Shown here piece after piece: positions 1-64,000 of a DNA stretch of 64,000 bases (position 1 is the first letter of the stretch; each line of letters starts with the position of its first letter). The stretch is from positions 1 through 64,000 of IMG/VR virus record IMGVR_UViG_3300037875_000252, one strand, 5' to 3'. The notes below the pieces were generated by a model, which saw nothing but the letters and a program-made list of their open reading frames with translations, ran no database searches and had not been told where the DNA came from. Both the position numbers and the translations under genes were made by a program. Source of the stretch: a virus.

Positions 1-1434
1 TTTGGATTTCAAGAGATGGATGTTGTAGATATAGTTAAACCTATAACTAAATATGCTGTCTTACTTAAAGATCCTAATAAAATTAAGTATGAATTAGAAA
101 AGTTAATTTATATGGCTTATGAAGGTAATAAAGGTCCAGTTTTATTAGACATACCAGATGATATTCAGAGAATAGAAATAGATCCTAAACAATTAGAACC
201 TTTTGTACCTGTACCTAAATTTGATAATCATTATTTGATTGATAATCAGATCACAGAAACTATAAATTCAATAGAGAGGGCAAAAAGACCTGTTGTTATA
301 GTTGGTGGTGGTGTAAAAATAGGTAATGTAGAGGAGAAAATGAAAGATTTCCTTAATTTCTCTAGTCTACCTTTTGTTACTACATGGTCAACTATAGACT
401 TATTTACAGAAGATAATGACAATTTAATAGGTAACTTTGGTATATCATCTAATAGATATGGTAATTTTGCAGTACAAAATGCAGATTTAATTATTAGTTT
501 TGGTTCAAGATTAGATACACACCAAACAGGTAGTGACCCATCTAAGTTTGCACCAAATGCTAAGAAGATAGTCATAAACATAGACAACAATGAACTTTAT
601 AAAGATGATGGTGTAAATATAGATTTAAAAATATGTTGTGATCTAGATATGTTTTTAACTAAACTTAATGGATTTGCTATAGACTTAAAAGATATAACTG
701 TCTGGAAAAACAGGATAGTTGAGTGGAAAGAAAAATATCCTATATGTCTACCAGAGTATTACAATCAAGAAGATAGTGTAAATCCTTATGTATTTATGAA
801 TGAGCTATCTAAAGAAACTAATGAGAATGATATTATAATCACCGATGCTGGTGCAACATTAACGTGGACAATGCAATCTTATAAAATAAGAAATAACCAA
901 AAATTATTTAGTGCATTTAACCATTCGCCTATGGGTTATTCGCTACCTGCCAGCATCGGTGCTCAATTTGCAGCATTTGGAGAAAGAATTGTATGTATTA
1001 CAGGTGATGGTGGTATGTGTATGAATATACAAGAGTTAGAAACTATAGTGTATAATAACTTACCAGTTAAAATATTCTTGATTAATAATAAAGGTTATGG
1101 TATAATCAGACAAACTCAAGATACGTGGATGAATAGTAATTATGTTGGTGTAGATAAAAATAGTGGTTTAGGATTTCCAAATATAAAAGGAATAGCACAA
1201 GCATATGGTGTACCAACTATAGATATAAATGATCATAGTGATTTAAATGAAACTATTAGATATGTGTTAAACTATGATGGATACATTTTGTGTAATGTAA
1301 ATGTAAAACCTGATGAACAAATACTACCTAAATTAGTATTTGGTCATGGTATTGAGGACATGTCACCTTTGTTACCACGTGATGAACTTAAAGAAATAAT
1401 GAATAATGAAGAAAATACAACTAACACAAAATAA
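1..1434 (+). CDS. Acetolactate synthase-like thiamine-diphosphate enzyme, 5' end cut by window edge
   Basis: The frame is open from base 1, and the first residues (GFQEMDVVDIVKPITKYA) match an internal part of acetohydroxyacid synthases, so the N-terminal pyrimidine-binding domain lies before the window. Visible are a central domain (VVIVGGGVKIG) and a C-terminal diphosphate-binding domain with GDGGMCMNIQELET and INNKGYG, the GDG...NN cofactor/Mg motif, near visible residues 334-362. The tail FGHGIEDMSPLLPR is also typical of the family. Such enzymes join or cleave 2-oxo acids; the substrate here is unknown. The neighbours (glycosyltransferase-like, methyltransferase, radical SAM) suggest a part in making a modified sugar or surface group rather than branched-chain amino acids; that is inference. 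The 3' end overlaps the next gene. Confidence 0.85.
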   Translation, partial: FGFQEMDVVDIVKPITKYAVLLKDPNKIKYELEKLIYMAYEGNKGPVLLDIPDDIQRIEIDPKQLEPFVPVPKFDNHYLIDNQITETINSIERAKRPVVIVGGGVKIGNVEEKMKDFLNFSSLPFVTTWSTIDLFTEDNDNLIGNFGISSNRYGNFAVQNADLIISFGSRLDTHQTGSDPSKFAPNAKKIVINIDNNELYKDDGVNIDLKICCDLDMFLTKLNGFAIDLKDITVWKNRIVEWKEKYPICLPEYYNQEDSVNPYVFMNELSKETNENDIIITDAGATLTWTMQSYKIRNNQKLFSAFNHSPMGYSLPASIGAQFAAFGERIVCITGDGGMCMNIQELETIVYNNLPVKIFLINNKGYGIIRQTQDTWMNSNYVGVDKNSGLGFPNIKGIAQAYGVPTIDINDHSDLNETIRYVLNYDGYILCNVNVKPDEQILPKLVFGHGIEDMSPLLPRDELKEIMNNEENTTNTK

Positions 1435-2104
1435 AGTAGCTATAGTAGATGATGAGGATTATGTAGAATTAAATAAGTATAATTGGTATACTAATAAAAG
1501 TATTAATACTTGTTATGCTCGTAGAAAAGTTAAAAAGGAGCTAAATAAAACTACTATATTAATGCACAGACAAATAATAAATCCACCAGATAATATGTTA
1601 ATTGATCATATAAATGGTAATGGATTAGATAATAGAAAAGAAAATTTAAGAATTTGTACTAGATCACAAAATAATTGTAATATAATTATTCCTAAACACA
1701 ATACTTCTGGTATAAAAGGAGTGAGTTTTGATAAGAGTAAGAATAAATACATAGCTAATATTCGTGTAAATAATACTACTAGACATTTAGGTGCTTTTGC
1801 TAATAAATTAGAAGCAAAAGATGCTTACACTAAAGCTGCTAAGAAATATCATAAAGAATTTTATTCAGATGGTATAAGAAAAGTAAATAAAGAATTACAA
1901 AAAGAAATAAATAGTGTAGAATTATTAGTTAAAAGTAGAAGTAAATCAGGTATTAAAGGTGTTACTTGGTGTAAAAAATCAAATAATTGGCAAGCTAGGG
2001 TAATAATTAATGGTAAAAGAGAACATTTAGGTCTTTTTAATAGTGTTGTTGAAGCTAAAAATGTTATAAATTTAAAGAATAAGGATATTAATTTATATGG
2101 ATGA
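1406..2104 (+). CDS. HNH homing endonuclease with AP2 DNA-binding domains
   Basis: The 232-residue protein has an HNH nuclease core at about residues 50-85 (MHRQII, LIDHINGNGLDNRKENLRIC), followed by two AP2-like DNA-binding repeats (SGIKGVSFDKSKNKYIANI with HLGAF, and SGIKGVTWCKKSNNWQARV with HLGLF). This is the usual arrangement of phage free-standing HNH-AP2 homing endonucleases, which cut a specific site to spread their own gene. It starts 26 bases inside the end of the TPP enzyme gene and overlaps the next gene, so it sits as an invader between metabolic genes. No remnant of an interrupted gene is visible around it. Confidence 0.9.
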   Translation: MKKIQLTQNKVAIVDDEDYVELNKYNWYTNKSINTCYARRKVKKELNKTTILMHRQIINPPDNMLIDHINGNGLDNRKENLRICTRSQNNCNIIIPKHNTSGIKGVSFDKSKNKYIANIRVNNTTRHLGAFANKLEAKDAYTKAAKKYHKEFYSDGIRKVNKELQKEINSVELLVKSRSKSGIKGVTWCKKSNNWQARVIINGKREHLGLFNSVVEAKNVINLKNKDINLYG

Positions 2105-2879
2105 TAAAATTGCTCTGATTACATCAGCAGGGTTTGGTGACTATGTTACGTATATGGCTAGACTACAATCATTATTATGTGCTGAAAGAGTAAATAAAGC
2201 TGATGTTTATGTTTTATCTACTTTTGTTAATGTTAGGTATATGGTTCTTGATTTTATAGAAATGTCTCCAATAGTAGATAAAGTATATTATGGTAGGATG
2301 CCAGGAAATACTAAATATAAAAATGTAATAGATTGGAGACCTGATAATTCACCTCTACCTTATCCTGTCGATCCTAATTATAACTTTCCTCATGGTAAGG
2401 TGGATATAGAATGGGCTAATGGAATACTGGAAGGTGTTAAGAATCCTATTATTGTTTACCCATATACTTTAGGTGGTAATCAACATTCAGAACATGAGAA
2501 GTATGTCAGATCACCAAAAGAAGATTGGTGGTGTAAATTGTTTGATTATATCGTATTACATGATGGTACTCCTATAGTAATAGGTGGAGAAGATGAATAT
2601 ATTGAGTGGGATAATAAAAATGTTATTTCAGCATATAATGATAAGGATAATTTTTTAAATTGTGTACCTTTAATACAAAATAGTAAAGGTATTGTGTCTA
2701 TAGCATCATGGCCTTATATGGTAGCTCATTATGCTGGTAACATAGATACTGTTGTGATTATGTTATATAATCACCATTGGAAAGATAGGCATTTGGCTGA
2801 AGATAGATCAAAAATTATTACGTTTTTGGAAGTTCCAGAGTATAAAGATATTATTAGTAGTTTAGGAGTATTAAATTGA
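2097..2879 (+). CDS. Glycosyltransferase family 9-like protein
   Basis: The 260-residue protein begins with KIALITSAGFGDYVTYMARL, the start of a Rossmann domain. Its second half (PIIVYPYTLGGN, GTPIVIGGEDE, NSKGIVSIASWPYMVAHYAGN) follows the plan of the nucleotide-sugar-binding domain of heptosyltransferase-like GT-B enzymes: a sugar-binding strand, then a region scanning for a partner in a queue of subunits. It is shorter than bacterial family members (about 340 residues), so the assignment is to the fold rather than a specific activity. It lies in an overlapping run with a methyltransferase and radical SAM genes, consistent with modification of a glycan. Substrate unknown. Confidence 0.55.
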   Translation: MDDKIALITSAGFGDYVTYMARLQSLLCAERVNKADVYVLSTFVNVRYMVLDFIEMSPIVDKVYYGRMPGNTKYKNVIDWRPDNSPLPYPVDPNYNFPHGKVDIEWANGILEGVKNPIIVYPYTLGGNQHSEHEKYVRSPKEDWWCKLFDYIVLHDGTPIVIGGEDEYIEWDNKNVISAYNDKDNFLNCVPLIQNSKGIVSIASWPYMVAHYAGNIDTVVIMLYNHHWKDRHLAEDRSKIITFLEVPEYKDIISSLGVLN

Positions 2880-3463
2880 GAGAATCAGTAAATGGTTTTA
2901 AAACTTTAGGTAATGATTTAGTTGGTGTAGAAATAGGGGTTTGTAAAGGTGAAAGTGCTTTAGGCATGTTACAGAATTTACCTATTAAAATGCTATATTT
3001 AGTTGATCCTTATGTTGAATATGAGGAATATAATATAACTGAAATTAGTGGTTGTCCTAATATGGATGAAAATGAAGCTTCTGCTAAAGAACTACTTAAA
3101 GATTATGAAGGTAGAATTACATGGATTAGAAAAAAATCTAATGATGCTGTAAATGATATACCTAATGATTTAGATTTTGTTTATATAGATGGTAATCATG
3201 CTGGTGGTTATGTTAAAATGGATATTGAAAATTACTACCCTAAAGTTAAAGATGGCGGCATACTTGCAGGACATGATTTTCAAAAGATAGAAATACGAGA
3301 TAGTGTATTAGAATTTAACAAAGGTAGAAATCATGATTTATATAGTTTTCCATTTGAAAAAGCTAATCATATACATGATTGGGATGAAGAATGGAGATTA
3401 TACAGAGTTCCTAGTGGTAGAATAAGTATTGATCAAGAAGATTGGTGGTTAATTAAAAAATAA
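2876..3463 (+). CDS. Class I SAM-dependent methyltransferase
   Basis: The TTG start overlaps the previous stop codon, giving translational coupling. The 195-residue protein has motif I (LVGVEIGVCKGESALGML), an acidic residue after strand 2 (LYLVDPYVEYEEY) and the strand-4 sequence DLDFVYIDGNHAGGYVKMDI, followed by GGILAGHDF. This pattern (IGV.G.S, VDP, YIDG.H, GG.l.GHD) is that of the Methyltransf_24 / cephalosporin-hydroxylase-like group often found beside glycosyltransferases. It probably methylates a sugar or other small acceptor in the same pathway as its neighbours; the acceptor cannot be read from sequence. Confidence 0.75.
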   Translation: MRESVNGFKTLGNDLVGVEIGVCKGESALGMLQNLPIKMLYLVDPYVEYEEYNITEISGCPNMDENEASAKELLKDYEGRITWIRKKSNDAVNDIPNDLDFVYIDGNHAGGYVKMDIENYYPKVKDGGILAGHDFQKIEIRDSVLEFNKGRNHDLYSFPFEKANHIHDWDEEWRLYRVPSGRISIDQEDWWLIKK

Positions 3464-3763
3464 ATGGAGAACCAAATGGAAAAGGTTGAAACTAATGATC
3501 TAGAGCAAATTGAGAATAAACATAAAGAAATATTAGCTGATTATAATTTTCTTTATGAGATTGTAAGTTTAGAAAATAGTTATGGTAGAAATAATATGTG
3601 CTATTGTGATTCAGGTGTGAAATTTAAAAAGTGTTGTTTAAAAGAACATGAAGAAAAAGAAGTAAAATTAAGTGATTTGATGGACTCACTGAATGATCTT
3701 GGGAGGGATTATTCAAAGTTGGTGAAGGAAAGTAAAATTGAAAAAAATAGTATTACCAAATGA
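3464..3763 (+). CDS. SEC-C motif zinc-binding protein
   Basis: The 99-residue acidic, helical protein carries a single SEC-C motif in its middle (CYCDSGVKFKKCCLKEH). This is the zinc-binding knuckle known from the C terminus of SecA and from many small accessory proteins. The flanking segments are charged and likely helical. It starts one base after the methyltransferase stop and overlaps the radical SAM gene by 26 bases, so it is translated with them. Its role is unknown; SEC-C knuckles usually mediate protein or ribosome contacts. Confidence 0.8.
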   Translation: MENQMEKVETNDLEQIENKHKEILADYNFLYEIVSLENSYGRNNMCYCDSGVKFKKCCLKEHEEKEVKLSDLMDSLNDLGRDYSKLVKESKIEKNSITK

Positions 3764-4610
3764 GTATAATTATGTAGGATTGTTCCTAACACTCAGATGC
3801 AATTATTCTTGCTCATATTGCGTTAATGAGAAATCTGGTGAAATATCTAGGAGTATGCCAGAATTAGGAGCTAAACAGTGGATTGATTGTATAAATAGAG
3901 TAAAAATACATGATGATGTTGCTGTAACTATTGGTGGTGGTGAACCTACCATGCACAGAGACTTCTATGAGATAGTTAATGGTATAAAACATCCTATAGA
4001 TTTATTAACTAATGCTAAATTTGATGTATTTGAATTTATAAAGAATGTAAATCCTAAGAAAATGTTTCACTCAGACGTAGAGGGTTATAAATCTGTAAGA
4101 ATTAGTTTTCATCCAGAGTTTATGGATGTAAAAGAAGTTGTTTCTAAGGCTGCTCTTTTACAAGAAAATGGTTTTAATGTTGGTATATTACCATTGAATT
4201 TCCCTAATAGTACAGAACAAAACCTTAAATTAGCAGAGGAAGCTAGAAAGAATATGGTATACACATTTATTAAGGATTATCTTGGTGAGTATAATGGTAA
4301 AATGGTAGGACATTATAAATATCCAGATGGTTTAAATGGTAATACTAAAAGTGTTTTGTGTAGGACTAAGGAATTATTAATAAATCCTAGTGGTAATGTG
4401 TTTAAATGTCATAGAGATTTGTACACTAATGAATATTCTTTAGGTAGTTTATTAGATAATGAGTTTAAATTAGAGTATAAATTTAGAAATTGTAAAAATT
4501 TTGGTAAGTGTAATAATTGTGATTTGAAAGCTAAAGTTAATAGATTCCTACAGATGGGTAGTTGTTCCGTAGAAATTCAAAATTTAATTGGTGAAAGTTG
4601 GGATACTTAA
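3738..4610 (+). CDS. Radical SAM enzyme with C-terminal cysteine-rich (SPASM-like) region
   Basis: The TTG start lies inside the end of the SEC-C gene. The 290-residue protein has the radical SAM cluster CNYSCSYC (residues about 20-27; Cx3Cx2C), the SAM-binding GGGEPTMHRDF motif, and further cysteines near the C terminus (VLCRTKELLINPSGNVFKC, then CKNFGKCNNC) that resemble an auxiliary cluster domain. Such enzymes use a 5'-deoxyadenosyl radical to modify peptides, sugars or other small molecules. Its place after glycosyltransferase-like and methyltransferase genes suggests a shared pathway. Substrate unknown. Confidence 0.85.
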   Translation: MKKIVLPNEYNYVGLFLTLRCNYSCSYCVNEKSGEISRSMPELGAKQWIDCINRVKIHDDVAVTIGGGEPTMHRDFYEIVNGIKHPIDLLTNAKFDVFEFIKNVNPKKMFHSDVEGYKSVRISFHPEFMDVKEVVSKAALLQENGFNVGILPLNFPNSTEQNLKLAEEARKNMVYTFIKDYLGEYNGKMVGHYKYPDGLNGNTKSVLCRTKELLINPSGNVFKCHRDLYTNEYSLGSLLDNEFKLEYKFRNCKNFGKCNNCDLKAKVNRFLQMGSCSVEIQNLIGESWDT

Positions 4611-4632
4611 TATAGAATGAAAGGAGTGAGAC

Positions 4633-4797
4633 ATGAATAGATTAGTATTAGTTGTGTTTGTATTACTTATGTGTTGCGTATCATGTAATACATTTAGTAA
4701 TGTAGATAGTAAGAAGGATGTTATAGACTGTGTAGAGAACAAACCTACTGCAATTATTAAAGTTTATGACAAGTTTGGAGATTTAGTAGAAAATTAG
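4633..4797 (+). CDS. Small lipoprotein
   Basis: The 54-residue protein is preceded by a good ribosome binding site (aaggagtga). It starts with a hydrophobic signal (MNRLVLVVFVLLMCCVSC) ending in a lipobox-like VSC, so it is expected to be exported and lipidated on that cysteine. The rest is a short polar tail. Phages often carry small lipoproteins that alter the host envelope, for example in superinfection exclusion or lysis; which applies here is not visible. Confidence 0.7.
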   Translation: MNRLVLVVFVLLMCCVSCNTFSNVDSKKDVIDCVENKPTAIIKVYDKFGDLVEN

Positions 4798-4800
4798 TAA

Positions 4801-4843
4801 ATAGAGAGGTGGTATTATACAGTGTGACGTATCACCTCTCTAT
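4801..4843 (+). other. Long-stem hairpin after the metabolic cassette
   Basis: atagagaggtg pairs perfectly with cacctctctat, extended by a G-U and a T-A pair, around a 17-base loop. There is no run of T after the stem, so it is not a standard intrinsic terminator. It may end or process the transcript between the lipoprotein gene and the next operon. Confidence 0.6.
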
Positions 4844-4851
4844 ATAATATT

Positions 4852-5238
4852 ATGAAAACATTAGTTAAAAAGAAGAAAATAGATAAAACATTACATAACT
4901 TTATAGTTTTAGAGTGTTGTAATTTTGTTAGAAATAGCTGTGTTGGTGTCAGTTCTACAGGAATGTTTAATAATACTGGTATATGTGTTGTTATTGGTGA
5001 AGAACCAAAACATTGTGATTATTTTAAAGATTGTGTAATTCCTACTTCTAAGCATAGAATGTGTTATAATGAAATATTAAATAAGTATTCTGATGTGGAT
5101 AATACAATAAAACGTGTTAAAATTAGAACTTGTCAATGTGGTTCTAAATTAGATAAAGGTGAAAGATTGTGTAGTTTATGTAAGAAAACTAAAAGAAAAT
5201 TATCTTTTCGTAAAATAAATGTGAAAAGAAAAAGGTGA
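4852..5238 (+). CDS. Cysteine-rich zinc-binding protein, function unknown
   Basis: The 128-residue basic protein has scattered cysteines in the first two thirds (ECCNFVRNSC, HCDYFKDC) and a clear C-terminal zinc ribbon (CQCGSKLDKGERLCSLCK) followed by a very basic tail. The ribbon plus basic tail suggests nucleic-acid or ribosome binding. There is no good Shine-Dalgarno directly before the ATG, which follows the upstream hairpin. It is the first of a run of zinc proteins leading to the phosphoesterase. I do not recognise a named family. Confidence 0.65.
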   Translation: MKTLVKKKKIDKTLHNFIVLECCNFVRNSCVGVSSTGMFNNTGICVVIGEEPKHCDYFKDCVIPTSKHRMCYNEILNKYSDVDNTIKRVKIRTCQCGSKLDKGERLCSLCKKTKRKLSFRKINVKRKR

Positions 5239-5256
5239 TTTATCAACATACAGTGC

Positions 5257-5415
5257 GTGTGTATTATATGTAGTAAAACAGTAAGTTATGATAAAATTTC
5301 TAAAGTTGATAAATTTTATCATATGTGTTGTAGTTGTGTTGATAAAGTACCAGATCACATACCTGTAGAACAGTATAAAAAATATTTAAAAAGTATTAAA
5401 ATAAAGAATACTTAA
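5257..5415 (+). CDS. HIP-box zinc-ribbon protein (GTG start)
   Basis: 52 residues from a GTG start just after the previous stop. It has CIIC, then CCSC, then the box VPDHIPVEQYKKYLKS at the end. The two CxxC pairs fit one zinc ribbon. It is the first of about forty related genes in the window. An in-frame ATG is absent at the start, so GTG is inferred from its position directly before the first CxxC, where other members have MxC. Confidence 0.75.
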   Translation: MCIICSKTVSYDKISKVDKFYHMCCSCVDKVPDHIPVEQYKKYLKSIKIKNT

Positions 5416-5445
5416 CTTATATATTATTTTTATAAACATATAATC

Positions 5446-5518
5446 ATAAGTCTTTTCTCATGTGGTTATAAGTAGTTGAATAATAAAGACTTATATGCAG
5501 TTATTCAACTACTTATAA
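5446..5518 (+). other. 18-bp perfect hairpin with possible pseudoknot
   Basis: ttataagtagttgaataa (from 5466) pairs perfectly with ttattcaactacttataa (to 5518) around a 17-base loop. Part of that loop, aagacttat, is complementary to ataagtctt just upstream (about 5446), which would form a pseudoknot or an alternative stem. The surrounding 5416-5628 gap has no gene that I can support. Confidence 0.55.
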
Positions 5519-5573
5519 AATACATTAATTAATAGTAAAGTTATAAATGCTTTATGTTTAAGTTATGAAATTA

Positions 5574-5648
5574 GGGCAAGGAATATTGCAAAAAATTCAT
5601 CTCCAAATGGAGAATATAAGTAAAATAAATGGCATTCATTCCTTGCCC
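5574..5648 (+). other. Hairpin enclosing a start codon
   Basis: gggcaaggaat pairs perfectly with attccttgccc. The 53-base loop contains a smaller hairpin (tctcc/ggaga) and the ATG at 5629; the right arm is within codons 4-7 of that gene. The only purine-rich ribosome-binding-like sequence lies inside the inner hairpin, so folding could limit translation of the gene. Confidence 0.5.
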
Positions 5649-6012
5649 AACTAATATGTCAAAAAGAAAGAATCTTTACATACCTATTAAAGCTATTTGT
5701 AAATGTTGCGGTAAAACCGGTGACAAAACATACTTTAATCAAAAATATCTTCATGAAAAATGTAAGAAAGTAAGACATACACTTGTTATCAGAAGGTCAA
5801 TAACAAACAATAAAATAAGAAAAGAAGAAGAAACACAAAGATATTTAGATAGTATAAATAGTTGTTTTATTAAGAAGATTAGAAACTGTAGAGTGTGCGG
5901 TGATAGATTTTTATCCAGTGGTAATCACAATAGAGCCTGTAATAAATGTAATTTAGTAATGGGTAGTTCTTTAGTTTATATTGTTAAAGTTTATAAGAAT
6001 CCAAATATATGA
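5629..6012 (+). CDS. Double zinc-ribbon protein, HNR-type paralogue
   Basis: The 127-residue basic protein has an N-terminal pair (CKCCGKTGDKTYFNQKYLHEKC) and a C-terminal ribbon CRVCGDRFLSSGNHNRACNKC. The latter pattern, CxxCGxxFxSxxxHNRxCxxC, recurs in two other proteins of this window (at 28605 and 54875), which are otherwise different, so it marks a second paralogous zinc family. It ends in an ATGA overlap with a HIP-box gene, as do the other two. Probably nucleic-acid or protein binding; function unknown. Confidence 0.7.
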   Translation: MAFIPCPTNMSKRKNLYIPIKAICKCCGKTGDKTYFNQKYLHEKCKKVRHTLVIRRSITNNKIRKEEETQRYLDSINSCFIKKIRNCRVCGDRFLSSGNHNRACNKCNLVMGSSLVYIVKVYKNPNI

Positions 6013-6191
6013 GTGATAATAAATATTGTGATAAATATGAATATGAAGATGATTGGTTAAATTGTAGAGGTTGTGGTAAAATGTCTGTTTGGGTTAATTG
6101 GGTAAGAAAGTTATGTTCTGATTGCAATTATTTAATTCCACAACATATACCAAAAGAACAATTTAGAAAATATTATGAAAAAACTAGATAA
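6009..6191 (+). CDS. HIP-box zinc-ribbon protein
   Basis: 60 residues: CRGC at about 19-22, CSDC at about 36-39, then IPQHIPKEQFRKYYEK. The start overlaps the previous stop (ATGA) and the end overlaps the next gene, so it is translationally coupled on both sides. The acidic N-terminal segment (DKYEYEDDW) is specific to this copy. Confidence 0.8.
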   Translation: MSDNKYCDKYEYEDDWLNCRGCGKMSVWVNWVRKLCSDCNYLIPQHIPKEQFRKYYEKTR

Positions 6192-6720
6192 AAAGAATGT
6201 ATTAATAATAGGTGATACACATTGTAAATTAAGTAGTTGTATTAATACATTTATACCCATAAATAAAAGTCACATTTTTTGTTCATCAAAATGTGGTAAC
6301 TCATTCAGAAATCATTTAAATAAGGCAAAATTATGTAAGAAACTGTATCAAAAATCTAAATCTGGTAAAGATACTAAAAGAAAATATTTACAAACTGATA
6401 AAGGAAAAATTGCTTCAAGAAGAAATTCTAAGACATATTTACAAACACCAACTGGTAAGATTAAAAGAGTTGAGTATTTAAAATCTAAACAAGGAAAATT
6501 GAATCATTTATTAGGTTCAGAAAAATATAAGCAAAAATATCCAGAAAGAGTTAAGGCTGTTAGTTTAGCTAACAGAAAGCTTCCAAAAGGAAACTGTGAA
6601 GTAGAAAACTGTAATATAATTGGAGAGAAACACCATGATGATTATAGTAAACCTTTAGAAGTTAGGTATTTATGTATGAAACATCATAGAGAATTTCATA
6701 AGGCGGTGAAAAGTGTCTAA
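6175..6720 (+). CDS. HNH-type endonuclease-like protein with a captured phosphoesterase N terminus
   Basis: The 181-residue protein opens with KKNVLIIGDTHC, which closely matches the start of the following phosphoesterase (KENVLIIGDPHEPF) in protein and DNA. It then turns into an unrelated sequence with a CSSKCGNSF zinc knuckle, lysine-rich repeats (YLQTDKGK, YLQTPTGK) and a C-terminal CEVENC...KHHDDYSKPLEVRYLCMKHHREFH motif, the HHDDYSKP...CxxHHREWH signature of phage HNH-like zinc endonucleases. It appears to have inserted near the start of the phosphoesterase gene, kept the old start and supplied a new one. Overlaps both neighbours. Confidence 0.7.
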   Translation: MKKLDKKNVLIIGDTHCKLSSCINTFIPINKSHIFCSSKCGNSFRNHLNKAKLCKKLYQKSKSGKDTKRKYLQTDKGKIASRRNSKTYLQTPTGKIKRVEYLKSKQGKLNHLLGSEKYKQKYPERVKAVSLANRKLPKGNCEVENCNIIGEKHHDDYSKPLEVRYLCMKHHREFHKAVKSV

Positions 6721-7396
6721 TATAAAATTCAAAAAAGAAAATGTTTTAATTATAGGTGATCCTCATGAACCTTTTACAGAAGGTGGTTATATAGATTTTT
6801 GTTTGGGAGTAAAGAAAGATAGAAAATGTGGTACTGTATTAATAATTGGGGATTTAGTTGATAGTTATCAAATATCATTAAGAGATTTGGATCCAAATTC
6901 TATCTCAGCAAGAGACGAAATAATACTTGCAAGAAAACATTTAAAAGAGTGGTTTAAAGCATTTCCTTATGCTAAACTTACATTAGGAAATCACGACTTG
7001 AGAATTTACAAAAAAGCATCTAAACATGGTATTCCTGAAATGTGTATGAGAACTTTTAGTGAAATTTGGGAAATACCTAAAAGATGGGAAGTAAGTTATG
7101 AATTTATAATAAATGATGTACTTTATAATCATGGTTTTAGTGCTACAAAAAATGCTGCTATTACATCTGCTATATATAATCGTATGAGTACTGTTCAAGG
7201 TCATGGACATACTACAGCAACAATAGCTTATTCTGCATCACCAAGAGACTGTATATTTGGTATGTCAGTAGGAACAGGGATAGATCGTAGTGCTATGGCA
7301 TTTTCTTATGGTATGGGATTTAAAGAAAAACCTATAGTAAGTTGTGGTACAGTAGAAAATGGTAGAAATCCTCATATTCATACTATGAGTTTATAA
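6713..7396 (+). CDS. Calcineurin-like metallophosphoesterase
   Basis: The GTG start lies inside the end of the HNH-like gene. The 227-residue protein has the metallophosphoesterase motifs in order: GDPHEP (residues about 15-20), GDLVDSY, LGNHDLRIY, and GHGHTT near 165. These residues bind two metal ions. Members cleave phosphodiesters in nucleic acids, nucleotides or proteins; phage versions of this length are common and not characterised in detail. The next gene follows ten bases later, so they may be co-translated. Confidence 0.85.
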   Translation: MSNIKFKKENVLIIGDPHEPFTEGGYIDFCLGVKKDRKCGTVLIIGDLVDSYQISLRDLDPNSISARDEIILARKHLKEWFKAFPYAKLTLGNHDLRIYKKASKHGIPEMCMRTFSEIWEIPKRWEVSYEFIINDVLYNHGFSATKNAAITSAIYNRMSTVQGHGHTTATIAYSASPRDCIFGMSVGTGIDRSAMAFSYGMGFKEKPIVSCGTVENGRNPHIHTMSL

Positions 7397-7406
7397 AGGA
7401 TATAAT

Positions 7407-7610
7407 ATGGCACATAATGTATACATAAATATAATAATATCAACTGATAAAGAAGAATTCCCTAATGAGTATGGTATTATATCTAATCTTAGGAAAGAGG
7501 TAAAGAAAATAATAGCTAATGATCCATCTTTTAAGATGAGAAGATATAATTTTGATATTATAGATGAATTACTAGACACAGAAGGCGAATTTGAAATCAA
7601 AGATGAATAA
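7407..7610 (+). CDS. Hypothetical small protein
   Basis: 67 residues with a ribosome-binding-like aaggatata before the ATG. It begins with a beta-like segment (NVYINIIIST) and continues as a charged helical region. Its last base is shared with the next start. I do not recognise it. Confidence 0.6.
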   Translation: MAHNVYINIIISTDKEEFPNEYGIISNLRKEVKKIIANDPSFKMRRYNFDIIDELLDTEGEFEIKDE

Positions 7611-7825
7611 TGCAAAATATAAAATGGTCAGCAATTGAATCATTTATAAATGTATTTATAGGATTTCTAATAGCACAATTATTAATCCTATATTTACTCC
7701 CTTTATGGGATTCCAAATCACTCACACTTAAAGACAGTATACAAATTTCAGCAATATTTACATCAATTAGTTTCATTCGTGGTTTTATATTTCGTAGGTT
7801 ATTTAATAAAGTACATAAAAAATGA
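7610..7825 (+). CDS. Two-helix membrane protein (DUF7220-like)
   Basis: 71 residues with two predicted membrane helices (FINVFIGFLIAQLLILYLLP and the IFTSISFIRGFIF region) and a basic tail (RRLFNKVHKK). The pattern SAIES..N..IGF.IAQ...P followed by S..R.F..RR.FN is common in small phage proteins (DUF7220). It probably sits in the inner membrane; function unknown. It overlaps the next start by four bases. Confidence 0.7.
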   Translation: MQNIKWSAIESFINVFIGFLIAQLLILYLLPLWDSKSLTLKDSIQISAIFTSISFIRGFIFRRLFNKVHKK

Positions 7826-7998
7826 ACTGTAGAATATGTGAAGAAATAGTTGGATCACTAGAAGATTTTGATTTATGTTGTATATGTTTTAATATTATTG
7901 TTTGTTTAGAAATACCTAAACATATACCTATACAACAACATTATGAATATATAAACTTAGCAGCTAAAAAAATTGTTAGAGAAAGAAGGAACAAATGA
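7822..7998 (+). CDS. HIP-box zinc-ribbon protein upstream of ribonucleotide reductase
   Basis: 58 residues: CRIC at 3-6, CCIC at 19-22, then IPKHIPIQQHYEYINL and a basic tail. The stop overlaps the start of the reductase (ATGA), so translation of the two is coupled. This is one of six cases where such a gene is immediately upstream of a replication enzyme. Confidence 0.8.
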   Translation: MNCRICEEIVGSLEDFDLCCICFNIIVCLEIPKHIPIQQHYEYINLAAKKIVRERRNK

Positions 7999-9938
7999 CA
8001 GAAAGCAACTTAGAGTTACCATCACAGTACCAAAAGTTTATACATCTCAGTAGATATAGTAGGTGGTTAGATGATAAATTATCTAGAGAAACGTGGGAAG
8101 AAACAGTAACTAGGTATATGGATTTCTTTGTTGAACATCTTAGAGATAATTGTGGTTATAACATGCCGAATAATATCTATAATGAGTTGAAATATGCTAT
8201 TATTCGGCTCAAAGTGATGCCATCTATGAGGGCGTTAATGACTGCTGGTGAAGCACTAAAGAGAGATAACTTAGCAAATTATAATTGTAGTTATATTGTT
8301 GCTGATAAGATAAGATGTTTTGATGAGATGCTTTATATATTACTTAATGGTGTTGGTGTAGGATTTAGTGTAGAAAGACAGTTTGTGCAGAAACTACCTA
8401 CAATGTCAGAAGAGTTTAATAATACAAAGACCACTATAGTTGTTGGTGATTCTAAGATGGGTTGGGCTAAAGCATATAAAGAACTTATTTCTCTACTACT
8501 TGCAGGTCAAATACCTGAGTGGGATATGTCTGGTATAAGACCAGCAGGAGCAAGATTGAAAGTGTTTGGTGGTAGAGCTTCTGGGTCAGGTCCTTTAGAT
8601 GAATTATTTAGATTCACTATTCATACATTTAAAGAGGCTAAAAGCAGGAAGTTAACATCATTTGAGGTACATAAGGTATTTTGTAAGATTGCAGATGTTG
8701 TTGTTGTTGGTGGTGTACGTAGGGCTGCATTAATATCTTTGGGTAATCTATCAGATATTAGAATGAGACATGCTAAGTCTGGTCAGTGGTGGGTAGAAAA
8801 TCCTGAACTTGCATTATCTAACAACTCTGTTTGTTATACAGAGAAACCAGATATAGGTATATTTATGGAAGAATGGTTATCATTATATAACTCTAAGTCT
8901 GGTGAGAGGGGAATATTCAATAGAATAGCAGCCATTGAAACTATAAAGAATCTTAATAATAGGGCAGGTGAAGAAAGAAGATCATTAGATAAAGAATATG
9001 GACTCAATCCATGTGGTGAAATTCTCTTGACAAGCAAAGAATGTTGTAATTTGTCAGAGTTAGTTGTAAGGTCAACAGATACAATAATAGAACTTAAAGA
9101 AAAAATTAGGATAGCTACAATAATAGGTACATTTCAGGCATCTCTTACAGATTTCAAATATGTTTCATCTAAGTGGAAAGAAAATTGTGAAGAGGAAGCA
9201 TTACTTGGTGTATCTATGACAGGTATTATGGATAACTCATTAACTAATGGATATAAAGGTAAGGAACTGTTGATTACATTATTGAATGAGTTAAGAGATT
9301 ATGCTACAGAAGTTAATAAAGAATGGTCTAAGAAGATAGGAATAAATCCTGCTGCTGCTATTACATGTGTTAAACCATCAGGTAATGTTAGCCAACTGGT
9401 TAATTCAGCATCAGGTATTCATGCTAGACATTCAGAGTATTATGTAAGATCTGTAAGGGTTAATAAAAATGATCCTATAGCTAAGTTTATGATAAGTAAA
9501 GGATTTCCTAATGAACCAGACATAACTAAACCAGACACTACAGTTATATTTAAGTTTCCTATTAAATCACCTAAAGGGTGTATAACAAGAACAGACAAAA
9601 CAGCTATAGAACAGTTAGAATTGTGGTTAATATATAAAGATCATTATTGTGACCACAACCCATCTACAACTATTAATGTTAAAGAACATGAATGGCTAGA
9701 GGTTGGTAGTTGGGTGTTTAAGAACTTTGATAAAATATCTGGTGTTGCTTTCTTACCATATTCTGAACATTCTTACAAGCAAGCACCCTATGAGGAATTT
9801 AACAAAGATGAATATAATGAATTAACTAAGATAATGCCTAAAGATGTAGATTGGAGAGAGTTGAGTAAGTTTGAGGAAGAAGATAATACTACTTCATCAC
9901 AGACGCTGGCGTGCGTATCAAATAGTTGTGAGATATAG
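7995..9938 (+). CDS. nrdJ: Adenosylcobalamin-dependent (class II) ribonucleotide reductase
   Basis: The 647-residue enzyme reduces ribonucleotides to deoxyribonucleotides using a cobalamin-derived radical, supplying DNA precursors without a separate small subunit. Visible are the active-site NPCGEILL with the radical cysteine and glutamate near residues 338-342, an early NYNCSY reductant cysteine near residue 98, the loop PSGNVSQLVNSASGIH and the C-terminal pair CVSNSCEI that relays electrons. Length and motifs fit the monomeric ribonucleoside-triphosphate type (RTPR-like). It needs vitamin B12 from the host or environment. Translationally coupled to the HIP-box gene before it. Confidence 0.93.
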   Translation: MTESNLELPSQYQKFIHLSRYSRWLDDKLSRETWEETVTRYMDFFVEHLRDNCGYNMPNNIYNELKYAIIRLKVMPSMRALMTAGEALKRDNLANYNCSYIVADKIRCFDEMLYILLNGVGVGFSVERQFVQKLPTMSEEFNNTKTTIVVGDSKMGWAKAYKELISLLLAGQIPEWDMSGIRPAGARLKVFGGRASGSGPLDELFRFTIHTFKEAKSRKLTSFEVHKVFCKIADVVVVGGVRRAALISLGNLSDIRMRHAKSGQWWVENPELALSNNSVCYTEKPDIGIFMEEWLSLYNSKSGERGIFNRIAAIETIKNLNNRAGEERRSLDKEYGLNPCGEILLTSKECCNLSELVVRSTDTIIELKEKIRIATIIGTFQASLTDFKYVSSKWKENCEEEALLGVSMTGIMDNSLTNGYKGKELLITLLNELRDYATEVNKEWSKKIGINPAAAITCVKPSGNVSQLVNSASGIHARHSEYYVRSVRVNKNDPIAKFMISKGFPNEPDITKPDTTVIFKFPIKSPKGCITRTDKTAIEQLELWLIYKDHYCDHNPSTTINVKEHEWLEVGSWVFKNFDKISGVAFLPYSEHSYKQAPYEEFNKDEYNELTKIMPKDVDWRELSKFEEEDNTTSSQTLACVSNSCEI

Positions 9939-9977
9939 CTGTACGTCACTTTACATAATGTATATTTATTAATAATG

Positions 9978-10122
9978 AAAAAACTGCACAATTATTACAA
10001 CTTAATAAAAATGGTATGGACTTAATAGTTTACTTGAGTGTTGTGATTGTGTTCAATTAGTTCCTAGTTATATACCTTTAGAACAAAAAGAAAAATACTT
10101 AGAAAGAAAATATGAAATGTAA
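9978..10122 (+). pseudogene. Decayed HIP-box gene
   Basis: The frame reading LECCDCVQLVPSYIPLEQKEKYLERKYEM ends at a stop shared with the next gene start, exactly like an intact member. Upstream in the same frame are two adjacent TAA codons, and the only nearby ATG is in another frame, so the N-terminal ribbon (which would begin KNCT) is broken. Read as a pseudogene. Confidence 0.55.
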
Positions 10123-10327
10123 ATATTGTAATAATAATAAACCTAGAATAAGTGCTACCAAACATTACACAACTGGTATTATAACACAATGGTTATCTTG
10201 TTCTGTTTGTGAAAATGTAATTCATGAGATACCAGATCACATACCAATAAAACAACATAGAAATTATATAATTTCTTATTTTAATAAATATGAAAGTTTA
10301 AAATGTAAAAAGAGAAGTTTACATTAG
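10112..10327 (+). CDS. HIP-box zinc-ribbon protein
   Basis: 71 residues: CKYC at 3-6, CSVC at about 29-32, then IPDHIPIKQHRNYIIS and a basic tail. The DNA of the box (accagatcacatacca) is identical to that of several distant members. It starts inside the decayed copy upstream. Confidence 0.8.
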   Translation: MKCKYCNNNKPRISATKHYTTGIITQWLSCSVCENVIHEIPDHIPIKQHRNYIISYFNKYESLKCKKRSLH

Positions 10328-10514
10328 GGATAAATGTAAGTGTTTTAGATGTAATAACATATTTAAAAAAATTCATATTCATCATTTAATATCTTTTATA
10401 AATAAAGATACTAGATATGAGTTAGGTAATTTAATAACTTTATGTAAACCATGTCATCTTTGGGTACATAGTAGTAAAAATATTAATAAGGAATATATAA
10501 TTGACAAATATTAA
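10323..10514 (+). pseudogene. HNH endonuclease fragment without a standard start codon
   Basis: The open frame encodes CKCFRCNNIFKKIHIHHLISF...RYELGNLITLCKPCHLWVH, a clear HNH nuclease core with two zinc-binding CxxC pairs. The frame opens after a TAA at 10299 and has no ATG, GTG or TTG; an ATT at 10323 is preceded by a weak purine-rich stretch. It is either a truncated remnant or starts at ATT. It lies next to a frameshifted methyltransferase and a decayed HIP-box gene, in a stretch that looks damaged by insertions. Confidence 0.5.
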
Positions 10515-10527
10515 AAAGGAGTCGGGG

Positions 10528-11338
10528 GTGATTGGTGGTATACTCTACAATGAATGTTGTCTTTCTTCTATGAACAGAATGAAAGATGATTTTGTAGATT
10601 TAACTATTACGTCACCCCCTTATTAACGATGCTGTAAGGGATTACAAAGGATTTAAGTTTGATTATAAACCAATAATCAAAGAATTATTTAGAGTAACTA
10701 AAAAAGGTGGTGTGGTTGTTTGGGTAGTCAATGATCAAGTTATAAATGCTTCTGAATCTGGTACAAGTTTCATACATGCTCTAGAATTCATCAATCAGGG
10801 ATTTAAGTTACATGATACTATGATATATGAGAAGAATGGTGCCACATTTCCAGCCAGAAGAGATGGTAATAGGTACACACAAATATTTGAATTTATGTTT
10901 GTGTTCTCTAAAGGTAAACCAAAGACAGCTAATCTTCTGTGTGATAAGGAAAATATCTATAGAGGTGATAAACCACATAAAACTAAGTATAGAGATAAAG
11001 AAGGAACATTAATATCTAGAATACAAAAGCCAGTTCCATCTCACAGCCCTAGAAATAATATTTGGAGATATATTACAGGTAAGTATTGTAGTACTAAGGA
11101 TGAAATAGCATTTGAACATCCAGCTATTATGCCTGAGTTACTTGCTAATGACCATATATTGACATGGAGTAATGAGAATGATATAATTTACGATATATGT
11201 GGTGGTTCTGGTAGCACAGGTATTATGGCATATGAGAATAATAGAAAGTTTATTATGTCAGAGATTTCATCTGAATATTGTGATATAATTAAGAAAAGGT
11301 TTAAAACTAGATTTGGTAAGGAGATTAATGTATTATGA
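10528..11338 (+). pseudogene. DNA methyltransferase (N4-cytosine/N6-adenine type), split by a +1 frameshift
   Basis: A GTG start behind aaaaagga gives MIGGILYNECC...DLTITSPPY, containing the catalytic TSPPY motif, and then a TAA at 10624. One base further on, the frame continues as NDAVRDYKGFKFDYKPIIKE and runs to the SAM-binding CGGSGSTGIMAYENN and the stop at 11338. Removing one T from tatt at 10621-10624 joins the two parts into a normal beta-class methyltransferase of about 270 residues. It would methylate phage DNA, for example against restriction. The break may be a mutation, a sequencing error or recoding. The C-terminal part alone lacks the catalytic motif. Confidence 0.75.
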
Positions 11339-11553
11339 TATGTGTTAAATGTAAAGAATATTATGTAGATACATTCAATACACAAGAATATGTTGATGGA
11401 AAGATTGTTGATATAAAATATGAGCCACCAGATATAAAATTTTGTATTTCCTGTAGATTAAATATTGTACCAGATCATATACCTACCAGTAACAATAACG
11501 ATTTACAATATGGTAAATACGTAATGGCTTATCAAAGGAAATACTATGGATGA
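11335..11553 (+). CDS. HIP-box zinc-ribbon protein, interrupted box
   Basis: 72 residues: CVKC at 3-6, CISC at about 38-41, then VPDHIP followed by an unusual insertion (TSNNNDLQY) before GKYVMAYQRKYYG. The Q-x-x-K-Y half of the box is therefore displaced. Overlaps the methyltransferase end by ATGA. Confidence 0.75.
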   Translation: MICVKCKEYYVDTFNTQEYVDGKIVDIKYEPPDIKFCISCRLNIVPDHIPTSNNNDLQYGKYVMAYQRKYYG

Positions 11554-11734
11554 AGCTGATAAAATAATGAATTGTAAAATGTGTTTAGATCAGTGTACAT
11601 CAGTAAAAGATTTCAATAGTTCTACATGTAATGATTGTGATACTTATGTAGTACCAGATCATATACCAGAAGAACAACATTTTAAATTTGTTACAAATTA
11701 TATAAGGAAATACCATGAGAATATACTGCCCTGA
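11546..11734 (+). CDS. HIP-box zinc-ribbon protein
   Basis: 62 residues: CKMC at about 10-13, CNDC at about 28-31, then VPDHIPEEQHFKFVTN. The start lies inside the previous gene end and the end overlaps the next start. Confidence 0.8.
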   Translation: MDEADKIMNCKMCLDQCTSVKDFNSSTCNDCDTYVVPDHIPEEQHFKFVTNYIRKYHENILP

Positions 11735-11921
11735 ATGTAGTGAAAGATTAGTTATTGCTGGATCAGAAGTTAGTTGTGAGATAGAATGTCCTAATTCTCA
11801 TTGTGAGTATGAAGGACCTAGATTATCAGTTGATATACCTAATGAATATATATGTGAGGCACTTGTGAAAGCATTTCTAGTATTGGAAGGTTTAAATGAA
11901 GAATCTACAAATAACCTGTAA
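11715..11921 (+). CDS. Zinc-ribbon protein without HIP box
   Basis: 68 residues with CPEC at 5-8 and CEIECPNSHC at about 21-30, then an acidic helical tail. It differs from its neighbours in lacking the HIP box, although a short VDIPNEYICEAL segment occupies that position and could be a diverged form. It overlaps both flanking genes. Function unknown. Confidence 0.65.
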   Translation: MRIYCPECSERLVIAGSEVSCEIECPNSHCEYEGPRLSVDIPNEYICEALVKAFLVLEGLNEESTNNL

Positions 11922-12108
11922 AGATTGTTGTAAAGTATGTAATATAACTAAATTTAGCAATCATTATCTATATTGGTGTATGTGTGAACCTAATGGTTTA
12001 ATGAAACATGTGTATATTCCAGACCACATACCATCAAAACAACATAGGAAATATATGAAGGAGAAATATGGCAAGACAGAAATATGGCAAGAAAGAAAAA
12101 TGATTTAG
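11896..12108 (+). CDS. HIP-box zinc-ribbon protein
   Basis: 70 residues: CKDCCKVC at 8-15, CMC at about 28-30, then IPDHIPSKQHRKYMKEKYG and a polar tail. It starts within the end of the previous gene. The tail runs about 15 residues beyond the box, longer than usual. Confidence 0.8.
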   Translation: MKNLQITCKDCCKVCNITKFSNHYLYWCMCEPNGLMKHVYIPDHIPSKQHRKYMKEKYGKTEIWQERKMI

Positions 12109-12152
12109 AAACTTTGAAAAAACTAAAGGAGAAATATGAGTGAGGATATTAT

Positions 12153-12365
12153 ATGAAATGTTATGTATGTGGTTCTTCAGATGTAATAATGTATGATCAC
12201 ATAGGATATACATTCTACAGTTTTATGTGTAATAACTGTAATAAATATAATCCTAATATTATAGGATCTGGTAGGGTATTTGTAGATATACCAAAACATA
12301 TACCTTATAAACAAATACAAAAATATAAAGATAAAATAAGAGAGAAAAATAATGCCAATATATGA
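12153..12365 (+). CDS. HIP-box zinc-ribbon protein
   Basis: 70 residues: CYVC at 3-6, CNNC at about 26-29, then IPKHIPYKQIQKYKDKIREK. It overlaps the FmdB-like gene that follows. Confidence 0.8.
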   Translation: MKCYVCGSSDVIMYDHIGYTFYSFMCNNCNKYNPNIIGSGRVFVDIPKHIPYKQIQKYKDKIREKNNANI

Positions 12366-12537
12366 TTATCAATGTAATAACTGTAAAGTAGTATTTGAAC
12401 ACTATCAGAAGATTAACAGTAAACCAATTAGAAAATGTAAATCTTGTAAAGAATTTAAGTTACAGAGATTAATATGTAAACCTAACATTATCTTTAAAGG
12501 GCCAGGTTTTTATGTCAACGACTATAAGAATAAATAG
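12352..12537 (+). CDS. FmdB-like single-domain zinc-ribbon protein
   Basis: 61 residues opening with MPIYDYQCNNCKVVFEHYQ and a second pair CKSC at about 34-37, then a tail with FKGPGFYVNDYK. MPxYxYxCxxCxxxFE...CxxC...FxGxGFYxxDY is the signature of the FmdB family of putative regulatory proteins. Overlaps both neighbouring HIP-box genes. Function not established for the family. Confidence 0.85.
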   Translation: MPIYDYQCNNCKVVFEHYQKINSKPIRKCKSCKEFKLQRLICKPNIIFKGPGFYVNDYKNK

Positions 12538-12718
12538 ATGTAAATTATGTGTTACAAGTGATGATAGTGATGAAGAATATTATAGAACTAATAATTATGT
12601 GGATTTCAATACTTCATACTGTGTTACTTCTTGTGATGGTGGAATAGTTCCTAAACATATACACAAATCACAAGTATTTAAATATATTAAATTATCTATT
12701 GAGAAACATAATGAATAA
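12512..12718 (+). CDS. HIP-box zinc-ribbon protein, variant HIH box
   Basis: 68 residues: CKLC at about 10-13, CVTSC at about 37-41, then VPKHIHKSQVFKYIKL. The proline of HIP is replaced by histidine. Similar in its spacing and acidic middle to the next gene, so these two may be a tandem duplicate. Confidence 0.75.
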   Translation: MSTTIRINRCKLCVTSDDSDEEYYRTNNYVDFNTSYCVTSCDGGIVPKHIHKSQVFKYIKLSIEKHNE

Positions 12719-12902
12719 ACTTAAAGAATGTAAAACTTGTATAAACGTAGGAGGTTATAGAGATTGCTTTAATAGAAATGATCATGAAGAATTTTTCTCA
12801 GTTTATTGTAGAACTGGTTGTAAACTTAAATTAGTACCTAATCATATACCTAATGAACAAGTAATAAAATACCTAAAGAAAATTTTTAAGGGGTACCTAT
12901 GA
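12711..12902 (+). CDS. HIP-box zinc-ribbon protein
   Basis: 63 residues from the ATG overlapping the previous stop (another in-frame ATG lies 12 bases earlier). CKTC at about 7-10, CRTGC at about 33-37, then VPNHIPNEQVIKYLKK. Confidence 0.75.
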   Translation: MNKLKECKTCINVGGYRDCFNRNDHEEFFSVYCRTGCKLKLVPNHIPNEQVIKYLKKIFKGYL

Positions 12903-13066
12903 AAAATAACTATAAACCAGAAGTTTGTAAAGGGTGCATACTTTATCAATCACCACCTTGGGATGATAATACATGTAAAAAATGTAGTAATAGTATTCCC
13001 AAACATATACCAGCAGAGCAATCTTATAACTTTGTAATTAAATCTTTTATTAAACTATACCTATGA
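12899..13066 (+). CDS. HIP-box zinc-ribbon protein
   Basis: 55 residues: CKGC at 10-13, CKKC at 26-29, then IPKHIPAEQSYNFVIK. Start and end both overlap neighbours by ATGA. Confidence 0.8.
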   Translation: MKNNYKPEVCKGCILYQSPPWDDNTCKKCSNSIPKHIPAEQSYNFVIKSFIKLYL

Positions 13067-13086
13067 AATGTATTATATGTACTTAA
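13063..13086 (+). pseudogene. HIP-box gene stub
   Basis: ATG AAA TGT ATT ATA TGT ACT TAA reads MKCIICT, the usual start of a HIP-box protein, and stops after one CxxC. The rest of the gene appears lost; the tandem repeats begin 45 bases downstream. It marks the end of the HIP-box run. Confidence 0.5.
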
Positions 13087-13130
13087 AAGCAAAATATCCA
13101 AATAATAAAATAGTATTGTGGAGACATTGT

Positions 13131-13221
13131 AAAATATCTTCCTAAAATATCTTCCTAAAATATCTTCCTAAAATATCTTCCTAAAATATCTTCCTAAAAT
13201 ATCTTCCTAAAATATCTTCCT
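13131..13221. repeat. 13-bp tandem repeat, seven exact copies
   Basis: Seven identical copies of aaaatatcttcct, head to tail. The unit is not a multiple of three, and stops appear in the frames, so it is not a coding repeat. Such identity indicates recent expansion. It borders the gene-free region and may belong to a replication origin. Confidence 0.95.
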
Positions 13222-13843
13222 CATCTTTACACCAGGAAATGTGTGTGATATCTAATTGAGACTCAATTAGATTTATTGTTTGTAATTGTAAACATTTAAT
13301 AAAGCTAACAATATAGGCTGATTTTGCGTATATAAGGAACGCACACGCGATGCAAAAACCATACCAAAAAACCAGTAAAACACAACTATTTTTACTCTCA
13401 TAATTCCTTGTCATAAACCCTTATTCTATGGTACTTTACAAAGTTAATAGTTATCCACAATTTTAAATACATTGTAAACTCTTTTATATCAGTTACTTAT
13501 GACTATTTTTTAAGTGTGTATACAATGTAGTCGTAAAGTACCATCAAATGGTTACTTATGACTTGTCTTTGAGTTTTTTAGAGATATAAAAAACATGAAA
13601 TAAAAGTAAAGTTTTTTTGCTTTTATAAAGCATTATAATAAAAGGCTTTATGACAAGAAAAAAAATCAACCTCTCCCAGACTATTGACAAACAAACTTTT
13701 TCTGGTAAAATAATAGCATAACACGAAACGAAACACGAAACTAAAATAGTTACTCTGTTCTTTCTGTTATAAAGTAGTAAAGACAAGTGACACTTAAACA
13801 AGTGTATTTTATAAATCTTGTCAATTAGTTAGGAGAATAAAAA
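13222..13843. other. Gene-free region with origin-like signals
   Basis: No convincing gene on either strand. It contains a 23-bp palindrome (atctaattgag / ctcaattagat, 13250-13272), a perfect DnaA box ttatccaca at 13451, and nested inverted repeats: ggtactttac...gtaaagtacc (from 13430, to 13542) enclosing tacattgta (13468) and tacaatgta (13521). The sequence gttacttatgact occurs twice (13492, 13551). TTATGACAA occurs on both strands (13408, 13648). A sigma70-like promoter lies at 13684. The layout fits a replication origin or a major control region. Confidence 0.55.
13684..13711 (+). promoter_or_regulatory. Sigma70-like promoter
   Basis: TTGACA at 13684 and TAAAAT at 13706, separated by 16 bases, on the plus strand and upstream of the small-gene operon starting at 13844. 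No other start signal for this operon is as good. Confidence 0.6.
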
Positions 13844-14020
13844 ATGAAATGGGATTATGAATTGTATCAGAAAAAAGTAAATCAAGTAAAAACTTTACTC
13901 GATAGCATTGAAATAATGAAAAGATACAATAATAGTAAAGAACAGTCAAAATACTGGGAAACTACTTTTAACGCTATAAGTAGTATTAATAAAGAAATAG
14001 CGTTAATGACTCAAGATTGA
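13844..14020 (+). CDS. Small helical protein, function unknown
   Basis: 58 residues preceded by an aggagaataaaaa ribosome binding site. The sequence is polar and predicted helical throughout (YQKKVNQVKTLLDSIEIMKR, NAISSINKEIALM), without cysteines. It is the first gene after the origin-like region and its promoter, a position typical of early regulators; that role is inference only. Confidence 0.7.
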   Translation: MKWDYELYQKKVNQVKTLLDSIEIMKRYNNSKEQSKYWETTFNAISSINKEIALMTQD

Positions 14021-14032
14021 AAATTGACAAGT

Positions 14033-14046
14033 GTTCGCACATGCGA
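14033..14046. promoter_or_regulatory. Operator-like palindrome
   Basis: ttcgcacatgcgaa is an inverted repeat of ttcgca with a 2-base centre. It lies just after a TTGACA at 14024 in the gap before a small membrane-protein gene, where a repressor could act. No -10 at proper spacing is clear. Confidence 0.4.
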
Positions 14047-14081
14047 AAAGTATTTTATATTTACAATTATTTGGAGTAATT

Positions 14082-14234
14082 TTGATATGCGATAAAACCA
14101 GTATTTCAAATACAATAGATATTTTTCAAGGTTTATTTGAAAACCTATTGTCAATTACAATTAAGATTTTAAAAACTATATTTTATATTTTAGTATTCTA
14201 TATTACAACATTAATTATTAAGGAGAGTAAATAA
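14082..14234 (+). CDS. Single-helix membrane protein (TTG start)
   Basis: 50 residues from TTG, chosen because ggag lies at the right distance before it; an upstream in-frame GTG would place the start inside the palindrome. The C-terminal half (ILKTIFYILVFYITTLIIKESK) is one membrane helix with a short charged end. Ends directly before the next start. Confidence 0.55.
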   Translation: MICDKTSISNTIDIFQGLFENLLSITIKILKTIFYILVFYITTLIIKESK

Positions 14235-14510
14235 ATGGCTAAGGAAAATATAGTAAAAGAACCAGTGTTCACAAAATTGTATTTACCATCACTAGGTATC
14301 CGTAGTATGGAGGTAGATTTAAATGTCCTTAAGGAATCAAGAACAAACGATTTAAGAGGTTACGCAACCAGCACTTTCCAAACTGAAAACGGTAGTCTTG
14401 CAGCAATAGCAAATTCTGACAATTCCGGTGCTATTATGATAGACATACTTCTGTCAGATACTACCAAAAAAAGCAAGGGCAAGAAAAAAGGCACAACAAA
14501 TTTGCTATAA
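14235..14510 (+). CDS. Hypothetical early protein
   Basis: 91 residues, with ribosome binding site aaggagagtaaata. The middle reads like a small alpha/beta domain (FTKLYLPSLGIRSMEVDLNVL, GSLAAIANSDNSGAIMIDILL) with a lysine-rich tail (KKSKGKKKG). No known motif. Preceded immediately by the membrane protein and followed by a hairpin. Confidence 0.65.
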   Translation: MAKENIVKEPVFTKLYLPSLGIRSMEVDLNVLKESRTNDLRGYATSTFQTENGSLAAIANSDNSGAIMIDILLSDTTKKSKGKKKGTTNLL

Positions 14511-14558
14511 TCTTTTTGAATAGGGATTATATATGGTAACTTTATAAATTTCAATCTG

Positions 14559-14609
14559 TACTGGATAGACTAGAAACGATTCTATTCTATAAAGCTAGTC
14601 TATCCAGTA
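14559..14609 (+). other. 15-bp perfect hairpin
   Basis: tactggatagactag pairs perfectly with ctagtctatccagta around a 21-base loop. There is no T-run after it. It separates the genes at 14235 and 14633 and resembles the other long-stem hairpins of the window in form, not in sequence. Confidence 0.65.
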
Positions 14610-14632
14610 ACAACCATAAAAAGAGGTTTACA

Positions 14633-14953
14633 ATGGAAACCACACAACAACAAATAATTGACAAGATTACTCATGCAATCCAGAATAAAAAAACTATAGA
14701 GATTGAATATAAAAAACCAAATGAAGAAAGTACATTAAGGGTAATAAATCCGCATAATTTGTTTGAGAATTATAAAGGTACTATTCTAGTGGATTCTGTA
14801 GAGCTAGACAATGAAAAAGGGCAAGTCTGGAAAATGTTTGATATAACCAAAATCAAAATTGTAATAAATACAGCACGGAAATTTATTCCAGATTCACGCT
14901 ATAACGCTACCAGTTCACGTTATAACCTGTCAAGAGTAGCTATAGAAATTTAA
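14633..14953 (+). CDS. Small WYL-domain-like protein
   Basis: 106 residues resembling a lone WYL domain: helix then IQNKKTIEIEYKKPNEESTLRVINPHNLFENYKGTILVDS (broken here by length) and VWKMFDITKIKIV. The pattern of a hydrophobic EIEY strand, R.I.P, a short turn and a final F.i.kI strand is that of WYL domains, which bind nucleic acid or nucleotide ligands and control transcription regulators. Phage WYL proteins are often regulators of host or phage expression. Ribosome binding site aagagg precedes the ATG. Confidence 0.55.
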   Translation: METTQQQIIDKITHAIQNKKTIEIEYKKPNEESTLRVINPHNLFENYKGTILVDSVELDNEKGQVWKMFDITKIKIVINTARKFIPDSRYNATSSRYNLSRVAIEI

Positions 14954-14986
14954 ACCTTTTAGAATCAATTTCAGGAACTATTAACC

Positions 14987-15145
14987 ATGCCAAACTACAG
15001 AACTAAAGTGTTAAAACGTAATAAGAAAAAAGAAAGTATAACTTTCTTAATGGAACAAATAAACGAAACTAAACAAAATAGACTCGATAACATTTTTCAG
15101 GATTTACTAGAGAAACATAATGACAAAGAAAAAAATCAATTTTAA
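14987..15145 (+). CDS. Small basic protein
   Basis: 52 residues, rich in lysine and arginine at the start (TKVLKRNKKKES) then helical (TFLMEQINETKQNRLDNIFQDLLEKH). The end overlaps the next gene by 26 bases. ggaacta before the ATG is only a weak ribosome binding site. Function unknown. Confidence 0.55.
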   Translation: MPNYRTKVLKRNKKKESITFLMEQINETKQNRLDNIFQDLLEKHNDKEKNQF

Positions 15146-15323
15146 AATAGTCTCCTCAGATAGTTACGGAATGATAACTGTTACTATTGATAACAAATAC
15201 TATCAATATCAGATAGAAGGCTATCAAATTGAGCGTGTAAGAGACTTAGCAAAGTATTCGGGGTATAAAGCATTAACTTATTTAAAACAAGCCACAAAGG
15301 AAACTAAGAGGATAAAACCATGA
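15120..15323 (+). CDS. Small protein, KTSC-like at best
   Basis: 67 residues: a basic start, then VTIDNKYYQYQIEGYQIERVRDLAKYSGYKALTYLKQ in two pieces. The Y.Y.I.G..IE...dla...GYkaL.YLK pattern faintly recalls the KTSC fold; this is weak. Part of the rightward small-gene operon. Confidence 0.5.
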   Translation: MTKKKINFKIVSSDSYGMITVTIDNKYYQYQIEGYQIERVRDLAKYSGYKALTYLKQATKETKRIKP

Positions 15324-15427
15324 CAATAAAACCTATAACTATAACTATTGTATGCTGAAACGACACCTTTTCTATTATCAGTTGTAACATCTCTACAATT
15401 CTAATACTTTCCATAGGAGGATAATAA

Positions 15428-15511
15428 ATGGAATTATTCTACAAAATTGTATTTATTAATATAATAGTTTCTATGTTTTTTCTGTTATATTCAGAATTAA
15501 TAATAAAATAA
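15428..15511 (+). CDS. 27-residue membrane peptide
   Basis: MELFYKIVFINIIVSMFFLL then YSELIIK: a single membrane helix behind a very strong ribosome binding site (ataggaggataata). It is too short for certainty, but the strong site and clean helix argue that it is made. Last gene of the rightward operon. Confidence 0.5.
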   Translation: MELFYKIVFINIIVSMFFLLYSELIIK

Positions 15512-15834
15512 TTTTATTTGTACCTTTGGTATTGCAATTGTTGTACCAAACATCTTTGTTTGATGTTCTAAACAGTAACGCAAAAGATGCGCTAATCTAA
15601 GCCATGCGAAATAATTGCGGCTTTAAACACAAAATTAGCGTAAAAATTGCGTGATGCACCATGTAGTCACTTTTCAGTTTCCACCATTTTTTAGCATCAT
15701 TTTAATATAATAACTTAATCACCTTTCTTTTTAATTTCACAAAAAAATTTTATCATTTATTCACCTCTCATTTTTATTTTTTATAATTTTTCACAAGCAC
15801 ACATATTTGTCATAACCCTTTATGTAGTATAGAG
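15512..15834. other. Convergent gap with structured sequence
   Basis: Gene-free stretch between the rightward small-gene operon and the end of the leftward operon. From 15523 to 15652 come three structures: tttggta/taccaaa, aacatc/gatgtt, and a larger element in which acgcaa (15578) pairs with ttgcgt (15647), cgctaa (15590) with ttagcg (15635) and aagcc (15599) with ggctt (15619). The rest is AT-rich with no gene. TTGTCATAA, the complement of TTATGACAA, occurs at 15807. Confidence 0.6.
15578..15652. ncRNA. Candidate structured RNA
   Basis: Three nested helices (6, 6 and 5 bp) with internal loops and a higher GC content than the surroundings. It could be an RNA domain of either transcript reaching this convergent junction, or a bidirectional stop. 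Not a tRNA: the arms do not fit. No family recognised. Confidence 0.35.
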
Positions 15835-16035
15835 TTACACCATATACCTAATAATTCTCACCTCTTTTCTACAATATACACAGTCGATAGCATCTGTATG
15901 TATGTCTTGATATACTCTAGAGTTATGAGTAAAGCTACTGCGATACTCTAGAGTATCCTTTGTGTAGTTGGGATGGTAACAATCAGGACATATAAACATA
16001 ATTGCTGCTTCTGGTTCTACTACAGGTATTTCCAT
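15835..16035 (-). CDS. Zinc-ribbon protein of the leftward operon
   Basis: 66 residues: CPDC at about 16-19 and CVYC at about 52-55 make one zinc ribbon, with HNSRVYQDIHTDAI between. Preceded by aaaggagaagta, a strong ribosome binding site. Last gene of the leftward operon. No HIP box. Function unknown. Confidence 0.7.
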   Translation of the reverse strand: MEIPVVEPEAAIMFICPDCYHPNYTKDTLEYRSSFTHNSRVYQDIHTDAIDCVYCRKEVRIIRYMV

Positions 16036-16077
16036 TACTTCTCCTTTAAATTGAACTGTCTGGAAAAACGGGATAGT

Positions 16078-16140
16078 TTATTTCTCATCTTTCCAATAAT
16101 GTTCACAGTTATTATTTGTACACATAGCTATATCAGGCAT
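16078..16140 (-). CDS. 20-residue cysteine peptide
   Basis: MPDIAMCTNNNCEHYWKDEK from an ATG that overlaps the stop of the gene before it in the operon, suggesting coupling. CxxxxC followed by histidine could bind a metal. Its small size keeps confidence low. Confidence 0.4.
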   Translation of the reverse strand: MPDIAMCTNNNCEHYWKDEK

Positions 16141-16387
16141 TACTTACTTTCCCCTTATCTAGTACACGTTTAATTACAGTTACACTATCACCTTCACAAG
16201 AATACGTTACATAGAATACATAACCATCATTTAACATGCTTTTGGTTATTGGCTGTGCATCAAATTCATCATCTCCGTAATATCTAGCCAATTCTTCAGC
16301 GTATTTTATTGCTTTGTCGTGATCACTAAACACTTTTACATCAACATCATAATGCTTATCCTCTAATATTACACAGTATATTTCCAT
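16133..16387 (-). CDS. Hypothetical protein
   Basis: 84 residues with alternating strands and helices (EIYCVILEDKHYDVDVKVFS, KAIKYAEELARYYGDDEF), probably a small ferredoxin-like fold. Follows the nucleotidyltransferase gene by three bases. Not recognised. Confidence 0.65.
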   Translation of the reverse strand: MEIYCVILEDKHYDVDVKVFSDHDKAIKYAEELARYYGDDEFDAQPITKSMLNDGYVFYVTYSCEGDSVTVIKRVLDKGKVSNA

Positions 16388-16390
16388 TAT

Positions 16391-17161
16391 TTAATCTCCT
16401 GTTATGTTTTTATAATTCAACATACACAATAAATCATTAATTCTATCAATATCCTGCTTCTTATTTTTAAACTTATCATTTAAAATCTGTTCTAATTGTG
16501 TAACACCATCATTATACATTGTTTCTACAGGTGTAAAATCAACCTTACCATTCTTCACCAAACTTAAAAACTCACAGTTAGTTACAGGGAATTTGATCTT
16601 TCCTATAGTTCCTAACTCTATTCCAGTTTGTAATATTCTCAAAGCATGATAAGAGTTTTTATAACTATATCCTTTTTCTTCTATGTGTTTCTTTCTTTTC
16701 TCACCTAAATCTCTTGTGACTTTACCTAATGTTTTGCGCCATTCATGTTTTGAATATCCTAAAATAGACTTAATGATCTTTTCAGATATAAACAAATCTT
16801 TATTACCCAACAACACAGAAGCTAACTCTGAACGTCTTATGATCATATTATCAGGACAAAATAACATTTCAAATGCAATTGTAGATCCATTTACAAGCAT
16901 TCTCACAAATTTATCAGCAGACCATACAATCGTATCATCTTTACCTGTTAAATTTTGGTGTTGTTCGAACTTCTTTATACCTAAAAGGTATTCTTTTGGC
17001 ATAAAATTAAAACCTCTAATGTCTATATCAGAGTCATCATTATTTGTACCATACAAAATAGATCCAACCACACATAAGAAATCAGGTGATTTAAGATACT
17101 CTATATCTGTTGTAATTATTGATTCACTTACTTTTTCTTTATTTAACTCAATTTTAAGCAT
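16391..17161 (-). CDS. Predicted nucleotidyltransferase (YcgL/COG3541-like)
   Basis: The 256-residue protein has the polymerase-beta nucleotidyltransferase signature VVGSILYGTNNDDSDIDIRG (residues about 31-50): GS followed by DxD, which bind metal and NTP. This is followed by EMLFCPD and helical regions, as in the uncharacterised nucleotidyltransferases common in large phages. Such enzymes transfer a nucleotide to RNA, protein or small molecules; the target is unknown. Located in the leftward operon, overlapping the zinc-ribbon gene upstream by several bases. Confidence 0.8.
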   Translation of the reverse strand: MLKIELNKEKVSESIITTDIEYLKSPDFLCVVGSILYGTNNDDSDIDIRGFNFMPKEYLLGIKKFEQHQNLTGKDDTIVWSADKFVRMLVNGSTIAFEMLFCPDNMIIRRSELASVLLGNKDLFISEKIIKSILGYSKHEWRKTLGKVTRDLGEKRKKHIEEKGYSYKNSYHALRILQTGIELGTIGKIKFPVTNCEFLSLVKNGKVDFTPVETMYNDGVTQLEQILNDKFKNKKQDIDRINDLLCMLNYKNITGD

Positions 17162-17333
17162 TATTCTCCTTATTATTTACTATTAGTTCTCTTTCACAAC
17201 GAATACATCTAAATCTTGTTACATTATCAGCTATGTTAAACTGGCAATGCGTACCACAACTAGGACAAATATATTTAGTTACTATATATGTTCTTGTTTC
17301 TTCTATTATATCTACTTTTATTGGTCTTTTCAT
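17154..17333 (-). CDS. Zinc-ribbon protein
   Basis: 59 residues: CPSC at about 23-26 and CIRC at about 43-46, with a beta-rich N terminus (KVDIIEETRTYIVTKYI). A strong aggagaaatt site precedes the ATG, and the end overlaps the nucleotidyltransferase start. No HIP box. Confidence 0.7.
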   Translation of the reverse strand: MKRPIKVDIIEETRTYIVTKYICPSCGTHCQFNIADNVTRFRCIRCERELIVNNKENNA

Positions 17334-17341
17334 AATTTCTC

Positions 17342-17491
17342 CTATTTTACAAATTTAAGAACTATTTTCTCATATTCATTGAAATAGTTATCATCATTCT
17401 TATATCCTATAGCTTTTTCTTTAGACATCCATACTGTCAACTGTTCTATACCATCTGCTACATAGTAAAATACAGCATAATCATCATTCAT
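17342..17491 (-). CDS. Hypothetical small protein
   Basis: 49 residues, starting in an ATGA overlap with the release-factor-like gene. DDYAVFYYVADGIEQLTVWM followed by SKEKAIGYKNDDNYFNEYEK looks like a small alpha/beta protein. Not recognised. Confidence 0.55.
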   Translation of the reverse strand: MNDDYAVFYYVADGIEQLTVWMSKEKAIGYKNDDNYFNEYEKIVLKFVK

Positions 17492-17832
17492 ATCTTTACC
17501 CATTTCTCATCTACCTGTTCTTCAATCTTTAAATTAGATTCTACCATCATTTTATCTACTATTTCATCAATAGATACTTTGTTTAACTCTTCCCAAGTTC
17601 TTTTATTATGCCATATCTTAAACTTAGGATGTTTAACTAGATTCTGTAGAGCTTCTTTGATGTTAGATTGTTTTTCCTTATTAGATTGACCGGTCACCAT
17701 TACACCTGAATCTTTATGATTTAACCTAACACAATTCATATGCCTGTTTCTGTGTTGACCACCTCCACCTTTACCAGAGAAATATGTTATATTCATATCC
17801 TCCTTAGTTACTCTAAATAATATGTCTTTCAT
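17488..17832 (-). CDS. GGQ-motif release-factor-like protein (PrfH/ArfB-type domain)
   Basis: 114 residues from the ATG behind ggaggaag; an in-frame ATG seven codons earlier lacks such a site. The segment TYFSGKGGGGQHRNRHMNCV contains the GGQ tripeptide with its usual flanks (s.G.GGQ..n...N.VrL), the catalytic loop of class-1 release factors that hydrolyses peptidyl-tRNA. There is no codon-recognition domain, as in rescue factors such as ArfB, or PrfH-like proteins. It may free stalled ribosomes during infection. Overlaps both neighbours. Confidence 0.85.
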   Translation of the reverse strand: MKDILFRVTKEDMNITYFSGKGGGGQHRNRHMNCVRLNHKDSGVMVTGQSNKEKQSNIKEALQNLVKHPKFKIWHNKRTWEELNKVSIDEIVDKMMVESNLKIEEQVDEKWVKI

Positions 17833-17971
17833 TTTTAAACTTCCTCCAATCATATAGACGTTCTCTCTTCTCTATAAAGAAAGCATCATTCTTTCTAAAT
17901 CTTACCAGAGCTATTAAATCTTTAGTTTGTTTTATTATTCTTTCTGACCATTCTGTTTCTGTTTCTGTCAT
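17813..17971 (-). CDS. Small charged protein
   Basis: 52 residues, helical and highly charged (EWSERIIKQTKDLIALVRFR, KRERLYDWRKFKNE). It overlaps the release-factor-like gene by 20 bases at one end and the next gene by four at the other. Function unknown. Confidence 0.55.
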   Translation of the reverse strand: MTETETEWSERIIKQTKDLIALVRFRKNDAFFIEKRERLYDWRKFKNERHII

Positions 17972-18141
17972 ATCTTTGTTCCTTTTACATCAAAGTTGTC
18001 CATCCAATACCCCATTACACCTCTTGATTCCTCATCTGTTAATTCAGGGAAAGCATTCTTAAGATATGGTCTTGCACCAAACATATTAGTAATTCCTGAT
18101 TCTCTCAATACATCTAAATAAGTTAAATGTTTTTGTTCCAT
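17968..18141 (-). CDS. Hypothetical small protein
   Basis: 57 residues (MEQKHLTYLDVLRESGITNM, then ...NAFPELTDEESRGVMGYWM), helical, in an ATGA overlap with the next gene. A pattern of short helices with no metal site. Similar short proteins are frequent in phage early operons. Not recognised. Confidence 0.55.
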   Translation of the reverse strand: MEQKHLTYLDVLRESGITNMFGARPYLKNAFPELTDEESRGVMGYWMDNFDVKGTKI

Positions 18142-18143
18142 AA

Positions 18144-18224
18144 TTATTCTCCCATGTTACATAGTAAAATACAGCCTATTACAGCTACAATTATAAATAC
18201 TACATATATTATTACTATTGACAT
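18144..18224 (-). CDS. 26-residue membrane peptide
   Basis: MSIVIIYVVFIIVAVIGCIL then LCNMGE: one hydrophobic helix. It lies between two coding genes of the operon. Evidence is the clean helix and fitting position; the ribosome binding site is only a G-run at some distance. Confidence 0.4.
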   Translation of the reverse strand: MSIVIIYVVFIIVAVIGCILLCNMGE

Positions 18225-18256
18225 TCAACCCCCCTTTTCTTTATTTAAAATTATTG

Positions 18257-18406
18257 TTATTTATACTCTATTATTACATTTTGATAACAAATATTATTAT
18301 ATATAAACATACTACCTTGTGGTTTCCATCCAACAGATAGATATTTATTAACTACTTTTTCTAAACTAATTAAATCATATGCTACTAATATTTTATATTT
18401 CAACAT
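18257..18406 (-). CDS. DUF1737-like small protein
   Basis: 49 residues: KYKILVAYDLISLEKVVNKY, then LSVGWKPQGSM and a final strand. The order strand, helix, L..GW.p.Gs, strand matches the DUF1737 family of small proteins of unknown role. Follows the HD-domain gene. Confidence 0.6.
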   Translation of the reverse strand: MLKYKILVAYDLISLEKVVNKYLSVGWKPQGSMFIYNNICYQNVIIEYK

Positions 18407-18409
18407 ATA

Positions 18410-18940
18410 TTACTTTTTCTTATAATTATAGTAGTTTTCTACTATATCTAAGGCTCTATTATAGAGAGTTTTATTACCTTGCTTCAATACTTCTAACAAC
18501 TTCTTCTTTTCAGCCATATAGACCTTTGCGAATCCTTTATCATGTTTGTATATATCACAATAATTATCTATAAGATCTGCTAACTTAATAGTCTTAGCTG
18601 GAGGAAGGCCTAACTTTGTATGTTGTAAGTCTATGTTCTTCCTTGTAACTCTATTACCATCTTCTGGTTTAGATACATCTGTCAAACTTTCCACCCATGA
18701 ATTAATCATGAAATTGAATTCTCTTTTTATATCTTCTTGTGTAACGTCTGTATCCTCTACAACATCATGTAACAAAGCTGCTGCTACCATATCTTGATTA
18801 TTCGTCACGCTAGATACAATAGTAGCTACATTTATAGGATGATTGATGTACGGTTCACCTGAATACTTTCTTACTTGACCTTTGTGTGCTTCTGTAGCGA
18901 AACACAAGGCCTTTGCAACTATAGTGCTTTCTATTTTCAT
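18410..18940 (-). CDS. HD-domain hydrolase, RelA/SpoT hydrolase-like (MESH1-type)
   Basis: The 176-residue protein has the HD-domain metal motifs of alarmone hydrolases: AHKGQVRKYSGEPYINHPI near residue 18-36, ALLHDVVEDTDV near 55-66, and KLADLIDN near 118-125. The length and order match single-domain small alarmone hydrolases, which remove pyrophosphate from (p)ppGpp. A phage enzyme of this type could lower the host stringent response. No synthetase domain is present. Ribosome binding site aaaggagaat. Confidence 0.8.
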   Translation of the reverse strand: MKIESTIVAKALCFATEAHKGQVRKYSGEPYINHPINVATIVSSVTNNQDMVAAALLHDVVEDTDVTQEDIKREFNFMINSWVESLTDVSKPEDGNRVTRKNIDLQHTKLGLPPAKTIKLADLIDNYCDIYKHDKGFAKVYMAEKKKLLEVLKQGNKTLYNRALDIVENYYNYKKK

Positions 18941-18951
18941 ACTATTCTCCT

Positions 18952-19137
18952 TTAATCGTCATAGTCTACATGTTGTCTAAGTTTAATAATCTCTTTTGCT
19001 AATTCATCTTTACCATAAAAACAATTATCACAATAACAATGTTCTTTAGTAGGTTGTGGATCATCTTCATCAACCACATTATTAGGATTCCTACTATCAT
19101 AACTACATAAGTTTTCATACACTTCTTTTATGTCCAT
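18952..19137 (-). CDS. Conserved phage protein with CxC-xxC motif
   Basis: 61 residues: VYENLCSYDSRNPNN, then HCYCDNCFYGKDELAKEIIK. This pattern (YENLC.YD.RNP...CYCDNCFYG...LA.EI..L) is familiar from short phage proteins of unknown function. The cysteines suggest one metal ion. Confidence 0.7.
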   Translation of the reverse strand: MDIKEVYENLCSYDSRNPNNVVDEDDPQPTKEHCYCDNCFYGKDELAKEIIKLRQHVDYDD

Positions 19138-19167
19138 AATATACCTTTATAACAGTTAAAATAATAA

Positions 19168-19187
19168 AAGCATGTCTAGACATGCTT
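19168..19187 (-). terminator. Palindromic hairpin, probable leftward terminator
   Basis: aagcatgtctagacatgctt is a perfect palindrome. On the minus strand it is followed by ttttattatttt, giving a stem plus U-rich tract. It could also be an operator between two genes of the operon. Confidence 0.5.
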
Positions 19188-19208
19188 ATTTAAAACACAC
19201 TAAAAACA

Positions 19209-19225
19209 CCCTTACTATATAAGGG
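19209..19225 (-). terminator. Short hairpin with U-tract on the minus strand
   Basis: cccttactatataaggg folds into a 6-bp stem; on the minus strand it is followed by tgttttta. It lies directly after the first gene of the leftward operon and may attenuate transcription. Confidence 0.45.
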
Positions 19226-19245
19226 CTAGAGAGCGATAAAATCAA

Positions 19246-19428
19246 TTAACTGTGGTTATTTAATATCCTGTTTAGTGCTAACAGATTTAACACTATTGAT
19301 ACTTCATCTTTTGATAATATTTTTAATACATCAGTTGTTAATTCACCTCTATATGCCTTTATTACATTTAAACCTAAATTACTATCTAAAAACTCTATCA
19401 ATTCTTTTAAATTATCGTCTGTATTCAT
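19246..19428 (-). CDS. Hypothetical protein, first of the leftward operon
   Basis: 60 residues, helical and acidic (NLKELIEFLDSNLGLNVIKA, DVLKILSKDEVSIVLNLLAL). Ribosome binding site atggagaaaat. The first gene after the divergent control region and followed by two hairpins, so it may be expressed at a different level from the rest. Not recognised. Confidence 0.6.
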   Translation of the reverse strand: MNTDDNLKELIEFLDSNLGLNVIKAYRGELTTDVLKILSKDEVSIVLNLLALNRILNNHS

Positions 19429-19906
19429 ATTTTCTCCATATATTTTTGATTTAAGTCTATATTATACATGATTTTATGACAATTTGCAAGCATATTTTAG
19501 TGTGATAAAGTTTGGCATGAAATTTGTTATGAAAATAATCTCATTTTTTCCTTGATATGTTGCCATATATCAAGTAAAATACATTCTTAATACTGAAAAT
19601 TATATTGTTATAAGTCTTTATTAGTCATATATTTACGAAAAAAATGCTAAATTGTCAAGAAAAAATCGTTAAATCAAGTGAATTTTGCCAAATTGTCAAG
19701 GAAAAAAGGCTTAAAAACAGGTAATTTTGACATTTTGTCAAGTGAAAGCCTTTTTGAGACTAATTCTCAACTAGAAATTAGTCATAAGTCTATATATGAC
19801 AACGATTTAAAATAAATATTTTATATTGACAAGTTTGGCAAGTGAATTGCTTTTATATACTATGTTGAATTGAAATTTTGAACAGTTTTAAATGAAAGGT
19901 GTAAAT
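19429..19906. promoter_or_regulatory. Divergent control region
   Basis: Gene-free region between the leftward and rightward operons. It holds a minus-strand promoter, several TTGnCAA half-sites (19653, 19685, 19692, 19727, 19826, 19835), a 15-bp inverted repeat ttgacattttgtcaa at 19727, and hairpins aaaaaggctt/aagccttttt (19703-19755) and gactaatt/aattagtc (19758-19783). A weak rightward -10 (tatact, 19856) follows TTGGCA at 15 bases. This density of short repeats suggests regulation by a repressor or activator. Confidence 0.6.
19630..19658 (-). promoter_or_regulatory. Sigma70-like promoter of the leftward operon
   Basis: On the minus strand TTGACA (19653-19658) and TAAATA (19630-19635) are 17 bases apart, about 200 bases before the first leftward gene. 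A second minus-strand TTGACA just upstream lacks a good -10. Confidence 0.6.
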
Positions 19907-20176
19907 ATGCAAACATATTTTAGTTTTTATGATAGAATTTGTGAAATTGAAGATCATTCTCATTTATATTATTTAAGAGAATATTCAATAGATGATTTAT
20001 TAAAAATAGAATTTTGTAAATCAATATTGGAAGATCTTATATTTGATAAAAATTTATCATTAACAGGTAAATATAAAGATCAAGATGCGGCAAATGAAAT
20101 ACAACTTTCAGTTGACTATTTATTAAGATTACATACTATTTTAAATGAAAGGTGTAAAGATGGTAAAAAAAAATAA
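19907..20176 (+). CDS. Hypothetical acidic protein
   Basis: 89 residues from the ATG behind gaaaggtgtaaat; an ATG 15 bases earlier is part of the ribosome binding site. Helical with many acidic residues (FYDRICEIEDHSHLYYLREY, SVDYLLRLHTILNERC). First gene of the rightward operon. Not recognised. Confidence 0.6.
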   Translation: MQTYFSFYDRICEIEDHSHLYYLREYSIDDLLKIEFCKSILEDLIFDKNLSLTGKYKDQDAANEIQLSVDYLLRLHTILNERCKDGKKK

Positions 20177-20486
20177 GACATTTAAAGAAGCATTAAAGAA
20201 TTGGTTAAAAGATGAAGCTAAAGTACAAGTATTACCATCTGAAGTTAATGACGTAAAACAACTTACAGATAAAGAAATAAATTATCTATCTAATAAATGT
20301 GAACTAGAATTTGCGGATAGAAGTTTTAAAATTGGTGATGTAAATGTAAGACTTACAAAATATATTGATGATTATATAGTTTCAATTATTAGAGAATGTG
20401 ATGATAATATTGATTTTGTATTCTATGTAGAATGGAAAGCTGTAAATTTTTATAATTCTTTTAAATCTGTTAATAAAATTAATTAA
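20160..20486 (+). CDS. Hypothetical protein
   Basis: 108 residues, starting behind the same gaaaggtgtaaag signal as the gene before and overlapping its end. N-terminal basic helix (KTFKEALKNWLKDEAK), then a beta-rich C terminus (DVNVRLTKYIDDYIVSIIRE). Not recognised. Confidence 0.6.
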   Translation: MVKKNKTFKEALKNWLKDEAKVQVLPSEVNDVKQLTDKEINYLSNKCELEFADRSFKIGDVNVRLTKYIDDYIVSIIRECDDNIDFVFYVEWKAVNFYNSFKSVNKIN

Positions 20487-20499
20487 GAAAGGTGCAAAG

Positions 20500-21210
20500 A
20501 TGGTTAAATTAGTTGGTAATTTAATAATTGAAGTAACTAGAAGATGTAACATGATCTGTGGTCATTGTATTAGAGGTAAAGCACAGAATAAGAAGATGAC
20601 CAGAGAATATATGATATCTACAATTACACAATTTGATTATATTTCTAATATTACTTTTTCTGGTGGAGAGCCATCTTTAAACCCTGCTGCTATTGAAGAT
20701 TTTATACATATTTGTCAGATGAATGATGTTTCTGTGGGTAATTTTTTTATTGCTACAAATGGTAAAAGATGTACTCAAAGATTTATTGATGCTGTTAATC
20801 ATCTTTATAATTTTTGTGATGACAATGAAGTTAGTAAAATATCCATATCTAATGATGAATTTCACGAAGATGCTACTGAAATTGCATTAAATAGATTATT
20901 TAACTTAGAGTTTGCATCTAACAGAAATGAAGATGGTAAGTTAGAATTTTGGTACGGTGAAAAAACTAATATGATCAATCAAGGATTATTTTCAGAAAAT
21001 TATGGTTACGGTAGAGAAAATACACCTGAATCATTTGAATATGTAGATAAAGAAGAATTAAAAGATGGAAATATAAATGAATTAACTTTATATCTTAATT
21101 GTGATGGAAAAATAATTCTTGGTTGTGATTGGAGTTATAAAAATCAAAAGAAACATGTTTTATGTAATTCTGATGAAAGTATTATTAATAAATTATTAGA
21201 AAGGTGTTAA
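20500..21210 (+). CDS. Radical SAM protein
   Basis: The 236-residue protein has CNMICGHC (residues 16-23; the Cx3Cx2C iron-sulfur motif) and FSGGEPSLNP for SAM binding, then a GDN-like region (IATNGKR) and a cysteine-containing tail (LNCDGKIILGCDW). It resembles the small radical SAM proteins seen in large phages, whose substrates are unknown. Surrounding genes are short and not informative. The extra cysteines of the 3738 protein are largely absent, so the two are not close paralogues. Confidence 0.85.
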   Translation: MVKLVGNLIIEVTRRCNMICGHCIRGKAQNKKMTREYMISTITQFDYISNITFSGGEPSLNPAAIEDFIHICQMNDVSVGNFFIATNGKRCTQRFIDAVNHLYNFCDDNEVSKISISNDEFHEDATEIALNRLFNLEFASNRNEDGKLEFWYGEKTNMINQGLFSENYGYGRENTPESFEYVDKEELKDGNINELTLYLNCDGKIILGCDWSYKNQKKHVLCNSDESIINKLLERC

Positions 21211-21211
21211 A

Positions 21212-21778
21212 ATGAGAATACTAAAAAGTGACAGATTTGAGATGGTAAACGGTATTGTAGTAAAACACATAATAAATACTCAATACGAAATTGTTAGTAA
21301 TAGATTAAGTGTTGGAATATGGGACGAAATTGTTAGTAATAGATTAAGTGTTGGAATATGGGAAATTGGTGATACTATACATCTTTCATTACTTATAAAT
21401 AAGTATGGATTTCATTCAGGTGGTAGTTTAGGGGAAGGTTATAATATTTGTAAAAAATGTAATGTAAAATCTGAAAAATATAAAACAAGAAACGGTATGA
21501 TAGTAGAAAAAATACCTAATTATGATAATGAATATGTTTTTAAAATTATTGATAAAAATGGTATATTAGAGTCTGAAGATGGTCAAGATCTTAATCGTAA
21601 TGTTTATTGGGGAGATATAAATGTAGATGGATTTTGGGCAGGTGGTAGCTTGGGTAGCGAGTTTGATATTATTTCAAAATACAGGGAAGGAGATGATTGC
21701 GGTACAACAGAAGAAAAATTTTATAATAGAACTTACGATATAAGTTCTAAAACTTTATTATTGAAAGGATGTAAATAA
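21212..21778 (+). CDS. Hypothetical protein with a recent internal duplication
   Basis: 188 residues. EIVSNRLSVGIWD occurs twice in direct succession (about residues 26-51) because 39 bases are exactly duplicated. A longer-range repeat is also visible: FHSGGSLGEGYN and FWAGGSLGSEFDI, so the protein is two copies of an approximately 70-residue unit (IVEKIPN...KIIDKNGI). Beta-rich. Function unknown. Confidence 0.65.
   Translation: MRILKSDRFEMVNGIVVKHIINTQYEIVSNRLSVGIWDEIVSNRLSVGIWEIGDTIHLSLLINKYGFHSGGSLGEGYNICKKCNVKSEKYKTRNGMIVEKIPNYDNEYVFKIIDKNGILESEDGQDLNRNVYWGDINVDGFWAGGSLGSEFDIISKYREGDDCGTTEEKFYNRTYDISSKTLLLKGCK
21285..21362 (+). repeat. 39-bp exact tandem duplication
   Basis: Two adjacent copies of a 39-bp unit beginning acgaaattgttagtaataga, in frame within the gene, adding 13 residues. 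The identity indicates a recent event. Confidence 0.95.
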
Positions 21779-21780
21779 TT

Positions 21781-22053
21781 ATGGAAATACCAAAATACTT
21801 AACAATACTGACTCAAGGTGAAAAGGCTCTTTCAGATGTACTAGCAAAAAGAAGAAATAATAAAACAAAGAAAAGTTGTGAGCTTGAGATTGCAAAAATA
21901 GAAGAGGATATTGCAACAAAGGAAACATCACTTCTTGAAGCCTATTCATCAAGAGATCTTGATTTTGAACACCTGGTTAGCCTGAAAGATGGTATTGATA
22001 TTATGAACAGAAAAAGAGATCAGTATCTTGAACTAAAAGATCAACTGTTCTAA
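21781..22053 (+). CDS. Coiled-coil protein
   Basis: 90 residues: a short N terminus, then a long charged helix with heptad-like spacing (CELEIAKIEEDIATKETSLL, VSLKDGIDIMNRKRDQYLEL). Probably a dimeric coiled coil. Its base composition is less AT-rich than that of neighbours. Function unknown; no ribosome binding site other than gaaaggatg before the previous stop. Confidence 0.6.
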   Translation: MEIPKYLTILTQGEKALSDVLAKRRNNKTKKSCELEIAKIEEDIATKETSLLEAYSSRDLDFEHLVSLKDGIDIMNRKRDQYLELKDQLF

Positions 22054-22072
22054 TTGTAATTTATTCTAGTTT

Positions 22073-22140
22073 ATGTGGTGGTCACCTTTATATTGATAAT
22101 TTTTGTGAGAGATAATTGTTTTTTGTGGTGAACACCACAT
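22073..22140 (+). other. Long-stem hairpin, possible terminator
   Basis: atgtggtggtcacc pairs with ggtgaacaccacat with one mismatch over 14 positions; the right arm is itself a small palindrome (tgtggtgaacaccaca). Five T follow, so unlike most hairpins of this set it could act as an intrinsic terminator. Confidence 0.55.
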
Positions 22141-22158
22141 TTTTAAGAAAGGTGAAAA

Positions 22159-22425
22159 ATGCTTAAACTAATTAACTTCTTATTATTTTTAATTTGTATT
22201 GTAACTTTTAATGTGATGGTTGTTAGTTTAGTATTTGGTTTTATTTTAATATTCTTCTTTAACTTGTTTATATTTTGTTTTTGTTATTATAGTATGGGAA
22301 TGGATGTAAATGTAAAGAAGAAAGATGCAAAACAGATTCATCTGACTTATTTTAACGGTGATAAAGATGTTGAAGATGATGATGAATTTGGTTATTTTGG
22401 TAGAAATAACTTTAGTATAAATTAG
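22159..22425 (+). CDS. Membrane protein with acidic tail
   Basis: 88 residues: two adjoining hydrophobic helices (LINFLLFLICIVTFNVMVVS and LVFGFILIFFFNLFIFCF), then a polar tail with DKDVEDDDEFGYFG. Ribosome binding site agaaaggtgaaaa. Likely an inner-membrane protein with a cytoplasmic tail. Function unknown. Confidence 0.65.
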   Translation: MLKLINFLLFLICIVTFNVMVVSLVFGFILIFFFNLFIFCFCYYSMGMDVNVKKKDAKQIHLTYFNGDKDVEDDDEFGYFGRNNFSIN

Positions 22426-22437
22426 AAAGGTGGTAAA

Positions 22438-22653
22438 GTGAAAATAAACATTGTTAGTATTCCAGTTGAAAAATTTCATCCAGTAAAGATAGAAATAACT
22501 TGTGAAACTAAAGAGGAGTTACAAGTTGTTAATAATTTTAGTTATATTCAGGCACCTAAACCATTTGTTACTTACCCTAAAATAGATTATGCAGGTCAAA
22601 TTTTAAAAGAATTATTTGATGGTTTATATTTACAAACTAAGTATTTACTTTAA
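22438..22653 (+). CDS. Hypothetical protein (GTG start)
   Basis: 71 residues with GTG behind agaaaggtggtaaa. N-terminal beta strands (INIVSIPVEKFHPVKIEITC) and a short helix near the end. Not recognised. Confidence 0.55.
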   Translation: MKINIVSIPVEKFHPVKIEITCETKEELQVVNNFSYIQAPKPFVTYPKIDYAGQILKELFDGLYLQTKYLL

Positions 22654-22657
22654 GGAT

Positions 22658-22726
22658 ATGAAAATTCCAGAAATTTGTACTATTAAAGAGTTTATTAAAA
22701 ATGATTTTACTGTTTATAAGAAATAA
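22658..22726 (+). CDS. 22-residue peptide
   Basis: MKIPEICTIKEFIKNDFTVY then KK, behind taaggata. Small and uncertain, but nothing else occupies the space before 22770. Confidence 0.3.
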   Translation: MKIPEICTIKEFIKNDFTVYKK

Positions 22727-22769
22727 ATTTTAATTTAATAGATTTGAACACCTATTAAGGAGAAAAGAA

Positions 22770-23090
22770 ATGGGAAGACCTACTACATTAAACATCAGAT
22801 TTGAAGGTAAAGGTGCAAGTAATAAGAATAAGTGTTATGGTTGTCATTTGAGACCGGTTAGTGAGTGGTGTAGTTATAGATGGTGGCCTACTGAAGGTCG
22901 TAAAGGTTATGCTTTCAGAATGTTTAGAAAGATACATCTCTTACCTACTTGTAAGAAGCCCGATTTTGATTACAAAGAAAGAGATGAATATAGAAGTAAG
23001 TATTATGAAGCAATGGGTATAATTGTAGAAGAAAAACCTAAAGGAACTGGTAGAGGTAGTAGAAGTAAGAAAAATGTGGTGATGTTATGA
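22770..23090 (+). CDS. Cysteine-rich basic protein
   Basis: 106 residues: CYGC at 22-25, EWC and TC further on, and a tail rich in glycine and basic residues (PKGTGRGSRSKKN). The tryptophan-rich SYRWWPTEGRKGYAFRMF middle is distinctive. Good ribosome binding site (aaggagaaaagaa). May bind nucleic acid. Not recognised. Confidence 0.65.
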   Translation: MGRPTTLNIRFEGKGASNKNKCYGCHLRPVSEWCSYRWWPTEGRKGYAFRMFRKIHLLPTCKKPDFDYKERDEYRSKYYEAMGIIVEEKPKGTGRGSRSKKNVVML

Positions 23091-23129
23091 AATATAAAGA
23101 TTTAAAGAATAATATGAAAGGTGAACAAG

Positions 23130-23324
23130 ATGAAAAAAATATCTGATTATATATCTGTATTTGTATTTATAGTAATTTTAACATTAATGGGTGTAATTGG
23201 TTTTATTGATAGTTGTAAAAATAATATTATATATGAAGATGATATTATATACGATAGTCTTGATGATTTTACACAATCTTATTCTTACTGTACTTGGAGA
23301 ACTAATTTTAAAATAATTAAATGA
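23130..23324 (+). CDS. Single-helix membrane protein
   Basis: 64 residues from the ATG behind gaaaggtgaacaag. One N-terminal membrane helix (ISVFVFIVILTLMGVIGFID), then an acidic, tyrosine-rich tail. Overlaps the following HIP-box gene by four bases. Function unknown. Confidence 0.6.
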   Translation: MKKISDYISVFVFIVILTLMGVIGFIDSCKNNIIYEDDIIYDSLDDFTQSYSYCTWRTNFKIIK

Positions 23325-23503
23325 TATGTAAAAACTGTAAAACTAGAGATATAAATAATATGTGGGAAAATAATATAAATTATGAAAAAGAATTATTTAT
23401 ATATTGCTCTTCATGTAGAACTAAGTTAATACCATATCACATACCAGATGATCAGTATGTTAAATATTGGATAGAATTTTCTAGAAAGAATAAATATGAA
23501 TAA
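23321..23503 (+). CDS. HIP-box zinc-ribbon protein
   Basis: 60 residues: CKNC at 3-6, CSSC at about 29-32, then IPYHIPDDQYVKYWIE. First member after the 10-kb interval that begins at the origin-like region. Overlaps both neighbours. Confidence 0.8.
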   Translation: MICKNCKTRDINNMWENNINYEKELFIYCSSCRTKLIPYHIPDDQYVKYWIEFSRKNKYE

Positions 23504-23669
23504 AATACAAAAAGAACTATTTAAGTTACTACTAACAAAGAAAAATAAAGAAGAATTAATTGATCTACATAATACAGTAGATTATGAAATTTACAGAGAA
23601 CTAATAAAAGAATATTGGTTAGAACATGTTAGTACTTTAGAGGAATTTAATAATGAAATAATGAAATAA
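23496..23669 (+). CDS. Hypothetical small helical protein
   Basis: 57 residues, all helical and charged (KELFKLLLTKKNKEELIDLH, ELIKEYWLEHVSTLEEFNNE). It begins inside the end of the HIP-box gene. Not recognised. Confidence 0.6.
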   Translation: MNKIQKELFKLLLTKKNKEELIDLHNTVDYEIYRELIKEYWLEHVSTLEEFNNEIMK

Positions 23670-23688
23670 TTTAAAGAAAGGTGGAAAA

Positions 23689-23829
23689 ATGTCTACAAAA
23701 ATATTAAAATGTTTCTGTAAAAGTGAATTTCAAGATAAAAAATACGGTAAGCAAAAAAGAGTAGCAAACTGTACATCAAAAGATAATGAATATAGATGTA
23801 CAGTTTGCGGTAAAATAATTGTAAAATAA
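23689..23829 (+). CDS. Conserved phage zinc-ribbon protein
   Basis: 46 residues: CFC at 8-10, then FQDKKYGKQKRVANCTSK and RCTVCGKII. The pattern C.C....Q...YG...RV.N......RCTVCG is common among short phage zinc proteins. Ribosome binding site agaaaggtggaaaa. Confidence 0.75.
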   Translation: MSTKILKCFCKSEFQDKKYGKQKRVANCTSKDNEYRCTVCGKIIVK

Positions 23830-23834
23830 AAATA

Positions 23835-23920
23835 GTGTGGTAGATCTAATGTTCAACATCCTATTACCTCAATAGTAGGATGAATATTATCGTAAGGTAT
23901 TATTAGTAGATCTACCACAC
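23835..23920 (+). other. Branched RNA hairpin with 14-bp outer stem
   Basis: gtgtggtagatcta pairs perfectly with tagatctaccacac. Inside are a second hairpin (catcctatta/tagtaggatg, one G-U) and a possible third (about 23883-23903). No T-run follows. Such a branched element between operons could be an RNA-processing site or a stable RNA. Confidence 0.6.
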
Positions 23921-23921
23921 A

Positions 23922-23959
23922 TAAAAACTATGAGAATTTATAAAAACTATGAGAATTTA
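23922..23959 (+). repeat. 19-bp tandem duplication at a gene start
   Basis: taaaaactatgagaattta occurs twice in succession; the second copy contains the start codon of the next gene, so that the first copy creates a false start. Confidence 0.9.
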
Positions 23960-24236
23960 TAAAGAATATACAGATTGGTTTACTAGGATTAATTCTAAAG
24001 GTGAGTTAATTATGTATCATTTAGGAATTAATAAATGTACATGTTCTAAAAAATTTAATAGAGATAAAATAAATGAAAAATTTAAAAATTACGATTACGA
24101 TAAATATGATGATTGGATACATAATCCTTATAGAGTAAGAAATCCAATACACATACCAGAAGAACAGATTGAGATGTATTGGAAAAAAAGAATTACAAAA
24201 CTTTATAATGAGGAAAAAAATAATGTACAAAAATAA
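23949..24236 (+). CDS. HIP-box protein, longer acidic/basic form
   Basis: 95 residues with only CTC (about 29-31) as cysteines and the box NPIHIPEEQIEMYWKKR about 20 residues from the end. The N-terminal 60 residues (EYTDWFTRINSKGELIMYHL) differ from the ribbon type and resemble the protein at 41801 (NDWI, HIPxDQ...Y), so a subfamily exists. Confidence 0.65.
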   Translation: MRIYKEYTDWFTRINSKGELIMYHLGINKCTCSKKFNRDKINEKFKNYDYDKYDDWIHNPYRVRNPIHIPEEQIEMYWKKRITKLYNEEKNNVQK

Positions 24237-24238
24237 AA

Positions 24239-24307
24239 ATGAAATGTATAATTTGTAAAAAAGAAAAATTGTTATTAAGAAAGGTAGAAAATGAGAAATT
24301 GCAATAA
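24239..24307 (+). pseudogene. Truncated HIP-box gene
   Basis: MKCIICKKEKLLLRKVENEK and a stop two codons later. The start is that of a HIP-box protein; the second cysteine pair and the box are missing. The end overlaps the next gene. Confidence 0.45.
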
Positions 24308-24476
24308 AGATTGTAAAATATTAAAATATGTAGATGAACTACCATGTCCTATAGAAAGGTTTACTACAACAAAATTAAAATCAGAATGGTGGTTTGAGAA
24401 AGATGGTGAGAAACTTTACCCTTTATGCGAAAATAATACATTTAAAAAATCTAATAAACAAGTTGTTATGTTATAG
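24291..24476 (+). CDS. Cysteine-containing hypothetical protein
   Basis: 61 residues, ATG behind agaaaggtagaaa. CNKDC and later C at about 19 and 46, with WWFEKDGEKLYPLCENN. The tail KKSNKQVVML is similar to the end of the protein at 22770 (SKKNVVML). Function unknown. Confidence 0.55.
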   Translation: MRNCNKDCKILKYVDELPCPIERFTTTKLKSEWWFEKDGEKLYPLCENNTFKKSNKQVVML

Positions 24477-24484
24477 GAGATTCT

Positions 24485-25261
24485 ATGGATAAAGTAAGTA
24501 ATACTGTATTAGAAGTAATTATAAATTATAAAATTAATCCTTCCAGTTATTCACCATACCATTATTCACATAGTAGAGTAAATGAAGTAAGAAAGTATAT
24601 TTCTTGTGGTAAATATACAAATAAAGGTGAAGAATTAATAAATGAATATGATAAATTTATTAACTTATTAAATAAATTTGATTGTATTGGTGGTAAAGAT
24701 TTTAATGACAATACGTATGAAATAAAAATAAATAATAGTTTGTTAAGTTGTGTTATTAGTACACAATTTAAAAAAGGTGTTTATAATACATTTTTAAAAC
24801 TACCAGAAATATTTAATAGTAATATCTGTTCATCAGTAAATAAGGAATTAAAGAAAGTTAAAGAAAGTAAATTAATTGAAATTAAAAGATGTAATATTAA
24901 TATTAAAGGTATGATTTACGATAAAGAATTTGATTTTAAATTTATAATAAGTGATTTAAGTATAAAATTTAAATTTATTTTTGATGAAAATCATATTAAT
25001 GATAAATTTATGACAATTAGTAGCATACCATCTCATATACCATACGTACAACAACATAAATACATTATTAAACATTACCAACAAAAAGAAGTAATACAAA
25101 ATTTTATTAGTAAAAAATATAAAACAGAAATTTATAGATGCTGTAATAATAAATTATTATTACATCATAATTTCTGTTTTAATTGTGGTAAAGAAATTAA
25201 AATTCCAACTATAGATATAAAGGAGGTTGTTGAAGAAAAATTAGAAAGTTTATTAAAGTAA
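24485..25261 (+). CDS. Large HIP-box protein with C-terminal zinc ribbon
   Basis: 258 residues, by far the longest member. The HIP box (IPSHIPYVQQHKYIIKHYQQ) lies at about residues 180-199, not at the end, and is followed by a zinc ribbon (CCNNKLLLHHNFCFNCGKEI). The first 170 residues are a lysine- and asparagine-rich domain (ELINEYDKFINLLNKF, IKINNSLLSCVISTQF) with no recognised motif. The order box-then-ribbon is reversed from the small members. It precedes the MoxR ATPase. Confidence 0.7.
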   Translation: MDKVSNTVLEVIINYKINPSSYSPYHYSHSRVNEVRKYISCGKYTNKGEELINEYDKFINLLNKFDCIGGKDFNDNTYEIKINNSLLSCVISTQFKKGVYNTFLKLPEIFNSNICSSVNKELKKVKESKLIEIKRCNINIKGMIYDKEFDFKFIISDLSIKFKFIFDENHINDKFMTISSIPSHIPYVQQHKYIIKHYQQKEVIQNFISKKYKTEIYRCCNNKLLLHHNFCFNCGKEIKIPTIDIKEVVEEKLESLLK

Positions 25262-25290
25262 TTTTGAACATTTATTAGGAGATGGTTTAA

Positions 25291-26328
25291 ATGAAAATTA
25301 TAACAGTTAAACAATATCATGAAGCATTGAAAATGGTTAAACAACCGTTAGTTATTATGGGATCACCTGGACTATGTAAAACAAGTTTACCGGATCAAGT
25401 AGCAAGAGAGCTTGGTGGAGTAAGTCATGTAATACCAGTTGCTCAATTTAGTGAACCAGGTGATATGTTAGGTTGTCCTTATGATGTAGAAGTAGAATCT
25501 GAAGATGGTTCATTGTCTAGAAAAACAGCTTATGCTACACCAGATTATTTCCCAACAAAAGGTAAAGGGTTTGTAATTATTGATGATTTTAACAGAGCTA
25601 ACACATTAATAGTACAATCTTTATTACATTTAGCACAATACAGAGAATTTGGTAGTTATAGATTACCAGAATTAGTATATGATGATAAAGGTAACTGGAT
25701 AAGTGGATTTAAATTAGTATTTACAGGTAATATGTCAGAAGAAGGTGAGAAGGATTATATAGTAAATGATGTTGATGATGCTTTTTTCTCTAGAGTTATA
25801 AGTTACCAACTTAAATTTGATAAGCTTATGTGGGGTAAGTGGGCAAGGTCAGTAAATATAGATGAAAAATTCATATCATTTATACTTAAAAATAATGAAT
25901 TAGTTAATCTAGATGATAATCCTAGAGCATTTTCTAACGGATTCCTAGAGTTAAAAGGTGTTGATGATTTAGATAGAATAGAATTTATTATGTCTGGTAC
26001 AGTTAAATGCTACCCACTTCTAAGATCTTGGTTGGAGAAAGAGTGGAGTGAACTTAACTTTGATTCTAATGATGTTTATGATGATAATAAACATAAAAAT
26101 CTTATTAAAATATTCAAAGGTGCAAGTGAAGATGGAATGATGTTATTTGCTGAAAGAATAGCTACTTTGAATGTTAAGGACATAAATAAGAAACAGCAAG
26201 AGTCATTGAGAAAGTTCTTTCATCTTATGAGAGATGTTGATAGAGAAAGATTTATGGTAGCATTTATTCCAGTAAACAATGAGTGTCATACTCTTACAGA
26301 TGACTCACTTTTTAACGAGCTTGTATAA
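25291..26328 (+). CDS. MoxR-like AAA+ ATPase
   Basis: The 345-residue protein has Walker A GSPGLCKTS (residues 24-32), Walker B FVIIDDFNRAN (about 93-103), sensor 1 FTGNMSE and an arginine-containing region (DDAFFSRVISY), the order seen in the AAA_5/MoxR group. MoxR ATPases act as chaperones for a partner with a VWA domain, and the next gene but one hairpin encodes such a protein. Together they probably load or remodel a target. Strong ribosome binding site (aggagatggttta). Confidence 0.88.
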   Translation: MKIITVKQYHEALKMVKQPLVIMGSPGLCKTSLPDQVARELGGVSHVIPVAQFSEPGDMLGCPYDVEVESEDGSLSRKTAYATPDYFPTKGKGFVIIDDFNRANTLIVQSLLHLAQYREFGSYRLPELVYDDKGNWISGFKLVFTGNMSEEGEKDYIVNDVDDAFFSRVISYQLKFDKLMWGKWARSVNIDEKFISFILKNNELVNLDDNPRAFSNGFLELKGVDDLDRIEFIMSGTVKCYPLLRSWLEKEWSELNFDSNDVYDDNKHKNLIKIFKGASEDGMMLFAERIATLNVKDINKKQQESLRKFFHLMRDVDRERFMVAFIPVNNECHTLTDDSLFNELV

Positions 26329-26338
26329 AGAATTAACT

Positions 26339-26381
26339 TGACTCCTTAGTATATGTTATATTTATTCATACTAAGGAGTCA
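26339..26381 (+). other. 14-bp perfect hairpin between ATPase and VWA genes
   Basis: tgactccttagtat pairs with atactaaggagtca around 15 bases. Only ttatta follows, so it is not a clear terminator. It may set the ratio of the ATPase and VWA proteins. Confidence 0.65.
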
Positions 26382-26412
26382 TTATTAACAAAAAATAAAT
26401 AGGAGAAAGTTA

Positions 26413-27558
26413 ATGCCTAAAAATAAAGTAAAAAAAGAAATTGTAAAGAAATTACCATTTAAAGGTGCTTTAGATGTACACGAAAACATTAGAAGTTTAA
26501 TGAAACTTCTACCACGTCTAGGTTATATAATAGTAAAGATAAAATGGCAAGTAAGTAATATAGTACCAACTGCTGGTATTTCACACACTTACAAGTTATA
26601 CATCAATAAAGGTTACTTTGAGAGTATAACTAAAGATGAAAGAGTAGCTGTTTTAAAACATGAAGCTTTACATATTGCCCATAGACATTGGGAAAGATTA
26701 ATAGACGTTTCACAACCATATATAGCAGAAATTGCAAAAGAAATATCTATTAATCAATATATAGATGGTTTACCAGAAGGTTGTCTTAATGTTAATATGT
26801 TTAATTTAGATAAAGGATTAACTTTAGAAGATTACTACAAAAAACTATTAAAAATTGCAGAAAATAATAGTAAAGATTTAAAAAATAAATCAGATGGTAA
26901 TCCTTTGAAAGGTGATTCTAAAGATCTAAAAGGTAATCCAATTTTAGGTGATAAAATATGTAAAGACGCTGAAGAATATGCTGAGTCTATAGGTAAAGAA
27001 TCAGGTAACATGTTTGAGAAGGTGGAAATATTACCAACTAATTATAAAGCTAAAATTAACGCACTGGTAGGTTGTCAACCATCAACAACAAAAATAAAAA
27101 GAAGTTATAGTAGAAGAAGTAAGAGATTTGTAAAATCACCCGGATTGAAAAAAGAATTGGAACTTGGTAATTGTATATTTGGTCTTGATACAAGCGGTAG
27201 TATGTCTCAAGAAGAACTTGGTAAAGCACTTGATGTTGCTAAAAAGATAAGACATAAGTGTAGTAAACTAACAATGATTCAAGGTGATACTGAAGTTAAA
27301 GATATTAGTAGTGTTAAGAAAAATGTTAGAGAGATGACTATTAAAGGTAGGGGTGGAACAACATTAACACCTATAGTAGAGAAAGCAAAGGAGTTTGGTT
27401 ATCCTAAAGTACCTTTAATAATGTTTACAGATGGTGATGTTTGGGATTACCCACCTAAAGAACAATTGAAAAATTCTGTGTGGGTATTTACTAAAGGTAG
27501 TAATGCTATTACATTCTCTAAAAGTCATCCTGGTGTTAAATACGCAGTTATGATGTGA
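26413..27558 (+). CDS. VWA-domain protein with metallopeptidase-like domain (DUF2201-like)
   Basis: The 381-residue protein has an HEALHIAHRHW motif at about residues 77-87 that resembles the zinc site of metallopeptidases (HExxH), a lysine-rich linker with a small repeat (GNPLKGDSKDLKGNPILGD), and a C-terminal VWA domain with FGLDTSGSMSQEEL (MIDAS DxSxS, near 257-270), GRGGTTLTP and FTDGDVWDYP. This is the DUF2201 arrangement that usually accompanies a MoxR ATPase, as here. Biological role unknown; the pair is widespread in bacteria and large phages. Confidence 0.85.
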   Translation: MPKNKVKKEIVKKLPFKGALDVHENIRSLMKLLPRLGYIIVKIKWQVSNIVPTAGISHTYKLYINKGYFESITKDERVAVLKHEALHIAHRHWERLIDVSQPYIAEIAKEISINQYIDGLPEGCLNVNMFNLDKGLTLEDYYKKLLKIAENNSKDLKNKSDGNPLKGDSKDLKGNPILGDKICKDAEEYAESIGKESGNMFEKVEILPTNYKAKINALVGCQPSTTKIKRSYSRRSKRFVKSPGLKKELELGNCIFGLDTSGSMSQEELGKALDVAKKIRHKCSKLTMIQGDTEVKDISSVKKNVREMTIKGRGGTTLTPIVEKAKEFGYPKVPLIMFTDGDVWDYPPKEQLKNSVWVFTKGSNAITFSKSHPGVKYAVMM

Positions 27559-27563
27559 TTAGT

Positions 27564-27660
27564 TACTGGTGAGATGTTTTAGAAGTTTCTCAACTGTTTA
27601 TTTTGACAAACACATGAGATAGTAATATTGAGTAAACATTATTACAACATCTCACCAGTA
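27564..27660 (+). other. 15-bp perfect hairpin with 67-base structured loop
   Basis: tactggtgagatgtt pairs with aacatctcaccagta. The loop can form a second stem (ctcaa/ttgag, about 27590-27632) and a third (tgttt/aaaca). It ends 24 bases before the ATG of the next HIP-box gene; an alternative TTG start at 27628 would lie inside it. Confidence 0.6.
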
Positions 27661-27684
27661 GAAATAATTTACAATAAAAATAAT

Positions 27685-27897
27685 ATGAGAGAAGTAGGAA
27701 TATTAAAAAATTGTTTTGTGTGTGGTGAAATATTAGTTAATAATAGATGGTATTGTTCTACTCATTATAAAAGCATTTATATTAGTAATTATAAGGAATT
27801 AATTAATTTAATACCAGATCACATACCAATAGAACAGGAATATAAATATTTAAGATATTTAGTAAAGAAAAATAATATAATTGACAATAAAAAATAA
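27685..27897 (+). CDS. HIP-box zinc-ribbon protein
   Basis: 70 residues from the ATG (an in-frame TTG 57 bases upstream is inside a hairpin). CFVC at about 11-14, C at about 24, H, then IPDHIPIEQEYKYLRY. The second pair is CSTH rather than CxxC, so the ribbon may use a histidine ligand. Confidence 0.75.
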   Translation: MREVGILKNCFVCGEILVNNRWYCSTHYKSIYISNYKELINLIPDHIPIEQEYKYLRYLVKKNNIIDNKK

Positions 27898-27908
27898 TAG
27901 GTTATAAT

Positions 27909-28280
27909 ATGATAATTAAACTTTGTGATGTTTGTTCTACTAATGAATGTAGGTATATAGGTCTTACACCTATTGAATTACTACCTAAACACATACCAGC
28001 CAATCAATGGATCAAATATACTAAAAGTTTAAAAGAAAAAGTTAAAAGATATAAATATGGTCAAAATAATTATTATATAGACGGATTATATATGTGGACA
28101 AAAGCAACTGGTAAAGATGGTAGAAGATTACAAAAGAAAGAAATTAATTTCTTAAATAATGATAAATATAATGATTGGGTAAAGTATGAAAAAGTACCAG
28201 ATCACATACCAGAAGAACAACATTTTAACTACTACTATTTAATGTGGAAAAAAGAAAATGAGACATTGTGTAAAATGTAA
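27909..28280 (+). CDS. HIP-box protein with two boxes
   Basis: 123 residues. LPKHIPANQWIKYTKSLKEK at about 28-47 follows a short cysteine region (CDVCSTNEC), and a second box VPDHIPEEQHFNYYYLMWKK is near the end, with a YMWTKATGKDGRRLQKKE linker between. It looks like a fusion or tandem duplication of two genes. Overlaps the next member by ATGA-type overlap. Confidence 0.8.
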   Translation: MIIKLCDVCSTNECRYIGLTPIELLPKHIPANQWIKYTKSLKEKVKRYKYGQNNYYIDGLYMWTKATGKDGRRLQKKEINFLNNDKYNDWVKYEKVPDHIPEEQHFNYYYLMWKKENETLCKM

Positions 28281-28437
28281 TAAAGAATTAGATTCTAACG
28301 TATTTGCTTGTAATACTTGCTGGAATATAATTAATACCAATATTAGTTCTTATTTAATACCATCACATATACCAAAAAAACAATATTCAAAATACATAAT
28401 CAAATTATTTGAGGGTAATAAATATGAGATTAGCTAA
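28258..28437 (+). CDS. HIP-box zinc-ribbon protein
   Basis: 59 residues: CVKC at 4-7, CNTC at 18-21, then IPSHIPKKQYSKYIIK and a short tail. Overlaps both flanking members. Confidence 0.8.
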   Translation: MRHCVKCNKELDSNVFACNTCWNIINTNISSYLIPSHIPKKQYSKYIIKLFEGNKYEIS

Positions 28438-28645
28438 ACAACTTAATCAATGTATTATTTGTAGTGAACCTAATTTGGGTAATTCAATGTGGTATCATAA
28501 TGATTGTTATGGTAATAAAGATATTATACAAGTACATATTCCAAATCACATACCAGTAGAACAAGAATTTACATATTTAAATAAAATATACTTAAAGGAA
28601 ATTCATGAGAAAAAAGAAGAAAGTAAATTTCGGTCTAACAAATAG
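28424..28645 (+). CDS. HIP-box zinc-ribbon protein
   Basis: 73 residues from the ATG behind gagggtaata. CIIC at about 10-13, then HNDC, giving a CxxC/HxxC site, followed by IPNHIPVEQEFTYLNK and a charged tail that overlaps the next gene. Confidence 0.75.
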   Translation: MRLAKQLNQCIICSEPNLGNSMWYHNDCYGNKDIIQVHIPNHIPVEQEFTYLNKIYLKEIHEKKEESKFRSNK

Positions 28646-29003
28646 AAGATATATTGGTAAATTGTGTACAAAGGATCATAAGTATGAAGATACTGAATTC
28701 AGTGTTAGGCAGAAAGGATCTAACTCTTGTGTTGTTTGTGATTGGACTAATAAACAATTTGCTAAAAGCTTTAAGTTTTTTGGTCAAGAAGTACCAACAA
28801 GTCATAGAGGTAGAAACAATTCTTCTCATATAGAAATAGGTACTGGATGTAAAAATAGGATTTGTTTATCTTGTGATGAAATATTTTTCTCATCTTTCAG
28901 TGGTAATAGGATATGTAATAAATGTAAAACAAGTAAAGAAACAAAAATAGAGATGAAAGGATTAGCTAGTATAACTACTTATAGGGTGTTAATACCTAAA
29001 TGA
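28605..29003 (+). CDS. Double zinc-ribbon protein, HNR-type paralogue
   Basis: 132 residues. CTKDHKYEDTEFSVRQKG and CVVC form an N-terminal knuckle; the C-terminal CLSCDEIFFSSFSGNRICNKC matches the ribbon of the proteins at 5629 and 54875. The middle is basic with FGQEVPTSHRGRNNSS. Overlaps the next HIP-box gene by ATGA. Function unknown. Confidence 0.7.
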   Translation: MRKKKKVNFGLTNRRYIGKLCTKDHKYEDTEFSVRQKGSNSCVVCDWTNKQFAKSFKFFGQEVPTSHRGRNNSSHIEIGTGCKNRICLSCDEIFFSSFSGNRICNKCKTSKETKIEMKGLASITTYRVLIPK

Positions 29004-29200
29004 ATCAATTTGAAAAATACATAATTAGAAGAGGATGGGTAAAATGTTTAGGTTGTAATGATATGATAAATAATGAAGATATAAGTGATCTATATATTTT
29101 TGGTTATTGTCCACATTGTATATCTAAAATACCTAAACATATACCAGAAGAACAGTGGGGAAAGTATTTAAATAAAAGAAAGAAAATATATGAAAAATAA
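29000..29200 (+). CDS. HIP-box zinc-ribbon protein
   Basis: 66 residues: CLGC at about 16-19, CPHC at about 38-41, then IPKHIPEEQWGKYLNK. Overlaps both neighbours. Confidence 0.8.
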   Translation: MNQFEKYIIRRGWVKCLGCNDMINNEDISDLYIFGYCPHCISKIPKHIPEEQWGKYLNKRKKIYEK

Positions 29201-29609
29201 AATAACAAAGAAAAGAATAAGTATACAATCAGCAAAAGCAAAAGGTCGTAAGTTACAACAATGGACAGCCAGTAAAATATCTGAAATAACAGGTATTAAA
29301 TGTGGCTCTGATGAATTAATATCATCTAGAGGTGGTGGTCAATCAGGAACAGATGTTGCTTTGATTGGCGAAGCAAAAACACTATTTCCTTTCAGTATAG
29401 AATGTAAAGCTCAAGAGACGTACTCTATGCCGTCATTTATTAAACAATCTAAAGATAATCAATTACCTAATACTGATTGGTTATTAGTAATTAAAAGAAA
29501 ACAAGAGAAACCTACAGTAACTATGGACGCAGAATCATTTTTCAAAATGTATGAAAAAACAATACCTAAGAAAGGTTATTTTATGAACAGGGAAGAAATA
29601 CCACAATGA
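29190..29609 (+). CDS. PD-(D/E)XK-type nuclease, Holliday-junction-resolvase-like
   Basis: 139 residues. An N-terminal basic helix (SAKAKGRKLQQWTASKISEI) precedes SSRGGGQSGTDVALIGEA and FPFSIECKAQET, which together give the conserved G..D and E-x-K residues of the restriction-endonuclease-like fold (D at about 56, ECK at about 72). This resembles short phage resolvases/endonucleases that act in recombination. Position between recombination genes and just upstream of SbcD-SbcC is consistent. Exact substrate unproven. Confidence 0.7.
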   Translation: MKNKITKKRISIQSAKAKGRKLQQWTASKISEITGIKCGSDELISSRGGGQSGTDVALIGEAKTLFPFSIECKAQETYSMPSFIKQSKDNQLPNTDWLLVIKRKQEKPTVTMDAESFFKMYEKTIPKKGYFMNREEIPQ

Positions 29610-29821
29610 GAAAAATAACTCTAAGTATAAAATGTTTAATTTGTGGTAAAGATACTATTAATGTTTATGTGTGTGATACTTGTGCCCCAAAAGTAAGAAA
29701 AAGTTTAGGTGTTACTAATGCACGATGGATTCCACATCATATACCATTTAAACAAGAAAAAATATGGATGACTACATATTTGAAAAAAAATAAAGAAAAA
29801 ATAAAGGAAATAAAAATATGA
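29606..29821 (+). CDS. HIP-box zinc-ribbon protein upstream of SbcD-SbcC
   Basis: 71 residues: CLIC at about 10-13, CDTC at about 23-26, then IPHHIPFKQEKIWMTT, with K-Y replaced by I-W. Start and end overlap neighbours by ATGA; the downstream partner is the SbcD-SbcC fusion. Confidence 0.75.
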   Translation: MRKITLSIKCLICGKDTINVYVCDTCAPKVRKSLGVTNARWIPHHIPFKQEKIWMTTYLKKNKEKIKEIKI

Positions 29822-32800
29822 AAATTGGTATAATTGGTGATATACACGCAGATCAAAATAACATAAAAGAAACAGATATTGGTATGAGTAATCTTTTAAA
29901 TGTATTATATGATCATGATGTACAATGGTTATTAGTAACAGGTGACATATTCCATGATTTCAATATAGGCGGTAAAGAAAATAGTTTTGGTAATGTGTTT
30001 GATTCTATTAACAGACCATTAAATGATTTCTTAAAGGAAAAAGAAAAGAATAGTATATTAATGATCCCTGGAAATCATGATACACCAACAGATAAAAATT
30101 CTAAAGATGCTTTGTATTCTTTTGATTATAGAAAAAATTTACACATATCCAGAAATATTAGAAGTTTCAATATAGGTGAGAATGTAACAATAGCCACACT
30201 ACCTTGGATGTGGTCTACAATGTACAAAGATAAGAATGAAATACTTACCAGATTAAAAGAAATTAGAGAAGTCACAAAAAGTAACACTAACATATTAATA
30301 GGTCATTGTGAAATAGAAGGAAGTGAATTACCTAACGGATATGCAATGTTTGGTGGTAACTTTAGTTTTACTAAAAAAGAACTAGATAGTATAGGATATG
30401 ATAAAATAGCTTTAGGTCATATACATAAACAACAAGGATATTTTACAGGTACACCTTGGCAACATGATTTTGGTGAAAGCTCACTTACAGGACAAGTTAG
30501 AATAATAGATACAAATAAGAAAACAGATAAATTTGTAGAAATACCTAATACTGTTAAGTATTATAATATTAATATTGAAAATGTTGATAGTTTCAAGTGT
30601 GGTAAGTTGGATAATGTAAAAGTTTTAGGTAACAAGTTAGATAGAAGATTACCTGATGGTTATAAGTTTCAGAAAATGAAAGAAAACTATTCATCAGTAG
30701 CAAGAAGTAATGTATCCGGTGATGAAACTGTAAATACATTGCTTGGTAAATGGTTAAAAGAGAAGAAGATTAAAACTAATATCAAAGATTTGACAAATAT
30801 ATTAGATAAGATAGATGTACCTAATAGCCATATATGTAATGGATCGTTAATTAGTTTTGAATCTGTACATATTAAAGGTATTGGACCACACAAAGACACG
30901 TATATAGAATTTAAAGATCCTATAATAGCTATAACAGGATCGAATGGTTGCGGAAAGACGTTACTTATTGAAAGTATATTTGCATCTTTATATGGTTATC
31001 TTCCATCTTACGGTAAAATTAAAGATGTATCTAATGAACGTTCATCAATAGAAACTATATTTAAAGTTGATGAAATAAATAAATATGTAATAATTAGAAA
31101 ATTAAATAAAAATAAACAAACAGCTTTCTTATATAAGAATGGTGAGAAGTTAGTTGGTCCTAAAATAAGCGAAGTTAATAAATATATAGAAAAATTAATT
31201 GGACCAAAAGAATTAATACTATCATCTATATTTTCTACACAGTTTTATTCAGGTGATATTGTAGAGTTAGAACCCACAGATAGAAAAGAAATATTTCATA
31301 AGTTATTAGGTTTAAATAACTTAACAAGTATAAAAGAAAAAGTTGATGAAAAACTAAAGTTTTCTAAAGCAGAGAAAGAAAAGTTAAGTAATCAATCTGA
31401 TGCAGTATCTACAGTTGAAGAAATAGCTAATAATATTAAAATTAATAAAGATGTTATAGAAGAAGTAGAAGGTAATATAGTTAAACATGAAAAGAAATTA
31501 GAAGTAAGTAATTCATCACTTAAAAGCTTAAACAGTGCTAAGAATAACTATGAAAAAGAATTAACTATTAAGAATGGTAATGAAGATAAGTTAGTGAAAG
31601 TAAAAAATAAAATAGTAGAATTAAAAGAATTAGAAAAACAATATAATAATGAAATAAAAGAAAATAGTTCTAAGAAAGATACTGTAGAATTGGATTTGGA
31701 GTTAAGAAATAAGAATAAATTATTAGATAGTTTTAATGTACAGTATAAGGAACAAACAAAACAACTTGCTGAACTATTAATTCTAAATAATGTTGTTACA
31801 GAAAAACAAGAAATATATAATAACTGGACATTAAGAATTGAAACTATTAAAAATAAAAATAATGATAGTTTAGAATCAATAGAAAAAGATACAGTACTTT
31901 TAAAAGAAGTTGGGTGTAGAGATAAACCACTACCTTGTAAATTTATAGACTCTGCTAAAGATAATTGCGGTACTCTAGTAAAAGTACAAAAAGAATTTAT
32001 GGACGGTATTAAATTTGCAGAATGTGAACGCAGAGTATGTAAGAAGGATCTTGATAAATCAAAGAAAGAAAGAGATGATTATAAAGTAGTTGAAATAGAT
32101 GAAGATATATACAATACTTTAAATGATGAAGTAAAAGAACTTAGAAATAAAGTAGAATCCCACAATAATAGTAAGTTGAAATTATCTGAATGTGTAACTA
32201 ATTTAAATAATGTTAGTTATAATATAGTTGAAAAAGAAAAAGAAAGAGATTCTATTAATCAATATTTATTATTATTTTCTGATATAAATCAGGAAGTAGT
32301 TGATAAATTAGAAAAAAGTATTAGTGTATGTAATGAAGATATTAAAATCTTTAATGATTTAATAACAAAATACCATGTACATAAAGCAAAATGTATTAAA
32401 GAACTAGAGTTCTGTAAGAATGAAATTATATCACTAACTGAATATGAGTATAGCATCAAAGAATTAACAAAAAATATAACTAAGTTAGACATATTATCAG
32501 AAGCATTTAGTAAAAACGGTATACCACAATTAATTATTGATTCTTCTTTACCACAATTACAGGATATATTTAATATATTAACTAATTATATTAACAAGTT
32601 TAGTATAAAAATATCAACACAAAAACAACAAAAAGAAAGTGTTAAAGAGACAATAGATTTTATAGTTGATGACGGTATTAAACCTAGAGACATTAAGTAT
32701 TATTCAGGTGGTGAAAAAAAACTGCTTAAAAGTTTAATTAGATTAAGTTTGTCATTATTTCAAACACAGAAAACAGGTAAGAATTATAAAGTACTATTCA

Positions 32801-32985
32801 TAGATGAAGTGTTTGATAATCTTGATAAAGAAAACTCTATATTACTATTGAAAATAATATACAATTTGAGTAGTAGGTTTAATCAAATCTTTATAGTAAG
32901 CCATTCTACAGATATTATTAATAATTTAAGTAGTTGTATAAAATTAGAACGTAATGGAGAAAGGACAATAATTAATGTTAAATAA
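29818..32985 (+). CDS. Fused SbcD-SbcC (Mre11-Rad50) nuclease-ATPase
   Basis: One 1055-residue chain combines both subunits of the double-strand-break repair nuclease, separate genes in T4 (47 and 46) and bacteria. Residues 1-260: phosphoesterase motifs IGDIHAD, TGDIFHD, PGNHDTP, IGHCE, LGHIHKQ. Residues about 345-560: ATPase start ISFESVHIKGIGPH with Walker A GSNGCGKT (about 374-381). Then long coiled coils with a cysteine apex (CRDKPLPCKF, about 700) in the place of the zinc hook, though not a plain CxxC. C terminus: YSGGEKK (about 963), LFIDEVFDNLD (Walker B, about 994) and SHSTD. Coupled to the preceding HIP-box gene. Confidence 0.92.
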   Translation: MKIGIIGDIHADQNNIKETDIGMSNLLNVLYDHDVQWLLVTGDIFHDFNIGGKENSFGNVFDSINRPLNDFLKEKEKNSILMIPGNHDTPTDKNSKDALYSFDYRKNLHISRNIRSFNIGENVTIATLPWMWSTMYKDKNEILTRLKEIREVTKSNTNILIGHCEIEGSELPNGYAMFGGNFSFTKKELDSIGYDKIALGHIHKQQGYFTGTPWQHDFGESSLTGQVRIIDTNKKTDKFVEIPNTVKYYNINIENVDSFKCGKLDNVKVLGNKLDRRLPDGYKFQKMKENYSSVARSNVSGDETVNTLLGKWLKEKKIKTNIKDLTNILDKIDVPNSHICNGSLISFESVHIKGIGPHKDTYIEFKDPIIAITGSNGCGKTLLIESIFASLYGYLPSYGKIKDVSNERSSIETIFKVDEINKYVIIRKLNKNKQTAFLYKNGEKLVGPKISEVNKYIEKLIGPKELILSSIFSTQFYSGDIVELEPTDRKEIFHKLLGLNNLTSIKEKVDEKLKFSKAEKEKLSNQSDAVSTVEEIANNIKINKDVIEEVEGNIVKHEKKLEVSNSSLKSLNSAKNNYEKELTIKNGNEDKLVKVKNKIVELKELEKQYNNEIKENSSKKDTVELDLELRNKNKLLDSFNVQYKEQTKQLAELLILNNVVTEKQEIYNNWTLRIETIKNKNNDSLESIEKDTVLLKEVGCRDKPLPCKFIDSAKDNCGTLVKVQKEFMDGIKFAECERRVCKKDLDKSKKERDDYKVVEIDEDIYNTLNDEVKELRNKVESHNNSKLKLSECVTNLNNVSYNIVEKEKERDSINQYLLLFSDINQEVVDKLEKSISVCNEDIKIFNDLITKYHVHKAKCIKELEFCKNEIISLTEYEYSIKELTKNITKLDILSEAFSKNGIPQLIIDSSLPQLQDIFNILTNYINKFSIKISTQKQQKESVKETIDFIVDDGIKPRDIKYYSGGEKKLLKSLIRLSLSLFQTQKTGKNYKVLFIDEVFDNLDKENSILLLKIIYNLSSRFNQIFIVSHSTDIINNLSSCIKLERNGERTIINVK

Positions 32986-33289
32986 ATATAAGATAGTTAA
33001 AGAAATAAATCACCATAATAATAAATTTTATTATCATGTTTACCGTAAATCAAATAATTTCTTTAAATCAATATGTGAAAACTTTTGTTGTTGGGTATAT
33101 TTAGATTCTTATTCAAGTTTTAAAAGTGCAAATAATAGAATAGGTAATGAAGTTGAAAATGATAAAAATATAGAAATTAAACTAAAACAATTAAAAGAAA
33201 ACACTACATTCAAATATACACCAATACCAGATCACATACCAGATGAACAACAGGAACAATATGTTATAGAAAGTATGAAAAAGAAATGA
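32975..33289 (+). CDS. HIP-box protein, long N terminus
   Basis: 104 residues. The first 60 (KIVKEINHHNNKFYYHVYRK) look like a small beta-rich domain with CENFCCW; the end is IPDHIPDEQQEQYVIESMKK. No regular CxxC pairs, so this belongs with the forms at 23949 and 41801 that keep the box without the ribbon. Confidence 0.7.
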   Translation: MLNKYKIVKEINHHNNKFYYHVYRKSNNFFKSICENFCCWVYLDSYSSFKSANNRIGNEVENDKNIEIKLKQLKENTTFKYTPIPDHIPDEQQEQYVIESMKKK

Positions 33290-33549
33290 AAAAAATAGAA
33301 AAATTTGAATGTTATGCAAATAAAGTAATATTTAATGAAAATACTTGTGCAAGTGATAACTGTAAATGGATAATTCCTTGTAAGATAATGTGTGGTAATA
33401 AAGTAGATATGTTTGAATATGCTTTAATAGAAACATTACAAGGTATATTAGAACGTGGAGAGATGACAGAAGTGTTAATAAAAAATTATAACATATCACC
33501 TAACGCTGTTAAACAGGCTGTTAAACGATGGAAAAAACTAAAGAAATAA
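33286..33549 (+). CDS. Hypothetical protein with helix-turn-helix-like end
   Basis: 87 residues. Cysteines at CASDNC and CKIMC, then a helical C terminus (MTEVLIKNYNISPNAVKQAV followed by KRWKKLKK) that looks like a helix-turn-helix with a basic recognition helix. It may bind DNA. Overlaps HIP-box genes on both sides. Confidence 0.55.
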   Translation: MKKIEKFECYANKVIFNENTCASDNCKWIIPCKIMCGNKVDMFEYALIETLQGILERGEMTEVLIKNYNISPNAVKQAVKRWKKLKK

Positions 33550-33731
33550 TTTGTGATAATTGTAATAACACACCAACTTCACAATACAATAAAGGTGTTT
33601 GGTGTTGGGGTGTCACATATATACCAAAACATATACCTAAACCACAACACAAAAGGTACAGAAAGTCTATAATTAAAAAAGCAATCGATGAAAATTATTG
33701 TGATATGTATCAATCAAATGAAGAAAACTAA
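33528..33731 (+). CDS. HIP-box zinc-ribbon protein upstream of the UvsW-like helicase
   Basis: 67 residues: CDNC at about 9-12, W-C-W at about 26, then IPKHIPKPQHKRYRKS and a longer tail. The second cysteine pair is reduced to one cysteine. Six bases before the helicase gene. Confidence 0.75.
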   Translation: MEKTKEIICDNCNNTPTSQYNKGVWCWGVTYIPKHIPKPQHKRYRKSIIKKAIDENYCDMYQSNEEN

Positions 33732-33736
33732 ATAAT

Positions 33737-35875
33737 ATGAATATAAATATAAACGGTAACACAGCAAAGATTTCAGGTCACTATAGTTTCACACAGGTAG
33801 ATAATATTCTATCTTTTAAGAGTCCTAACTATTGGTTTTCACCAGCTTTCAAGTCTGGTAAATGGGATGGTAATATACGTTTCTTAAAGAAAGATGGGTC
33901 ATTTCCAGTTGGATTTTTAAAGAGGGTATTAAAATCACTCCCTGAAACTAAAGTTACATATAATGAATCAGATATGGAAATAGATACTGATTCATTATTT
34001 TACTATATTAAGAAGAATAACCTCAGAGATTATCAGTATAATTCTATTAGGATATCTTTAAAAGAAAAAATAGGTATAGTAAAATTAGCTACTAATGCAG
34101 GTAAAGGTAGATGTATTGCAGGTATAACAACTGCATTATCTAAATACAATGTGTTAATATTAGCAGATAGAATAGATGTATTATCAGAACTAGAAAAGGA
34201 ATTAAAAGGATTATATAATTATGAATTATGCACATTTCAAAGTGCAAAGAAGTTAGATTTATCATCATTTGATGCAGTACTTATAGACGAGTGTATACAT
34301 CCAGGATCTTATATACTTTTACCTGATGGTAGTTCAAAAACTATAGCAAAAGTATATAAAGATAAAGAACCTTATGTCCTAACTGTAGATAATGGTAAAT
34401 TAGTAAAAGGTAAAGTATTAAGACACATAAAAAATAAAATAAGAGGTAGAAAAATATTAAGAATTAAAGTTAAAAATAAACATGGAAGATATAGTACAAT
34501 GTCTTGTACAGATAATCATGGTATTTTTACAACTAATGGAAAAATAAGAGCAGATAAACTTAATATAGGTGATGAAGTATATTATGTTTACGGTAGAAAA
34601 GAAAAACAGAAATTTATTAGAGGTAATGTAAATAGAATAAAAAAGCAAAAAAATGTAAGTTTAGGTGCTAAAAATTCTAAATGGAGAGGTGGTAGAGTAT
34701 TATGTGGTGAGATAGGATCACAATACTATTACTTAACTAAATCAGGTTTATTACATAATTTAGAATTACTAGAAGATTTATCATCAATTAGTGAATTACA
34801 AATTAAAAATTATATAGAATTATGGTATGATAAATTACCAAATAGAATAAGAGAACATAGATTAATAATGTCTTTACATAGAGGAAGGTTATTATTTAAA
34901 AAAGAACATATACATCATATGGATAATAATAAATTAAATAACTATATAAACAATCTTAGTATAGTAGATAAATTAAATCATTGTAAATTTCATAATACAA
35001 AAAGAAACAAAAAATATGATAGTTTAAATTATGAGACAGCTAAAATAATAAGTATAGAAGAAAATAAAATTAAAAGTAATCATGTATATAATTTGGAAAT
35101 TGAAAAAACAAATAAGTATTTTGCTGGAGATATATTGGTTAGTAATTGTAGTTCTGTTGGTGCTAATACATTCTATAAAATAGTTACTGGATGTATTAAT
35201 GCTAAAATAAGAATAGGATTTAGCGCAACACCTAAAAGAAGTGATGGAAAAGACTATTATATAGAAGCTTCTATTGGTAATGTAATAATAAGTGTAGAGC
35301 AAGATGAATTAATAAGAAGGGGTATATCTGTTAAACCTAAAATATATTTAATACCATTTAGGGTAGATTTTACAGATGGTCATGGTTATAGTAAATCAGA
35401 AGATTTATTAGTGAATAAAAAAGAAAGAAATAAAATTATAGTTGATTTATGTAAAGATAAACATGAGGTAGTAGTTCTATATAAAAAACATAAACATGGA
35501 GAATTATTACATAAATTAATACCAGATTCAGTATATTTAGATGGTAGAGATAAAAAATCTAAAAGAGATAAAATAAAGAAAGATTTTATTAGTGGAAAAA
35601 TTAAAGTATTACTGGCATCTAATATATTTGATAAAGGTATTAACCTACCTAATATAAAAGTATTAATATTAGCTTGGGGTGGTAGATCACCTTCTGGTTT
35701 AATACAAAAGATTGGTAGAGCAGTAAGGAATTGTGATGGTAAAAATAGTGTTGATATTTATTGTTTCGCTGAACTTGGTGATAAGTATTTTAATAAACAC
35801 ACTAAAATACGTATAGATGAATTGATTGATGAAGGTTATGATGTGGAGACATATAAACCAGGAGTAATAAAATAA
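33737..35875 (+). CDS. uvsW: UvsW-like superfamily 2 helicase with intein
   Basis: 712 residues, of which 427 form the mature helicase after splicing. N-terminal region with WFSPAFKSGKWDGNIRFL as in T4 UvsW-type proteins, then Q-like LRDYQYNSI, motif I ATNAGKGR, motif II VLIDE-C, motif III-like GFSATPKR, and the C-terminal RecA domain with VLLASNIFDKGINLP and QKIGRAVRN (motif VI). Such helicases unwind recombination and stalled-fork structures. The intein interrupts motif II, so the enzyme should be inactive before splicing. Preceded by a HIP-box gene. Confidence 0.88.
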   Translation: MNININGNTAKISGHYSFTQVDNILSFKSPNYWFSPAFKSGKWDGNIRFLKKDGSFPVGFLKRVLKSLPETKVTYNESDMEIDTDSLFYYIKKNNLRDYQYNSIRISLKEKIGIVKLATNAGKGRCIAGITTALSKYNVLILADRIDVLSELEKELKGLYNYELCTFQSAKKLDLSSFDAVLIDECIHPGSYILLPDGSSKTIAKVYKDKEPYVLTVDNGKLVKGKVLRHIKNKIRGRKILRIKVKNKHGRYSTMSCTDNHGIFTTNGKIRADKLNIGDEVYYVYGRKEKQKFIRGNVNRIKKQKNVSLGAKNSKWRGGRVLCGEIGSQYYYLTKSGLLHNLELLEDLSSISELQIKNYIELWYDKLPNRIREHRLIMSLHRGRLLFKKEHIHHMDNNKLNNYINNLSIVDKLNHCKFHNTKRNKKYDSLNYETAKIISIEENKIKSNHVYNLEIEKTNKYFAGDILVSNCSSVGANTFYKIVTGCINAKIRIGFSATPKRSDGKDYYIEASIGNVIISVEQDELIRRGISVKPKIYLIPFRVDFTDGHGYSKSEDLLVNKKERNKIIVDLCKDKHEVVVLYKKHKHGELLHKLIPDSVYLDGRDKKSKRDKIKKDFISGKIKVLLASNIFDKGINLPNIKVLILAWGGRSPSGLIQKIGRAVRNCDGKNSVDIYCFAELGDKYFNKHTKIRIDELIDEGYDVETYKPGVIK
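34292..35146 (+). mobile_element. Intein with HNH homing endonuclease in the helicase DE-C motif
   Basis: 285 residues (186-470 of the protein), starting CIHPGSYILLPDG and ending YFAGDILVSN before the +1 cysteine. Block A (C..G), block B-like CTDNHGIFTTNG, an HNH domain (REHRLIMSLHRG, EHIHHMDNNKLNN) and block F (HVYNLEIEKTNKYFAGDILV) are visible. The penultimate residue is Ser, where most inteins have His. Removal restores a normal motif II. Confidence 0.9.
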
Positions 35876-36088
35876 ATGGAAATAGATCTACAACCTACGG
35901 GTACGATATTTAATAAAAACTATTATAATACATATTATGATTGTTTATATTGTTTATCTGATAGTAAACCATTAAAAATTGAATATTGTAATTGTAAACA
36001 TATACCAAAACATATACCAAATGAACAAAAAGATAAATATATTAGAGAAATGGTAAAAAAATTACCTTATAAGTATATATGGGAATGA
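35876..36088 (+). CDS. HIP-box zinc-ribbon protein
   Basis: 70 residues: CLYC at about 23-26, CNC at about 38-40, then IPKHIPNEQKDKYIRE. Starts directly after the helicase stop. Confidence 0.75.
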   Translation: MEIDLQPTGTIFNKNYYNTYYDCLYCLSDSKPLKIEYCNCKHIPKHIPNEQKDKYIREMVKKLPYKYIWE

Positions 36089-36345
36089 AAATAGAAAATT
36101 GTTATATATGTGGTAATAAACCATTTAGGTCTTTTTATTATGGTATTAAAAATGGTTTTTTAGATGAAACTGGGTTAAATATTAACTTTTTTTCTTTTGA
36201 AAAAAGACCTAATTATGTAAATTTATGTGAAAATCATTTTATGAGTTTAGGAAGTGTTAGTTGCGTACCAGATCACATACCAAAAAAACAAGTATGGAAT
36301 TTTTTATTAAATAAATTAGTTAAAGAAAATAAAGATGAAAAATAA
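36079..36345 (+). CDS. HIP-box zinc-ribbon protein, enlarged loop
   Basis: 88 residues: CYIC at about 8-11, a long middle (KNGFLDETGLNINFFSFEKR), CENH at about 50-53, then VPDHIPKKQVWNFLLN. A second in-frame ATG is two codons later. The CENH pair suggests a histidine ligand. Confidence 0.75.
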   Translation: MGMKIENCYICGNKPFRSFYYGIKNGFLDETGLNINFFSFEKRPNYVNLCENHFMSLGSVSCVPDHIPKKQVWNFLLNKLVKENKDEK

Positions 36346-36535
36346 ATGTCCTTATTGTAATAAAACAAACTGTATAGCTACGCAAGTTTTTAGTAATGTT
36401 GATAATTATGGTGGTACTGGTGGAACTATTCCATGTTTACACTGTGGTAAAATCATTAAAGTTTATGCAACTAGAGAAGTTATACTACATTCAGTAACTA
36501 AATCAAACAAATTAAGAGATGAATGTGATTGGTAA
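36335..36535 (+). CDS. Zinc-ribbon protein without HIP box
   Basis: 66 residues: CPYC at 5-8 and CLHC at about 34-37 around a glycine-rich loop (NVDNYGGTGGTIP). The pattern CP.C......Q......GTGGTI.C..CGK.. is seen in short phage zinc proteins. Overlaps the previous member. Confidence 0.7.
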   Translation: MKNKCPYCNKTNCIATQVFSNVDNYGGTGGTIPCLHCGKIIKVYATREVILHSVTKSNKLRDECDW

Positions 36536-36556
36536 TTTTTAATAAAGGAGAAATAA

Positions 36557-36850
36557 ATGGATGATAAACTAACAAAACAAGATATTGATTTACTAGTTGA
36601 AGGAATTGAGATGTGGGAGAAATATCCTGAGATGATAATAAACACATATGAATTTATGAAACAAGGATATATAGAAAAAGGTTCTACACAACCAATTGAT
36701 GAAGCTACACAAATAAAAATTAAAGAATTAAAAGAGCAAATTAAAACTAGAAAGCATCAAGCTATACTTATTAAATACAAATTAGTAAAATTAAATCATG
36801 TGTTAGATGTAGAAGAAATAGAGAAAAAATTTAACAAGGAACAAAATTGA
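36557..36850 (+). CDS. Hypothetical helical protein
   Basis: 97 residues behind aaaggagaaataa. Charged helices (QDIDLLVEGIEMWEKYPEMI, KIKELKEQIKTRKHQAILIK), probably coiled coil. Overlaps the next HIP-box gene by four bases. Not recognised. Confidence 0.65.
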   Translation: MDDKLTKQDIDLLVEGIEMWEKYPEMIINTYEFMKQGYIEKGSTQPIDEATQIKIKELKEQIKTRKHQAILIKYKLVKLNHVLDVEEIEKKFNKEQN

Positions 36851-37113
36851 AATCATCATGCGGCAATTGTGGAGATTTTGTTAGTGGTGTTGTAGTAAAT
36901 TACTACTATAACAATCAAAGTATGATATATTGTTGTTTTGATAATAATTATGATGGTGTATTTATTGTTGAAGAAAATATATTTATTATTTGTAAAGAAT
37001 GTGAAAATGAATTTAATATAAATAAATTCTCTGATTATCATATACCAAAACATATACCAGAAAAACAAAGACATAAATATTTTAAAACTTTTATAGAAAA
37101 GAATAGAAAATGA
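36847..37113 (+). CDS. HIP-box zinc-ribbon protein
   Basis: 88 residues (TTG start in overlap): CGNC at 5-8, CKEC at about 52-55, then IPKHIPEKQRHKYFKT. The DNA of its box is identical over nearly 40 bases to that of the broken member at 37574, evidence of recent copying. Confidence 0.8.
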   Translation: MKSSCGNCGDFVSGVVVNYYYNNQSMIYCCFDNNYDGVFIVEENIFIICKECENEFNINKFSDYHIPKHIPEKQRHKYFKTFIEKNRK

Positions 37114-37577
37114 ATACTTTAGATCTAATAAATCTATATGAGAGGTTAGTAAGAGAAAAACATTCTCGTTTCTATAAAATAAGTAGAAGAGGTGATGCTT
37201 ATGTAAAACACAGAAAAACTTTCTCTAAGCTAAATGAAAAACTTAAAAAGAAAGATATATCACCAGATGATTTTATAAGGATACAGTTTAGTGCTAAAGG
37301 ATATAAGCCTTATCCTAACCAACTACTATCTAAAGTAGCTATGCAAAGATATTTAGATCATATTAGTTGTATAACAAGTGAAGAAATAAATAGAACTCAA
37401 GAATCATATTTACGTGAATTATGTGAAGATGGTTACACATTAGAAGAAGCATTGCAATTTGATATATTCTACTATTATTTCAGATGTAGTAAGTTAAAAG
37501 ATTATCCTAAAAATTGGTTGTTTTTAGCACAGAAAGAAATTGAGAAAACACCAGAACTTAAAAACATAAAATTATGA
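37110..37577 (+). CDS. Hypothetical protein before the replicative helicase
   Basis: 155 residues, helical, with aromatic-rich segments (LNEKLKKKDISPDDFIRIQF, LFLAQKEIEKTPELKNIKL). It lies in the replication operon and its length and position would fit a helicase-loading or accessory protein, but no motif shows this. Overlaps the genes on both sides by ATGA. Confidence 0.6.
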   Translation: MNTLDLINLYERLVREKHSRFYKISRRGDAYVKHRKTFSKLNEKLKKKDISPDDFIRIQFSAKGYKPYPNQLLSKVAMQRYLDHISCITSEEINRTQESYLRELCEDGYTLEEALQFDIFYYYFRCSKLKDYPKNWLFLAQKEIEKTPELKNIKL

Positions 37578-37763
37578 AATGTAAAAAATGTAAATTATGA
37601 TAATTGTACATGTGTTACATGTACAGGAGAAGTTAATATTGGTATATGTGGTGAATGTGTTTCTAATATTTACTATGAAATAATAACATTACCAAAACAT
37701 ATACCAGAAAAACAAAGACATAAATATAAAGTAGAATATATAAAGGAGAATTATGACGGATGA
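37574..37763 (+). pseudogene. Frameshifted HIP-box gene upstream of DnaB
   Basis: MKCKKCKL is followed by TGA; one base later the frame reads YDNCTCVTC, ...GICGECVSNIYYE and LPKHIPEKQRHKYKVE to a normal stop inside the helicase gene. Deleting one T from aaattatg restores an ordinary member. Same type of break (TT for T) as in the methyltransferase. Confidence 0.65.
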
Positions 37764-38988
37764 ATTTGAGAAACTATTAATATCAGCACTACTAAAAGAT
37801 AAACAATTTTTAAAAGAAACAATAGGTTATATTGATGATGAAATATTTAAAAATCAATACTATAAATATTTTTATTCTATATTAGAAACATATTATAATA
37901 AGTATAATAATGTAATACCTTTTGATATATTTAAATATTTACTATCCAAAACTTTAACTAAACAAAATTTCTCTAACGAAGAATTCCCTATAATATCAGG
38001 ATTAATAATTGATATATTTGATACAAAATACGATATTAAATTTTTAAAGTCTGAAATAGGTAATCACATAAAAGAACGTAAGTTAAGAAAAATATTATCA
38101 AGTGCTAGTCAAAATTTTAATTTAAATAAAATTGAAAAACTATTAGAAGATTTAAAAGATGCTAATAAATATGATCCTGAAGAAGATAAACCACTTGAAT
38201 ACGTATCATCATTACACAAAAGAAGTCTTGGTCAAAAGCCAGTACCAACATCTATTACTAGTTTAGATACTATTATTGGTGGTGGAATAACTCCAGGTGA
38301 ATTTGGTTTAATTTCTGCTCAAACTGGTGGTTGTAAATCTATGACTTTATTAAATTTTGCTTGGGGTGCTGTTCATTTAGGTTTTAGGGTATTGTTTATA
38401 ACCCTAGAAGATTCTATGGATACTGTGATGCAAAGATTTGATGCTTTATTCTCAAATCAAGAATTTATAACTTTTAGGAGAGACCCAACAGCTTCACAAA
38501 GAATTAAAAATAAAGTACTTGAACATAAAAATAAATTATATGTGAAGGATTTTTCATCTGGTATATGTACAGTAGGTAAAATAAGGTCAGTTATAGCTGG
38601 TATGGATAAAATGGATTTAATTGTAGTAGATTATTTAGATGAATTAGGTGGAAGAAATAAGAGAAGTGACAGATGGCAAGAAGTGGAAGATTCATCTAGG
38701 GAATTAAAAGCATTGGCATCTGAGTTAAATGTTCCTGTTTGGACAGCCACACAAACATCTTCAGCTAGTTATGGTAAGGAATTTGTAGGGTTACAACATA
38801 TATATGGTGGTAAAGGTAAAGCACATATATCACATATTGTAATTACTGCTGTTCAGACAGAAGAGGAAAGAGCAGGTAATAGATTAAGATACATAATAAG
38901 CAAACAGAAAAATGGACCTAAAGGTGGAGTAGTGGATTGTATTGTTGACTTAGCTAAAGTTAGAATTCATGATGCTAAACTAATATGA
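37753..38988 (+). CDS. DnaB-like replicative DNA helicase
   Basis: 411 residues. N-terminal helical domain (FEKLLISALLKDKQFLKETI), then the RecA-like core: SAQTGGCKSMTLLNFAWGA with Walker A (about residue 188), LFITLEDSMDTVMQRF, LIVVDYLDELGG (Walker B) and TATQTSSASYGKEF. It should unwind the fork together with the primase encoded downstream. The P-loop has Cys before Lys-Ser. Length is slightly short for DnaB but typical of phage forms. Overlaps the frameshifted HIP-box gene. Confidence 0.9.
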   Translation: MTDEFEKLLISALLKDKQFLKETIGYIDDEIFKNQYYKYFYSILETYYNKYNNVIPFDIFKYLLSKTLTKQNFSNEEFPIISGLIIDIFDTKYDIKFLKSEIGNHIKERKLRKILSSASQNFNLNKIEKLLEDLKDANKYDPEEDKPLEYVSSLHKRSLGQKPVPTSITSLDTIIGGGITPGEFGLISAQTGGCKSMTLLNFAWGAVHLGFRVLFITLEDSMDTVMQRFDALFSNQEFITFRRDPTASQRIKNKVLEHKNKLYVKDFSSGICTVGKIRSVIAGMDKMDLIVVDYLDELGGRNKRSDRWQEVEDSSRELKALASELNVPVWTATQTSSASYGKEFVGLQHIYGGKGKAHISHIVITAVQTEEERAGNRLRYIISKQKNGPKGGVVDCIVDLAKVRIHDAKLI

Positions 38989-39185
38989 ATAATGAATATT
39001 ATTTGTGTAAAAAATGTAATACACAATATGAATATAAATACTGTATATTACAGGTAGGTTTTGATAGTAACTCTAATGATGAACATAAAGGTTATTGTTA
39101 TATTTGTTTTGTTGAATCTAAAATACCAGACCATATACCAAAAGAACAATGGTCAAAATACATGGATAAAAAATATGGAAACTAA
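38985..39185 (+). CDS. HIP-box zinc-ribbon protein
   Basis: 66 residues: CKKC at 8-11, CYIC at about 38-41, then IPDHIPKEQWSKYMDK. ATGA overlap with the helicase; its end overlaps the next member. Confidence 0.8.
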   Translation: MNNEYYLCKKCNTQYEYKYCILQVGFDSNSNDEHKGYCYICFVESKIPDHIPKEQWSKYMDKKYGN

Positions 39186-39324
39186 CTGTGCGTTATGTAT
39201 TCATAAAAGTTTTACACGTTCATTTTTAATTGGTGTTTGTTTAAAATGTAGAGATAAAATAATACCAGACCACATACCATCAAGACAACATAAGAAATAT
39301 TTAGAATTTAAAAAGATAATATGA
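39175..39324 (+). CDS. HIP-box zinc-ribbon protein, shortest intact form
   Basis: 49 residues from the ATG overlapping the previous end: CALC at 5-8, CLKC at 22-25, then IPDHIPSRQHKKYLEF. The minimal layout of the family: two CxxC pairs 13 residues apart and the box. Confidence 0.8.
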   Translation: METNCALCIHKSFTRSFLIGVCLKCRDKIIPDHIPSRQHKKYLEFKKII

Positions 39325-39514
39325 GAAAATGTTTACTTTGTTATAAAGATGTGTCAATATGTGATTTTCTACCTAATAGTAAAATATGTAGAACGTGTTT
39401 TTTTTGATATACACAAACTCGTACACAATCATATTCCAAAATAACAGTTTCTAAATATATAAAAGCAAAGATTAAGAAAAATGAAAGGATAAGAGATGAA
39501 AAGTCTAAATGAAC
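39321..39514 (+). pseudogene. Decayed HIP-box gene
   Basis: MRKCLLCYKDVSICDFLPNS then KICRTCFF and a stop after a run of eight T. One base on, another frame reads DIHKLVHNHIPK and stops; a third resumes as VSKYIKAKIKKNE. At least two frameshifts separate the ribbon, box and tail of a former member. Confidence 0.6.
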
Positions 39515-39747
39515 AAATAGATGATTTTATTATGCCATTCGGCAAATTTAAAGATTGTAAATTAGAAGATGTAGATTTAGAATATCTTGATTGGTTTGCT
39601 ATAAACTCCACAAATAGACTACATAGAATGATAGCAAATAAGTATATAGAAAGAGTAACTAAAAAGTTTAAAAATAATAATGTAGATTTAGATAGAGTAA
39701 TTAATAAAGATGATGATTTAGAAAAAGAAATGAATGAACACTTTTAA
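39496..39747 (+). CDS. DUF3820-like protein
   Basis: 83 residues: IMPFGKFKDCKLEDVDLEYLD is the MPFGKyKG..l.dlP..YL.W signature of DUF3820 (also called putative quorum-sensing-regulated factor), here followed by an acidic helical tail. The family is common beside phage nucleases and replication genes; function unknown. Ribosome binding site aaaggataaga. Confidence 0.7.
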   Translation: MKSLNEQIDDFIMPFGKFKDCKLEDVDLEYLDWFAINSTNRLHRMIANKYIERVTKKFKNNNVDLDRVINKDDDLEKEMNEHF

Positions 39748-39755
39748 GGGGAATT

Positions 39756-40184
39756 ATGGATAACATAAATAAGATAGATCGTGTAGCAGTTAGTGGTGAA
39801 AAGAATGGTAGATGGTCAGGTGGTGTTAATTCTTATTATAAAAACCATTACCAATTAAAACTTAATAGAAAAGAAAAGATGAAACAAGTAGGTAGTTTAT
39901 GTGAGAAATGTGGTAAGAAAGTTCCACTATTTGCAACACATAAAGATGGTGACAAAGATAATCATATTATAATTAATTTAGAAATGTTATGTAGTAGATG
40001 TAGACCAAGATCAAAAGACTATAATAGTAAATATGTTAAGAAGTTTGGTATGTCTATGGAAACTATGAAAAATAAATACAATCTTACAGAACATGACGTA
40101 TATAAAAAATGTATTAAGACTTCTAGTAATGAGAAAGAAATAAAAATTAAATTAGAAAAACTTTCTGAAGAAAATAACAAATGA
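39756..40184 (+). CDS. HNH endonuclease
   Basis: 142 residues. GEKNGRWSGGVNSYYKNHYQ then CEKCGKKVPLFATHKDGDKD, NHIIINLEMLCSRCRPRSK: the two CxxC pairs, the H-x-D and the N form an HNH core. C terminus is helical (TMKNKYNLTEHDVYKKCIKT). NGRWSGG also occurs in the helicase intein (NSKWRGGR) and is common in phage homing nucleases. Probably a free-standing homing endonuclease. Confidence 0.75.
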   Translation: MDNINKIDRVAVSGEKNGRWSGGVNSYYKNHYQLKLNRKEKMKQVGSLCEKCGKKVPLFATHKDGDKDNHIIINLEMLCSRCRPRSKDYNSKYVKKFGMSMETMKNKYNLTEHDVYKKCIKTSSNEKEIKIKLEKLSEENNK

Positions 40185-40690
40185 ATATGTATATCTACTA
40201 TTTTTTATATTACTATATATGTAGTACTCCAATAATATTTTTTATAATATATAACTCTTTGTTTGTATATGAACAAAATAATTGGGGTTTTAGTATGAGT
40301 AAATCTTTTTTTGAATCAAATAAAATTTACTCAATATATTTTGGAATTTTACTTACATTAGTAAATGTTATTGGTATTTTACTTACATATTTTTTCACTA
40401 AAAAATTTAAATATGGTATTGGTTTTCATAAAAATATTAAATTAATATGTAAAAAATGTAATAAAAAACTTACAATTTCAAAAAATGTAGATTTTGAAAT
40501 TTTTAATGGTTTTAAATATGGTAATATTATAATTAATGGTTTGAAATATGGTAATATTACAAATAATGATGAAATATTTATTAAATGTGTAAAATGTTAT
40601 GAAACTTTATGGTATAAAATACCATCACATATACCATTAAGCCAAAATAAAAACTATTTAAAATTATTTAAAAAGAAATATGTATTATAA
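40181..40690 (+). CDS. Membrane-anchored HIP-box zinc-ribbon protein
   Basis: 169 residues. Two predicted membrane helices (YYICSTPIIFFIIYNSLFVY and YFGILLTLVNVIGILLTYFF) are followed by CKKC, a 10-residue tandem repeat (GFKYGNIIIN, GLKYGNITNN), CVKC and the usual box IPSHIPLSQNKNYLKL. The order ribbon then box is kept, so a membrane anchor has been joined to an ordinary member with an enlarged loop. It would hold the box at the inner membrane surface. Confidence 0.75.
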   Translation: MNMYIYYFLYYYICSTPIIFFIIYNSLFVYEQNNWGFSMSKSFFESNKIYSIYFGILLTLVNVIGILLTYFFTKKFKYGIGFHKNIKLICKKCNKKLTISKNVDFEIFNGFKYGNIIINGLKYGNITNNDEIFIKCVKCYETLWYKIPSHIPLSQNKNYLKLFKKKYVL

Positions 40691-40844
40691 ATGTAAATGT
40701 TGTAAAGAAAATATAATTAATGAATGTAGCGAATCTTATATATGTGGTTGTGTTTGTGCTGTGTGTAGAGATAAGATTATACCTAAATACATTCCACTAA
40801 AACAACATAAAAAATATTTAAATTCTAAATATAAAATATTATGA
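40680..40844 (+). CDS. HIP-box zinc-ribbon protein
   Basis: 54 residues: CKCC at 5-8, several cysteines (CGCVCAVC) at 22-29, then IPKYIPLKQHKKYLNS, with Tyr for His in the box. Overlaps both flanking members. Confidence 0.75.
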   Translation: MYYKCKCCKENIINECSESYICGCVCAVCRDKIIPKYIPLKQHKKYLNSKYKIL

Positions 40845-41005
40845 AACATTGTACTATTATTTGTAAAATGTGTTATAAAATTTTATATTGTAAGTTATCA
40901 AAAAAAACTGGTATATGTTTTAATTGTAGAGAAGAATTAATTCCAAATCACATACCAAAAGAACAATTTAAAAAATATTGGAGTAATAAAAAGTGGATGA
41001 TATAA
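40841..41005 (+). CDS. HIP-box zinc-ribbon protein upstream of primase
   Basis: 54 residues: C4, CKMC at 8-11, CFNC at 26-29, then IPNHIPKEQFKKYWSN. Its end overlaps the primase start by 13 bases. Confidence 0.8.
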   Translation: MKHCTIICKMCYKILYCKLSKKTGICFNCREELIPNHIPKEQFKKYWSNKKWMI

Positions 41006-41799
41006 AAGTTACATGTATAAATCCTTATTGTGATGATGATAAAGATCATCTTTGGATAAATGTACAGAAGATGATCTATCATTGCTGGAAATGTGGATAC
41101 TCTGGTAGAATAGTAGAAAATAAAGGTATACTAAATATACTAAAAAATAGAAAAACTACTAAACCAGTTTCTAGAAACAAAAAATTTGTACAAGACAGTA
41201 AAGAATTGATTGATCCAAATGGATTTATACCTATAGAATCTTTGAAATCTAATCATTATACTATAGAGTATATTAAATCAAGATGTGTTTCTATTGAGTT
41301 ATGTACTAAGTTAGGTGGTATGTACTCACAACAAGGACCTCTAAATGGTAGAATAGTGTTTCCTATTAAGAGTGGTAATAATATTGTAGGTTGGCAAGGT
41401 AGATCTGTATATAATAGGATTCCTAAATACCTTATATTTGGTAAAAAGAGTTTAGGTATATTTGCTATAAAGGATTTAAAATCATATAAAAACTTTGTTA
41501 TTATTTTTGAAGGTGTGTTTGATATATTGAAAGTACCTGATTATGGTATATGTATATTAGGTAAGAAGTTAAGTAAAGAACAAAAGAGACTACTTACAGC
41601 ATTTCTAAATGTTAAAACAGTATTTGTTATGTTGGATAGCGATGCAAACATACATTCTAAGAGAGATTACGAACAAGAGTTATGTGATGAATTATCAGAG
41701 TATTTTAATACTATTCCAGTTCAATTAAAATCTGGTGATCCTGGTGACCTTACTGAAAATGAGATATTGAAATTATGCCTAAACAAAATAAAGAAATAA
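40993..41799 (+). CDS. DNA primase, zinc-finger and Toprim type
   Basis: 268 residues, GTG start inside the HIP-box gene. N-terminal zinc finger (CINPYCDDDKDHLWINVQ, then HCWKCGYSG), then LNGRIVFPIKSGNNIVGWQG and the Toprim core with IIFEGVFDILKV (catalytic E) and FVMLDSDAN (DxD). It makes RNA primers on the lagging strand with the DnaB-like helicase. Shorter than bacterial DnaG, with no helicase-binding domain, as in other phage primases. Confidence 0.88.
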   Translation: MDDIKVTCINPYCDDDKDHLWINVQKMIYHCWKCGYSGRIVENKGILNILKNRKTTKPVSRNKKFVQDSKELIDPNGFIPIESLKSNHYTIEYIKSRCVSIELCTKLGGMYSQQGPLNGRIVFPIKSGNNIVGWQGRSVYNRIPKYLIFGKKSLGIFAIKDLKSYKNFVIIFEGVFDILKVPDYGICILGKKLSKEQKRLLTAFLNVKTVFVMLDSDANIHSKRDYEQELCDELSEYFNTIPVQLKSGDPGDLTENEILKLCLNKIKK

Positions 41800-41800
41800 A

Positions 41801-42070
41801 ATGGAACTACAAAAAGCAATAAAAAAATCTACGTGTCAAAATCACGCATATAGAGTTAATGAAGATGGAAGTTTATTATTCTATAACGGTAATAATAAAT
41901 ATTCTGGTTTTGGTAATACTGGCGTACACCATACAGGTAAAATATTATCTACTAATGAATCAAACTATAATGATTGGATACCATACTTTATAAAACCTGA
42001 ACATATACCAGATGATCAATGGTTCACTTATTTTAAATCTTATTGGGAGAAACATAAAGATGAAACTTAG
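41801..42070 (+). CDS. HIP-box protein without ribbon
   Basis: 89 residues with one cysteine. Box KPEHIPDDQWFTYFKSYWEK near the end; the first 60 residues (LLFYNGNNKYSGFGNTGVHH, NYNDWIPYF) recall the protein at 23949. It directly follows the primase. Confidence 0.7.
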   Translation: MELQKAIKKSTCQNHAYRVNEDGSLLFYNGNNKYSGFGNTGVHHTGKILSTNESNYNDWIPYFIKPEHIPDDQWFTYFKSYWEKHKDET

Positions 42071-42239
42071 AAAGTTTATAAATAGTGATGAAAATGTGTG
42101 GATAGAACCAGTAGATAATATTAACTTATTTAAACATTGTGCATGTGGAAAAGAAAAGGTTAAAAAAGAAACATTCAATATGGATGTAGCACCACTTTTA
42201 TTAATTCACGGAGTTGAGATTGTTAAATTTATAAAATAG
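42060..42239 (+). CDS. Hypothetical protein with CxC
   Basis: 59 residues from the ATG overlapping the previous end. KFINSDENVWIEPVDNINLF, then HCACGKEKVKKE and a hydrophobic tail (APLLLIHGVEIVKF). Not recognised. Confidence 0.55.
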   Translation: MKLRKFINSDENVWIEPVDNINLFKHCACGKEKVKKETFNMDVAPLLLIHGVEIVKFIK

Positions 42240-42248
42240 AGGAAGATT

Positions 42249-42512
42249 ATGGAAAAGATATTTAATTGTGATGAAACAGGTGAAACTTTAATAGTAAAAA
42301 GTGTAAAAGACAAATCATATTCATATGATAGTATACATAATATGACTATTAGAGAAGTAGAAAATTTTATTATGTATGTTAATGAGAATACTTTTAGACA
42401 ATCTTTTAGAAATATTGTAAGAACTAAAGAAGGGAGAAAAAAATTAATTAGTTTTGCACAAACTATTCATGGTAGGTTGTACGACATAGTAAGAGAAAAA
42501 TCACACTATTAA
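42249..42512 (+). CDS. Hypothetical protein
   Basis: 87 residues behind agaggaagatt: a beta-type start (CDETGETLIVKSVKDKSYSY) and helical end with FRNIVRTKEGRKKLISFAQT. Not recognised. Confidence 0.6.
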   Translation: MEKIFNCDETGETLIVKSVKDKSYSYDSIHNMTIREVENFIMYVNENTFRQSFRNIVRTKEGRKKLISFAQTIHGRLYDIVREKSHY

Positions 42513-42530
42513 TCTTATAAGGAGGATGTT

Positions 42531-44561
42531 ATGTTAGCTACACTAGAAAAAAAGAAGTTAAACTTTACTGATTTAAAAGCACCGATTCATGAGCAATTTA
42601 AATTAATGTCTAAGACTCAATTATTTAGAACAAATGTAGATAAAGACCTATTATGGGATACTTATCTTTCTTCATTTCCAGAAGGAACTAATCCTATATA
42701 TAAAGAACGTACAGAACATGATTGTCAAAGTTGTAGACAATTTATAAGAGCTTCTGGTAATGTTGTTACTATTAAGGATAACAAGTTAGTTTCTATATGG
42801 GATGTTGAAGTAGGTGGTAGCTATCAAGTTGTAGTAGATGCCTTGTCTAAACTAGTTAAATCCAACCTCATTGCAGATGTATTCTTACATTATGAGCAAC
42901 AGATAGGAACTGATTTTAATAATCAAATGTTAGAAGATGGTGAAATAATAAAATGGAATCATCTTCATTTTAAATTACCTACTAAATTTGTAATGAGTGG
43001 TGATAGAGTTGGTACAAAACTATCAGAATTAAGAAGTAATAAAGAAGTATTTAAACGTGGATTAGATGAAATAACATTAGAATCAGTAGAGACAGTTTTA
43101 GAACTAATAGAACAAAACTCCATATACAGAGGTGCAGAACATAAAGGTATTGTAGAACTATTCTTAAAACATAAAGATATTTATGATAAGATCATTGATA
43201 GTAGTGAGAAAGATAACTATTGTTGGGATACATCTATAATACTTAAATCTGCATCTAAGATAAGAAATACTGTGATTGGTACTTTACTAGTTGATATTTC
43301 AGATGGTAAACCTTTAGATGCATCAGTGAAGTCTTTTGAAACTAAGGTTGCACCAGTAAACTATAAAAGACCTACAGCATTAGTTACAAAAAGTATGATA
43401 GATAATGCTCAGAAGAAAGTAGAAGAACTTGGTATTGGTGAGTCATTACAAAGACGTTATGCAGTCACTGATGACATAACCATAAATAATGTATTGTTTG
43501 CTAACAGAGAAATAAAGAAGTCAATGAATGTTTTTGATGAATTGAAAAGTGAAGCACAAGATAAACTACCTAATCTAAAGAAAGTAGATGAAGTAGATAT
43601 TAAAACATTCATTGAGGATGTAGTACCAAAGGCTGATAAGATTGAATTACTATTTGATAATAGTCATACTGGTAATCTTATGAGTTTGATAGCACCAGTA
43701 AATAAGGATTCAAAGAGAATCTTTAAATGGGATAATAACTTCTCTTGGTCATATAATGGTGAAGTTACAGATTCTATTAAGGAACGAGTAAAGAAAGCTG
43801 GTGGTAGTGTGACTGGTGATTTAAGGTGTTCTTTATCTTGGTTTAATTATGATGACTTAGATATTCATTTAATAGAACCAAAAGGTGGTGTAACCATTTA
43901 TTATGGTCGTAAGAGTTCACCTAAAGGTGGAAAGCTTGATGTTGATATGAATGCTGGTGGTGGAAGAAGTAGAAATGCTGTAGAGAACATAACTTATAAG
44001 AATAAGGCTAAAATGATTGAAGGAAAATATGTATTGAAAGTACATCAATTTTCTAAACGTGAAACAGTTGATGTAGGATTTGATGTAGAGATAGAATTTG
44101 GTGGTGAAATACATTCATTCCATTATGATAAACCTGTATCTGGGTATGTTACAGTTGCAGAGTTTGAGTACACACATGCATATGGTATTAAGATAATTAA
44201 ATCTTTACCATCTACTAAAGCAACCAAAGAAGTGTGGGGAATTAATACACAAAAATTCCAGAATGTTTCTATGATAATGAACTCACCTAATAACTGGGAT
44301 GATTATATTACAGGTAACAAACATTGGTTCTTTATATTAGAAGGATGTAGGAATCAAGAAAAAGGAAGAGGATTTTATAATGAATTTCTTAGTAACGATC
44401 TAACTAAACATAGAAAAGTGTTTGAAGTACTTGGATCTAAAATGAAAACAGAGAAGTCTAATGATCAGTTGAGTGGTCTTGGATTTAGCTCTACACAAAG
44501 AAACAGTGTTTACTGTAGAGTAACTGGTAGTTTCTCAAGAACTATAAAAATTAACTTTTAA
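42531..44561 (+). CDS. Large conserved phage protein with YfaP/DUF2135-like domain
   Basis: 676 residues behind aaggaggatgtt. The N-terminal third has ERTEHDCQSCRQFIRASGNV; the C-terminal part contains LRCSLSWFNYDDLDIHLIEP and KGGVTIYYGRKSS, the beta-sandwich pattern (L.W....DLDlhv..P.g..i.y) of DUF2135/YfaP-type domains that often accompany VWA and TerY-type genes. Here the VWA-phosphatase-kinase set is 1.5 kb downstream. No catalytic motif seen. Function unknown. Confidence 0.65.
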   Translation: MLATLEKKKLNFTDLKAPIHEQFKLMSKTQLFRTNVDKDLLWDTYLSSFPEGTNPIYKERTEHDCQSCRQFIRASGNVVTIKDNKLVSIWDVEVGGSYQVVVDALSKLVKSNLIADVFLHYEQQIGTDFNNQMLEDGEIIKWNHLHFKLPTKFVMSGDRVGTKLSELRSNKEVFKRGLDEITLESVETVLELIEQNSIYRGAEHKGIVELFLKHKDIYDKIIDSSEKDNYCWDTSIILKSASKIRNTVIGTLLVDISDGKPLDASVKSFETKVAPVNYKRPTALVTKSMIDNAQKKVEELGIGESLQRRYAVTDDITINNVLFANREIKKSMNVFDELKSEAQDKLPNLKKVDEVDIKTFIEDVVPKADKIELLFDNSHTGNLMSLIAPVNKDSKRIFKWDNNFSWSYNGEVTDSIKERVKKAGGSVTGDLRCSLSWFNYDDLDIHLIEPKGGVTIYYGRKSSPKGGKLDVDMNAGGGRSRNAVENITYKNKAKMIEGKYVLKVHQFSKRETVDVGFDVEIEFGGEIHSFHYDKPVSGYVTVAEFEYTHAYGIKIIKSLPSTKATKEVWGINTQKFQNVSMIMNSPNNWDDYITGNKHWFFILEGCRNQEKGRGFYNEFLSNDLTKHRKVFEVLGSKMKTEKSNDQLSGLGFSSTQRNSVYCRVTGSFSRTIKINF

Positions 44562-44570
44562 AGGAGAGTT

Positions 44571-44888
44571 ATGGATAAAATAAAATTACACTACTCAATA
44601 AGAAGTGGTGGTGATGGTAGTGCTCATATACAATTTATGGAGTCAGAAGAATTAGCAATATGGGATCAAGACAACATGGATGAAGGTTGGGGTGAAACTT
44701 GTAACGGTTATGTTGAACTTTCATCAAAATCACGTATAATACTTTTAGAAGATATTATGACTATAGATGATATGATTGAAGATATAGAAAATAGTTTATC
44801 TTATTGTTGTGATACTATTAAAGAAAGTTATGAAAAACAACTTACAGAACTTAAAAAAATGAAAGGAAAACAAAATGGAGAACTTTGA
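44571..44888 (+). CDS. Hypothetical acidic protein
   Basis: 105 residues behind aaggagagtt. LHYSIRSGGDGSAHIQFMES and GYVELSSKSRIILLEDIMTI; beta-rich with a helical, lysine-containing tail. The GSAHIQFMES..E pattern occurs in short phage proteins of unknown role. Overlaps the next gene by 14 bases. Confidence 0.65.
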   Translation: MDKIKLHYSIRSGGDGSAHIQFMESEELAIWDQDNMDEGWGETCNGYVELSSKSRIILLEDIMTIDDMIEDIENSLSYCCDTIKESYEKQLTELKKMKGKQNGEL

Positions 44889-45270
44889 AAAAGCTAGTAA
44901 AGATAAGTATCGTTTTAATACACCAGTAGGACAAATAACAGTAGAGGATTTATGGGATATCCCACTTGTATCTAGAAAATCTAATATTTCCCTAGATAAT
45001 ATTGCTAAAGGCCTTAACAAACAAATAAATGAAAATGAGGAGGAAAGTTTCGTAGTAAAAAGTACAAGTAAGAATAATATTCTATTAACTAAATTTAATA
45101 TTGTTAAAAAAGTTATAGAAGTTAGGTTGGCAGAAGCTAAAGCTGTAGACGACAGGAAAAAGAATAAAGAGAAGAAACAACGTATTATGTCTATACTTGC
45201 AGATAAGCAAGATGAAAGTTTGAAAGGTAAGTCTGAAGAAGAACTAACAAAACTACTAGGAGAACTTTAA
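44875..45270 (+). CDS. Hypothetical phage protein
   Basis: 131 residues. FNTPVGQITVEDLWDIPLVS, then coiled-coil-like, lysine-rich helices (AVDDRKKNKEKKQRIMSILA, SLKGKSEEELTKLLGEL). The start-to-middle pattern (R..t..G..t.edLWdlpL) is seen in phage proteins of unknown function near such gene sets. The left 24-bp repeat begins inside its last codons. Confidence 0.65.
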   Translation: MENFEKASKDKYRFNTPVGQITVEDLWDIPLVSRKSNISLDNIAKGLNKQINENEEESFVVKSTSKNNILLTKFNIVKKVIEVRLAEAKAVDDRKKNKEKKQRIMSILADKQDESLKGKSEEELTKLLGEL

Positions 45271-45287
45271 ATAATATTTTAATTTTA
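45264..45287 (+). repeat. Left copy of 24-bp direct repeat
   Basis: Begins actttaaataatattttaat and is 24 bp long; an identical copy lies at 49338. The two enclose the nicotinamidase, VWA, PP2C and kinase genes exactly. Confidence 0.85.
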
Positions 45288-45309
45288 TTAATATTTAAGG
45301 AGATAAAAA

Positions 45310-46101
45310 TTGAATTTAGAATTATTAATTATTGACCCACAAAAAGATTTTTGTGATCCAAAAGGTTCTTTGTTTGTACCTGGTGCAGATAAAGATATAC
45401 AAAGACTTTCTAGTATGATTTCTCGTTTAGGTGGTAAGATCAAAGATATTCACGTAACTTTAGATAGTCATCATTATGTAGATATAGCTCATCCAATATT
45501 TTGGATAGATAGTGATGGTAAACACCCAAACCCATTCACATTGATTAGTAAAGATGATGTGGAAAATGGAGTTTGGAGATCTACAAATCCTAATTTTCAA
45601 AAAAGAGCTTTAGAGTATGTAAAAACACTTGATATTAACAGTAGATATCTACTATGTATATGGCCTCCACATTGTTTGATAGGTTCAGAAGGATATCAAG
45701 TAGTTCCAGAATTGTTCAATGTACTTACAGAGTGGGAAAAGTCTTTCAAAATGGTAGATTATGTTACAAAAGGTAGTAATTTTTGGACAGAACATTATTC
45801 AGCAGTTCAAGCAGATGTACCTGATCCTGAAGATCCTGGTACTATGTTAAATACAAGACTTATTGAAACTCTTGAAAGGGCTGATATTGTAGTTATAGCA
45901 GGAGAAGCTTTGTCACATTGTGTAGCTAATACTGTAACAGATGTTGCTAATGCATTTGGAGATGATAGTATTAAGAAGTTGGTTTTACTAGAAGATGCTA
46001 CTTCAAATGTTCCTTCTTTTGAGCAGCTTGGAATAGATTTTGTAAATGATTTAAAGAGTAGAGGTATGCAGGTTTCTAATTCAATAGACTTTTTAAAATA
46101 G
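45310..46101 (+). CDS. Nicotinamidase/isochorismatase-family hydrolase
   Basis: TTG start behind aaggagataaaaa. 263 residues with LLIIDPQKDFCDPKGSLFVP (catalytic Asp near 9), VTLDSHHYVDIAHPIFW (metal-binding D and H), CIWPPHCLIGSEGY, and VVIAGEALSHCVANTVTDVA (catalytic Cys). This is the nicotinamidase layout; the family hydrolyses nicotinamide to nicotinate, the first step of one NAD salvage route. A phage enzyme could sustain NAD or counter NAD-depleting defence. Activity on nicotinamide rather than another amide is likely but unproven. Confidence 0.8.
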   Translation: MNLELLIIDPQKDFCDPKGSLFVPGADKDIQRLSSMISRLGGKIKDIHVTLDSHHYVDIAHPIFWIDSDGKHPNPFTLISKDDVENGVWRSTNPNFQKRALEYVKTLDINSRYLLCIWPPHCLIGSEGYQVVPELFNVLTEWEKSFKMVDYVTKGSNFWTEHYSAVQADVPDPEDPGTMLNTRLIETLERADIVVIAGEALSHCVANTVTDVANAFGDDSIKKLVLLEDATSNVPSFEQLGIDFVNDLKSRGMQVSNSIDFLK

Positions 46102-46114
46102 AAAGGTTGTTAAT

Positions 46115-46858
46115 ATGCCAAATTTAATGGGAGATGACTTAGTAAAATCAACAATTCCTGGAACTGGTGCTTTTAATTTTTCAGGTATTAGACCTGAAGA
46201 TTTAGGAGCAACAGAGTACACATTGGTAGTTATAGCTGTGGATAGATCATCAAGTGTTAGAGATTTTGATACAGAGTTGGTAAAAACTATTAAGAAAATT
46301 GTAGAAGCTTGTAAGAAGTCACCAAGAGCAGAGAATCTTATGATTAGACTTATTTCATTCAACCATGAGTTGGAAGAGATTCACGGATTTAAAACTTTGA
46401 ATACTATAGACATAGATGATTATAAAAGTTTGAATCCATCAGGTATGACAGCATTATTTGATGCAGCTTACTCAGGAGTTGGATCTATAGTAACTTTTGC
46501 AAAAACACTTATAGATCAAGATTTTGATGTTAATGGTGCTTTGTACATTATTACAGATGGTATGGATAATAGATCAACTATGACACCTGAAGGAATATCT
46601 AACTGGATTAAGAAGGTTGGTCATGATGAAGAAATTGAATCCTTAATATCAGTTCTTGTAGGTGTTAATATTGAAGATAGTACTGTCAAACAATGTTTGG
46701 AATCTTTTAAACAGGACGCCAATCTTGATAAGTTTATTAATGTTGGTGATGCTACTGAAAGTAAGCTTGCTCAATTAGCTGACTTTGTTAGTCAAAGTAT
46801 TTCAAGCCAAAGCCAGTCTATAGGAACAGGAGGTCCCAGCCAAATAGCTGGATTCTAA
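46115..46858 (+). CDS. VWA-domain protein (TerY-like)
   Basis: 247 residues. VIAVDRSSSVRDFDTEL holds the metal-ion-dependent adhesion site (DxSxS, about residues 42-46); SGMTALFDAAYSG and LYIITDGMDNRS supply the other MIDAS residues. Followed at once by a phosphatase and a kinase gene, the order of the TerY-P triad. The C terminus is serine/glutamine-rich (SQSISSQSQSIGTGG). Presumably a substrate-binding or scaffold component of the signalling set. Confidence 0.85.
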   Translation: MPNLMGDDLVKSTIPGTGAFNFSGIRPEDLGATEYTLVVIAVDRSSSVRDFDTELVKTIKKIVEACKKSPRAENLMIRLISFNHELEEIHGFKTLNTIDIDDYKSLNPSGMTALFDAAYSGVGSIVTFAKTLIDQDFDVNGALYIITDGMDNRSTMTPEGISNWIKKVGHDEEIESLISVLVGVNIEDSTVKQCLESFKQDANLDKFINVGDATESKLAQLADFVSQSISSQSQSIGTGGPSQIAGF

Positions 46859-46859
46859 T

Positions 46860-47648
46860 ATGCAAGTAGATTCTTTTTTAACTAAAGGAACTGCTCATTC
46901 GATCTGTGAGGATTACATAAGGCATGGGACAAAACCATTTCCTTATGTAATTCTTTCAGACGGTTGTTCTAGTTCTCATAATACTGATATAGGCGCCAGA
47001 ATACTTGTAAGTCAAGCTCATAGAACATTTCTTGATGATATGTTTGTAGAATTTAAAGCTGATAAAGGTTTGTCTTTGCCTAAATTCACAGTTTTACAAC
47101 CTTCTTTAGATGTAGTGACTTTAATGGGATTAGATCATGCTTGTTTAGATGCTACTTTGATGTGTGCAATGGTTGTTGAAGATCAAATTTTAGTGAGAGT
47201 TTTCGGAGATGGTAGTATTATTCAGATTATGAAAGATGGTAGAGTACAAATTATGAATTACTCATATGCAGAGAATGCGCCTTTCTATTTATCTTATTTG
47301 AAGAGTTCAGAAGATGTGGAAAAATATCTTAAAAAGTTTAGTCCTTATGTGTTTGAGAAACGTTATTTTGCAGGTGTTAATATGTACAATAATAATATAC
47401 CTGTTAATAAACCTTTTCAAATAAATATACCTAAAAAAGATGTTAAAGCTGTTTTAATTGCTTCTGATGGTATTGAATCTTTTTCAGGTGATTTTGCAGA
47501 TAATATAGTAGAAGTAGTTAATGAATTTACATCCTTTAAAAATATTAAAGGAGAATTTGTTAAGCGTAGATCTAATAAAGCAATAAAAAAATTAGGAACA
47601 CATTATGATGATATTTCCATAGGAGGTTTTTATTTTGATAGTGTATGA
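46860..47648 (+). CDS. PP2C-type protein phosphatase
   Basis: 262 residues. VILSDGCSSSHNTDIGARIL (metal-binding Asp and the DG motif near 35), CLDATLMCAMV, VFGDGSI, LIASDGIESF and HYDDISIGGF in the order of PP2C motifs. It should remove phosphates from Ser/Thr, most likely reversing the kinase encoded next. Starts two bases after the VWA stop and overlaps the kinase start by 14 bases. Confidence 0.85.
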   Translation: MQVDSFLTKGTAHSICEDYIRHGTKPFPYVILSDGCSSSHNTDIGARILVSQAHRTFLDDMFVEFKADKGLSLPKFTVLQPSLDVVTLMGLDHACLDATLMCAMVVEDQILVRVFGDGSIIQIMKDGRVQIMNYSYAENAPFYLSYLKSSEDVEKYLKKFSPYVFEKRYFAGVNMYNNNIPVNKPFQINIPKKDVKAVLIASDGIESFSGDFADNIVEVVNEFTSFKNIKGEFVKRRSNKAIKKLGTHYDDISIGGFYFDSV

Positions 47649-49332
47649 GAATGGTAAAAAAATAAGCCTTACTCAAAATGATTTTATAACTAAAGGAGGT
47701 GAGGGTGAAGTCTACGGAAAAGGTTCTAGTATTTATAAAATCTATCATGACCGTAGTAAAATGATTGCTAATGGGAAGATTTTAGAATTAAAAAATATTA
47801 CTGATTCTAAAGTCATAGTACCTTTAAATATTCTCAGTAATAGTAGACAGGTTGATGTAGGTTTCACAATGGATTGGATCAAGAAAACTATTTCTATTTG
47901 TAAATTGTTTACTAATGATTTCAGAAATATGAACAATATATCTGATAAGATGGCTATAGATCTTATAAATGTTTTGAGAAATGTTATAAATAATATCCAT
48001 TCTAAAAAGTGTCTTATTGTTGATCTTAATGAATTAAATATATTAGTAGATACAAAGTTTCAATGTCCTTATTTTATAGATGTTGATTCATACCAAACAC
48101 CAAGTTATCCAGCAACAGCAATAATGCCTTATGTTAAAGACCACCAAACAAAAGGTTTTAATGAAAATACTGATTGGTTTTCATTCGCAATACTTACTTG
48201 TCAGTTATTGATTGGTATACATCCTTATAAGGGTAAGCATTCACAATATAATAAAAAAGAATTAATAAAACGAATGAAAGAAAATGCATCTATATTTGGT
48301 TCTAATATAAGATTACCATCTGCTGTTAGAGATTTTAATGTTATACCTGATACCTATTTAGAATGGTTTCAAAGGTTGTTTGAAAATGGTGTTCGTGAAG
48401 CACCTCCTGAAAATATGGGAAAGCTTATACCTATAGTTGGTGTAGTTAAAGTGATTAGTTCAGTAGAAAAATTTATTGTTAAAGAGATTATGAATCTTGA
48501 TTTTTCAGAAAATATCTTATACTATAAAAGATATGAAAATAAAAACATAGTAAAAGGATCAAGTAAGATCCAAATTAATAAGAAAGAACATACTCTCTCT
48601 TCCACAAAGACTGAATTAGTAATTGAAGAAAATACACAAATGCCAATATTTGTTCACATAGATAAAGGTATTTTATCAATAACTAATGAGTTAAATTTAC
48701 CTCAAGATAGTATTCAATTACGAGCAGATGATATGATGGTTGTAGGCAATAGTGTATTTTTACAATATAATAATATGTTGTCTGAGGTGAGATTCAAAAT
48801 ACTTAATAATACTTTAATTAAAACTGTTAGATCCTATTGGAATATAATGCCAAATTCTAGTGAGATGTTTTCTGGTTTAGTTTATCAAAGTATTTTAGGA
48901 AAACCTTATTTGATGATACCTGTACCTACAAAGAAGTCCACACAATGCCATGTAATACCTATATCTGAATTAGAGGATTATAAGATTATTGAAGCAAAGC
49001 ATGATTCACAAGTTGTCCAGATAATATGTTTTAAAGATGGTATGTATGATAGAGTTACAATTGTATTTTCTGAAAAATATGATAATTACTCATTGAGAAC
49101 CACTAAAGATGTAGATTATAAATATAATAATTTTATAGTTTTGGAGAACGGAGTTGTGGCATCTATAGTAGAAGATGGGCAGATGGAAATTTATTTTAAT
49201 AATTTGAACAATACTAGAATTAGAGTTGTAGATAGTAAAGATATTCGCACATCAATGTTGTTGATGAAAGATGGTATAACAGTACTTTTTGCAGAAGGTA
49301 CAAAGTTATATAGTATGAAATTAAAAACTTAG
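47635..49332 (+). CDS. Protein kinase-like protein of the triad
   Basis: TTG start behind aggagg, eight bases away. 565 residues. Residues 18-40 give a glycine loop and lysine (TKGGEGEVYGKGSSIYKIYH); later IVDLNELNILVD replaces the catalytic HRDxxxxN loop and FIDVDSYQTP the DFG motif, as in TerY-P kinases. Kinase domain ends near 270; the C-terminal 290 residues are beta-rich repeats (perhaps a propeller), with no motif known to me. The changed catalytic loop (VDLNELN) makes activity likely but not certain. Confidence 0.75.
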   Translation: MIVYENGKKISLTQNDFITKGGEGEVYGKGSSIYKIYHDRSKMIANGKILELKNITDSKVIVPLNILSNSRQVDVGFTMDWIKKTISICKLFTNDFRNMNNISDKMAIDLINVLRNVINNIHSKKCLIVDLNELNILVDTKFQCPYFIDVDSYQTPSYPATAIMPYVKDHQTKGFNENTDWFSFAILTCQLLIGIHPYKGKHSQYNKKELIKRMKENASIFGSNIRLPSAVRDFNVIPDTYLEWFQRLFENGVREAPPENMGKLIPIVGVVKVISSVEKFIVKEIMNLDFSENILYYKRYENKNIVKGSSKIQINKKEHTLSSTKTELVIEENTQMPIFVHIDKGILSITNELNLPQDSIQLRADDMMVVGNSVFLQYNNMLSEVRFKILNNTLIKTVRSYWNIMPNSSEMFSGLVYQSILGKPYLMIPVPTKKSTQCHVIPISELEDYKIIEAKHDSQVVQIICFKDGMYDRVTIVFSEKYDNYSLRTTKDVDYKYNNFIVLENGVVASIVEDGQMEIYFNNLNNTRIRVVDSKDIRTSMLLMKDGITVLFAEGTKLYSMKLKT

Positions 49333-49337
49333 TAAGG

Positions 49338-49361
49338 ACTTTAAATAATATTTTAATTTTA
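49338..49361 (+). repeat. Right copy of 24-bp direct repeat
   Basis: Identical to the sequence at 45264. It ends four bases before the tRNA-Gln gene. Confidence 0.85.
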
Positions 49362-49365
49362 GAAA

Positions 49366-49436
49366 TGGGGTGTAGCCATTGGGAAAGGCATCTGCCTTTG
49401 ACGCAGATAATGTGAGTTCGAGTCTCACCACCCCTT
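49366..49436 (+). tRNA. tRNA-Gln (anticodon TTG)
   Basis: Acceptor tggggtg pairs with caccccT except the terminal T-T pair; D arm gcc/ggc; anticodon arm tctgc-ctttgac-gcaga with TTG at 34-36; T arm gtgag-ttcgagt-ctcac. CCA is not encoded. It reads CAA, the commonest Gln codon in this AT-rich genome. The only tRNA found in the window. Confidence 0.9.
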
Positions 49437-49457
49437 TAACTTAATAGGAGAAAAATT

Positions 49458-49619
49458 ATGGAAACATTTGTACTAGTATGTAGTATATTATTTGCAATCA
49501 AGTCTACTGTTATTTTGCAATCAAGTTTTAAACAAATTAAAATTACTAGAAATCAGAGAATATTTCAATTTGTTATTGCTACTGGTATAGCAACTTGGGG
49601 ATTTTTAACATATTTTTAA
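49458..49619 (+). CDS. Two-helix membrane protein
   Basis: 53 residues behind aataggagaaaaatt: ETFVLVCSILFAIKSTVIL and FQFVIATGIATWGFLTYF are two membrane helices joined by a basic loop. Function unknown. Confidence 0.65.
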   Translation: METFVLVCSILFAIKSTVILQSSFKQIKITRNQRIFQFVIATGIATWGFLTYF

Positions 49620-49635
49620 ATTTATTACTAATACT

Positions 49636-49860
49636 ATGATAAAAAAAACTTTTAATGCTAGAATAAGGAATAGGAAAAGAAGAAAAACATGTTTTATGAA
49701 ATTTGGTGGTAGAGAAGTAATATCTAATGTGTGTGCAAAAATTGCACATACTAGAATACAAGCAAAGAAACTTGCTAGTAATATAGGTAAAAGACATTAC
49801 AAGTGTAATATTTGTAGACATTATCATTTAACTAGTCAAAAGGATTTTAAATCAAAATGA
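49636..49860 (+). CDS. Basic zinc-knuckle protein
   Basis: 74 residues, strongly basic (ARIRNRKRRKTC), with CNICRHYHLTSQ near the end, a CxxC plus two His that could bind zinc. The Y.C..C..yHLTS ending is common in short phage nucleic-acid-binding proteins. Overlaps the next start by four bases. Confidence 0.65.
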   Translation: MIKKTFNARIRNRKRRKTCFMKFGGREVISNVCAKIAHTRIQAKKLASNIGKRHYKCNICRHYHLTSQKDFKSK

Positions 49861-49997
49861 AAAATATTAAAATATCTCAAGGTTTGGCTAGTATTGCAGT
49901 TTGTGGTTTAGGTGCATATTGTATGTATTTAACCAACGGTAATACTGGTGTTGGTTGGTCTATTTTAGGTTTAATATTTATATGGGAAGGTTATTAG
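49857..49997 (+). CDS. Small membrane protein
   Basis: 46 residues: GLASIAVCGLGAYCMYLT and VGWSILGLIFIWEGY are two helices. Ends four bases before the ligase gene. Confidence 0.6.
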   Translation: MKNIKISQGLASIAVCGLGAYCMYLTNGNTGVGWSILGLIFIWEGY

Positions 49998-50000
49998 TTT

Positions 50001-51272
50001 ATGAACAATGATTTTGAAAACTTACAAAAATTTGTTGATGATATGAAGTCAACACCATCTTCAAATAAAAAGAAGGAAATATTAAAGAAGTATATATGTA
50101 ATGAATTCATAATGAAAGTATTACTTTACACAAATGATGAAGATAAAACTTATGGTATAACAAGTGATAAAGTAAAAAAGTTTGATAAAAGTCCAGTTGG
50201 TGTATCTACAGGTAGTTTGTTTATTCTACTAGACGATCTTTGTAGTAGAAAATTGACAGGTCATGATGCTCTAAGATCAGTAAAAACTTTCATATTTAAT
50301 AATCAGACACATAGAGATCTAATATATAATATTATAGATAAAGATATTGAGACTAGAGCTAATACATCTCTCATCAATAAAGTAGTTCCAGGATTTATAC
50401 CAGAGTTCAAAGTAGCACTTGCAAATAAATATGAAGAGAAGTTAGTAGACTATAAAGATGAGTGGTATGGTAGTAGAAAGTTAGATGGTGTAAGATGTAT
50501 TTGTAAGATAGATGAATATGGTGAGATTAAGTTTCTATCAAGGACAGGGAAATTATTCACTACTTTAAGTGTATTGAAACTAAATCTTTATCAATTAGGT
50601 CTTAAAAATATTGTATTTGATGGTGAGGTATGTATAGTAGATAAGGATAATAAAGAAGATTTCCAAGGTGTTATGAAGGAAATAAAGAAGAAGAATCATA
50701 ATATAAGAAATCCTAAGTTCTTTATATTCGATGCTTTAATTACAGAAGAATTTAATAGTAAATCATCTAGTGTTATATTTTCAGAAAGATTGAAAAGAAT
50801 ACCAATTTGTAATACCACAGAGAAACTTTCACAAACTATAGTTAGTAGTAAAGAAGAGTTAAAAGAATTAGAGGTAGAAGCAAAAGAAAAAGGTTATGAA
50901 GGTGTAATGCTTAGAAAGAATGTAGGTTATAAAGGTAAAAGATCTAATGACTTACTTAAAGTAAAATCATTTATTGATGCAGAGTATGAGGTTAAAGGTG
51001 TTATTAATGATGAAATTAGATTCTTTGAGAATGGTAAAGATGTAGGAAGAATGACATTATCTGCTGTAGAGATTAGTCATAAAGGAAATACAGTTAAAGT
51101 AGGTAGTGGGTTTACTAAAGAACAAAGAGAATATTATTATAAGAATCCTAATGAAATAATAGGTAAGGTAATAAAAGTTAGATATTTTGAAGAAACAGTT
51201 AATGAGAAAGGTGGAATATCTCTAAGATTCCCAGTATTTGTACATAATTATGGAAATAAAAGAACAGAATAA
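50001..51272 (+). CDS. ATP-dependent DNA ligase
   Basis: 423 residues. Motif I GSRKLDGVRCICK with the adenylated lysine near residue 160, then FLSRTGK (Ia), VFDGEVCI (III), FFIFDALI (IIIa), YEGVMLRKN (IV) and LLKVKSF (V). It seals nicks in replication and recombination. The last 30 residues (YFEETVNEKGGISLRFPVF) are repeated in altered form at 51683, beyond a GIY-YIG gene: the ligase end was probably replaced when that gene inserted. Confidence 0.92.
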   Translation: MNNDFENLQKFVDDMKSTPSSNKKKEILKKYICNEFIMKVLLYTNDEDKTYGITSDKVKKFDKSPVGVSTGSLFILLDDLCSRKLTGHDALRSVKTFIFNNQTHRDLIYNIIDKDIETRANTSLINKVVPGFIPEFKVALANKYEEKLVDYKDEWYGSRKLDGVRCICKIDEYGEIKFLSRTGKLFTTLSVLKLNLYQLGLKNIVFDGEVCIVDKDNKEDFQGVMKEIKKKNHNIRNPKFFIFDALITEEFNSKSSSVIFSERLKRIPICNTTEKLSQTIVSSKEELKELEVEAKEKGYEGVMLRKNVGYKGKRSNDLLKVKSFIDAEYEVKGVINDEIRFFENGKDVGRMTLSAVEISHKGNTVKVGSGFTKEQREYYYKNPNEIIGKVIKVRYFEETVNEKGGISLRFPVFVHNYGNKRTE

Positions 51273-51447
51273 CTATTACGTTTATGTTTATTGTGATGGT
51301 AGATCTTTATTTAATAATTCTAAATATAAAGAGTTAGTATTTTTACCGTTTTATGTTGGTAAAGGTAAAAATACTAGATATAAAGATACAATTATTAAAG
51401 TTTTAAGAAATAAACCAATACATAATAAATATTTAAAAAGAAAATAA
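51250..51447 (+). CDS. GIY-YIG homing endonuclease, truncated
   Basis: 65 residues: YYVYVYCDGR, FLPFYVGKGKNTRY and NKPIHNKYLKRK, the front of a phage GIY-YIG nuclease (YVYvY...FYVGKGk..R...H...N...k). Family members continue for 100 or more residues; here a stop follows, and the next frame over reads ISESLKLNYNKKKG, so it is cut short or frameshifted. It begins inside the end of the ligase gene. Confidence 0.7.
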   Translation: MEIKEQNNYYVYVYCDGRSLFNNSKYKELVFLPFYVGKGKNTRYKDTIIKVLRNKPIHNKYLKRK

Positions 51448-51489
51448 GTGAATCATTAAAATTAAACTATAATAAAAAGAAAGGATAGT

Positions 51490-51681
51490 ATGAATATTAA
51501 CTGGTATGCTTTTACAAAAATAGTAATTATATCATTAGTAATTAATTCTATATGGGCAATTTGTATTACTTATATGCCCATTTCTTATGAAACAAAGTCT
51601 ATATTTGCATTTGGTGGTATAATTGTTATTTGTTGTATAGTTTTTATATTATGTGTTGGAAAATTTAACCTATATAAATAA
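51490..51681 (+). CDS. Two-helix membrane protein
   Basis: 63 residues behind agaaaggatagt: IVIISLVINSIWAICITYM and FAFGGIIVICCIVFILCVGK. It lies between the GIY-YIG gene and the old ligase end, so it may have travelled with the insertion. Confidence 0.6.
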   Translation: MNINWYAFTKIVIISLVINSIWAICITYMPISYETKSIFAFGGIIVICCIVFILCVGKFNLYK

Positions 51682-51682
51682 T

Positions 51683-51772
51683 ATTTTGAAGAAACAACTA
51701 ATTCTAAAGATGGTTCTATATCTTTAAGATTTCCTACATTTAAATGTATACACGGTAAAGAAAGGAGTTTAT
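51683..51772 (+). pseudogene. Remnant of the original ligase 3' end
   Basis: The frame reads YFEETTNSKDGSISLRFPTF and then KCIHGKERSL to a stop; the present ligase ends YFEETVNEKGGISLRFPVF. No start codon or ribosome binding site fits. Best explained as the displaced original end. Confidence 0.75.
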
Positions 51773-51773
51773 A

Positions 51774-52028
51774 ATGTTTGGTAAAAAGAAAGTAAAGAAT
51801 ATAAATAGAAAAGCAGTTTTAACTATTTACTTTAAAGATGGTACTACACCTATACAACTAATACAAGGTGATTATAAAGGTAAATCAAAAATAGGAAATT
51901 GTAAAAAATTCTATAAATGGTGGTATTCTAAAGAATCTGAATTGTATATGATACCATATGATTCAGGTGTTTTTAATATTATTAGAAGTAATATATCTCT
52001 TATTGAATCAAAAATTATGGAGGATTAA
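51774..52028 (+). CDS. Hypothetical protein
   Basis: 84 residues behind aaaggagtttata, whose site overlaps the ligase remnant. KAVLTIYFKDGTTPIQLIQG and FYKWWYSKESELYMIPYDSG: a small beta-rich protein. Shares one base with the next start. Not recognised. Confidence 0.6.
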   Translation: MFGKKKVKNINRKAVLTIYFKDGTTPIQLIQGDYKGKSKIGNCKKFYKWWYSKESELYMIPYDSGVFNIIRSNISLIESKIMED

Positions 52029-52210
52029 TGGAACAACCATATTTAGAAAAGATAGTAACTACCATAGAAAAACTCTATAATATTAAATATGGTGACGATA
52101 GAGTATGTGAATGTGGTCATGTTTATTATAGACATTTTGATAGTTATGATGATAACTTTCCATGTGGATGTAAATATTGTTTTTGTTATATATTTATAGA
52201 AAAAGTTTAG
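52028..52210 (+). CDS. Conserved cysteine-rich phage protein
   Basis: 60 residues: CECGHVYYRHFD at about 28-39, then CGCKYCFCYIF. The signature C.CGH.YYRHFD.Y.......GC.YC.C..F is found in many short phage proteins and would bind zinc. Role unknown. Confidence 0.75.
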   Translation: MEQPYLEKIVTTIEKLYNIKYGDDRVCECGHVYYRHFDSYDDNFPCGCKYCFCYIFIEKV

Positions 52211-52219
52211 GAGAATATT

Positions 52220-53131
52220 GTGAAAAAGAAACAAATTTTAGAAGATGTTATTTGTAATTTTGATATAATTGAATATTTTAAAACCGGTCAAAAACAAAAT
52301 TTATCAGAATTTTTCATATGTGAAGGTGTATTACAATATGATAGTTATAATAATTTTGATATAGCAATAAAATCAGGTAAGTTTATAGTTATTAATGGTG
52401 ATGAATATGATGGTTATGAATCAGGATATAATATTAATGAAACTATTGAAGAATTACAAAATTGTAGTAAAGATGTAATAACCACAAGCTTTACTTGTTT
52501 AAAAAATGCAGGTGTAGTAGTATCTGACATGCAAGTAATTGATATTACCCAAGATAGATATAATTACACAACACCAAAAAAGAAGAATTTTAAAAATTTT
52601 GAAAAGACAGTTCCTCAAGGTGCTACATATAAAGAGCACAGAAACTTTATTAAAAAAACAGGAAAGCCTAGTGGTGCAATTTATGAAAAATCATATCATA
52701 TTGCAGGAAGTATGTTAATTAAGTATAAAAATTCTAGTTATATATGTGGTATGGATGATGACAGTTATTTTATATCTAAGTTAAAGACCAATCCTAAAAG
52801 TGTTGATGCTGCATTCAAATCTCTTAAACCTAGAAGAGTTTTAAAGTATGAAAAGGATAGTGGTAAATTTGCACAAAGACAAGGTGAATGGTTCTTTATA
52901 CCTAGTGATATTAAATTAGATCCAGATTCATTTTCTTTTCATAATGTTGATTTACCCAAAGAAAAAGGTGGTAACAGTCACACAGTAAATAAATATATCT
53001 TGTATAAAGGTAAACACTATTGTGAATCTTATGTTTCACATAAGGAACATGGAACATTAACACTAAATAGTGTATGTGAAGCTATACAGAATACAGCTTT
53101 AGCCAGTTGGTCAGTGGTTGGTGTAGATTAA
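52220..53131 (+). CDS. Conserved phage protein, function unknown
   Basis: 303 residues, GTG behind aggagaatatt. KSYHIAGSMLIKYKNSSYIC, MDDDSYFISKL, AAFKSLKP and RQGEWFFIPSDIK make a pattern (HiaG..l.......ylsg.D......lF...L......v..A...LkP......R.ge.r.qGdwF..p) that I recognise from uncharacterised proteins of large phages. No catalytic motif stands out. Confidence 0.6.
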   Translation: MKKKQILEDVICNFDIIEYFKTGQKQNLSEFFICEGVLQYDSYNNFDIAIKSGKFIVINGDEYDGYESGYNINETIEELQNCSKDVITTSFTCLKNAGVVVSDMQVIDITQDRYNYTTPKKKNFKNFEKTVPQGATYKEHRNFIKKTGKPSGAIYEKSYHIAGSMLIKYKNSSYICGMDDDSYFISKLKTNPKSVDAAFKSLKPRRVLKYEKDSGKFAQRQGEWFFIPSDIKLDPDSFSFHNVDLPKEKGGNSHTVNKYILYKGKHYCESYVSHKEHGTLTLNSVCEAIQNTALASWSVVGVD

Positions 53132-53150
53132 TTTTTAATGAGATATTATT

Positions 53151-53216
53151 ATGTTACATAAACTTATTCAATTTATGGAAAGTTTATCAAGTTTTGAACA
53201 GTCAGTAGTTTTTTAA
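53151..53216 (+). CDS. 21-residue peptide
   Basis: MLHKLIQFMESLSSFEQSVV and F. Weak; kept only because it fills the gap before the next ribosome binding site. Confidence 0.25.
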   Translation: MLHKLIQFMESLSSFEQSVVF

Positions 53217-53260
53217 TAGTTGTTTTTATATTTATAATAATATTATAAAGGAGTTGTATT

Positions 53261-53365
53261 ATGTTGTATAGATTTGTTAATCTTTTTTATGGTAGGTCAA
53301 GTGGTGAGTGGTTAGTTATTTTTTCAATAGTTGTTGTAGGAACTGTGGTTGCTTTTAATTGTTAA
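53261..53365 (+). CDS. 34-residue membrane peptide
   Basis: MLYRFVNLFYGRSSGEWLVI then FSIVVVGTVVAFNC: basic start and one membrane helix, behind a strong aaaggagttgtatt site. Confidence 0.5.
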   Translation: MLYRFVNLFYGRSSGEWLVIFSIVVVGTVVAFNC

Positions 53366-53392
53366 TTTTTTTTTAATTTTATGGAGGATATT

Positions 53393-53821
53393 ATGAACAA
53401 AGAACTTAAATCAGTAATAATTACCTTGTCTATAATTTTAGCTTTTATTATTGGTATTGTATCAGTATCTATGTATGTATTTCCAAAATATAGGATATAC
53501 AAGCAGGACTTGAGAGGTCAAGCTGAGTTGAGAGAAAAGGAATGGACAAAGAAAGTTCTTGTAGAAGAAGCAAAAGCTGAACGAGATAGTGCATCTTTAT
53601 ATGCTGAAGCTAGTATTGTGAAAGCTACAGGTTGGGCTAATGCAGAAGTTGAAAGAGCAAAAGGTGTTGCAGAAGCCAATGAGATTATAGGTGAAAGCTT
53701 GAAAGAAAACGAAGAGTATTTAAAGTACCTATGGGTTAAAGGCCTACAAGATGGAAGTAGTGAGGTTATTTATATTCCTACAGAAGCTAATATGCCTATT
53801 TTAGAAGCTGGAAAGAGGTAA
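53393..53821 (+). CDS. Membrane-anchored coiled-coil protein, prohibitin/SPFH-like tail
   Basis: 142 residues from the ATG behind ggaggatatt. One N-terminal membrane helix (VIITLSIILAFIIGIVSVSM), then an alanine- and glutamate-rich coiled coil (VEEAKAERDSASLYAEASIV, NAEVERAKGVAEANEIIGES) and a short end with EVIYIPTEANMPILEAG. The helical region and end resemble the C-terminal half of SPFH (band 7) proteins, without the SPFH domain. Probably oligomerises at the membrane. Confidence 0.65.
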   Translation: MNKELKSVIITLSIILAFIIGIVSVSMYVFPKYRIYKQDLRGQAELREKEWTKKVLVEEAKAERDSASLYAEASIVKATGWANAEVERAKGVAEANEIIGESLKENEEYLKYLWVKGLQDGSSEVIYIPTEANMPILEAGKR

Positions 53822-54267
53822 CTTATTTTTATAATTGGATGCTGTTGGTATAATGCTAACAGCATCCATTCTTACAGGAGAATATAATATTTTTGTTCTA
53901 AAATCTGTATGAAAAGATTTAATGATTCTGAGTATACTGTAATAAAATAAGTGTGTACCTTTCCTAAATTAAATGATGACTTTTTAAAAAACTTATTTTA
54001 AAATTTAATTTTTTATGTTATAATATTTTTATTTTAAAAACTAAATTTTGATGTGATTTTTTTAGCTTCCATTCACTACGTTCATTCAAAAAAGCTAAAA
54101 AAATAAGAAACAAGTTTCTTAAAAGATTAATTATAACAAGTATCTTAAAATGTGTCAAGCATATTTTAGATAACACCTCATTTTACAGGACTTATGACAA
54201 CTATATTTCACTTGACATACAGATTGAATTATGTCAACAACATTCTTAGTTTTGCAGGAGATGAAAA
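53822..54267. other. Gene-free control region
   Basis: No gene seen. It holds a hairpin ggatgctgtt/aacagcatcc (53837-53867), a second with 12-bp T/A-rich stem around agctt (54057-54103) that would stop transcription in both directions, TTATGACAA at 54192, and an inverted repeat ttgacat...atgtcaa (54212-54237) just before the next gene. The 14-mer caagcatattttag at 54156 also occurs at 19487 in the divergent region. Confidence 0.55.
54057..54103. terminator. Bidirectional terminator-like hairpin
   Basis: tttttttagctt pairs with aagctaaaaaaa around a 23-base loop (contains cattcactacgttcattc). The T-run lies 5' on the plus strand and in the complement on the other, so it fits leftward termination best; rightward it has only a short tail. 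Confidence 0.5.
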
Positions 54268-54522
54268 ATGAATAAATATAAGGTAAATATTAGAAAAATA
54301 GGTGATAAAAAATGGGAAGAATTTACAGGTTCTTTCAGTGAGAAAAAAGGTTATACTATAGAAAAGGTTAAAGATCATATGGTTGAATTTTTCTCATCAC
54401 CACAGTATAGTTGTTATGAATTTAGTATATTTCAGAAGAGGTTAGGAATAAAAACAATTAAATATGATTACTTGTATGTGTTAGATCTACCTACGATTAC
54501 ACCTTTTAGTAACTTAAATTGA
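54268..54522 (+). CDS. Hypothetical protein
   Basis: 84 residues behind caggagatgaaaa: KVNIRKIGDKKWEEFTGSFS, VKDHMVEFFSSPQYSCYEFS, a small alpha/beta protein. First gene after the control region, overlapping a HIP-box gene by four bases. Confidence 0.6.
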   Translation: MNKYKVNIRKIGDKKWEEFTGSFSEKKGYTIEKVKDHMVEFFSSPQYSCYEFSIFQKRLGIKTIKYDYLYVLDLPTITPFSNLN

Positions 54523-54719
54523 GTGTGTATAAATGTGCGTGTTGTGGATCTATACATGATCCTAATATACATGATCCTAATATACATGATCCTAATATAC
54601 ATGATCCAGATCTTCTTCCACAATATTGTAATATTTGTTTTTATTCTATACCTAAACATATACCTTTAGAACAACATGAAAAATATTTAATATCTTTAAA
54701 AAAGGAAAATTATGATTGA
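54519..54719 (+). CDS. HIP-box zinc-ribbon protein with IHDPN repeats
   Basis: 66 residues from TTG in overlap. CACC at about 6-9, then IHDPN four times (last IHDPD), CNIC at about 37-40 and IPKHIPLEQHEKYLIS. The pentapeptide comes from a 15-bp tandem repeat that has lengthened the loop between the cysteine pairs. Confidence 0.8.
   Translation: MSVYKCACCGSIHDPNIHDPNIHDPNIHDPDLLPQYCNICFYSIPKHIPLEQHEKYLISLKKENYD
54551..54610 (+). repeat. 15-bp tandem repeat inside a HIP-box gene
   Basis: Four copies of atacatgatcctaat, the last with changed end (ccagat). In frame, five residues each. Confidence 0.9.
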
Positions 54720-54891
54720 TAAATGTAAAGGTTGTGGTGAAAATCATATTATAAAAACTGGTATGTGGTTAGCTTTGTATTGTAATAAATGTTTTAATTT
54801 AATACCTATAGACCACATTCCACCAGAACAACATGAGAAATACATATTAAGCAAATTAAAAGCTAGGAGGATAAATGGCTATAAAGGGTAA
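54712..54891 (+). CDS. HIP-box zinc-ribbon protein
   Basis: 59 residues: CKGC at 5-8, CNKC at 24-27, then IPIDHIPPEQHEKYILS, with one residue inserted between IP and DHIP. Its end overlaps the next gene by 17 bases. Confidence 0.8.
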   Translation: MIDKCKGCGENHIIKTGMWLALYCNKCFNLIPIDHIPPEQHEKYILSKLKARRINGYKG

Positions 54892-55300
54892 ATTTTTAAC
54901 TAAAAGAATAAGAAAAACATACTGTAAATATGAAAATTGTGGTAGAGAGCTACTTACCAGATCATCCAATAAACAATATTGTCGTAAACATAGAGAAATC
55001 ATATGTAAGGAAACCAGAAAACTAGCAAGTGAAAGCAGAAAAAGTTCATATATTCGTACTGAAAAATCTATATCTCCTAGAGATATAGTTAGAGAAAAAA
55101 GAAATTGTTTGAAGTGTGGTGAGAAATTTAGTAGCTTATCCACACATAATAGGGTATGCTATGATTGTTCTGTAGTAAATGAAAGATGTAAAGAAGGACA
55201 TAGTATACATTTTGGTGATTTTGGTGTAGACTTTAGAGAATGTGAAGAAATAACACAAATATCTTTAAACTGTAGTGATTGGATTCCTTATATAAAATGA
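54875..55300 (+). CDS. Double zinc-ribbon protein, HNR-type paralogue
   Basis: 141 residues, basic. N-terminal CKYENCGRELLTRSSNKQYC resembles an HNH-like zinc knuckle; CLKCGEKFSSLSTHNRVCYDC matches the ribbons at 5629 and 28605. The acidic end (GVDFRECEEI, SDWIPYIK) contains DWIPY, also seen in the HIP-box protein at 41801. Strong ribosome binding site aggaggataa. ATGA overlap with the next HIP-box gene. Confidence 0.7.
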   Translation: MAIKGKFLTKRIRKTYCKYENCGRELLTRSSNKQYCRKHREIICKETRKLASESRKSSYIRTEKSISPRDIVREKRNCLKCGEKFSSLSTHNRVCYDCSVVNERCKEGHSIHFGDFGVDFRECEEITQISLNCSDWIPYIK

Positions 55301-55464
55301 GAATATTAAAATGTAAATGTTGTGGAGAAGAAAAACAAGTCTATGAATATACTGAACAAATAGTAGGTTATTGTGTAGATTGTGTTAATAGTGTACCTAG
55401 TCATATAAATGTTTATCAATTAAGAAAGTATTTATTATTTTTAAGTGAGAAAAATGAAAACTAA
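55297..55464 (+). CDS. HIP-box zinc-ribbon protein, variant box
   Basis: 55 residues from the ATGA overlap: CKCC at 5-8, CVDC at 27-30, then VPSHINVYQLRKYLLF, with HIN instead of HIP. Confidence 0.75.
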   Translation: MRILKCKCCGEEKQVYEYTEQIVGYCVDCVNSVPSHINVYQLRKYLLFLSEKNEN

Positions 55465-55630
55465 AACTTGTACAGTATGTGGACTTAATTATGAGTACGA
55501 TTCTTGGGAGTTTAATATAGAATCAGAGAAATTATGTTGGGGTTGTGTTAGTACAATACCTCTACATATACCAGATGTTCAAGTAAAAAAATACTTATTA
55601 ATGAAAAAGGAGAGATATGAGAAAGTGTGA
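55454..55630 (+). CDS. HIP-box zinc-ribbon protein upstream of DNA polymerase
   Basis: 58 residues: CTVC at 6-9, CWGC at 29-32, then IPLHIPDVQVKKYLLM. Its end overlaps the polymerase start by 14 bases. Confidence 0.8.
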   Translation: MKTKTCTVCGLNYEYDSWEFNIESEKLCWGCVSTIPLHIPDVQVKKYLLMKKERYEKV

Positions 55631-57941
55631 TAAATGTCACTTAGGAAAAAATAGTAGAAATAAAAGAATGAATCATTGGATTATGGGTGAAGGTAATACT
55701 GATAATAAGATAATGTTTGTTGGTGATGTTATTGGTCAACAAGATGCTGTATATGGGTCACCCATATCTGGTGTAATAGGTATGTTATTGTCAGAGTGTG
55801 TAGAGAAGGCAGGTTATAAATTAAATGATGTATATAGGACTACACTTTTAAAGTGTATGCAATTATCTAAGGGTAATCCTAAACCACCTGAAGTATTGGC
55901 ATGTAAGGATTATTTAGAAGATGAAATATTTGAAATTAAACCTAAAGTTATTGTCCCTTTAGGTGCAGTAGCTACAAAATATTTCTTAGGTAATAAGAAA
56001 ATATCTGATGTGAGAGGGTATGTGTTTGATGATATTAGGGAAGGTATAAGAATAATGCCTACATATCATCCTAGTTCTTTGATTAAGAGACCAGCTAATT
56101 TGTTTGAGTTTCAATCAGATATATATAAGGCGTTTCGTGTACTAGAAGGTAAATATAAACCTATACCAAGAAAATACATATATACAGAAGATTTTCAAAA
56201 GGTGTATAATTTGGTAAGTAAATGTAATTCATATGCTTTTGATATAGAAACTACTGGTCTGAATACATATAATGATAATATAGTAACTTGTAGTTTCTCT
56301 TTTGCTGAAGGTTCATCTATATGTATACCTTTTAATCAAGAATGGTATAAGAAGATATTTGCATTAAATATAAGATCTGTATCACATACCAAGTTTGATG
56401 TTTTGTTTCTTAAAAATAGGTATGGTATAGAAGTACAGAATTGGTATTTTGATACTTATGCTGCAATAGGTATATTAAACGACAATGTAAGTCATGGTTT
56501 AAAGACGCTTGCATCAGTATATACAGATGTACCTTATTATAATTTAGAAAGTAAATTAGCTTTAGATAAAGAAGATATAAATAAGGTAGCATTGTATAAT
56601 AACTTTGATACTGATGTAACATTTAGACTGTATAATATATTCAAGGATTGGATAGTGATAGATGGTTATGAAGATTTGTTCTTTAAAACTATTATGCCTG
56701 TTAATAGAATGCTTATAGATATAGAATCAACAGGAATAACTATAGATATAAATAGATTAAAGAATTTAAGTTTAAATAAAAATCTTGAATGTGTTAGAAT
56801 AAAAAGAAAACTTAATGATATATCACCTATAAATTGGAACTCAACAAAACAAGTTGGTGAAGTATTATATAAAGATTTGAAATTAAAATGTCCATCTAAA
56901 ACACCTACTGGTGCTCCTTGTACAAACGAGGCAGCATTAAAAATACTAGAAAATAAACATGAAGCACCTAAATTATTATTAGAACTGAGACATTTGGTTA
57001 AAGGTTTAGGAACATATCTTACAGGTGTGATTAATAAGAAGGAGTATTCTAAAGTTGAGTTAATTAAAACTGAGTTACAACTTTTAGAATACTCTGAAAA
57101 CTTGAGTTCATATACACCGGATTATAATACAGATCTATTTAAGTTATTACAATATGATGGTAAAATTCATAATTCTAATAATATTAATGGAACAGTTAGT
57201 GGTAGATTAACATCACCTCTACATACAATACCAAGAGAAGGTGGTTATAGAGAACTGTTTACTACAGAACAAGGATTTATGTTTGTTGGTATGGATTATA
57301 AACAGTTTGAATTAAGGATCGCTGCGTACTTAGCAAAGGAAAATAAATTAATAGAGATTCTAGATTCACCAGATGTAAAGCAACAACTCACAAAGATGAT
57401 AATTAACTTAGATTATACAGAAGATATATGGACACAGATTAAAGGTGTTATTTATGGTGTATTATATGGTAGAGGATCTGAAAGTATTGCGATAGAATTT
57501 GACATGGAAGCAGAGTTTGCAGAAGAGTTAAAGAAAGGATTCTTTAGGAATTTTAAAAATGTAAAGAAAATGTTAAATGGGTTTAGAGATGATGCATTAT
57601 TTAATGGTGAAATAGTTGATATTGTAGGTAGGAAAAGAAGGTTCATAACTAAACAGTATAATATATTTGATATGGACGGTGATATATTTAGACAATCTGT
57701 TAATTTTCCTATTCAAGCTGGTAGTTCTGCAATATTTTGGCCAAAGGTATTAGATTGTCATAACTATCTTAAATATAAAAAGAGTAAAGTAATACATACT
57801 AAACATGATGCTGTGTATTTTAAAATACATCAAAGTGAAGAAGATTTAATAGAGAAATGTAAGAGTATATTAGAGAAAAATACATTAATAGGTGATGTAT
57901 TAGTTGATGTAAAGGTTGGGAGAAACTGGGGTGAATGTTAA
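55617..57941 (+). CDS. Uracil-DNA-glycosylase/DNA polymerase I fusion
   Basis: 774 residues. 1-190: family-4 uracil-DNA-glycosylase-like domain with cysteines CDKC (4-7), LKC and LAC in cluster-binding positions, GDVIGQQDA and MPTYHPSSL. 195-370: 3'-5' exonuclease with AFDIETTGL, SHTKFDVLF and YNNFDTDVTF. 380-774: family A polymerase with GMDYKQFELRIAAYL (motif A, about 558), KGVIYGVLYGRG (motif B, about 608) and TKHDAVYFK (motif C, about 728), where Ala replaces the usual Glu after HD. It should be the main replicative polymerase. Phage SPO1 polymerase has a similar N-terminal domain. Confidence 0.9.
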   Translation: MRKCDKCHLGKNSRNKRMNHWIMGEGNTDNKIMFVGDVIGQQDAVYGSPISGVIGMLLSECVEKAGYKLNDVYRTTLLKCMQLSKGNPKPPEVLACKDYLEDEIFEIKPKVIVPLGAVATKYFLGNKKISDVRGYVFDDIREGIRIMPTYHPSSLIKRPANLFEFQSDIYKAFRVLEGKYKPIPRKYIYTEDFQKVYNLVSKCNSYAFDIETTGLNTYNDNIVTCSFSFAEGSSICIPFNQEWYKKIFALNIRSVSHTKFDVLFLKNRYGIEVQNWYFDTYAAIGILNDNVSHGLKTLASVYTDVPYYNLESKLALDKEDINKVALYNNFDTDVTFRLYNIFKDWIVIDGYEDLFFKTIMPVNRMLIDIESTGITIDINRLKNLSLNKNLECVRIKRKLNDISPINWNSTKQVGEVLYKDLKLKCPSKTPTGAPCTNEAALKILENKHEAPKLLLELRHLVKGLGTYLTGVINKKEYSKVELIKTELQLLEYSENLSSYTPDYNTDLFKLLQYDGKIHNSNNINGTVSGRLTSPLHTIPREGGYRELFTTEQGFMFVGMDYKQFELRIAAYLAKENKLIEILDSPDVKQQLTKMIINLDYTEDIWTQIKGVIYGVLYGRGSESIAIEFDMEAEFAEELKKGFFRNFKNVKKMLNGFRDDALFNGEIVDIVGRKRRFITKQYNIFDMDGDIFRQSVNFPIQAGSSAIFWPKVLDCHNYLKYKKSKVIHTKHDAVYFKIHQSEEDLIEKCKSILEKNTLIGDVLVDVKVGRNWGEC

Positions 57942-58179
57942 TAAATGTCATTTCTGTGGAGAAGAGTTAGATCTTAATAATGCTATTACTTATTCATGTT
58001 GGGGTTATACTAATTTAAACTACGTAAGATGTAAGTTATTTGTTTGTTCTAAACATTGGAGAATGTTGTATGAAATATCATACTCACTAAATGTTGAATC
58101 ATTTATTCCAGAACGTCAAAGAGAATATTTAGGTGTAAAAAGATTAGAGGAGGAATTAAATATAAAAGATAGAGTTTAG
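57931..58179 (+). CDS. Zinc protein with diverged HIP box
   Basis: 82 residues, GTG behind gggagaaactggg, overlapping the polymerase end. CHFCGEELD at 6-14, C and CSKH further on, then ESFIPERQREYLGVKR, which keeps IP-x-x-Q-x-x-Y of the box but not the first P-x-H. Probably a distant member. Followed by a terminator. Confidence 0.6.
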   Translation: MNVNKCHFCGEELDLNNAITYSCWGYTNLNYVRCKLFVCSKHWRMLYEISYSLNVESFIPERQREYLGVKRLEEELNIKDRV

Positions 58180-58195
58180 AATTTATTGTAAAAAG

Positions 58196-58233
58196 ACCCT
58201 GCAACAGTTTAAATATTGTTGTGGGGTTTTTTT
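58196..58233 (+). terminator. Intrinsic terminator
   Basis: accctgcaaca pairs with tgttgtggggt (two G-U pairs), then seven T. Ends the polymerase operon. Confidence 0.85.
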
Positions 58234-58281
58234 ATGCCTACTACTAATTGTCAAGTGAATTTCTGTTGTTCAAATATATGT

Positions 58282-58309
58282 TTGACTTTTTACAGAAAAT
58301 GTGTATAAT
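58282..58309 (+). promoter_or_regulatory. Strong sigma70-like promoter
   Basis: TTGACT and TATAAT separated by 16 bases, about 30 bases before the gene at 58342. Upstream lies ttgtcaagtgaattt (58249), related to repeats in the 19.4-19.9 kb control region. Confidence 0.8.
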
Positions 58310-58341
58310 ATAGAAAACGATTAATTTTATTGGGGGTGTTA

Positions 58342-58740
58342 ATGCTTAAAAAAGATTTTAATGATAGTGTTAGAAATTTGTATAACATTAATCCTGATAA
58401 CCTAGAAGATGAATACATCAATGTAGTTAAAGCTTTTTATCTTTATTCACGCCTAACAACAGAAGCATACTCAGATCAATTAATAGCAAAAGACAAAGTT
58501 AAAAAAGTCTCTGCAAAGATATTTCTAAAATCAAAGATGTGTGGTGACACTGATAAGAAAGCTGAGAATGTAGTAAGTGCTGATGAAGGTGTAGTTCAAG
58601 AAGCTAAGAAAGATTATTTTGAGAAAGTTAGAATATGGGAGGGATATAAAAACAATAAAGAAAGTGCTGTAATGAAGCATGATGTATTGAAGTCTATTGG
58701 TTTTAATCGTAAAACCGATTCTAATATTGATAAAGATTAA
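58342..58740 (+). CDS. Conserved phage protein of the recombination operon
   Basis: 132 residues from the ATG behind ggggtgtta. Helical: YLYSRLTTEAYSDQLIAKDK, VQEAKKDYFEKVRIWEGYKN, LKSIGFNRKTD. The order (y.rLteeaY...l..kd..kkv.A...l..r........v......v......y......w...k...A...K..ml.slG...R) is that of a family often next to phage single-strand-binding and recombinase genes; its function is not established. Confidence 0.7.
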   Translation: MLKKDFNDSVRNLYNINPDNLEDEYINVVKAFYLYSRLTTEAYSDQLIAKDKVKKVSAKIFLKSKMCGDTDKKAENVVSADEGVVQEAKKDYFEKVRIWEGYKNNKESAVMKHDVLKSIGFNRKTDSNIDKD

Positions 58741-58750
58741 GGAGGAAGCA

Positions 58751-58966
58751 ATGGAATTATTTGATGAAAATAAAGATTATTACACAAAGAGTGATTCTTT
58801 TAAAAGAAAGAATTATAGGGAGTATTTATTGACTTTAGATCAAGATGCACTAACAAAAGAGTTGTCTGAAAAGATTGTTGGTTCTAAACTAAAGATAGGT
58901 AATTGGGAAATGAGACAGTTAGCAGATCATCTAGTTGATATTAAATATGGTAAAGAAGATGATTGA
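58751..58966 (+). CDS. Hypothetical protein
   Basis: 71 residues from the ATG behind aaggaggaagca. Charged and helical (DSFKRKNYREYLLTLDQDAL, NWEMRQLADHLVDIKYG). Lies between two recombination genes and is probably coexpressed with them. Not recognised. Confidence 0.7.
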   Translation: MELFDENKDYYTKSDSFKRKNYREYLLTLDQDALTKELSEKIVGSKLKIGNWEMRQLADHLVDIKYGKEDD

Positions 58967-59030
58967 CTAATAAGTACTAGAAGATTTAGTGGTTATCGTT
59001 ATATTAATTTATAATTCATAAGGAGGTATT

Positions 59031-59834
59031 TTGGCTAAAAGAACAATATATAAGGTAAATTCAAGTAGAGCAAAAGAAACAAAGCAAAGGTTGCAGGAGG
59101 AAGCACAAAGGAATCTATTACCCATGTGGAAGATACCAGAAGGTAATAGTAAGATTAGAATACTTCCACCTTGGAGTGAAGCTGGTGATATAGCTTTTGA
59201 GTGTAGGTCACATTGGAATATACCACCTAATGATAGAATGGTTAATTGTCTTACTGTTATTAATAAAGAATGTCCTTTGTGTGAGCTTACTAAAGAGTTG
59301 AGAGGTCGTGGTAAAGATGCTTTAGCTAGTAAGTTTAGTGCTAAGAAGAGTATTTATTACAATATTATTGTAAGAGGTGAAGAAGAAAAAGGTGTGCAGA
59401 TAATGCGTTCTGGTATTCAACTTTATGAAAACATTCTTAGTTATTTGTACGATGAAGATTACGGTGATATTACAGATGTTGATGAAGGTAGAGATGTAAC
59501 TATTGAAAGAACTGGTCAGAAACTAGATACAAGTTATGTTGTAAAGGTATCACCTAATAATTCTACACTGTCTGATGATCCTAAACAGTCTGATGCTTGG
59601 ATAGATGGTATGTTTGAACTAGATGGTATTATGGATTTCAAAGATGCTTTTGAATTGAAAGATGTCGTTAATAATATTACAGGTGAAAAAACTAATGAAG
59701 TTCCTAATGAAGTTCCTACACTAATTGATACATCTGCTAAAGAGGTAGATAATGTTGAAGAAAATAAAGAAGTTGATGTTAGTGCCGAAGATAGAAAAGC
59801 AAAATTGTTAAAAGAATTAGAATCACTTGTTTAA
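59031..59834 (+). CDS. Single-stranded DNA-binding protein, gp32-like
   Basis: TTG start behind aaggaggtatt. 267 residues: NLLPMWKIPEGNSKIRILPP, then a zinc site (CECPLCEL-type, here ECPLCELTKEL with upstream H and C in CRSHWNI), a central OB-like region (SIYYNIIVRGEEEKGVQIMR) and an acidic tail (EVDNVEENKEVDVSAEDRKA), typical of ssDNA-binding proteins, which use the tail to contact replication partners. A 12-bp repeat gives NEVPNEVP before the tail. Upstream of UvsX, its usual partner. Confidence 0.8.
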   Translation: MAKRTIYKVNSSRAKETKQRLQEEAQRNLLPMWKIPEGNSKIRILPPWSEAGDIAFECRSHWNIPPNDRMVNCLTVINKECPLCELTKELRGRGKDALASKFSAKKSIYYNIIVRGEEEKGVQIMRSGIQLYENILSYLYDEDYGDITDVDEGRDVTIERTGQKLDTSYVVKVSPNNSTLSDDPKQSDAWIDGMFELDGIMDFKDAFELKDVVNNITGEKTNEVPNEVPTLIDTSAKEVDNVEENKEVDVSAEDRKAKLLKELESLV

Positions 59835-59843
59835 GGGGTTACA

Positions 59844-61916
59844 ATGAACCAAGATAAAATATATGAAGATTTATTAGATACATTTGGAAAATCTGGTTCT
59901 ATGTTAAAAGAGAAACCACTACCAGAACATAAATTAGGATTTCTTAGTACTGGTAGTGGTGCTCTTGACTATTCTTTAGGTGGTGGAATTCCTTATGGTA
60001 GATTAACAGAGATATTCGGGTGGCAAAGTACCGGAAAAGCACTACCAAATGATACACCAGTTATGACACCTGACGGATGGTCAAAAATATCAGATTTAAA
60101 GATAGGTGATTATGTATTTTCAAAAGATGGTAGTAAAACTAAGGTGACAGGTGTATTTAATAGAGGTAAAAGAAAGTGCTATAATTTTATATTTGATGAT
60201 GGTTCTGAAATTGAATCATGTGAAGATCATTTGTGGTATGTAAAAGGTAGAAGAGAAAGATTAAAAGAGAAGTTAGGTACAGGTAAAGTTTCTAAAAAAT
60301 ATGGAACTTATAAAGTTATGTCTACTAATGATATAATTGATTATGGTGGTTTAATACCAAAAGAGAAATATCGTGTAGAAATACCACTAGTAGAACCTAT
60401 TAAATTTAATAAACAAAAAGTTAGTATTGATCCTTATTTATTGGGATTGTTAATAGGTGGTGGTCATTTAGCTGATTACAAAAAGAAAGATAGTACAGGT
60501 AATCAGTGCGTTGTAAAACTAACAACTGCTGACGTAGAAATACCTAAGTTTCTTGGTAGTATATGTAGAAAGGATGCTTGTGGTAAGTACTCATATACTA
60601 TTTCAGGTATGTGTGATAAACTTAGAAATGTTGGTTTGCTAGGTAAGAAATCATATGAAAAATTTGTTCCTAGAGAATACTTATTTAATAATATTAATGT
60701 TAGGTTAGAAATTCTTAGAGGATTAATGGATTCTGATGGTCATTGTTCTGTTAGTGGTTTTATGGAATATAGTACAACATCAAAGCAATTGTCAGAAAAT
60801 GTAAAATTTATTGTTTTGTCTCTTGGTGGTAAGTGTAAAGTAACAAGTAGATACACTTTCTATACGCATAAAGGAGTTAAGAAACGTGGTAGATTAAGTT
60901 ATCGTGTTATAATTAATTTCAATAATCTAGTACCATTCAGGTTAAAAAGAAAAGTTGACAGATATAAATTTTATAAAAGAGGTTCTAATGGTAGAAGGTT
61001 ACAAAAAATTGTATCTATTAAGAACAAGAAAGAAGTAACTTGTATATCAGTAGCACATAAAAGTAAACTTTTTGTTACTAAAGATTTTATAGTAACACAT
61101 AATAGTATATTTGCTGCAAATTTATTAGCATCTTGTCAGAAGAATGGTGGCGTTGGTATAATGCTAGATACTGAGAATTCTATGTTATCTGGTTGGTCTA
61201 AGAAATTAGGTATAGATGATTCTAAATTGTTAATACTTGATTCTGATTATCTTGAAGATGCTTTTGATAAAATAGAATTAGCTTGTGAATTTGCTAAAAG
61301 GAATAAAGTACCTGCTTGTTTAGTTGTAGACTCATTATCAGTATTAGGATGTAAGAAACAATTTGAAGCTGGAAAAACAGAAGATACAAAAGCATTAGCG
61401 TCAGAAGCAAGGATTGTCTCTACTGCATTAAGAAAAATTAATAAGTTAATATGGAATAGTAAAGTAGCATTGATATTAGTATCTCAAGTAAGAGAAAAAA
61501 TAGGTATTGTATTTGGTAATCCTGAAACAACACCACATGGTAATGCTGTAAAGTTTTATTCTTCTGTTAGATTAAAGACAGCTAATACAGGCTTTATACA
61601 TCCAGAAAATAAGAAATCTGAAGATCCTATTGGTATGAGTTGTAGAGTATCAATAGTAAAGAATAAGATGGATAGACCACGTAGTCCTGTAGAAGTAGAA
61701 ATATCTTATTCACATGGTATTGATAAAGTTATGGATACTATAACTTTAGGTATTAAACTTGATAGTATAGTGTTTCATAAGGGTGGTTTTTTCGAGTACA
61801 AAGGTCAAAAGTTAAGAATTAAACAGTTTAAAGAATATTTTAACAAAGAGTTAGAAGACGGTTCTATGTTAAAAGATATAACAAAACCTAAAGTTGTAGA
61901 AGAAGAAAAGAAGTAG
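59844..61916 (+). CDS. uvsX: UvsX/RecA-type recombinase with intein
   Basis: 690 residues, 335 after splicing. N terminus LGFLSTGSGALDYSLGGGIP, Walker A GWQSTGK-S interrupted by the intein after the lysine, then GVGIMLDTENSMLSGW, ACLVVDSLSVLGCKK (Walker B), ILVSQVREKIG and RVSIVKNKMDRP (L2-like region). It forms filaments on ssDNA and carries out strand exchange with gp32- and UvsW-like partners encoded here. Splicing is needed to restore the P-loop. A terminator follows. Confidence 0.92.
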   Translation: MNQDKIYEDLLDTFGKSGSMLKEKPLPEHKLGFLSTGSGALDYSLGGGIPYGRLTEIFGWQSTGKALPNDTPVMTPDGWSKISDLKIGDYVFSKDGSKTKVTGVFNRGKRKCYNFIFDDGSEIESCEDHLWYVKGRRERLKEKLGTGKVSKKYGTYKVMSTNDIIDYGGLIPKEKYRVEIPLVEPIKFNKQKVSIDPYLLGLLIGGGHLADYKKKDSTGNQCVVKLTTADVEIPKFLGSICRKDACGKYSYTISGMCDKLRNVGLLGKKSYEKFVPREYLFNNINVRLEILRGLMDSDGHCSVSGFMEYSTTSKQLSENVKFIVLSLGGKCKVTSRYTFYTHKGVKKRGRLSYRVIINFNNLVPFRLKRKVDRYKFYKRGSNGRRLQKIVSIKNKKEVTCISVAHKSKLFVTKDFIVTHNSIFAANLLASCQKNGGVGIMLDTENSMLSGWSKKLGIDDSKLLILDSDYLEDAFDKIELACEFAKRNKVPACLVVDSLSVLGCKKQFEAGKTEDTKALASEARIVSTALRKINKLIWNSKVALILVSQVREKIGIVFGNPETTPHGNAVKFYSSVRLKTANTGFIHPENKKSEDPIGMSCRVSIVKNKMDRPRSPVEVEISYSHGIDKVMDTITLGIKLDSIVFHKGGFFEYKGQKLRIKQFKEYFNKELEDGSMLKDITKPKVVEEEKK
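60039..61103 (+). mobile_element. Intein with LAGLIDADG endonuclease in the UvsX P-loop
   Basis: 355 residues (66-420), starting ALPNDTPVMTPDGW and ending FVTKDFIVTHN before the +1 serine. Block A has Ala in place of Cys/Ser at position 1; block B-like CEDHLWYVKGR; two dodecapeptide endonuclease motifs LLGLLIGGGHLA and ILRGLMDSDGHC; blocks F and G ISVAHKSKLFVTKDF and VTHN. Ala1 inteins splice by direct attack of the downstream nucleophile. Confidence 0.92.
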
Positions 61917-61939
61917 ATTAGTATTCTTCATGGTTGTGC

Positions 61940-61963
61940 TTGTTAGATAATCGGGTCTAACAA
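61940..61963 (+). other. Small hairpin after uvsX
   Basis: ttgttaga pairs with tctaacaa around taatcggg. Just upstream of the terminator; could be part of transcript end processing. Confidence 0.45.
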
Positions 61964-61972
61964 TTCCTCCTT

Positions 61973-62014
61973 ACCCTGCAATGGTAAATAAAATTATCAT
62001 TGTGGGGTTTTTTT
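61973..62014 (+). terminator. Intrinsic terminator after uvsX
   Basis: accctgcaatggtaa pairs with ttatcattgtggggt (G-U pairs allowed), then seven T. The base of the stem matches the terminator at 58196. Confidence 0.85.
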
Positions 62015-62057
62015 ATGCACTTTTCTAATTCTAAAAGATGTAATTAGATAATGTATA

Positions 62058-62086
62058 TTGACAACATATTGAAAATATAGTATTAT
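62058..62086 (+). promoter_or_regulatory. Sigma70-like promoter of the packaging genes
   Basis: TTGACA and TATTAT separated by 17 bases, about 30 bases before the terminase small subunit. Confidence 0.75.
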
Positions 62087-62117
62087 TAATAAAATAAATA
62101 AAAATGGAGGTTATATT

Positions 62118-62624
62118 ATCGCTAGGCCTAAAGATACTGAAAGAAGAAAAGAAGCATTTAAATTATATAGAGGTAGGAATACTTTATCTAGTATAGCTGA
62201 AGAACTTGGTGTTACACAACCAACTCTTTCTAAATGGAAAGTTGAAGATGGTTGGGATGATAAAATAGAAAAGCTACAAGGTATGCTTAAAGCTAGATTA
62301 AGTATAAAAGAACAATCAAACAATACAATAATATTAGAAGAAGATGAAAAACAATTAGGTATATTAACTAGTCTAGAAGATATGATTCTAGAGAAGATAT
62401 GTTCTGAAGAAATAGAACCTACATCTTGGAGTGATGTTGTTAGTACTATTAGATTAGTTAATGAACAAAGGAGATTGATACTTGGTAAACCTACAGTTAA
62501 AACAGAAACAACAATAAGTGTAGATTTAAAGGGGTTGGATGATGGAGAACTTGACACAAAACTCAAGGAAACTCAAAGAGCACTTACTCTCATTGAACTT
62601 GGAGAAGATAAGACAACGAGCTAG
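62118..62624 (+). CDS. Terminase small subunit, apparent ATC start
   Basis: 168 residues. (M)ARPKDTERRKEAFKLYRGRN, then a helix-turn-helix SSIAEELGVTQPTLSKWKVE, typical of small terminase N termini that recognise phage DNA, and a helical C terminus. No ATG, GTG or TTG precedes this region in frame; GGAGG at 62106 is seven bases before ATC GCT AGG CCT, where other phages have ATG GCN. Translation from ATC (or ATT three bases earlier) is inferred; a sequence error is possible. The first standard start, ATG at 62283, would remove the helix-turn-helix. Confidence 0.75.
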   Translation: MARPKDTERRKEAFKLYRGRNTLSSIAEELGVTQPTLSKWKVEDGWDDKIEKLQGMLKARLSIKEQSNNTIILEEDEKQLGILTSLEDMILEKICSEEIEPTSWSDVVSTIRLVNEQRRLILGKPTVKTETTISVDLKGLDDGELDTKLKETQRALTLIELGEDKTTS

Positions 62625-64000
62625 GAGAGATCCTTTTGCTTTTTCTCAGTATATGGCAACTGATTTTGAATGTCCTCTGTCTAATATGCATCAAGAGTGG
62701 CATAGTCATATAACTGATAACATATATACTGTTATTACTTCTCCTAAAGATCATCGTAAAACAACTACAATAAGTGTAGAGAGATGTTTATGGGAGTTAG
62801 GAAACAATCCAGATATACGAATTAAGATTATAAGTCATTCTGATGACTTATCTTGCAAGATATTACAGGAAATAAAAGGTCATATATCAAAAGAGGGTGG
62901 TAAGTTTCATGATATATTTCCAGACATAACAGATGAAGGCGCACCTCTTTGGTCTGCATCTAAAGTTAGATTAGCTGGTACTCATGTTAGAAAGGATTCA
63001 TCTATAGAAGCTTGTGGAGTATTAGCTTCTGCTACTGGAGGTAAAGCTGATTTAGTTTTATTTGATGATGTTGTTTCTTTTAAGAATGCTATTCTTAACC
63101 CTAGTATGAGACAACAAGTTATAGATGCATTCTTTGGTAACTGGATGGATATTAAATCTGGTCCAAAAGCTAGAATTATATATGTTGCAACACCTTGGCA
63201 CAAAGATGATTTAACTGCAAAGTTATTAAAGACACCAAAGTTTCAATCTTATAAGTATTTTATAGATGAGGACTTTACACCAGTTTGGGAAGAACGGTGG
63301 CCTAAGGAAGCACTTATAGAAGAATTTAAATTTAGAGGTGCAATATACTTTAATCCAGCCTTTCGTGGATTAATGATGTCTGATTTTGATAAAGTATTTA
63401 ATAAGGATAATATTAAAGCTTGTTGTGTTTCAAGACAAGATATGCCTTATATAGATAATCTAGAAAAATTTATAGGTGTTGATTTAGCAATAGGTCAAGG
63501 TAAATCCTCTAAGTATACTGTACTATTTGGTTTAGCTTTTGATGAAGAGAAGAAAATTAGATATCCTATTGAAATACGTAGAGGTAAGTTTTCTTCACCT
63601 GATACTGCAAGAGAATTAATAGATATGTATAATGAGGTAGCACCTGTAGCTGCTGTAGTTGAGAATAACTTTTATCAACAAGCTATAATAGATTGGTTAG
63701 ATGATCTACAAGGTGTAGAAATGAACATAGAACCTTTTACTACAGGCTCTCAACAGAAGAAAAGTTTAGATTTTGGTGTTCCTGCTATGGCAACTGATTT
63801 TCAAAATGGTAGGTGGGTTATACCAATGGAAGAAGATGAGTATGATTGGGAATTAGAAAAAGGATGTGGTTGTAATATTTGTCATTGGATAACAGAACTT
63901 CTACAATATCCTTATGGAACATATAGTGATGCTGTAATGGCTTGTTATTTAGCTGTTCAAGGAAGTAAAAAATATTCTAATGAAGGAGTTGGTAAAGGTG
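62539..64000 (+). CDS. Terminase large subunit, 3' end beyond window
   Basis: Frame open to the last base. MMENLTQNSRKLKEHLLSLN, then FAFSQYMATDFECPLSNMHQ, a Walker A-like SPKDHRKTTTI, Walker B LVLFDDVVSF, coupling IYVATPWHKDD, and the nuclease domain with GVDLAIGQGKSSKYT, VVENNFYQQ and YSDAVMACY. This motor pumps DNA into the head. The start overlaps the small-subunit gene; ATG-ATG behind aaaggggttgg. The P-loop is unusual (DHRKT instead of GxGKT) but matches a terminase subgroup. Confidence 0.92.
   Translation, partial: MMENLTQNSRKLKEHLLSLNLEKIRQRARRDPFAFSQYMATDFECPLSNMHQEWHSHITDNIYTVITSPKDHRKTTTISVERCLWELGNNPDIRIKIISHSDDLSCKILQEIKGHISKEGGKFHDIFPDITDEGAPLWSASKVRLAGTHVRKDSSIEACGVLASATGGKADLVLFDDVVSFKNAILNPSMRQQVIDAFFGNWMDIKSGPKARIIYVATPWHKDDLTAKLLKTPKFQSYKYFIDEDFTPVWEERWPKEALIEEFKFRGAIYFNPAFRGLMMSDFDKVFNKDNIKACCVSRQDMPYIDNLEKFIGVDLAIGQGKSSKYTVLFGLAFDEEKKIRYPIEIRRGKFSSPDTARELIDMYNEVAPVAAVVENNFYQQAIIDWLDDLQGVEMNIEPFTTGSQQKKSLDFGVPAMATDFQNGRWVIPMEEDEYDWELEKGCGCNICHWITELLQYPYGTYSDAVMACYLAVQGSKKYSNEGVGKG

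Follow-up and report, generated by a model that had tools for sequence, protein, structure and literature searches.

The window analysed here is a 64-kb portion of a 66,669-base virus record (itself a fragment, of ~66.7 kb), and the fused gene, its neighbours, the UvsX gene and the family of small genes described below lie on the plus strand. A single open frame of 1055 codons at 29818–32985 encodes a fused SbcD-SbcC protein of 1055 aa. The frame opens with an ATG that overlaps the stop codon of the small gene before it, and AAGGA lies upstream. Pfam matches to the protein were Metallophos at residues 1–204 (1.4e-12), AAA_23 at residues 349–561 (2.7e-17) and, C-terminally, the SbcC Walker B region. 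In PHROGs, the SbcD-like family phrog_100 covered residues 1–327 and the SbcC-like family phrog_77 residues 231–1044. The preliminary description of this locus had proposed the fusion of a complete SbcD with a complete SbcC, and this is borne out by the Pfam and PHROGs matches and by the intact motifs of both halves. A phmmer search of solved structures (PDB) with the whole protein gave Rad50 as the best sequence matches. An AlphaFold2 model of the 1055 aa protein (input alignment of 21 rows) had a mean pLDDT of 80 and placed the parts in the order nuclease, helix-loop-helix (HLH), linker, N-lobe, hairpin coil and C-lobe, but with a pTM of only 0.50 the relative placement of these domains is unsure and not to be trusted. 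In Foldseek comparisons, the model matched Rad50 chains of the PDB and, at full length, single-chain DNA-repair exonucleases from giant viruses and from further phages.

The Mre11/SbcD phosphoesterase domain occupies residues 1–242 (29818–30543), as judged by the Pfam match, motifs, profile match and model. The ligand motifs of calcineurin-like Mre11 proteins (DxH, GDxx, GNHD, H and GHxH) are all present, as are all of the metal and catalytic residues (D8, H10, D43, N86, H87, H163, H201 and H203), which form invariant columns in an alignment with two metagenomic fusions (L069 and L049, described below) and split SbcD proteins. The GDxxD motif ends in histidine (H46). A profile of the N-terminal half retrieved Mre11/SbcD structures, the best being Thermotoga maritima Mre11 (3qg5, 6e-32), matched end to end. 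Residues 243–300 (30544–30717) correspond to the capping-domain region by their position between nuclease and HLH, with low model confidence. The HLH, the Rad50-binding motif of Mre11, lies at residues 305–331 (30730–30810); its helices (305–316 and 322–331) were modelled by AlphaFold2 with a pLDDT of about 77–93, and the profile alignment through this part reached the end of T. maritima Mre11. Together, the motifs and the HLH support the prediction that the single-chain protein is an Mre11/SbcD nuclease.

The HLH ends at about residue 331 and the first strand of the ATPase begins at 346, in agreement with the junction originally placed at about codon 340. Both domains are thus in one open frame, nuclease first, joined by a short linker of ~12 residues (residues 332–344, 30811–30849), which is placed by the model and contains no ATG or GTG. 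Between codons 294 and 370 there is no in-frame ATG or GTG. The only in-frame TTG codons near the junction are 308 and 325, neither with a clear ribosome site, and the remaining two reading frames are full of stops. That one chain fixes a 1:1 stoichiometry, as had been argued, is a fair inference, and an additional, separate sbcC or sbcD may be present elsewhere in the phage, outside the 66.7-kb fragment.

The second half of the protein carries the complete set of Rad50/SbcC ATPase motifs. The N-lobe (residues 345–498, 30850–31311), identified by Pfam, motifs and model, contains the Walker A sequence GSNGCGKT at 374–381 and the Q-loop residue Q475. The C-lobe (residues 901–1055, 32518–32982), identified in the same way, contains the signature YSGGEKK at 962–968 (SGGE, S963–E966), the Walker B and D-loop sequence FIDEVFDNLD at 994–1003 (Walker B D996–E997, D-loop D1003) and the H-loop residue H1029. 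Between the lobes, the model shows an antiparallel coiled coil with an ascending arm at residues 499–697 (31312–31908) and a descending arm of matched length at residues 708–896 (31939–32505). Arm lengths vary in step: compared with L069, the ascending arm of the window protein is longer by 50 residues and the descending arm by 52, consistent with an antiparallel hairpin whose turn lies at C700/C707.

Three cysteines lie at the apex of the coil (C700, C707 and C717), the C-x6-C and further cysteine noted previously, and the first two are at the turn between the arms. An exact CxxC is absent, and C700-x6-C707 (31915–31938) stands where other SbcC proteins have their CxxC. Besides the cysteine positions, this assignment is supported by the alignment with L069, which keeps the C-x6-C and the following KFI-x-SA but not C717, and by a distance correlation: over 28 SbcC-type sequences, the distances from Walker A to hook and from hook to signature correlate with r = 0.97 when C-x6-C is taken as the hook. 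A search with the apex peptide alone as query returned no match. The preliminary description had suggested that fusion alters hook-mediated dimerisation, and this is unsupported. The cysteines are at the CxxC position, and some split SbcC proteins of phages also have wide spacings at the same place (C-x7-C in a Moorella phage and in L055, C-x4-C in L050), while L049, though fused, has CxxC, as do the fused proteins of cultured phages. Wide spacing is therefore independent of fusion, and from these comparisons it is probably a variant of the two-cysteine hook and not a result of the fusion. The split SbcC-like relative closest to the clade of the window protein (v065; L065 3096–5555) lacks a cysteine hook at its apex altogether, so an exact CxxC does not define membership of SbcC.

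The relatives L069 and L049 were reached by searching with the SbcC half together with its Moorella phage and phage G relatives, and then with the window protein together with L049; the window protein alone recovered no relative when viral contigs were scanned with it, distant fusions when aligned shared no sufficiently conserved stretch, a search of genome contigs with the patterns used yielded no relative, and no SbcD-SbcC fusion was found in the plasmids searched. L069 (IMG/VR contig IMGVR_UViG_3300034518_000399) comes from a separate metagenome and encodes the fusion in one frame of 954 aa, 46–52% identical to the window protein over its whole length. It shares with the window the fusion, its neighbours and the putative C-x6-C hook, and differs in a coiled coil about 50 residues shorter per arm and in a UvsW gene without an intein. 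The third contig, L049, carries a diverged fusion of 1150 aa (25% identity over the full length, pairwise E = 4e-98). Records sharing the gene at 42531–44561 of the window had split SbcD and SbcC where these were found (G003 and G016), or were fragments.

The gene neighbourhood is one of recombination and replication. Upstream of the fused gene is a PDDEXK/RusA-like resolvase (29190–29609; Pfam, PHROGs and synteny), and downstream are an 87 aa ORF (33286–33549) and a UvsW-type helicase with an intein (33737–35875; Pfam and PHROGs). The flanking genes of L069 are the same, with identities of 54% for the resolvase, 54% for the 87 aa ORF, 50–67% for UvsW and 49% for a further ORF. Genes for UvsX, DnaB, ligase and Pol A are also within the window, the UvsX/RecA recombinase (59844–61916; Pfam and PHROGs) having a LAGLIDADG intein, so that two recombination genes of this phage, UvsW and UvsX, bear inteins. 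That of UvsW is an HNH intein at about residues 186–465, and the L069 gene in the same place (4096–5412) lacks it, giving an occupied/empty pair in a syntenic gene. The family A DNA polymerase (55617–57941) has a family 4 uracil-DNA glycosylase domain at its N-terminus, before the 3′-5′ exonuclease, and PHROG 17 covers this glycosylase-exonuclease-polymerase arrangement. A 565 aa protein (47635–49332) has a weak Pfam match to Pkinase (6.5e-6, below the curated cut-off). Two further IMG/VR contigs, 3300000150_000115 and 3300028189_000047 (L014 and L016), are 99–100% identical to the window in the proteins compared (window about 37000–48000) and begin just downstream of the sbcD-sbcC region.

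The view that the two proteins are separate chains in T4, bacteria and eukaryotes, from which the preliminary description started, is incomplete, as single-chain fusions have been published and at least seven cultured phages have one. Yoshida et al. reported Mre11/Rad50 fusions in 2011, including Mimivirus R555, Bacillus phage 0305phi8-36, five bacteria, several eukaryotes and plasmids, and found that they were not monophyletic (PMC3175470). As a kind, the fusion has been known since then and its novelty is low; common descent with R555 does not define the kind, given that the published fusions are not monophyletic. The same study estimated the distance from the Mre11 C-terminus to the Rad50 N-terminus at about 28 Å, or 9–12 linker residues (PMC3175470), and the linker of the window protein fits this estimate. 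R555, known here by its published description, is likewise virus-encoded and has the same domain order in one polypeptide, with the capping and HLH regions and a short linker kept. Both proteins have histidine in place of the last aspartate of GDxxD, but R555 has aspartate for the first histidine of GHxH, where the window protein keeps GHIH.

A search for the same fusion in other phages, as had been advised, was successful: besides L069 and L049, it was found in seven cultured phages (phiXF1, phiLo, IME392, Ab1-TPeters, Cobetia phage Carin-5, Rhizobium phage TM30 and Vibrio phage 150E35-1). Each has a single CDS of 866–1054 aa with both domains, recognised by Pfam in six of the seven, while the nuclease half of Ab1-TPeters was placed by alignment only. 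These CDSs are annotated variously as SbcC-like, SbcD-like, endonuclease subunit, coil-containing or hypothetical. They differ from the window protein in sequence (17–20% identity for the five aligned), in forming a separate clade and in having CxxC hooks, and four of them (phiXF1, phiLo, IME392 and Ab1-TPeters) have GD[ILV]H where the window protein has GHIH. The same domains and motifs are found in T4-type gp47/gp46 and in the split SbcD/SbcC of Herelleviridae, Bacillus phage G and Moorella phage MTATph1, but as two genes and two chains; the hook of the MTATph1 SbcC (C-x7-C) is comparably wide. In Pseudoalteromonas phage XG4, Vibrio phage EniLVp02 and Acinetobacter records, matches that seemed to span both domains came from two adjacent genes and not from fusions. 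Yersinia phage YerA41 divides the fused gene at another point (L045 905–3942): one CDS holds the nuclease with the first part of SbcC, and the C-terminal portion of the ATPase is encoded by the CDS that follows and overlaps it.

Trees of the two domains were built from 30–31 sequences, with Rhizobium phage TM39 excluded, both of its annotated genes beginning with the same peptide. Both trees unite the window protein with L069 and L049 in one clade (support 99/99 and 99/97). In the ATPase tree this clade groups with the split v065 (100/100) and then with the split types of Bacillus phage G and the Moorella phage, apart from the seven cultured fusions, and a single clade of nine fusions was rejected (AU p = 0.0015). 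A further fusion, L071 (1060–1082 aa), pairs with the split v066 at 100/100 in both trees. By the ATPase tree, the lineage of the window appears to have arisen through a fusion of its own, distinct from the one in the cultured phages. Descent of all phage SbcD-SbcC fusions from one ancient event, the window included, draws on the nuclease tree, which separates the two fusion groups without rejecting a single clade (AU p = 0.105), and on an early concatenated tree without L049 and L069, which did not reject it either (p = 0.25); fusion followed by later splitting could also produce the pattern. Against the low p value of the ATPase tree, the grouping there of window, L069 and L049 with split genes, and the position of L071 beside v066 in both trees, we consider a single origin improbable. 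Separate origins are favoured, with at least two and probably three fusions among tailed phages, a count to be taken with caution given the long branches and groups that had been seen before the test. A fuller proposal is about as likely as not. In it, the fusion shared by the window, L069 and L049 evolved on its own among tailed phages, as at least the second such event (L071 may be a third), and the wide-spaced C-x6-C hook conserved between the window protein and L069 would join the coiled coils in a metal geometry unlike that of the classical CxxC hook.

Mre11-Rad50 and gp47-gp46 are 2:2 complexes in which ATP controls the access of the nuclease to DNA ends. The fused gene very probably encodes a single-chain nuclease-ATPase of this type, predicted to work as a (DC)2 dimer with a zinc hook and a role in resection. 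Two chains would dimerise through the nuclease domains and the ATP-bound heads, giving a (DC)2 counterpart of M2R2. Each nuclease half would attach through its HLH to the coiled-coil base, with the ~12-residue linker standing in for the chain break and leaving the geometry unchanged, and the binding and hydrolysis of ATP would control whether DNA ends can reach the nuclease. At the apex, C700-x6-C707 most likely joins the partners through zinc, as CxxC hooks do. By this scheme, fusion would secure equal supply and local assembly of the two activities, not a new geometry. The enzyme would resect ends to produce 3′ tails for UvsX in recombination-dependent replication and repair, and UvsW and the neighbouring resolvase would finish the intermediates. 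T4 employs gp46/gp47 in recombination-dependent replication (PMC3175470), and end resection for this process, equivalent to that of gp46/gp47, is most likely the main role of the protein in the phage.

A fused enzyme of the same kind could have another main job, such as breaking down host DNA, cutting hairpins or palindromes, or acting in defence or counter-defence. T4 gp46/gp47 mutations also abolish host DNA degradation (PMC5105663), and PADLOC gave weak matches to the SMC-like defence proteins LmuB and mad3. These matches span the generic ATPase/coiled-coil fold and are far weaker than those to phrog_77 and phrog_100, and on that ground a role in defence was set aside. With recombination and replication genes surrounding the fused gene both in the window and in L069, a different main function is unlikely, and resection remains the preferred role.

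An artefact, in which sequencing or assembly missed a stop and restart near codon 340, can be dismissed: although a small change can create such a join, as in Listeria phage LMTA-57 (one gene) and its close relative LMTA-34 (two), the independent contig L069 has the same unbroken frame at about 50% identity, L049 carries another, and a second gene at the junction would have neither an ATG nor a GTG start nearby. The fused SbcD-SbcC of LMTA-57 (L074 1352–4381, 1009 aa; the two genes of LMTA-34 are at L075 1351–4381) either arose by fusion very recently or reflects an error in sequencing.

Two small genes flank and overlap the sbcD-sbcC gene, and they belong to a family of ~27 (52–123 aa) that lie between core genes and share a C-terminal motif, IPxHIPxxQxxKY. 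They are found at 5257–5415, 6009–6191, 7822–7998, 10112–10327, 11896–12108, 12153–12365, 12699–12902, 12899–13066, 23321–23503, 23949–24236, 27628–27897, 27909–28280, 28258–28437, 28409–28645, 29000–29200, 29606–29821, 32975–33289, 33528–33731, 35876–36088, 36847–37113, 38985–39185, 39061–39324, 40680–40844, 40841–41005, 41801–42070, 54519–54719 and 55445–55630. Most have CxxC...CxxC ahead of the shared motif (15 were aligned). Ten tested against Pfam and PHROGs gave no convincing family, and one of the proteins, searched against phage records, had no match. Number and place differ in the syntenic L069 (3704–3925 and 3906–4106), and some of the genes differ in length between the window and L014 or L016. 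From their distribution, it is as if these genes insert and spread, and the family looks more unusual than the sbcD-sbcC fusion itself.

The window protein and its relatives extend the known single-chain Mre11-Rad50 enzymes by a well-supported lineage. Fused phage genes of this kind have been labelled as only SbcC or only SbcD, which calls for caution with automated annotation. As their subunits cannot dissociate, the fused proteins would be convenient for structural and single-molecule work on the crosstalk between nuclease and ATPase, and the wide-spaced hook is a natural variant in which to test how far hooks depend on the CxxC geometry. For the phages themselves, the lineage suggests that the two genes have been fused more than once.
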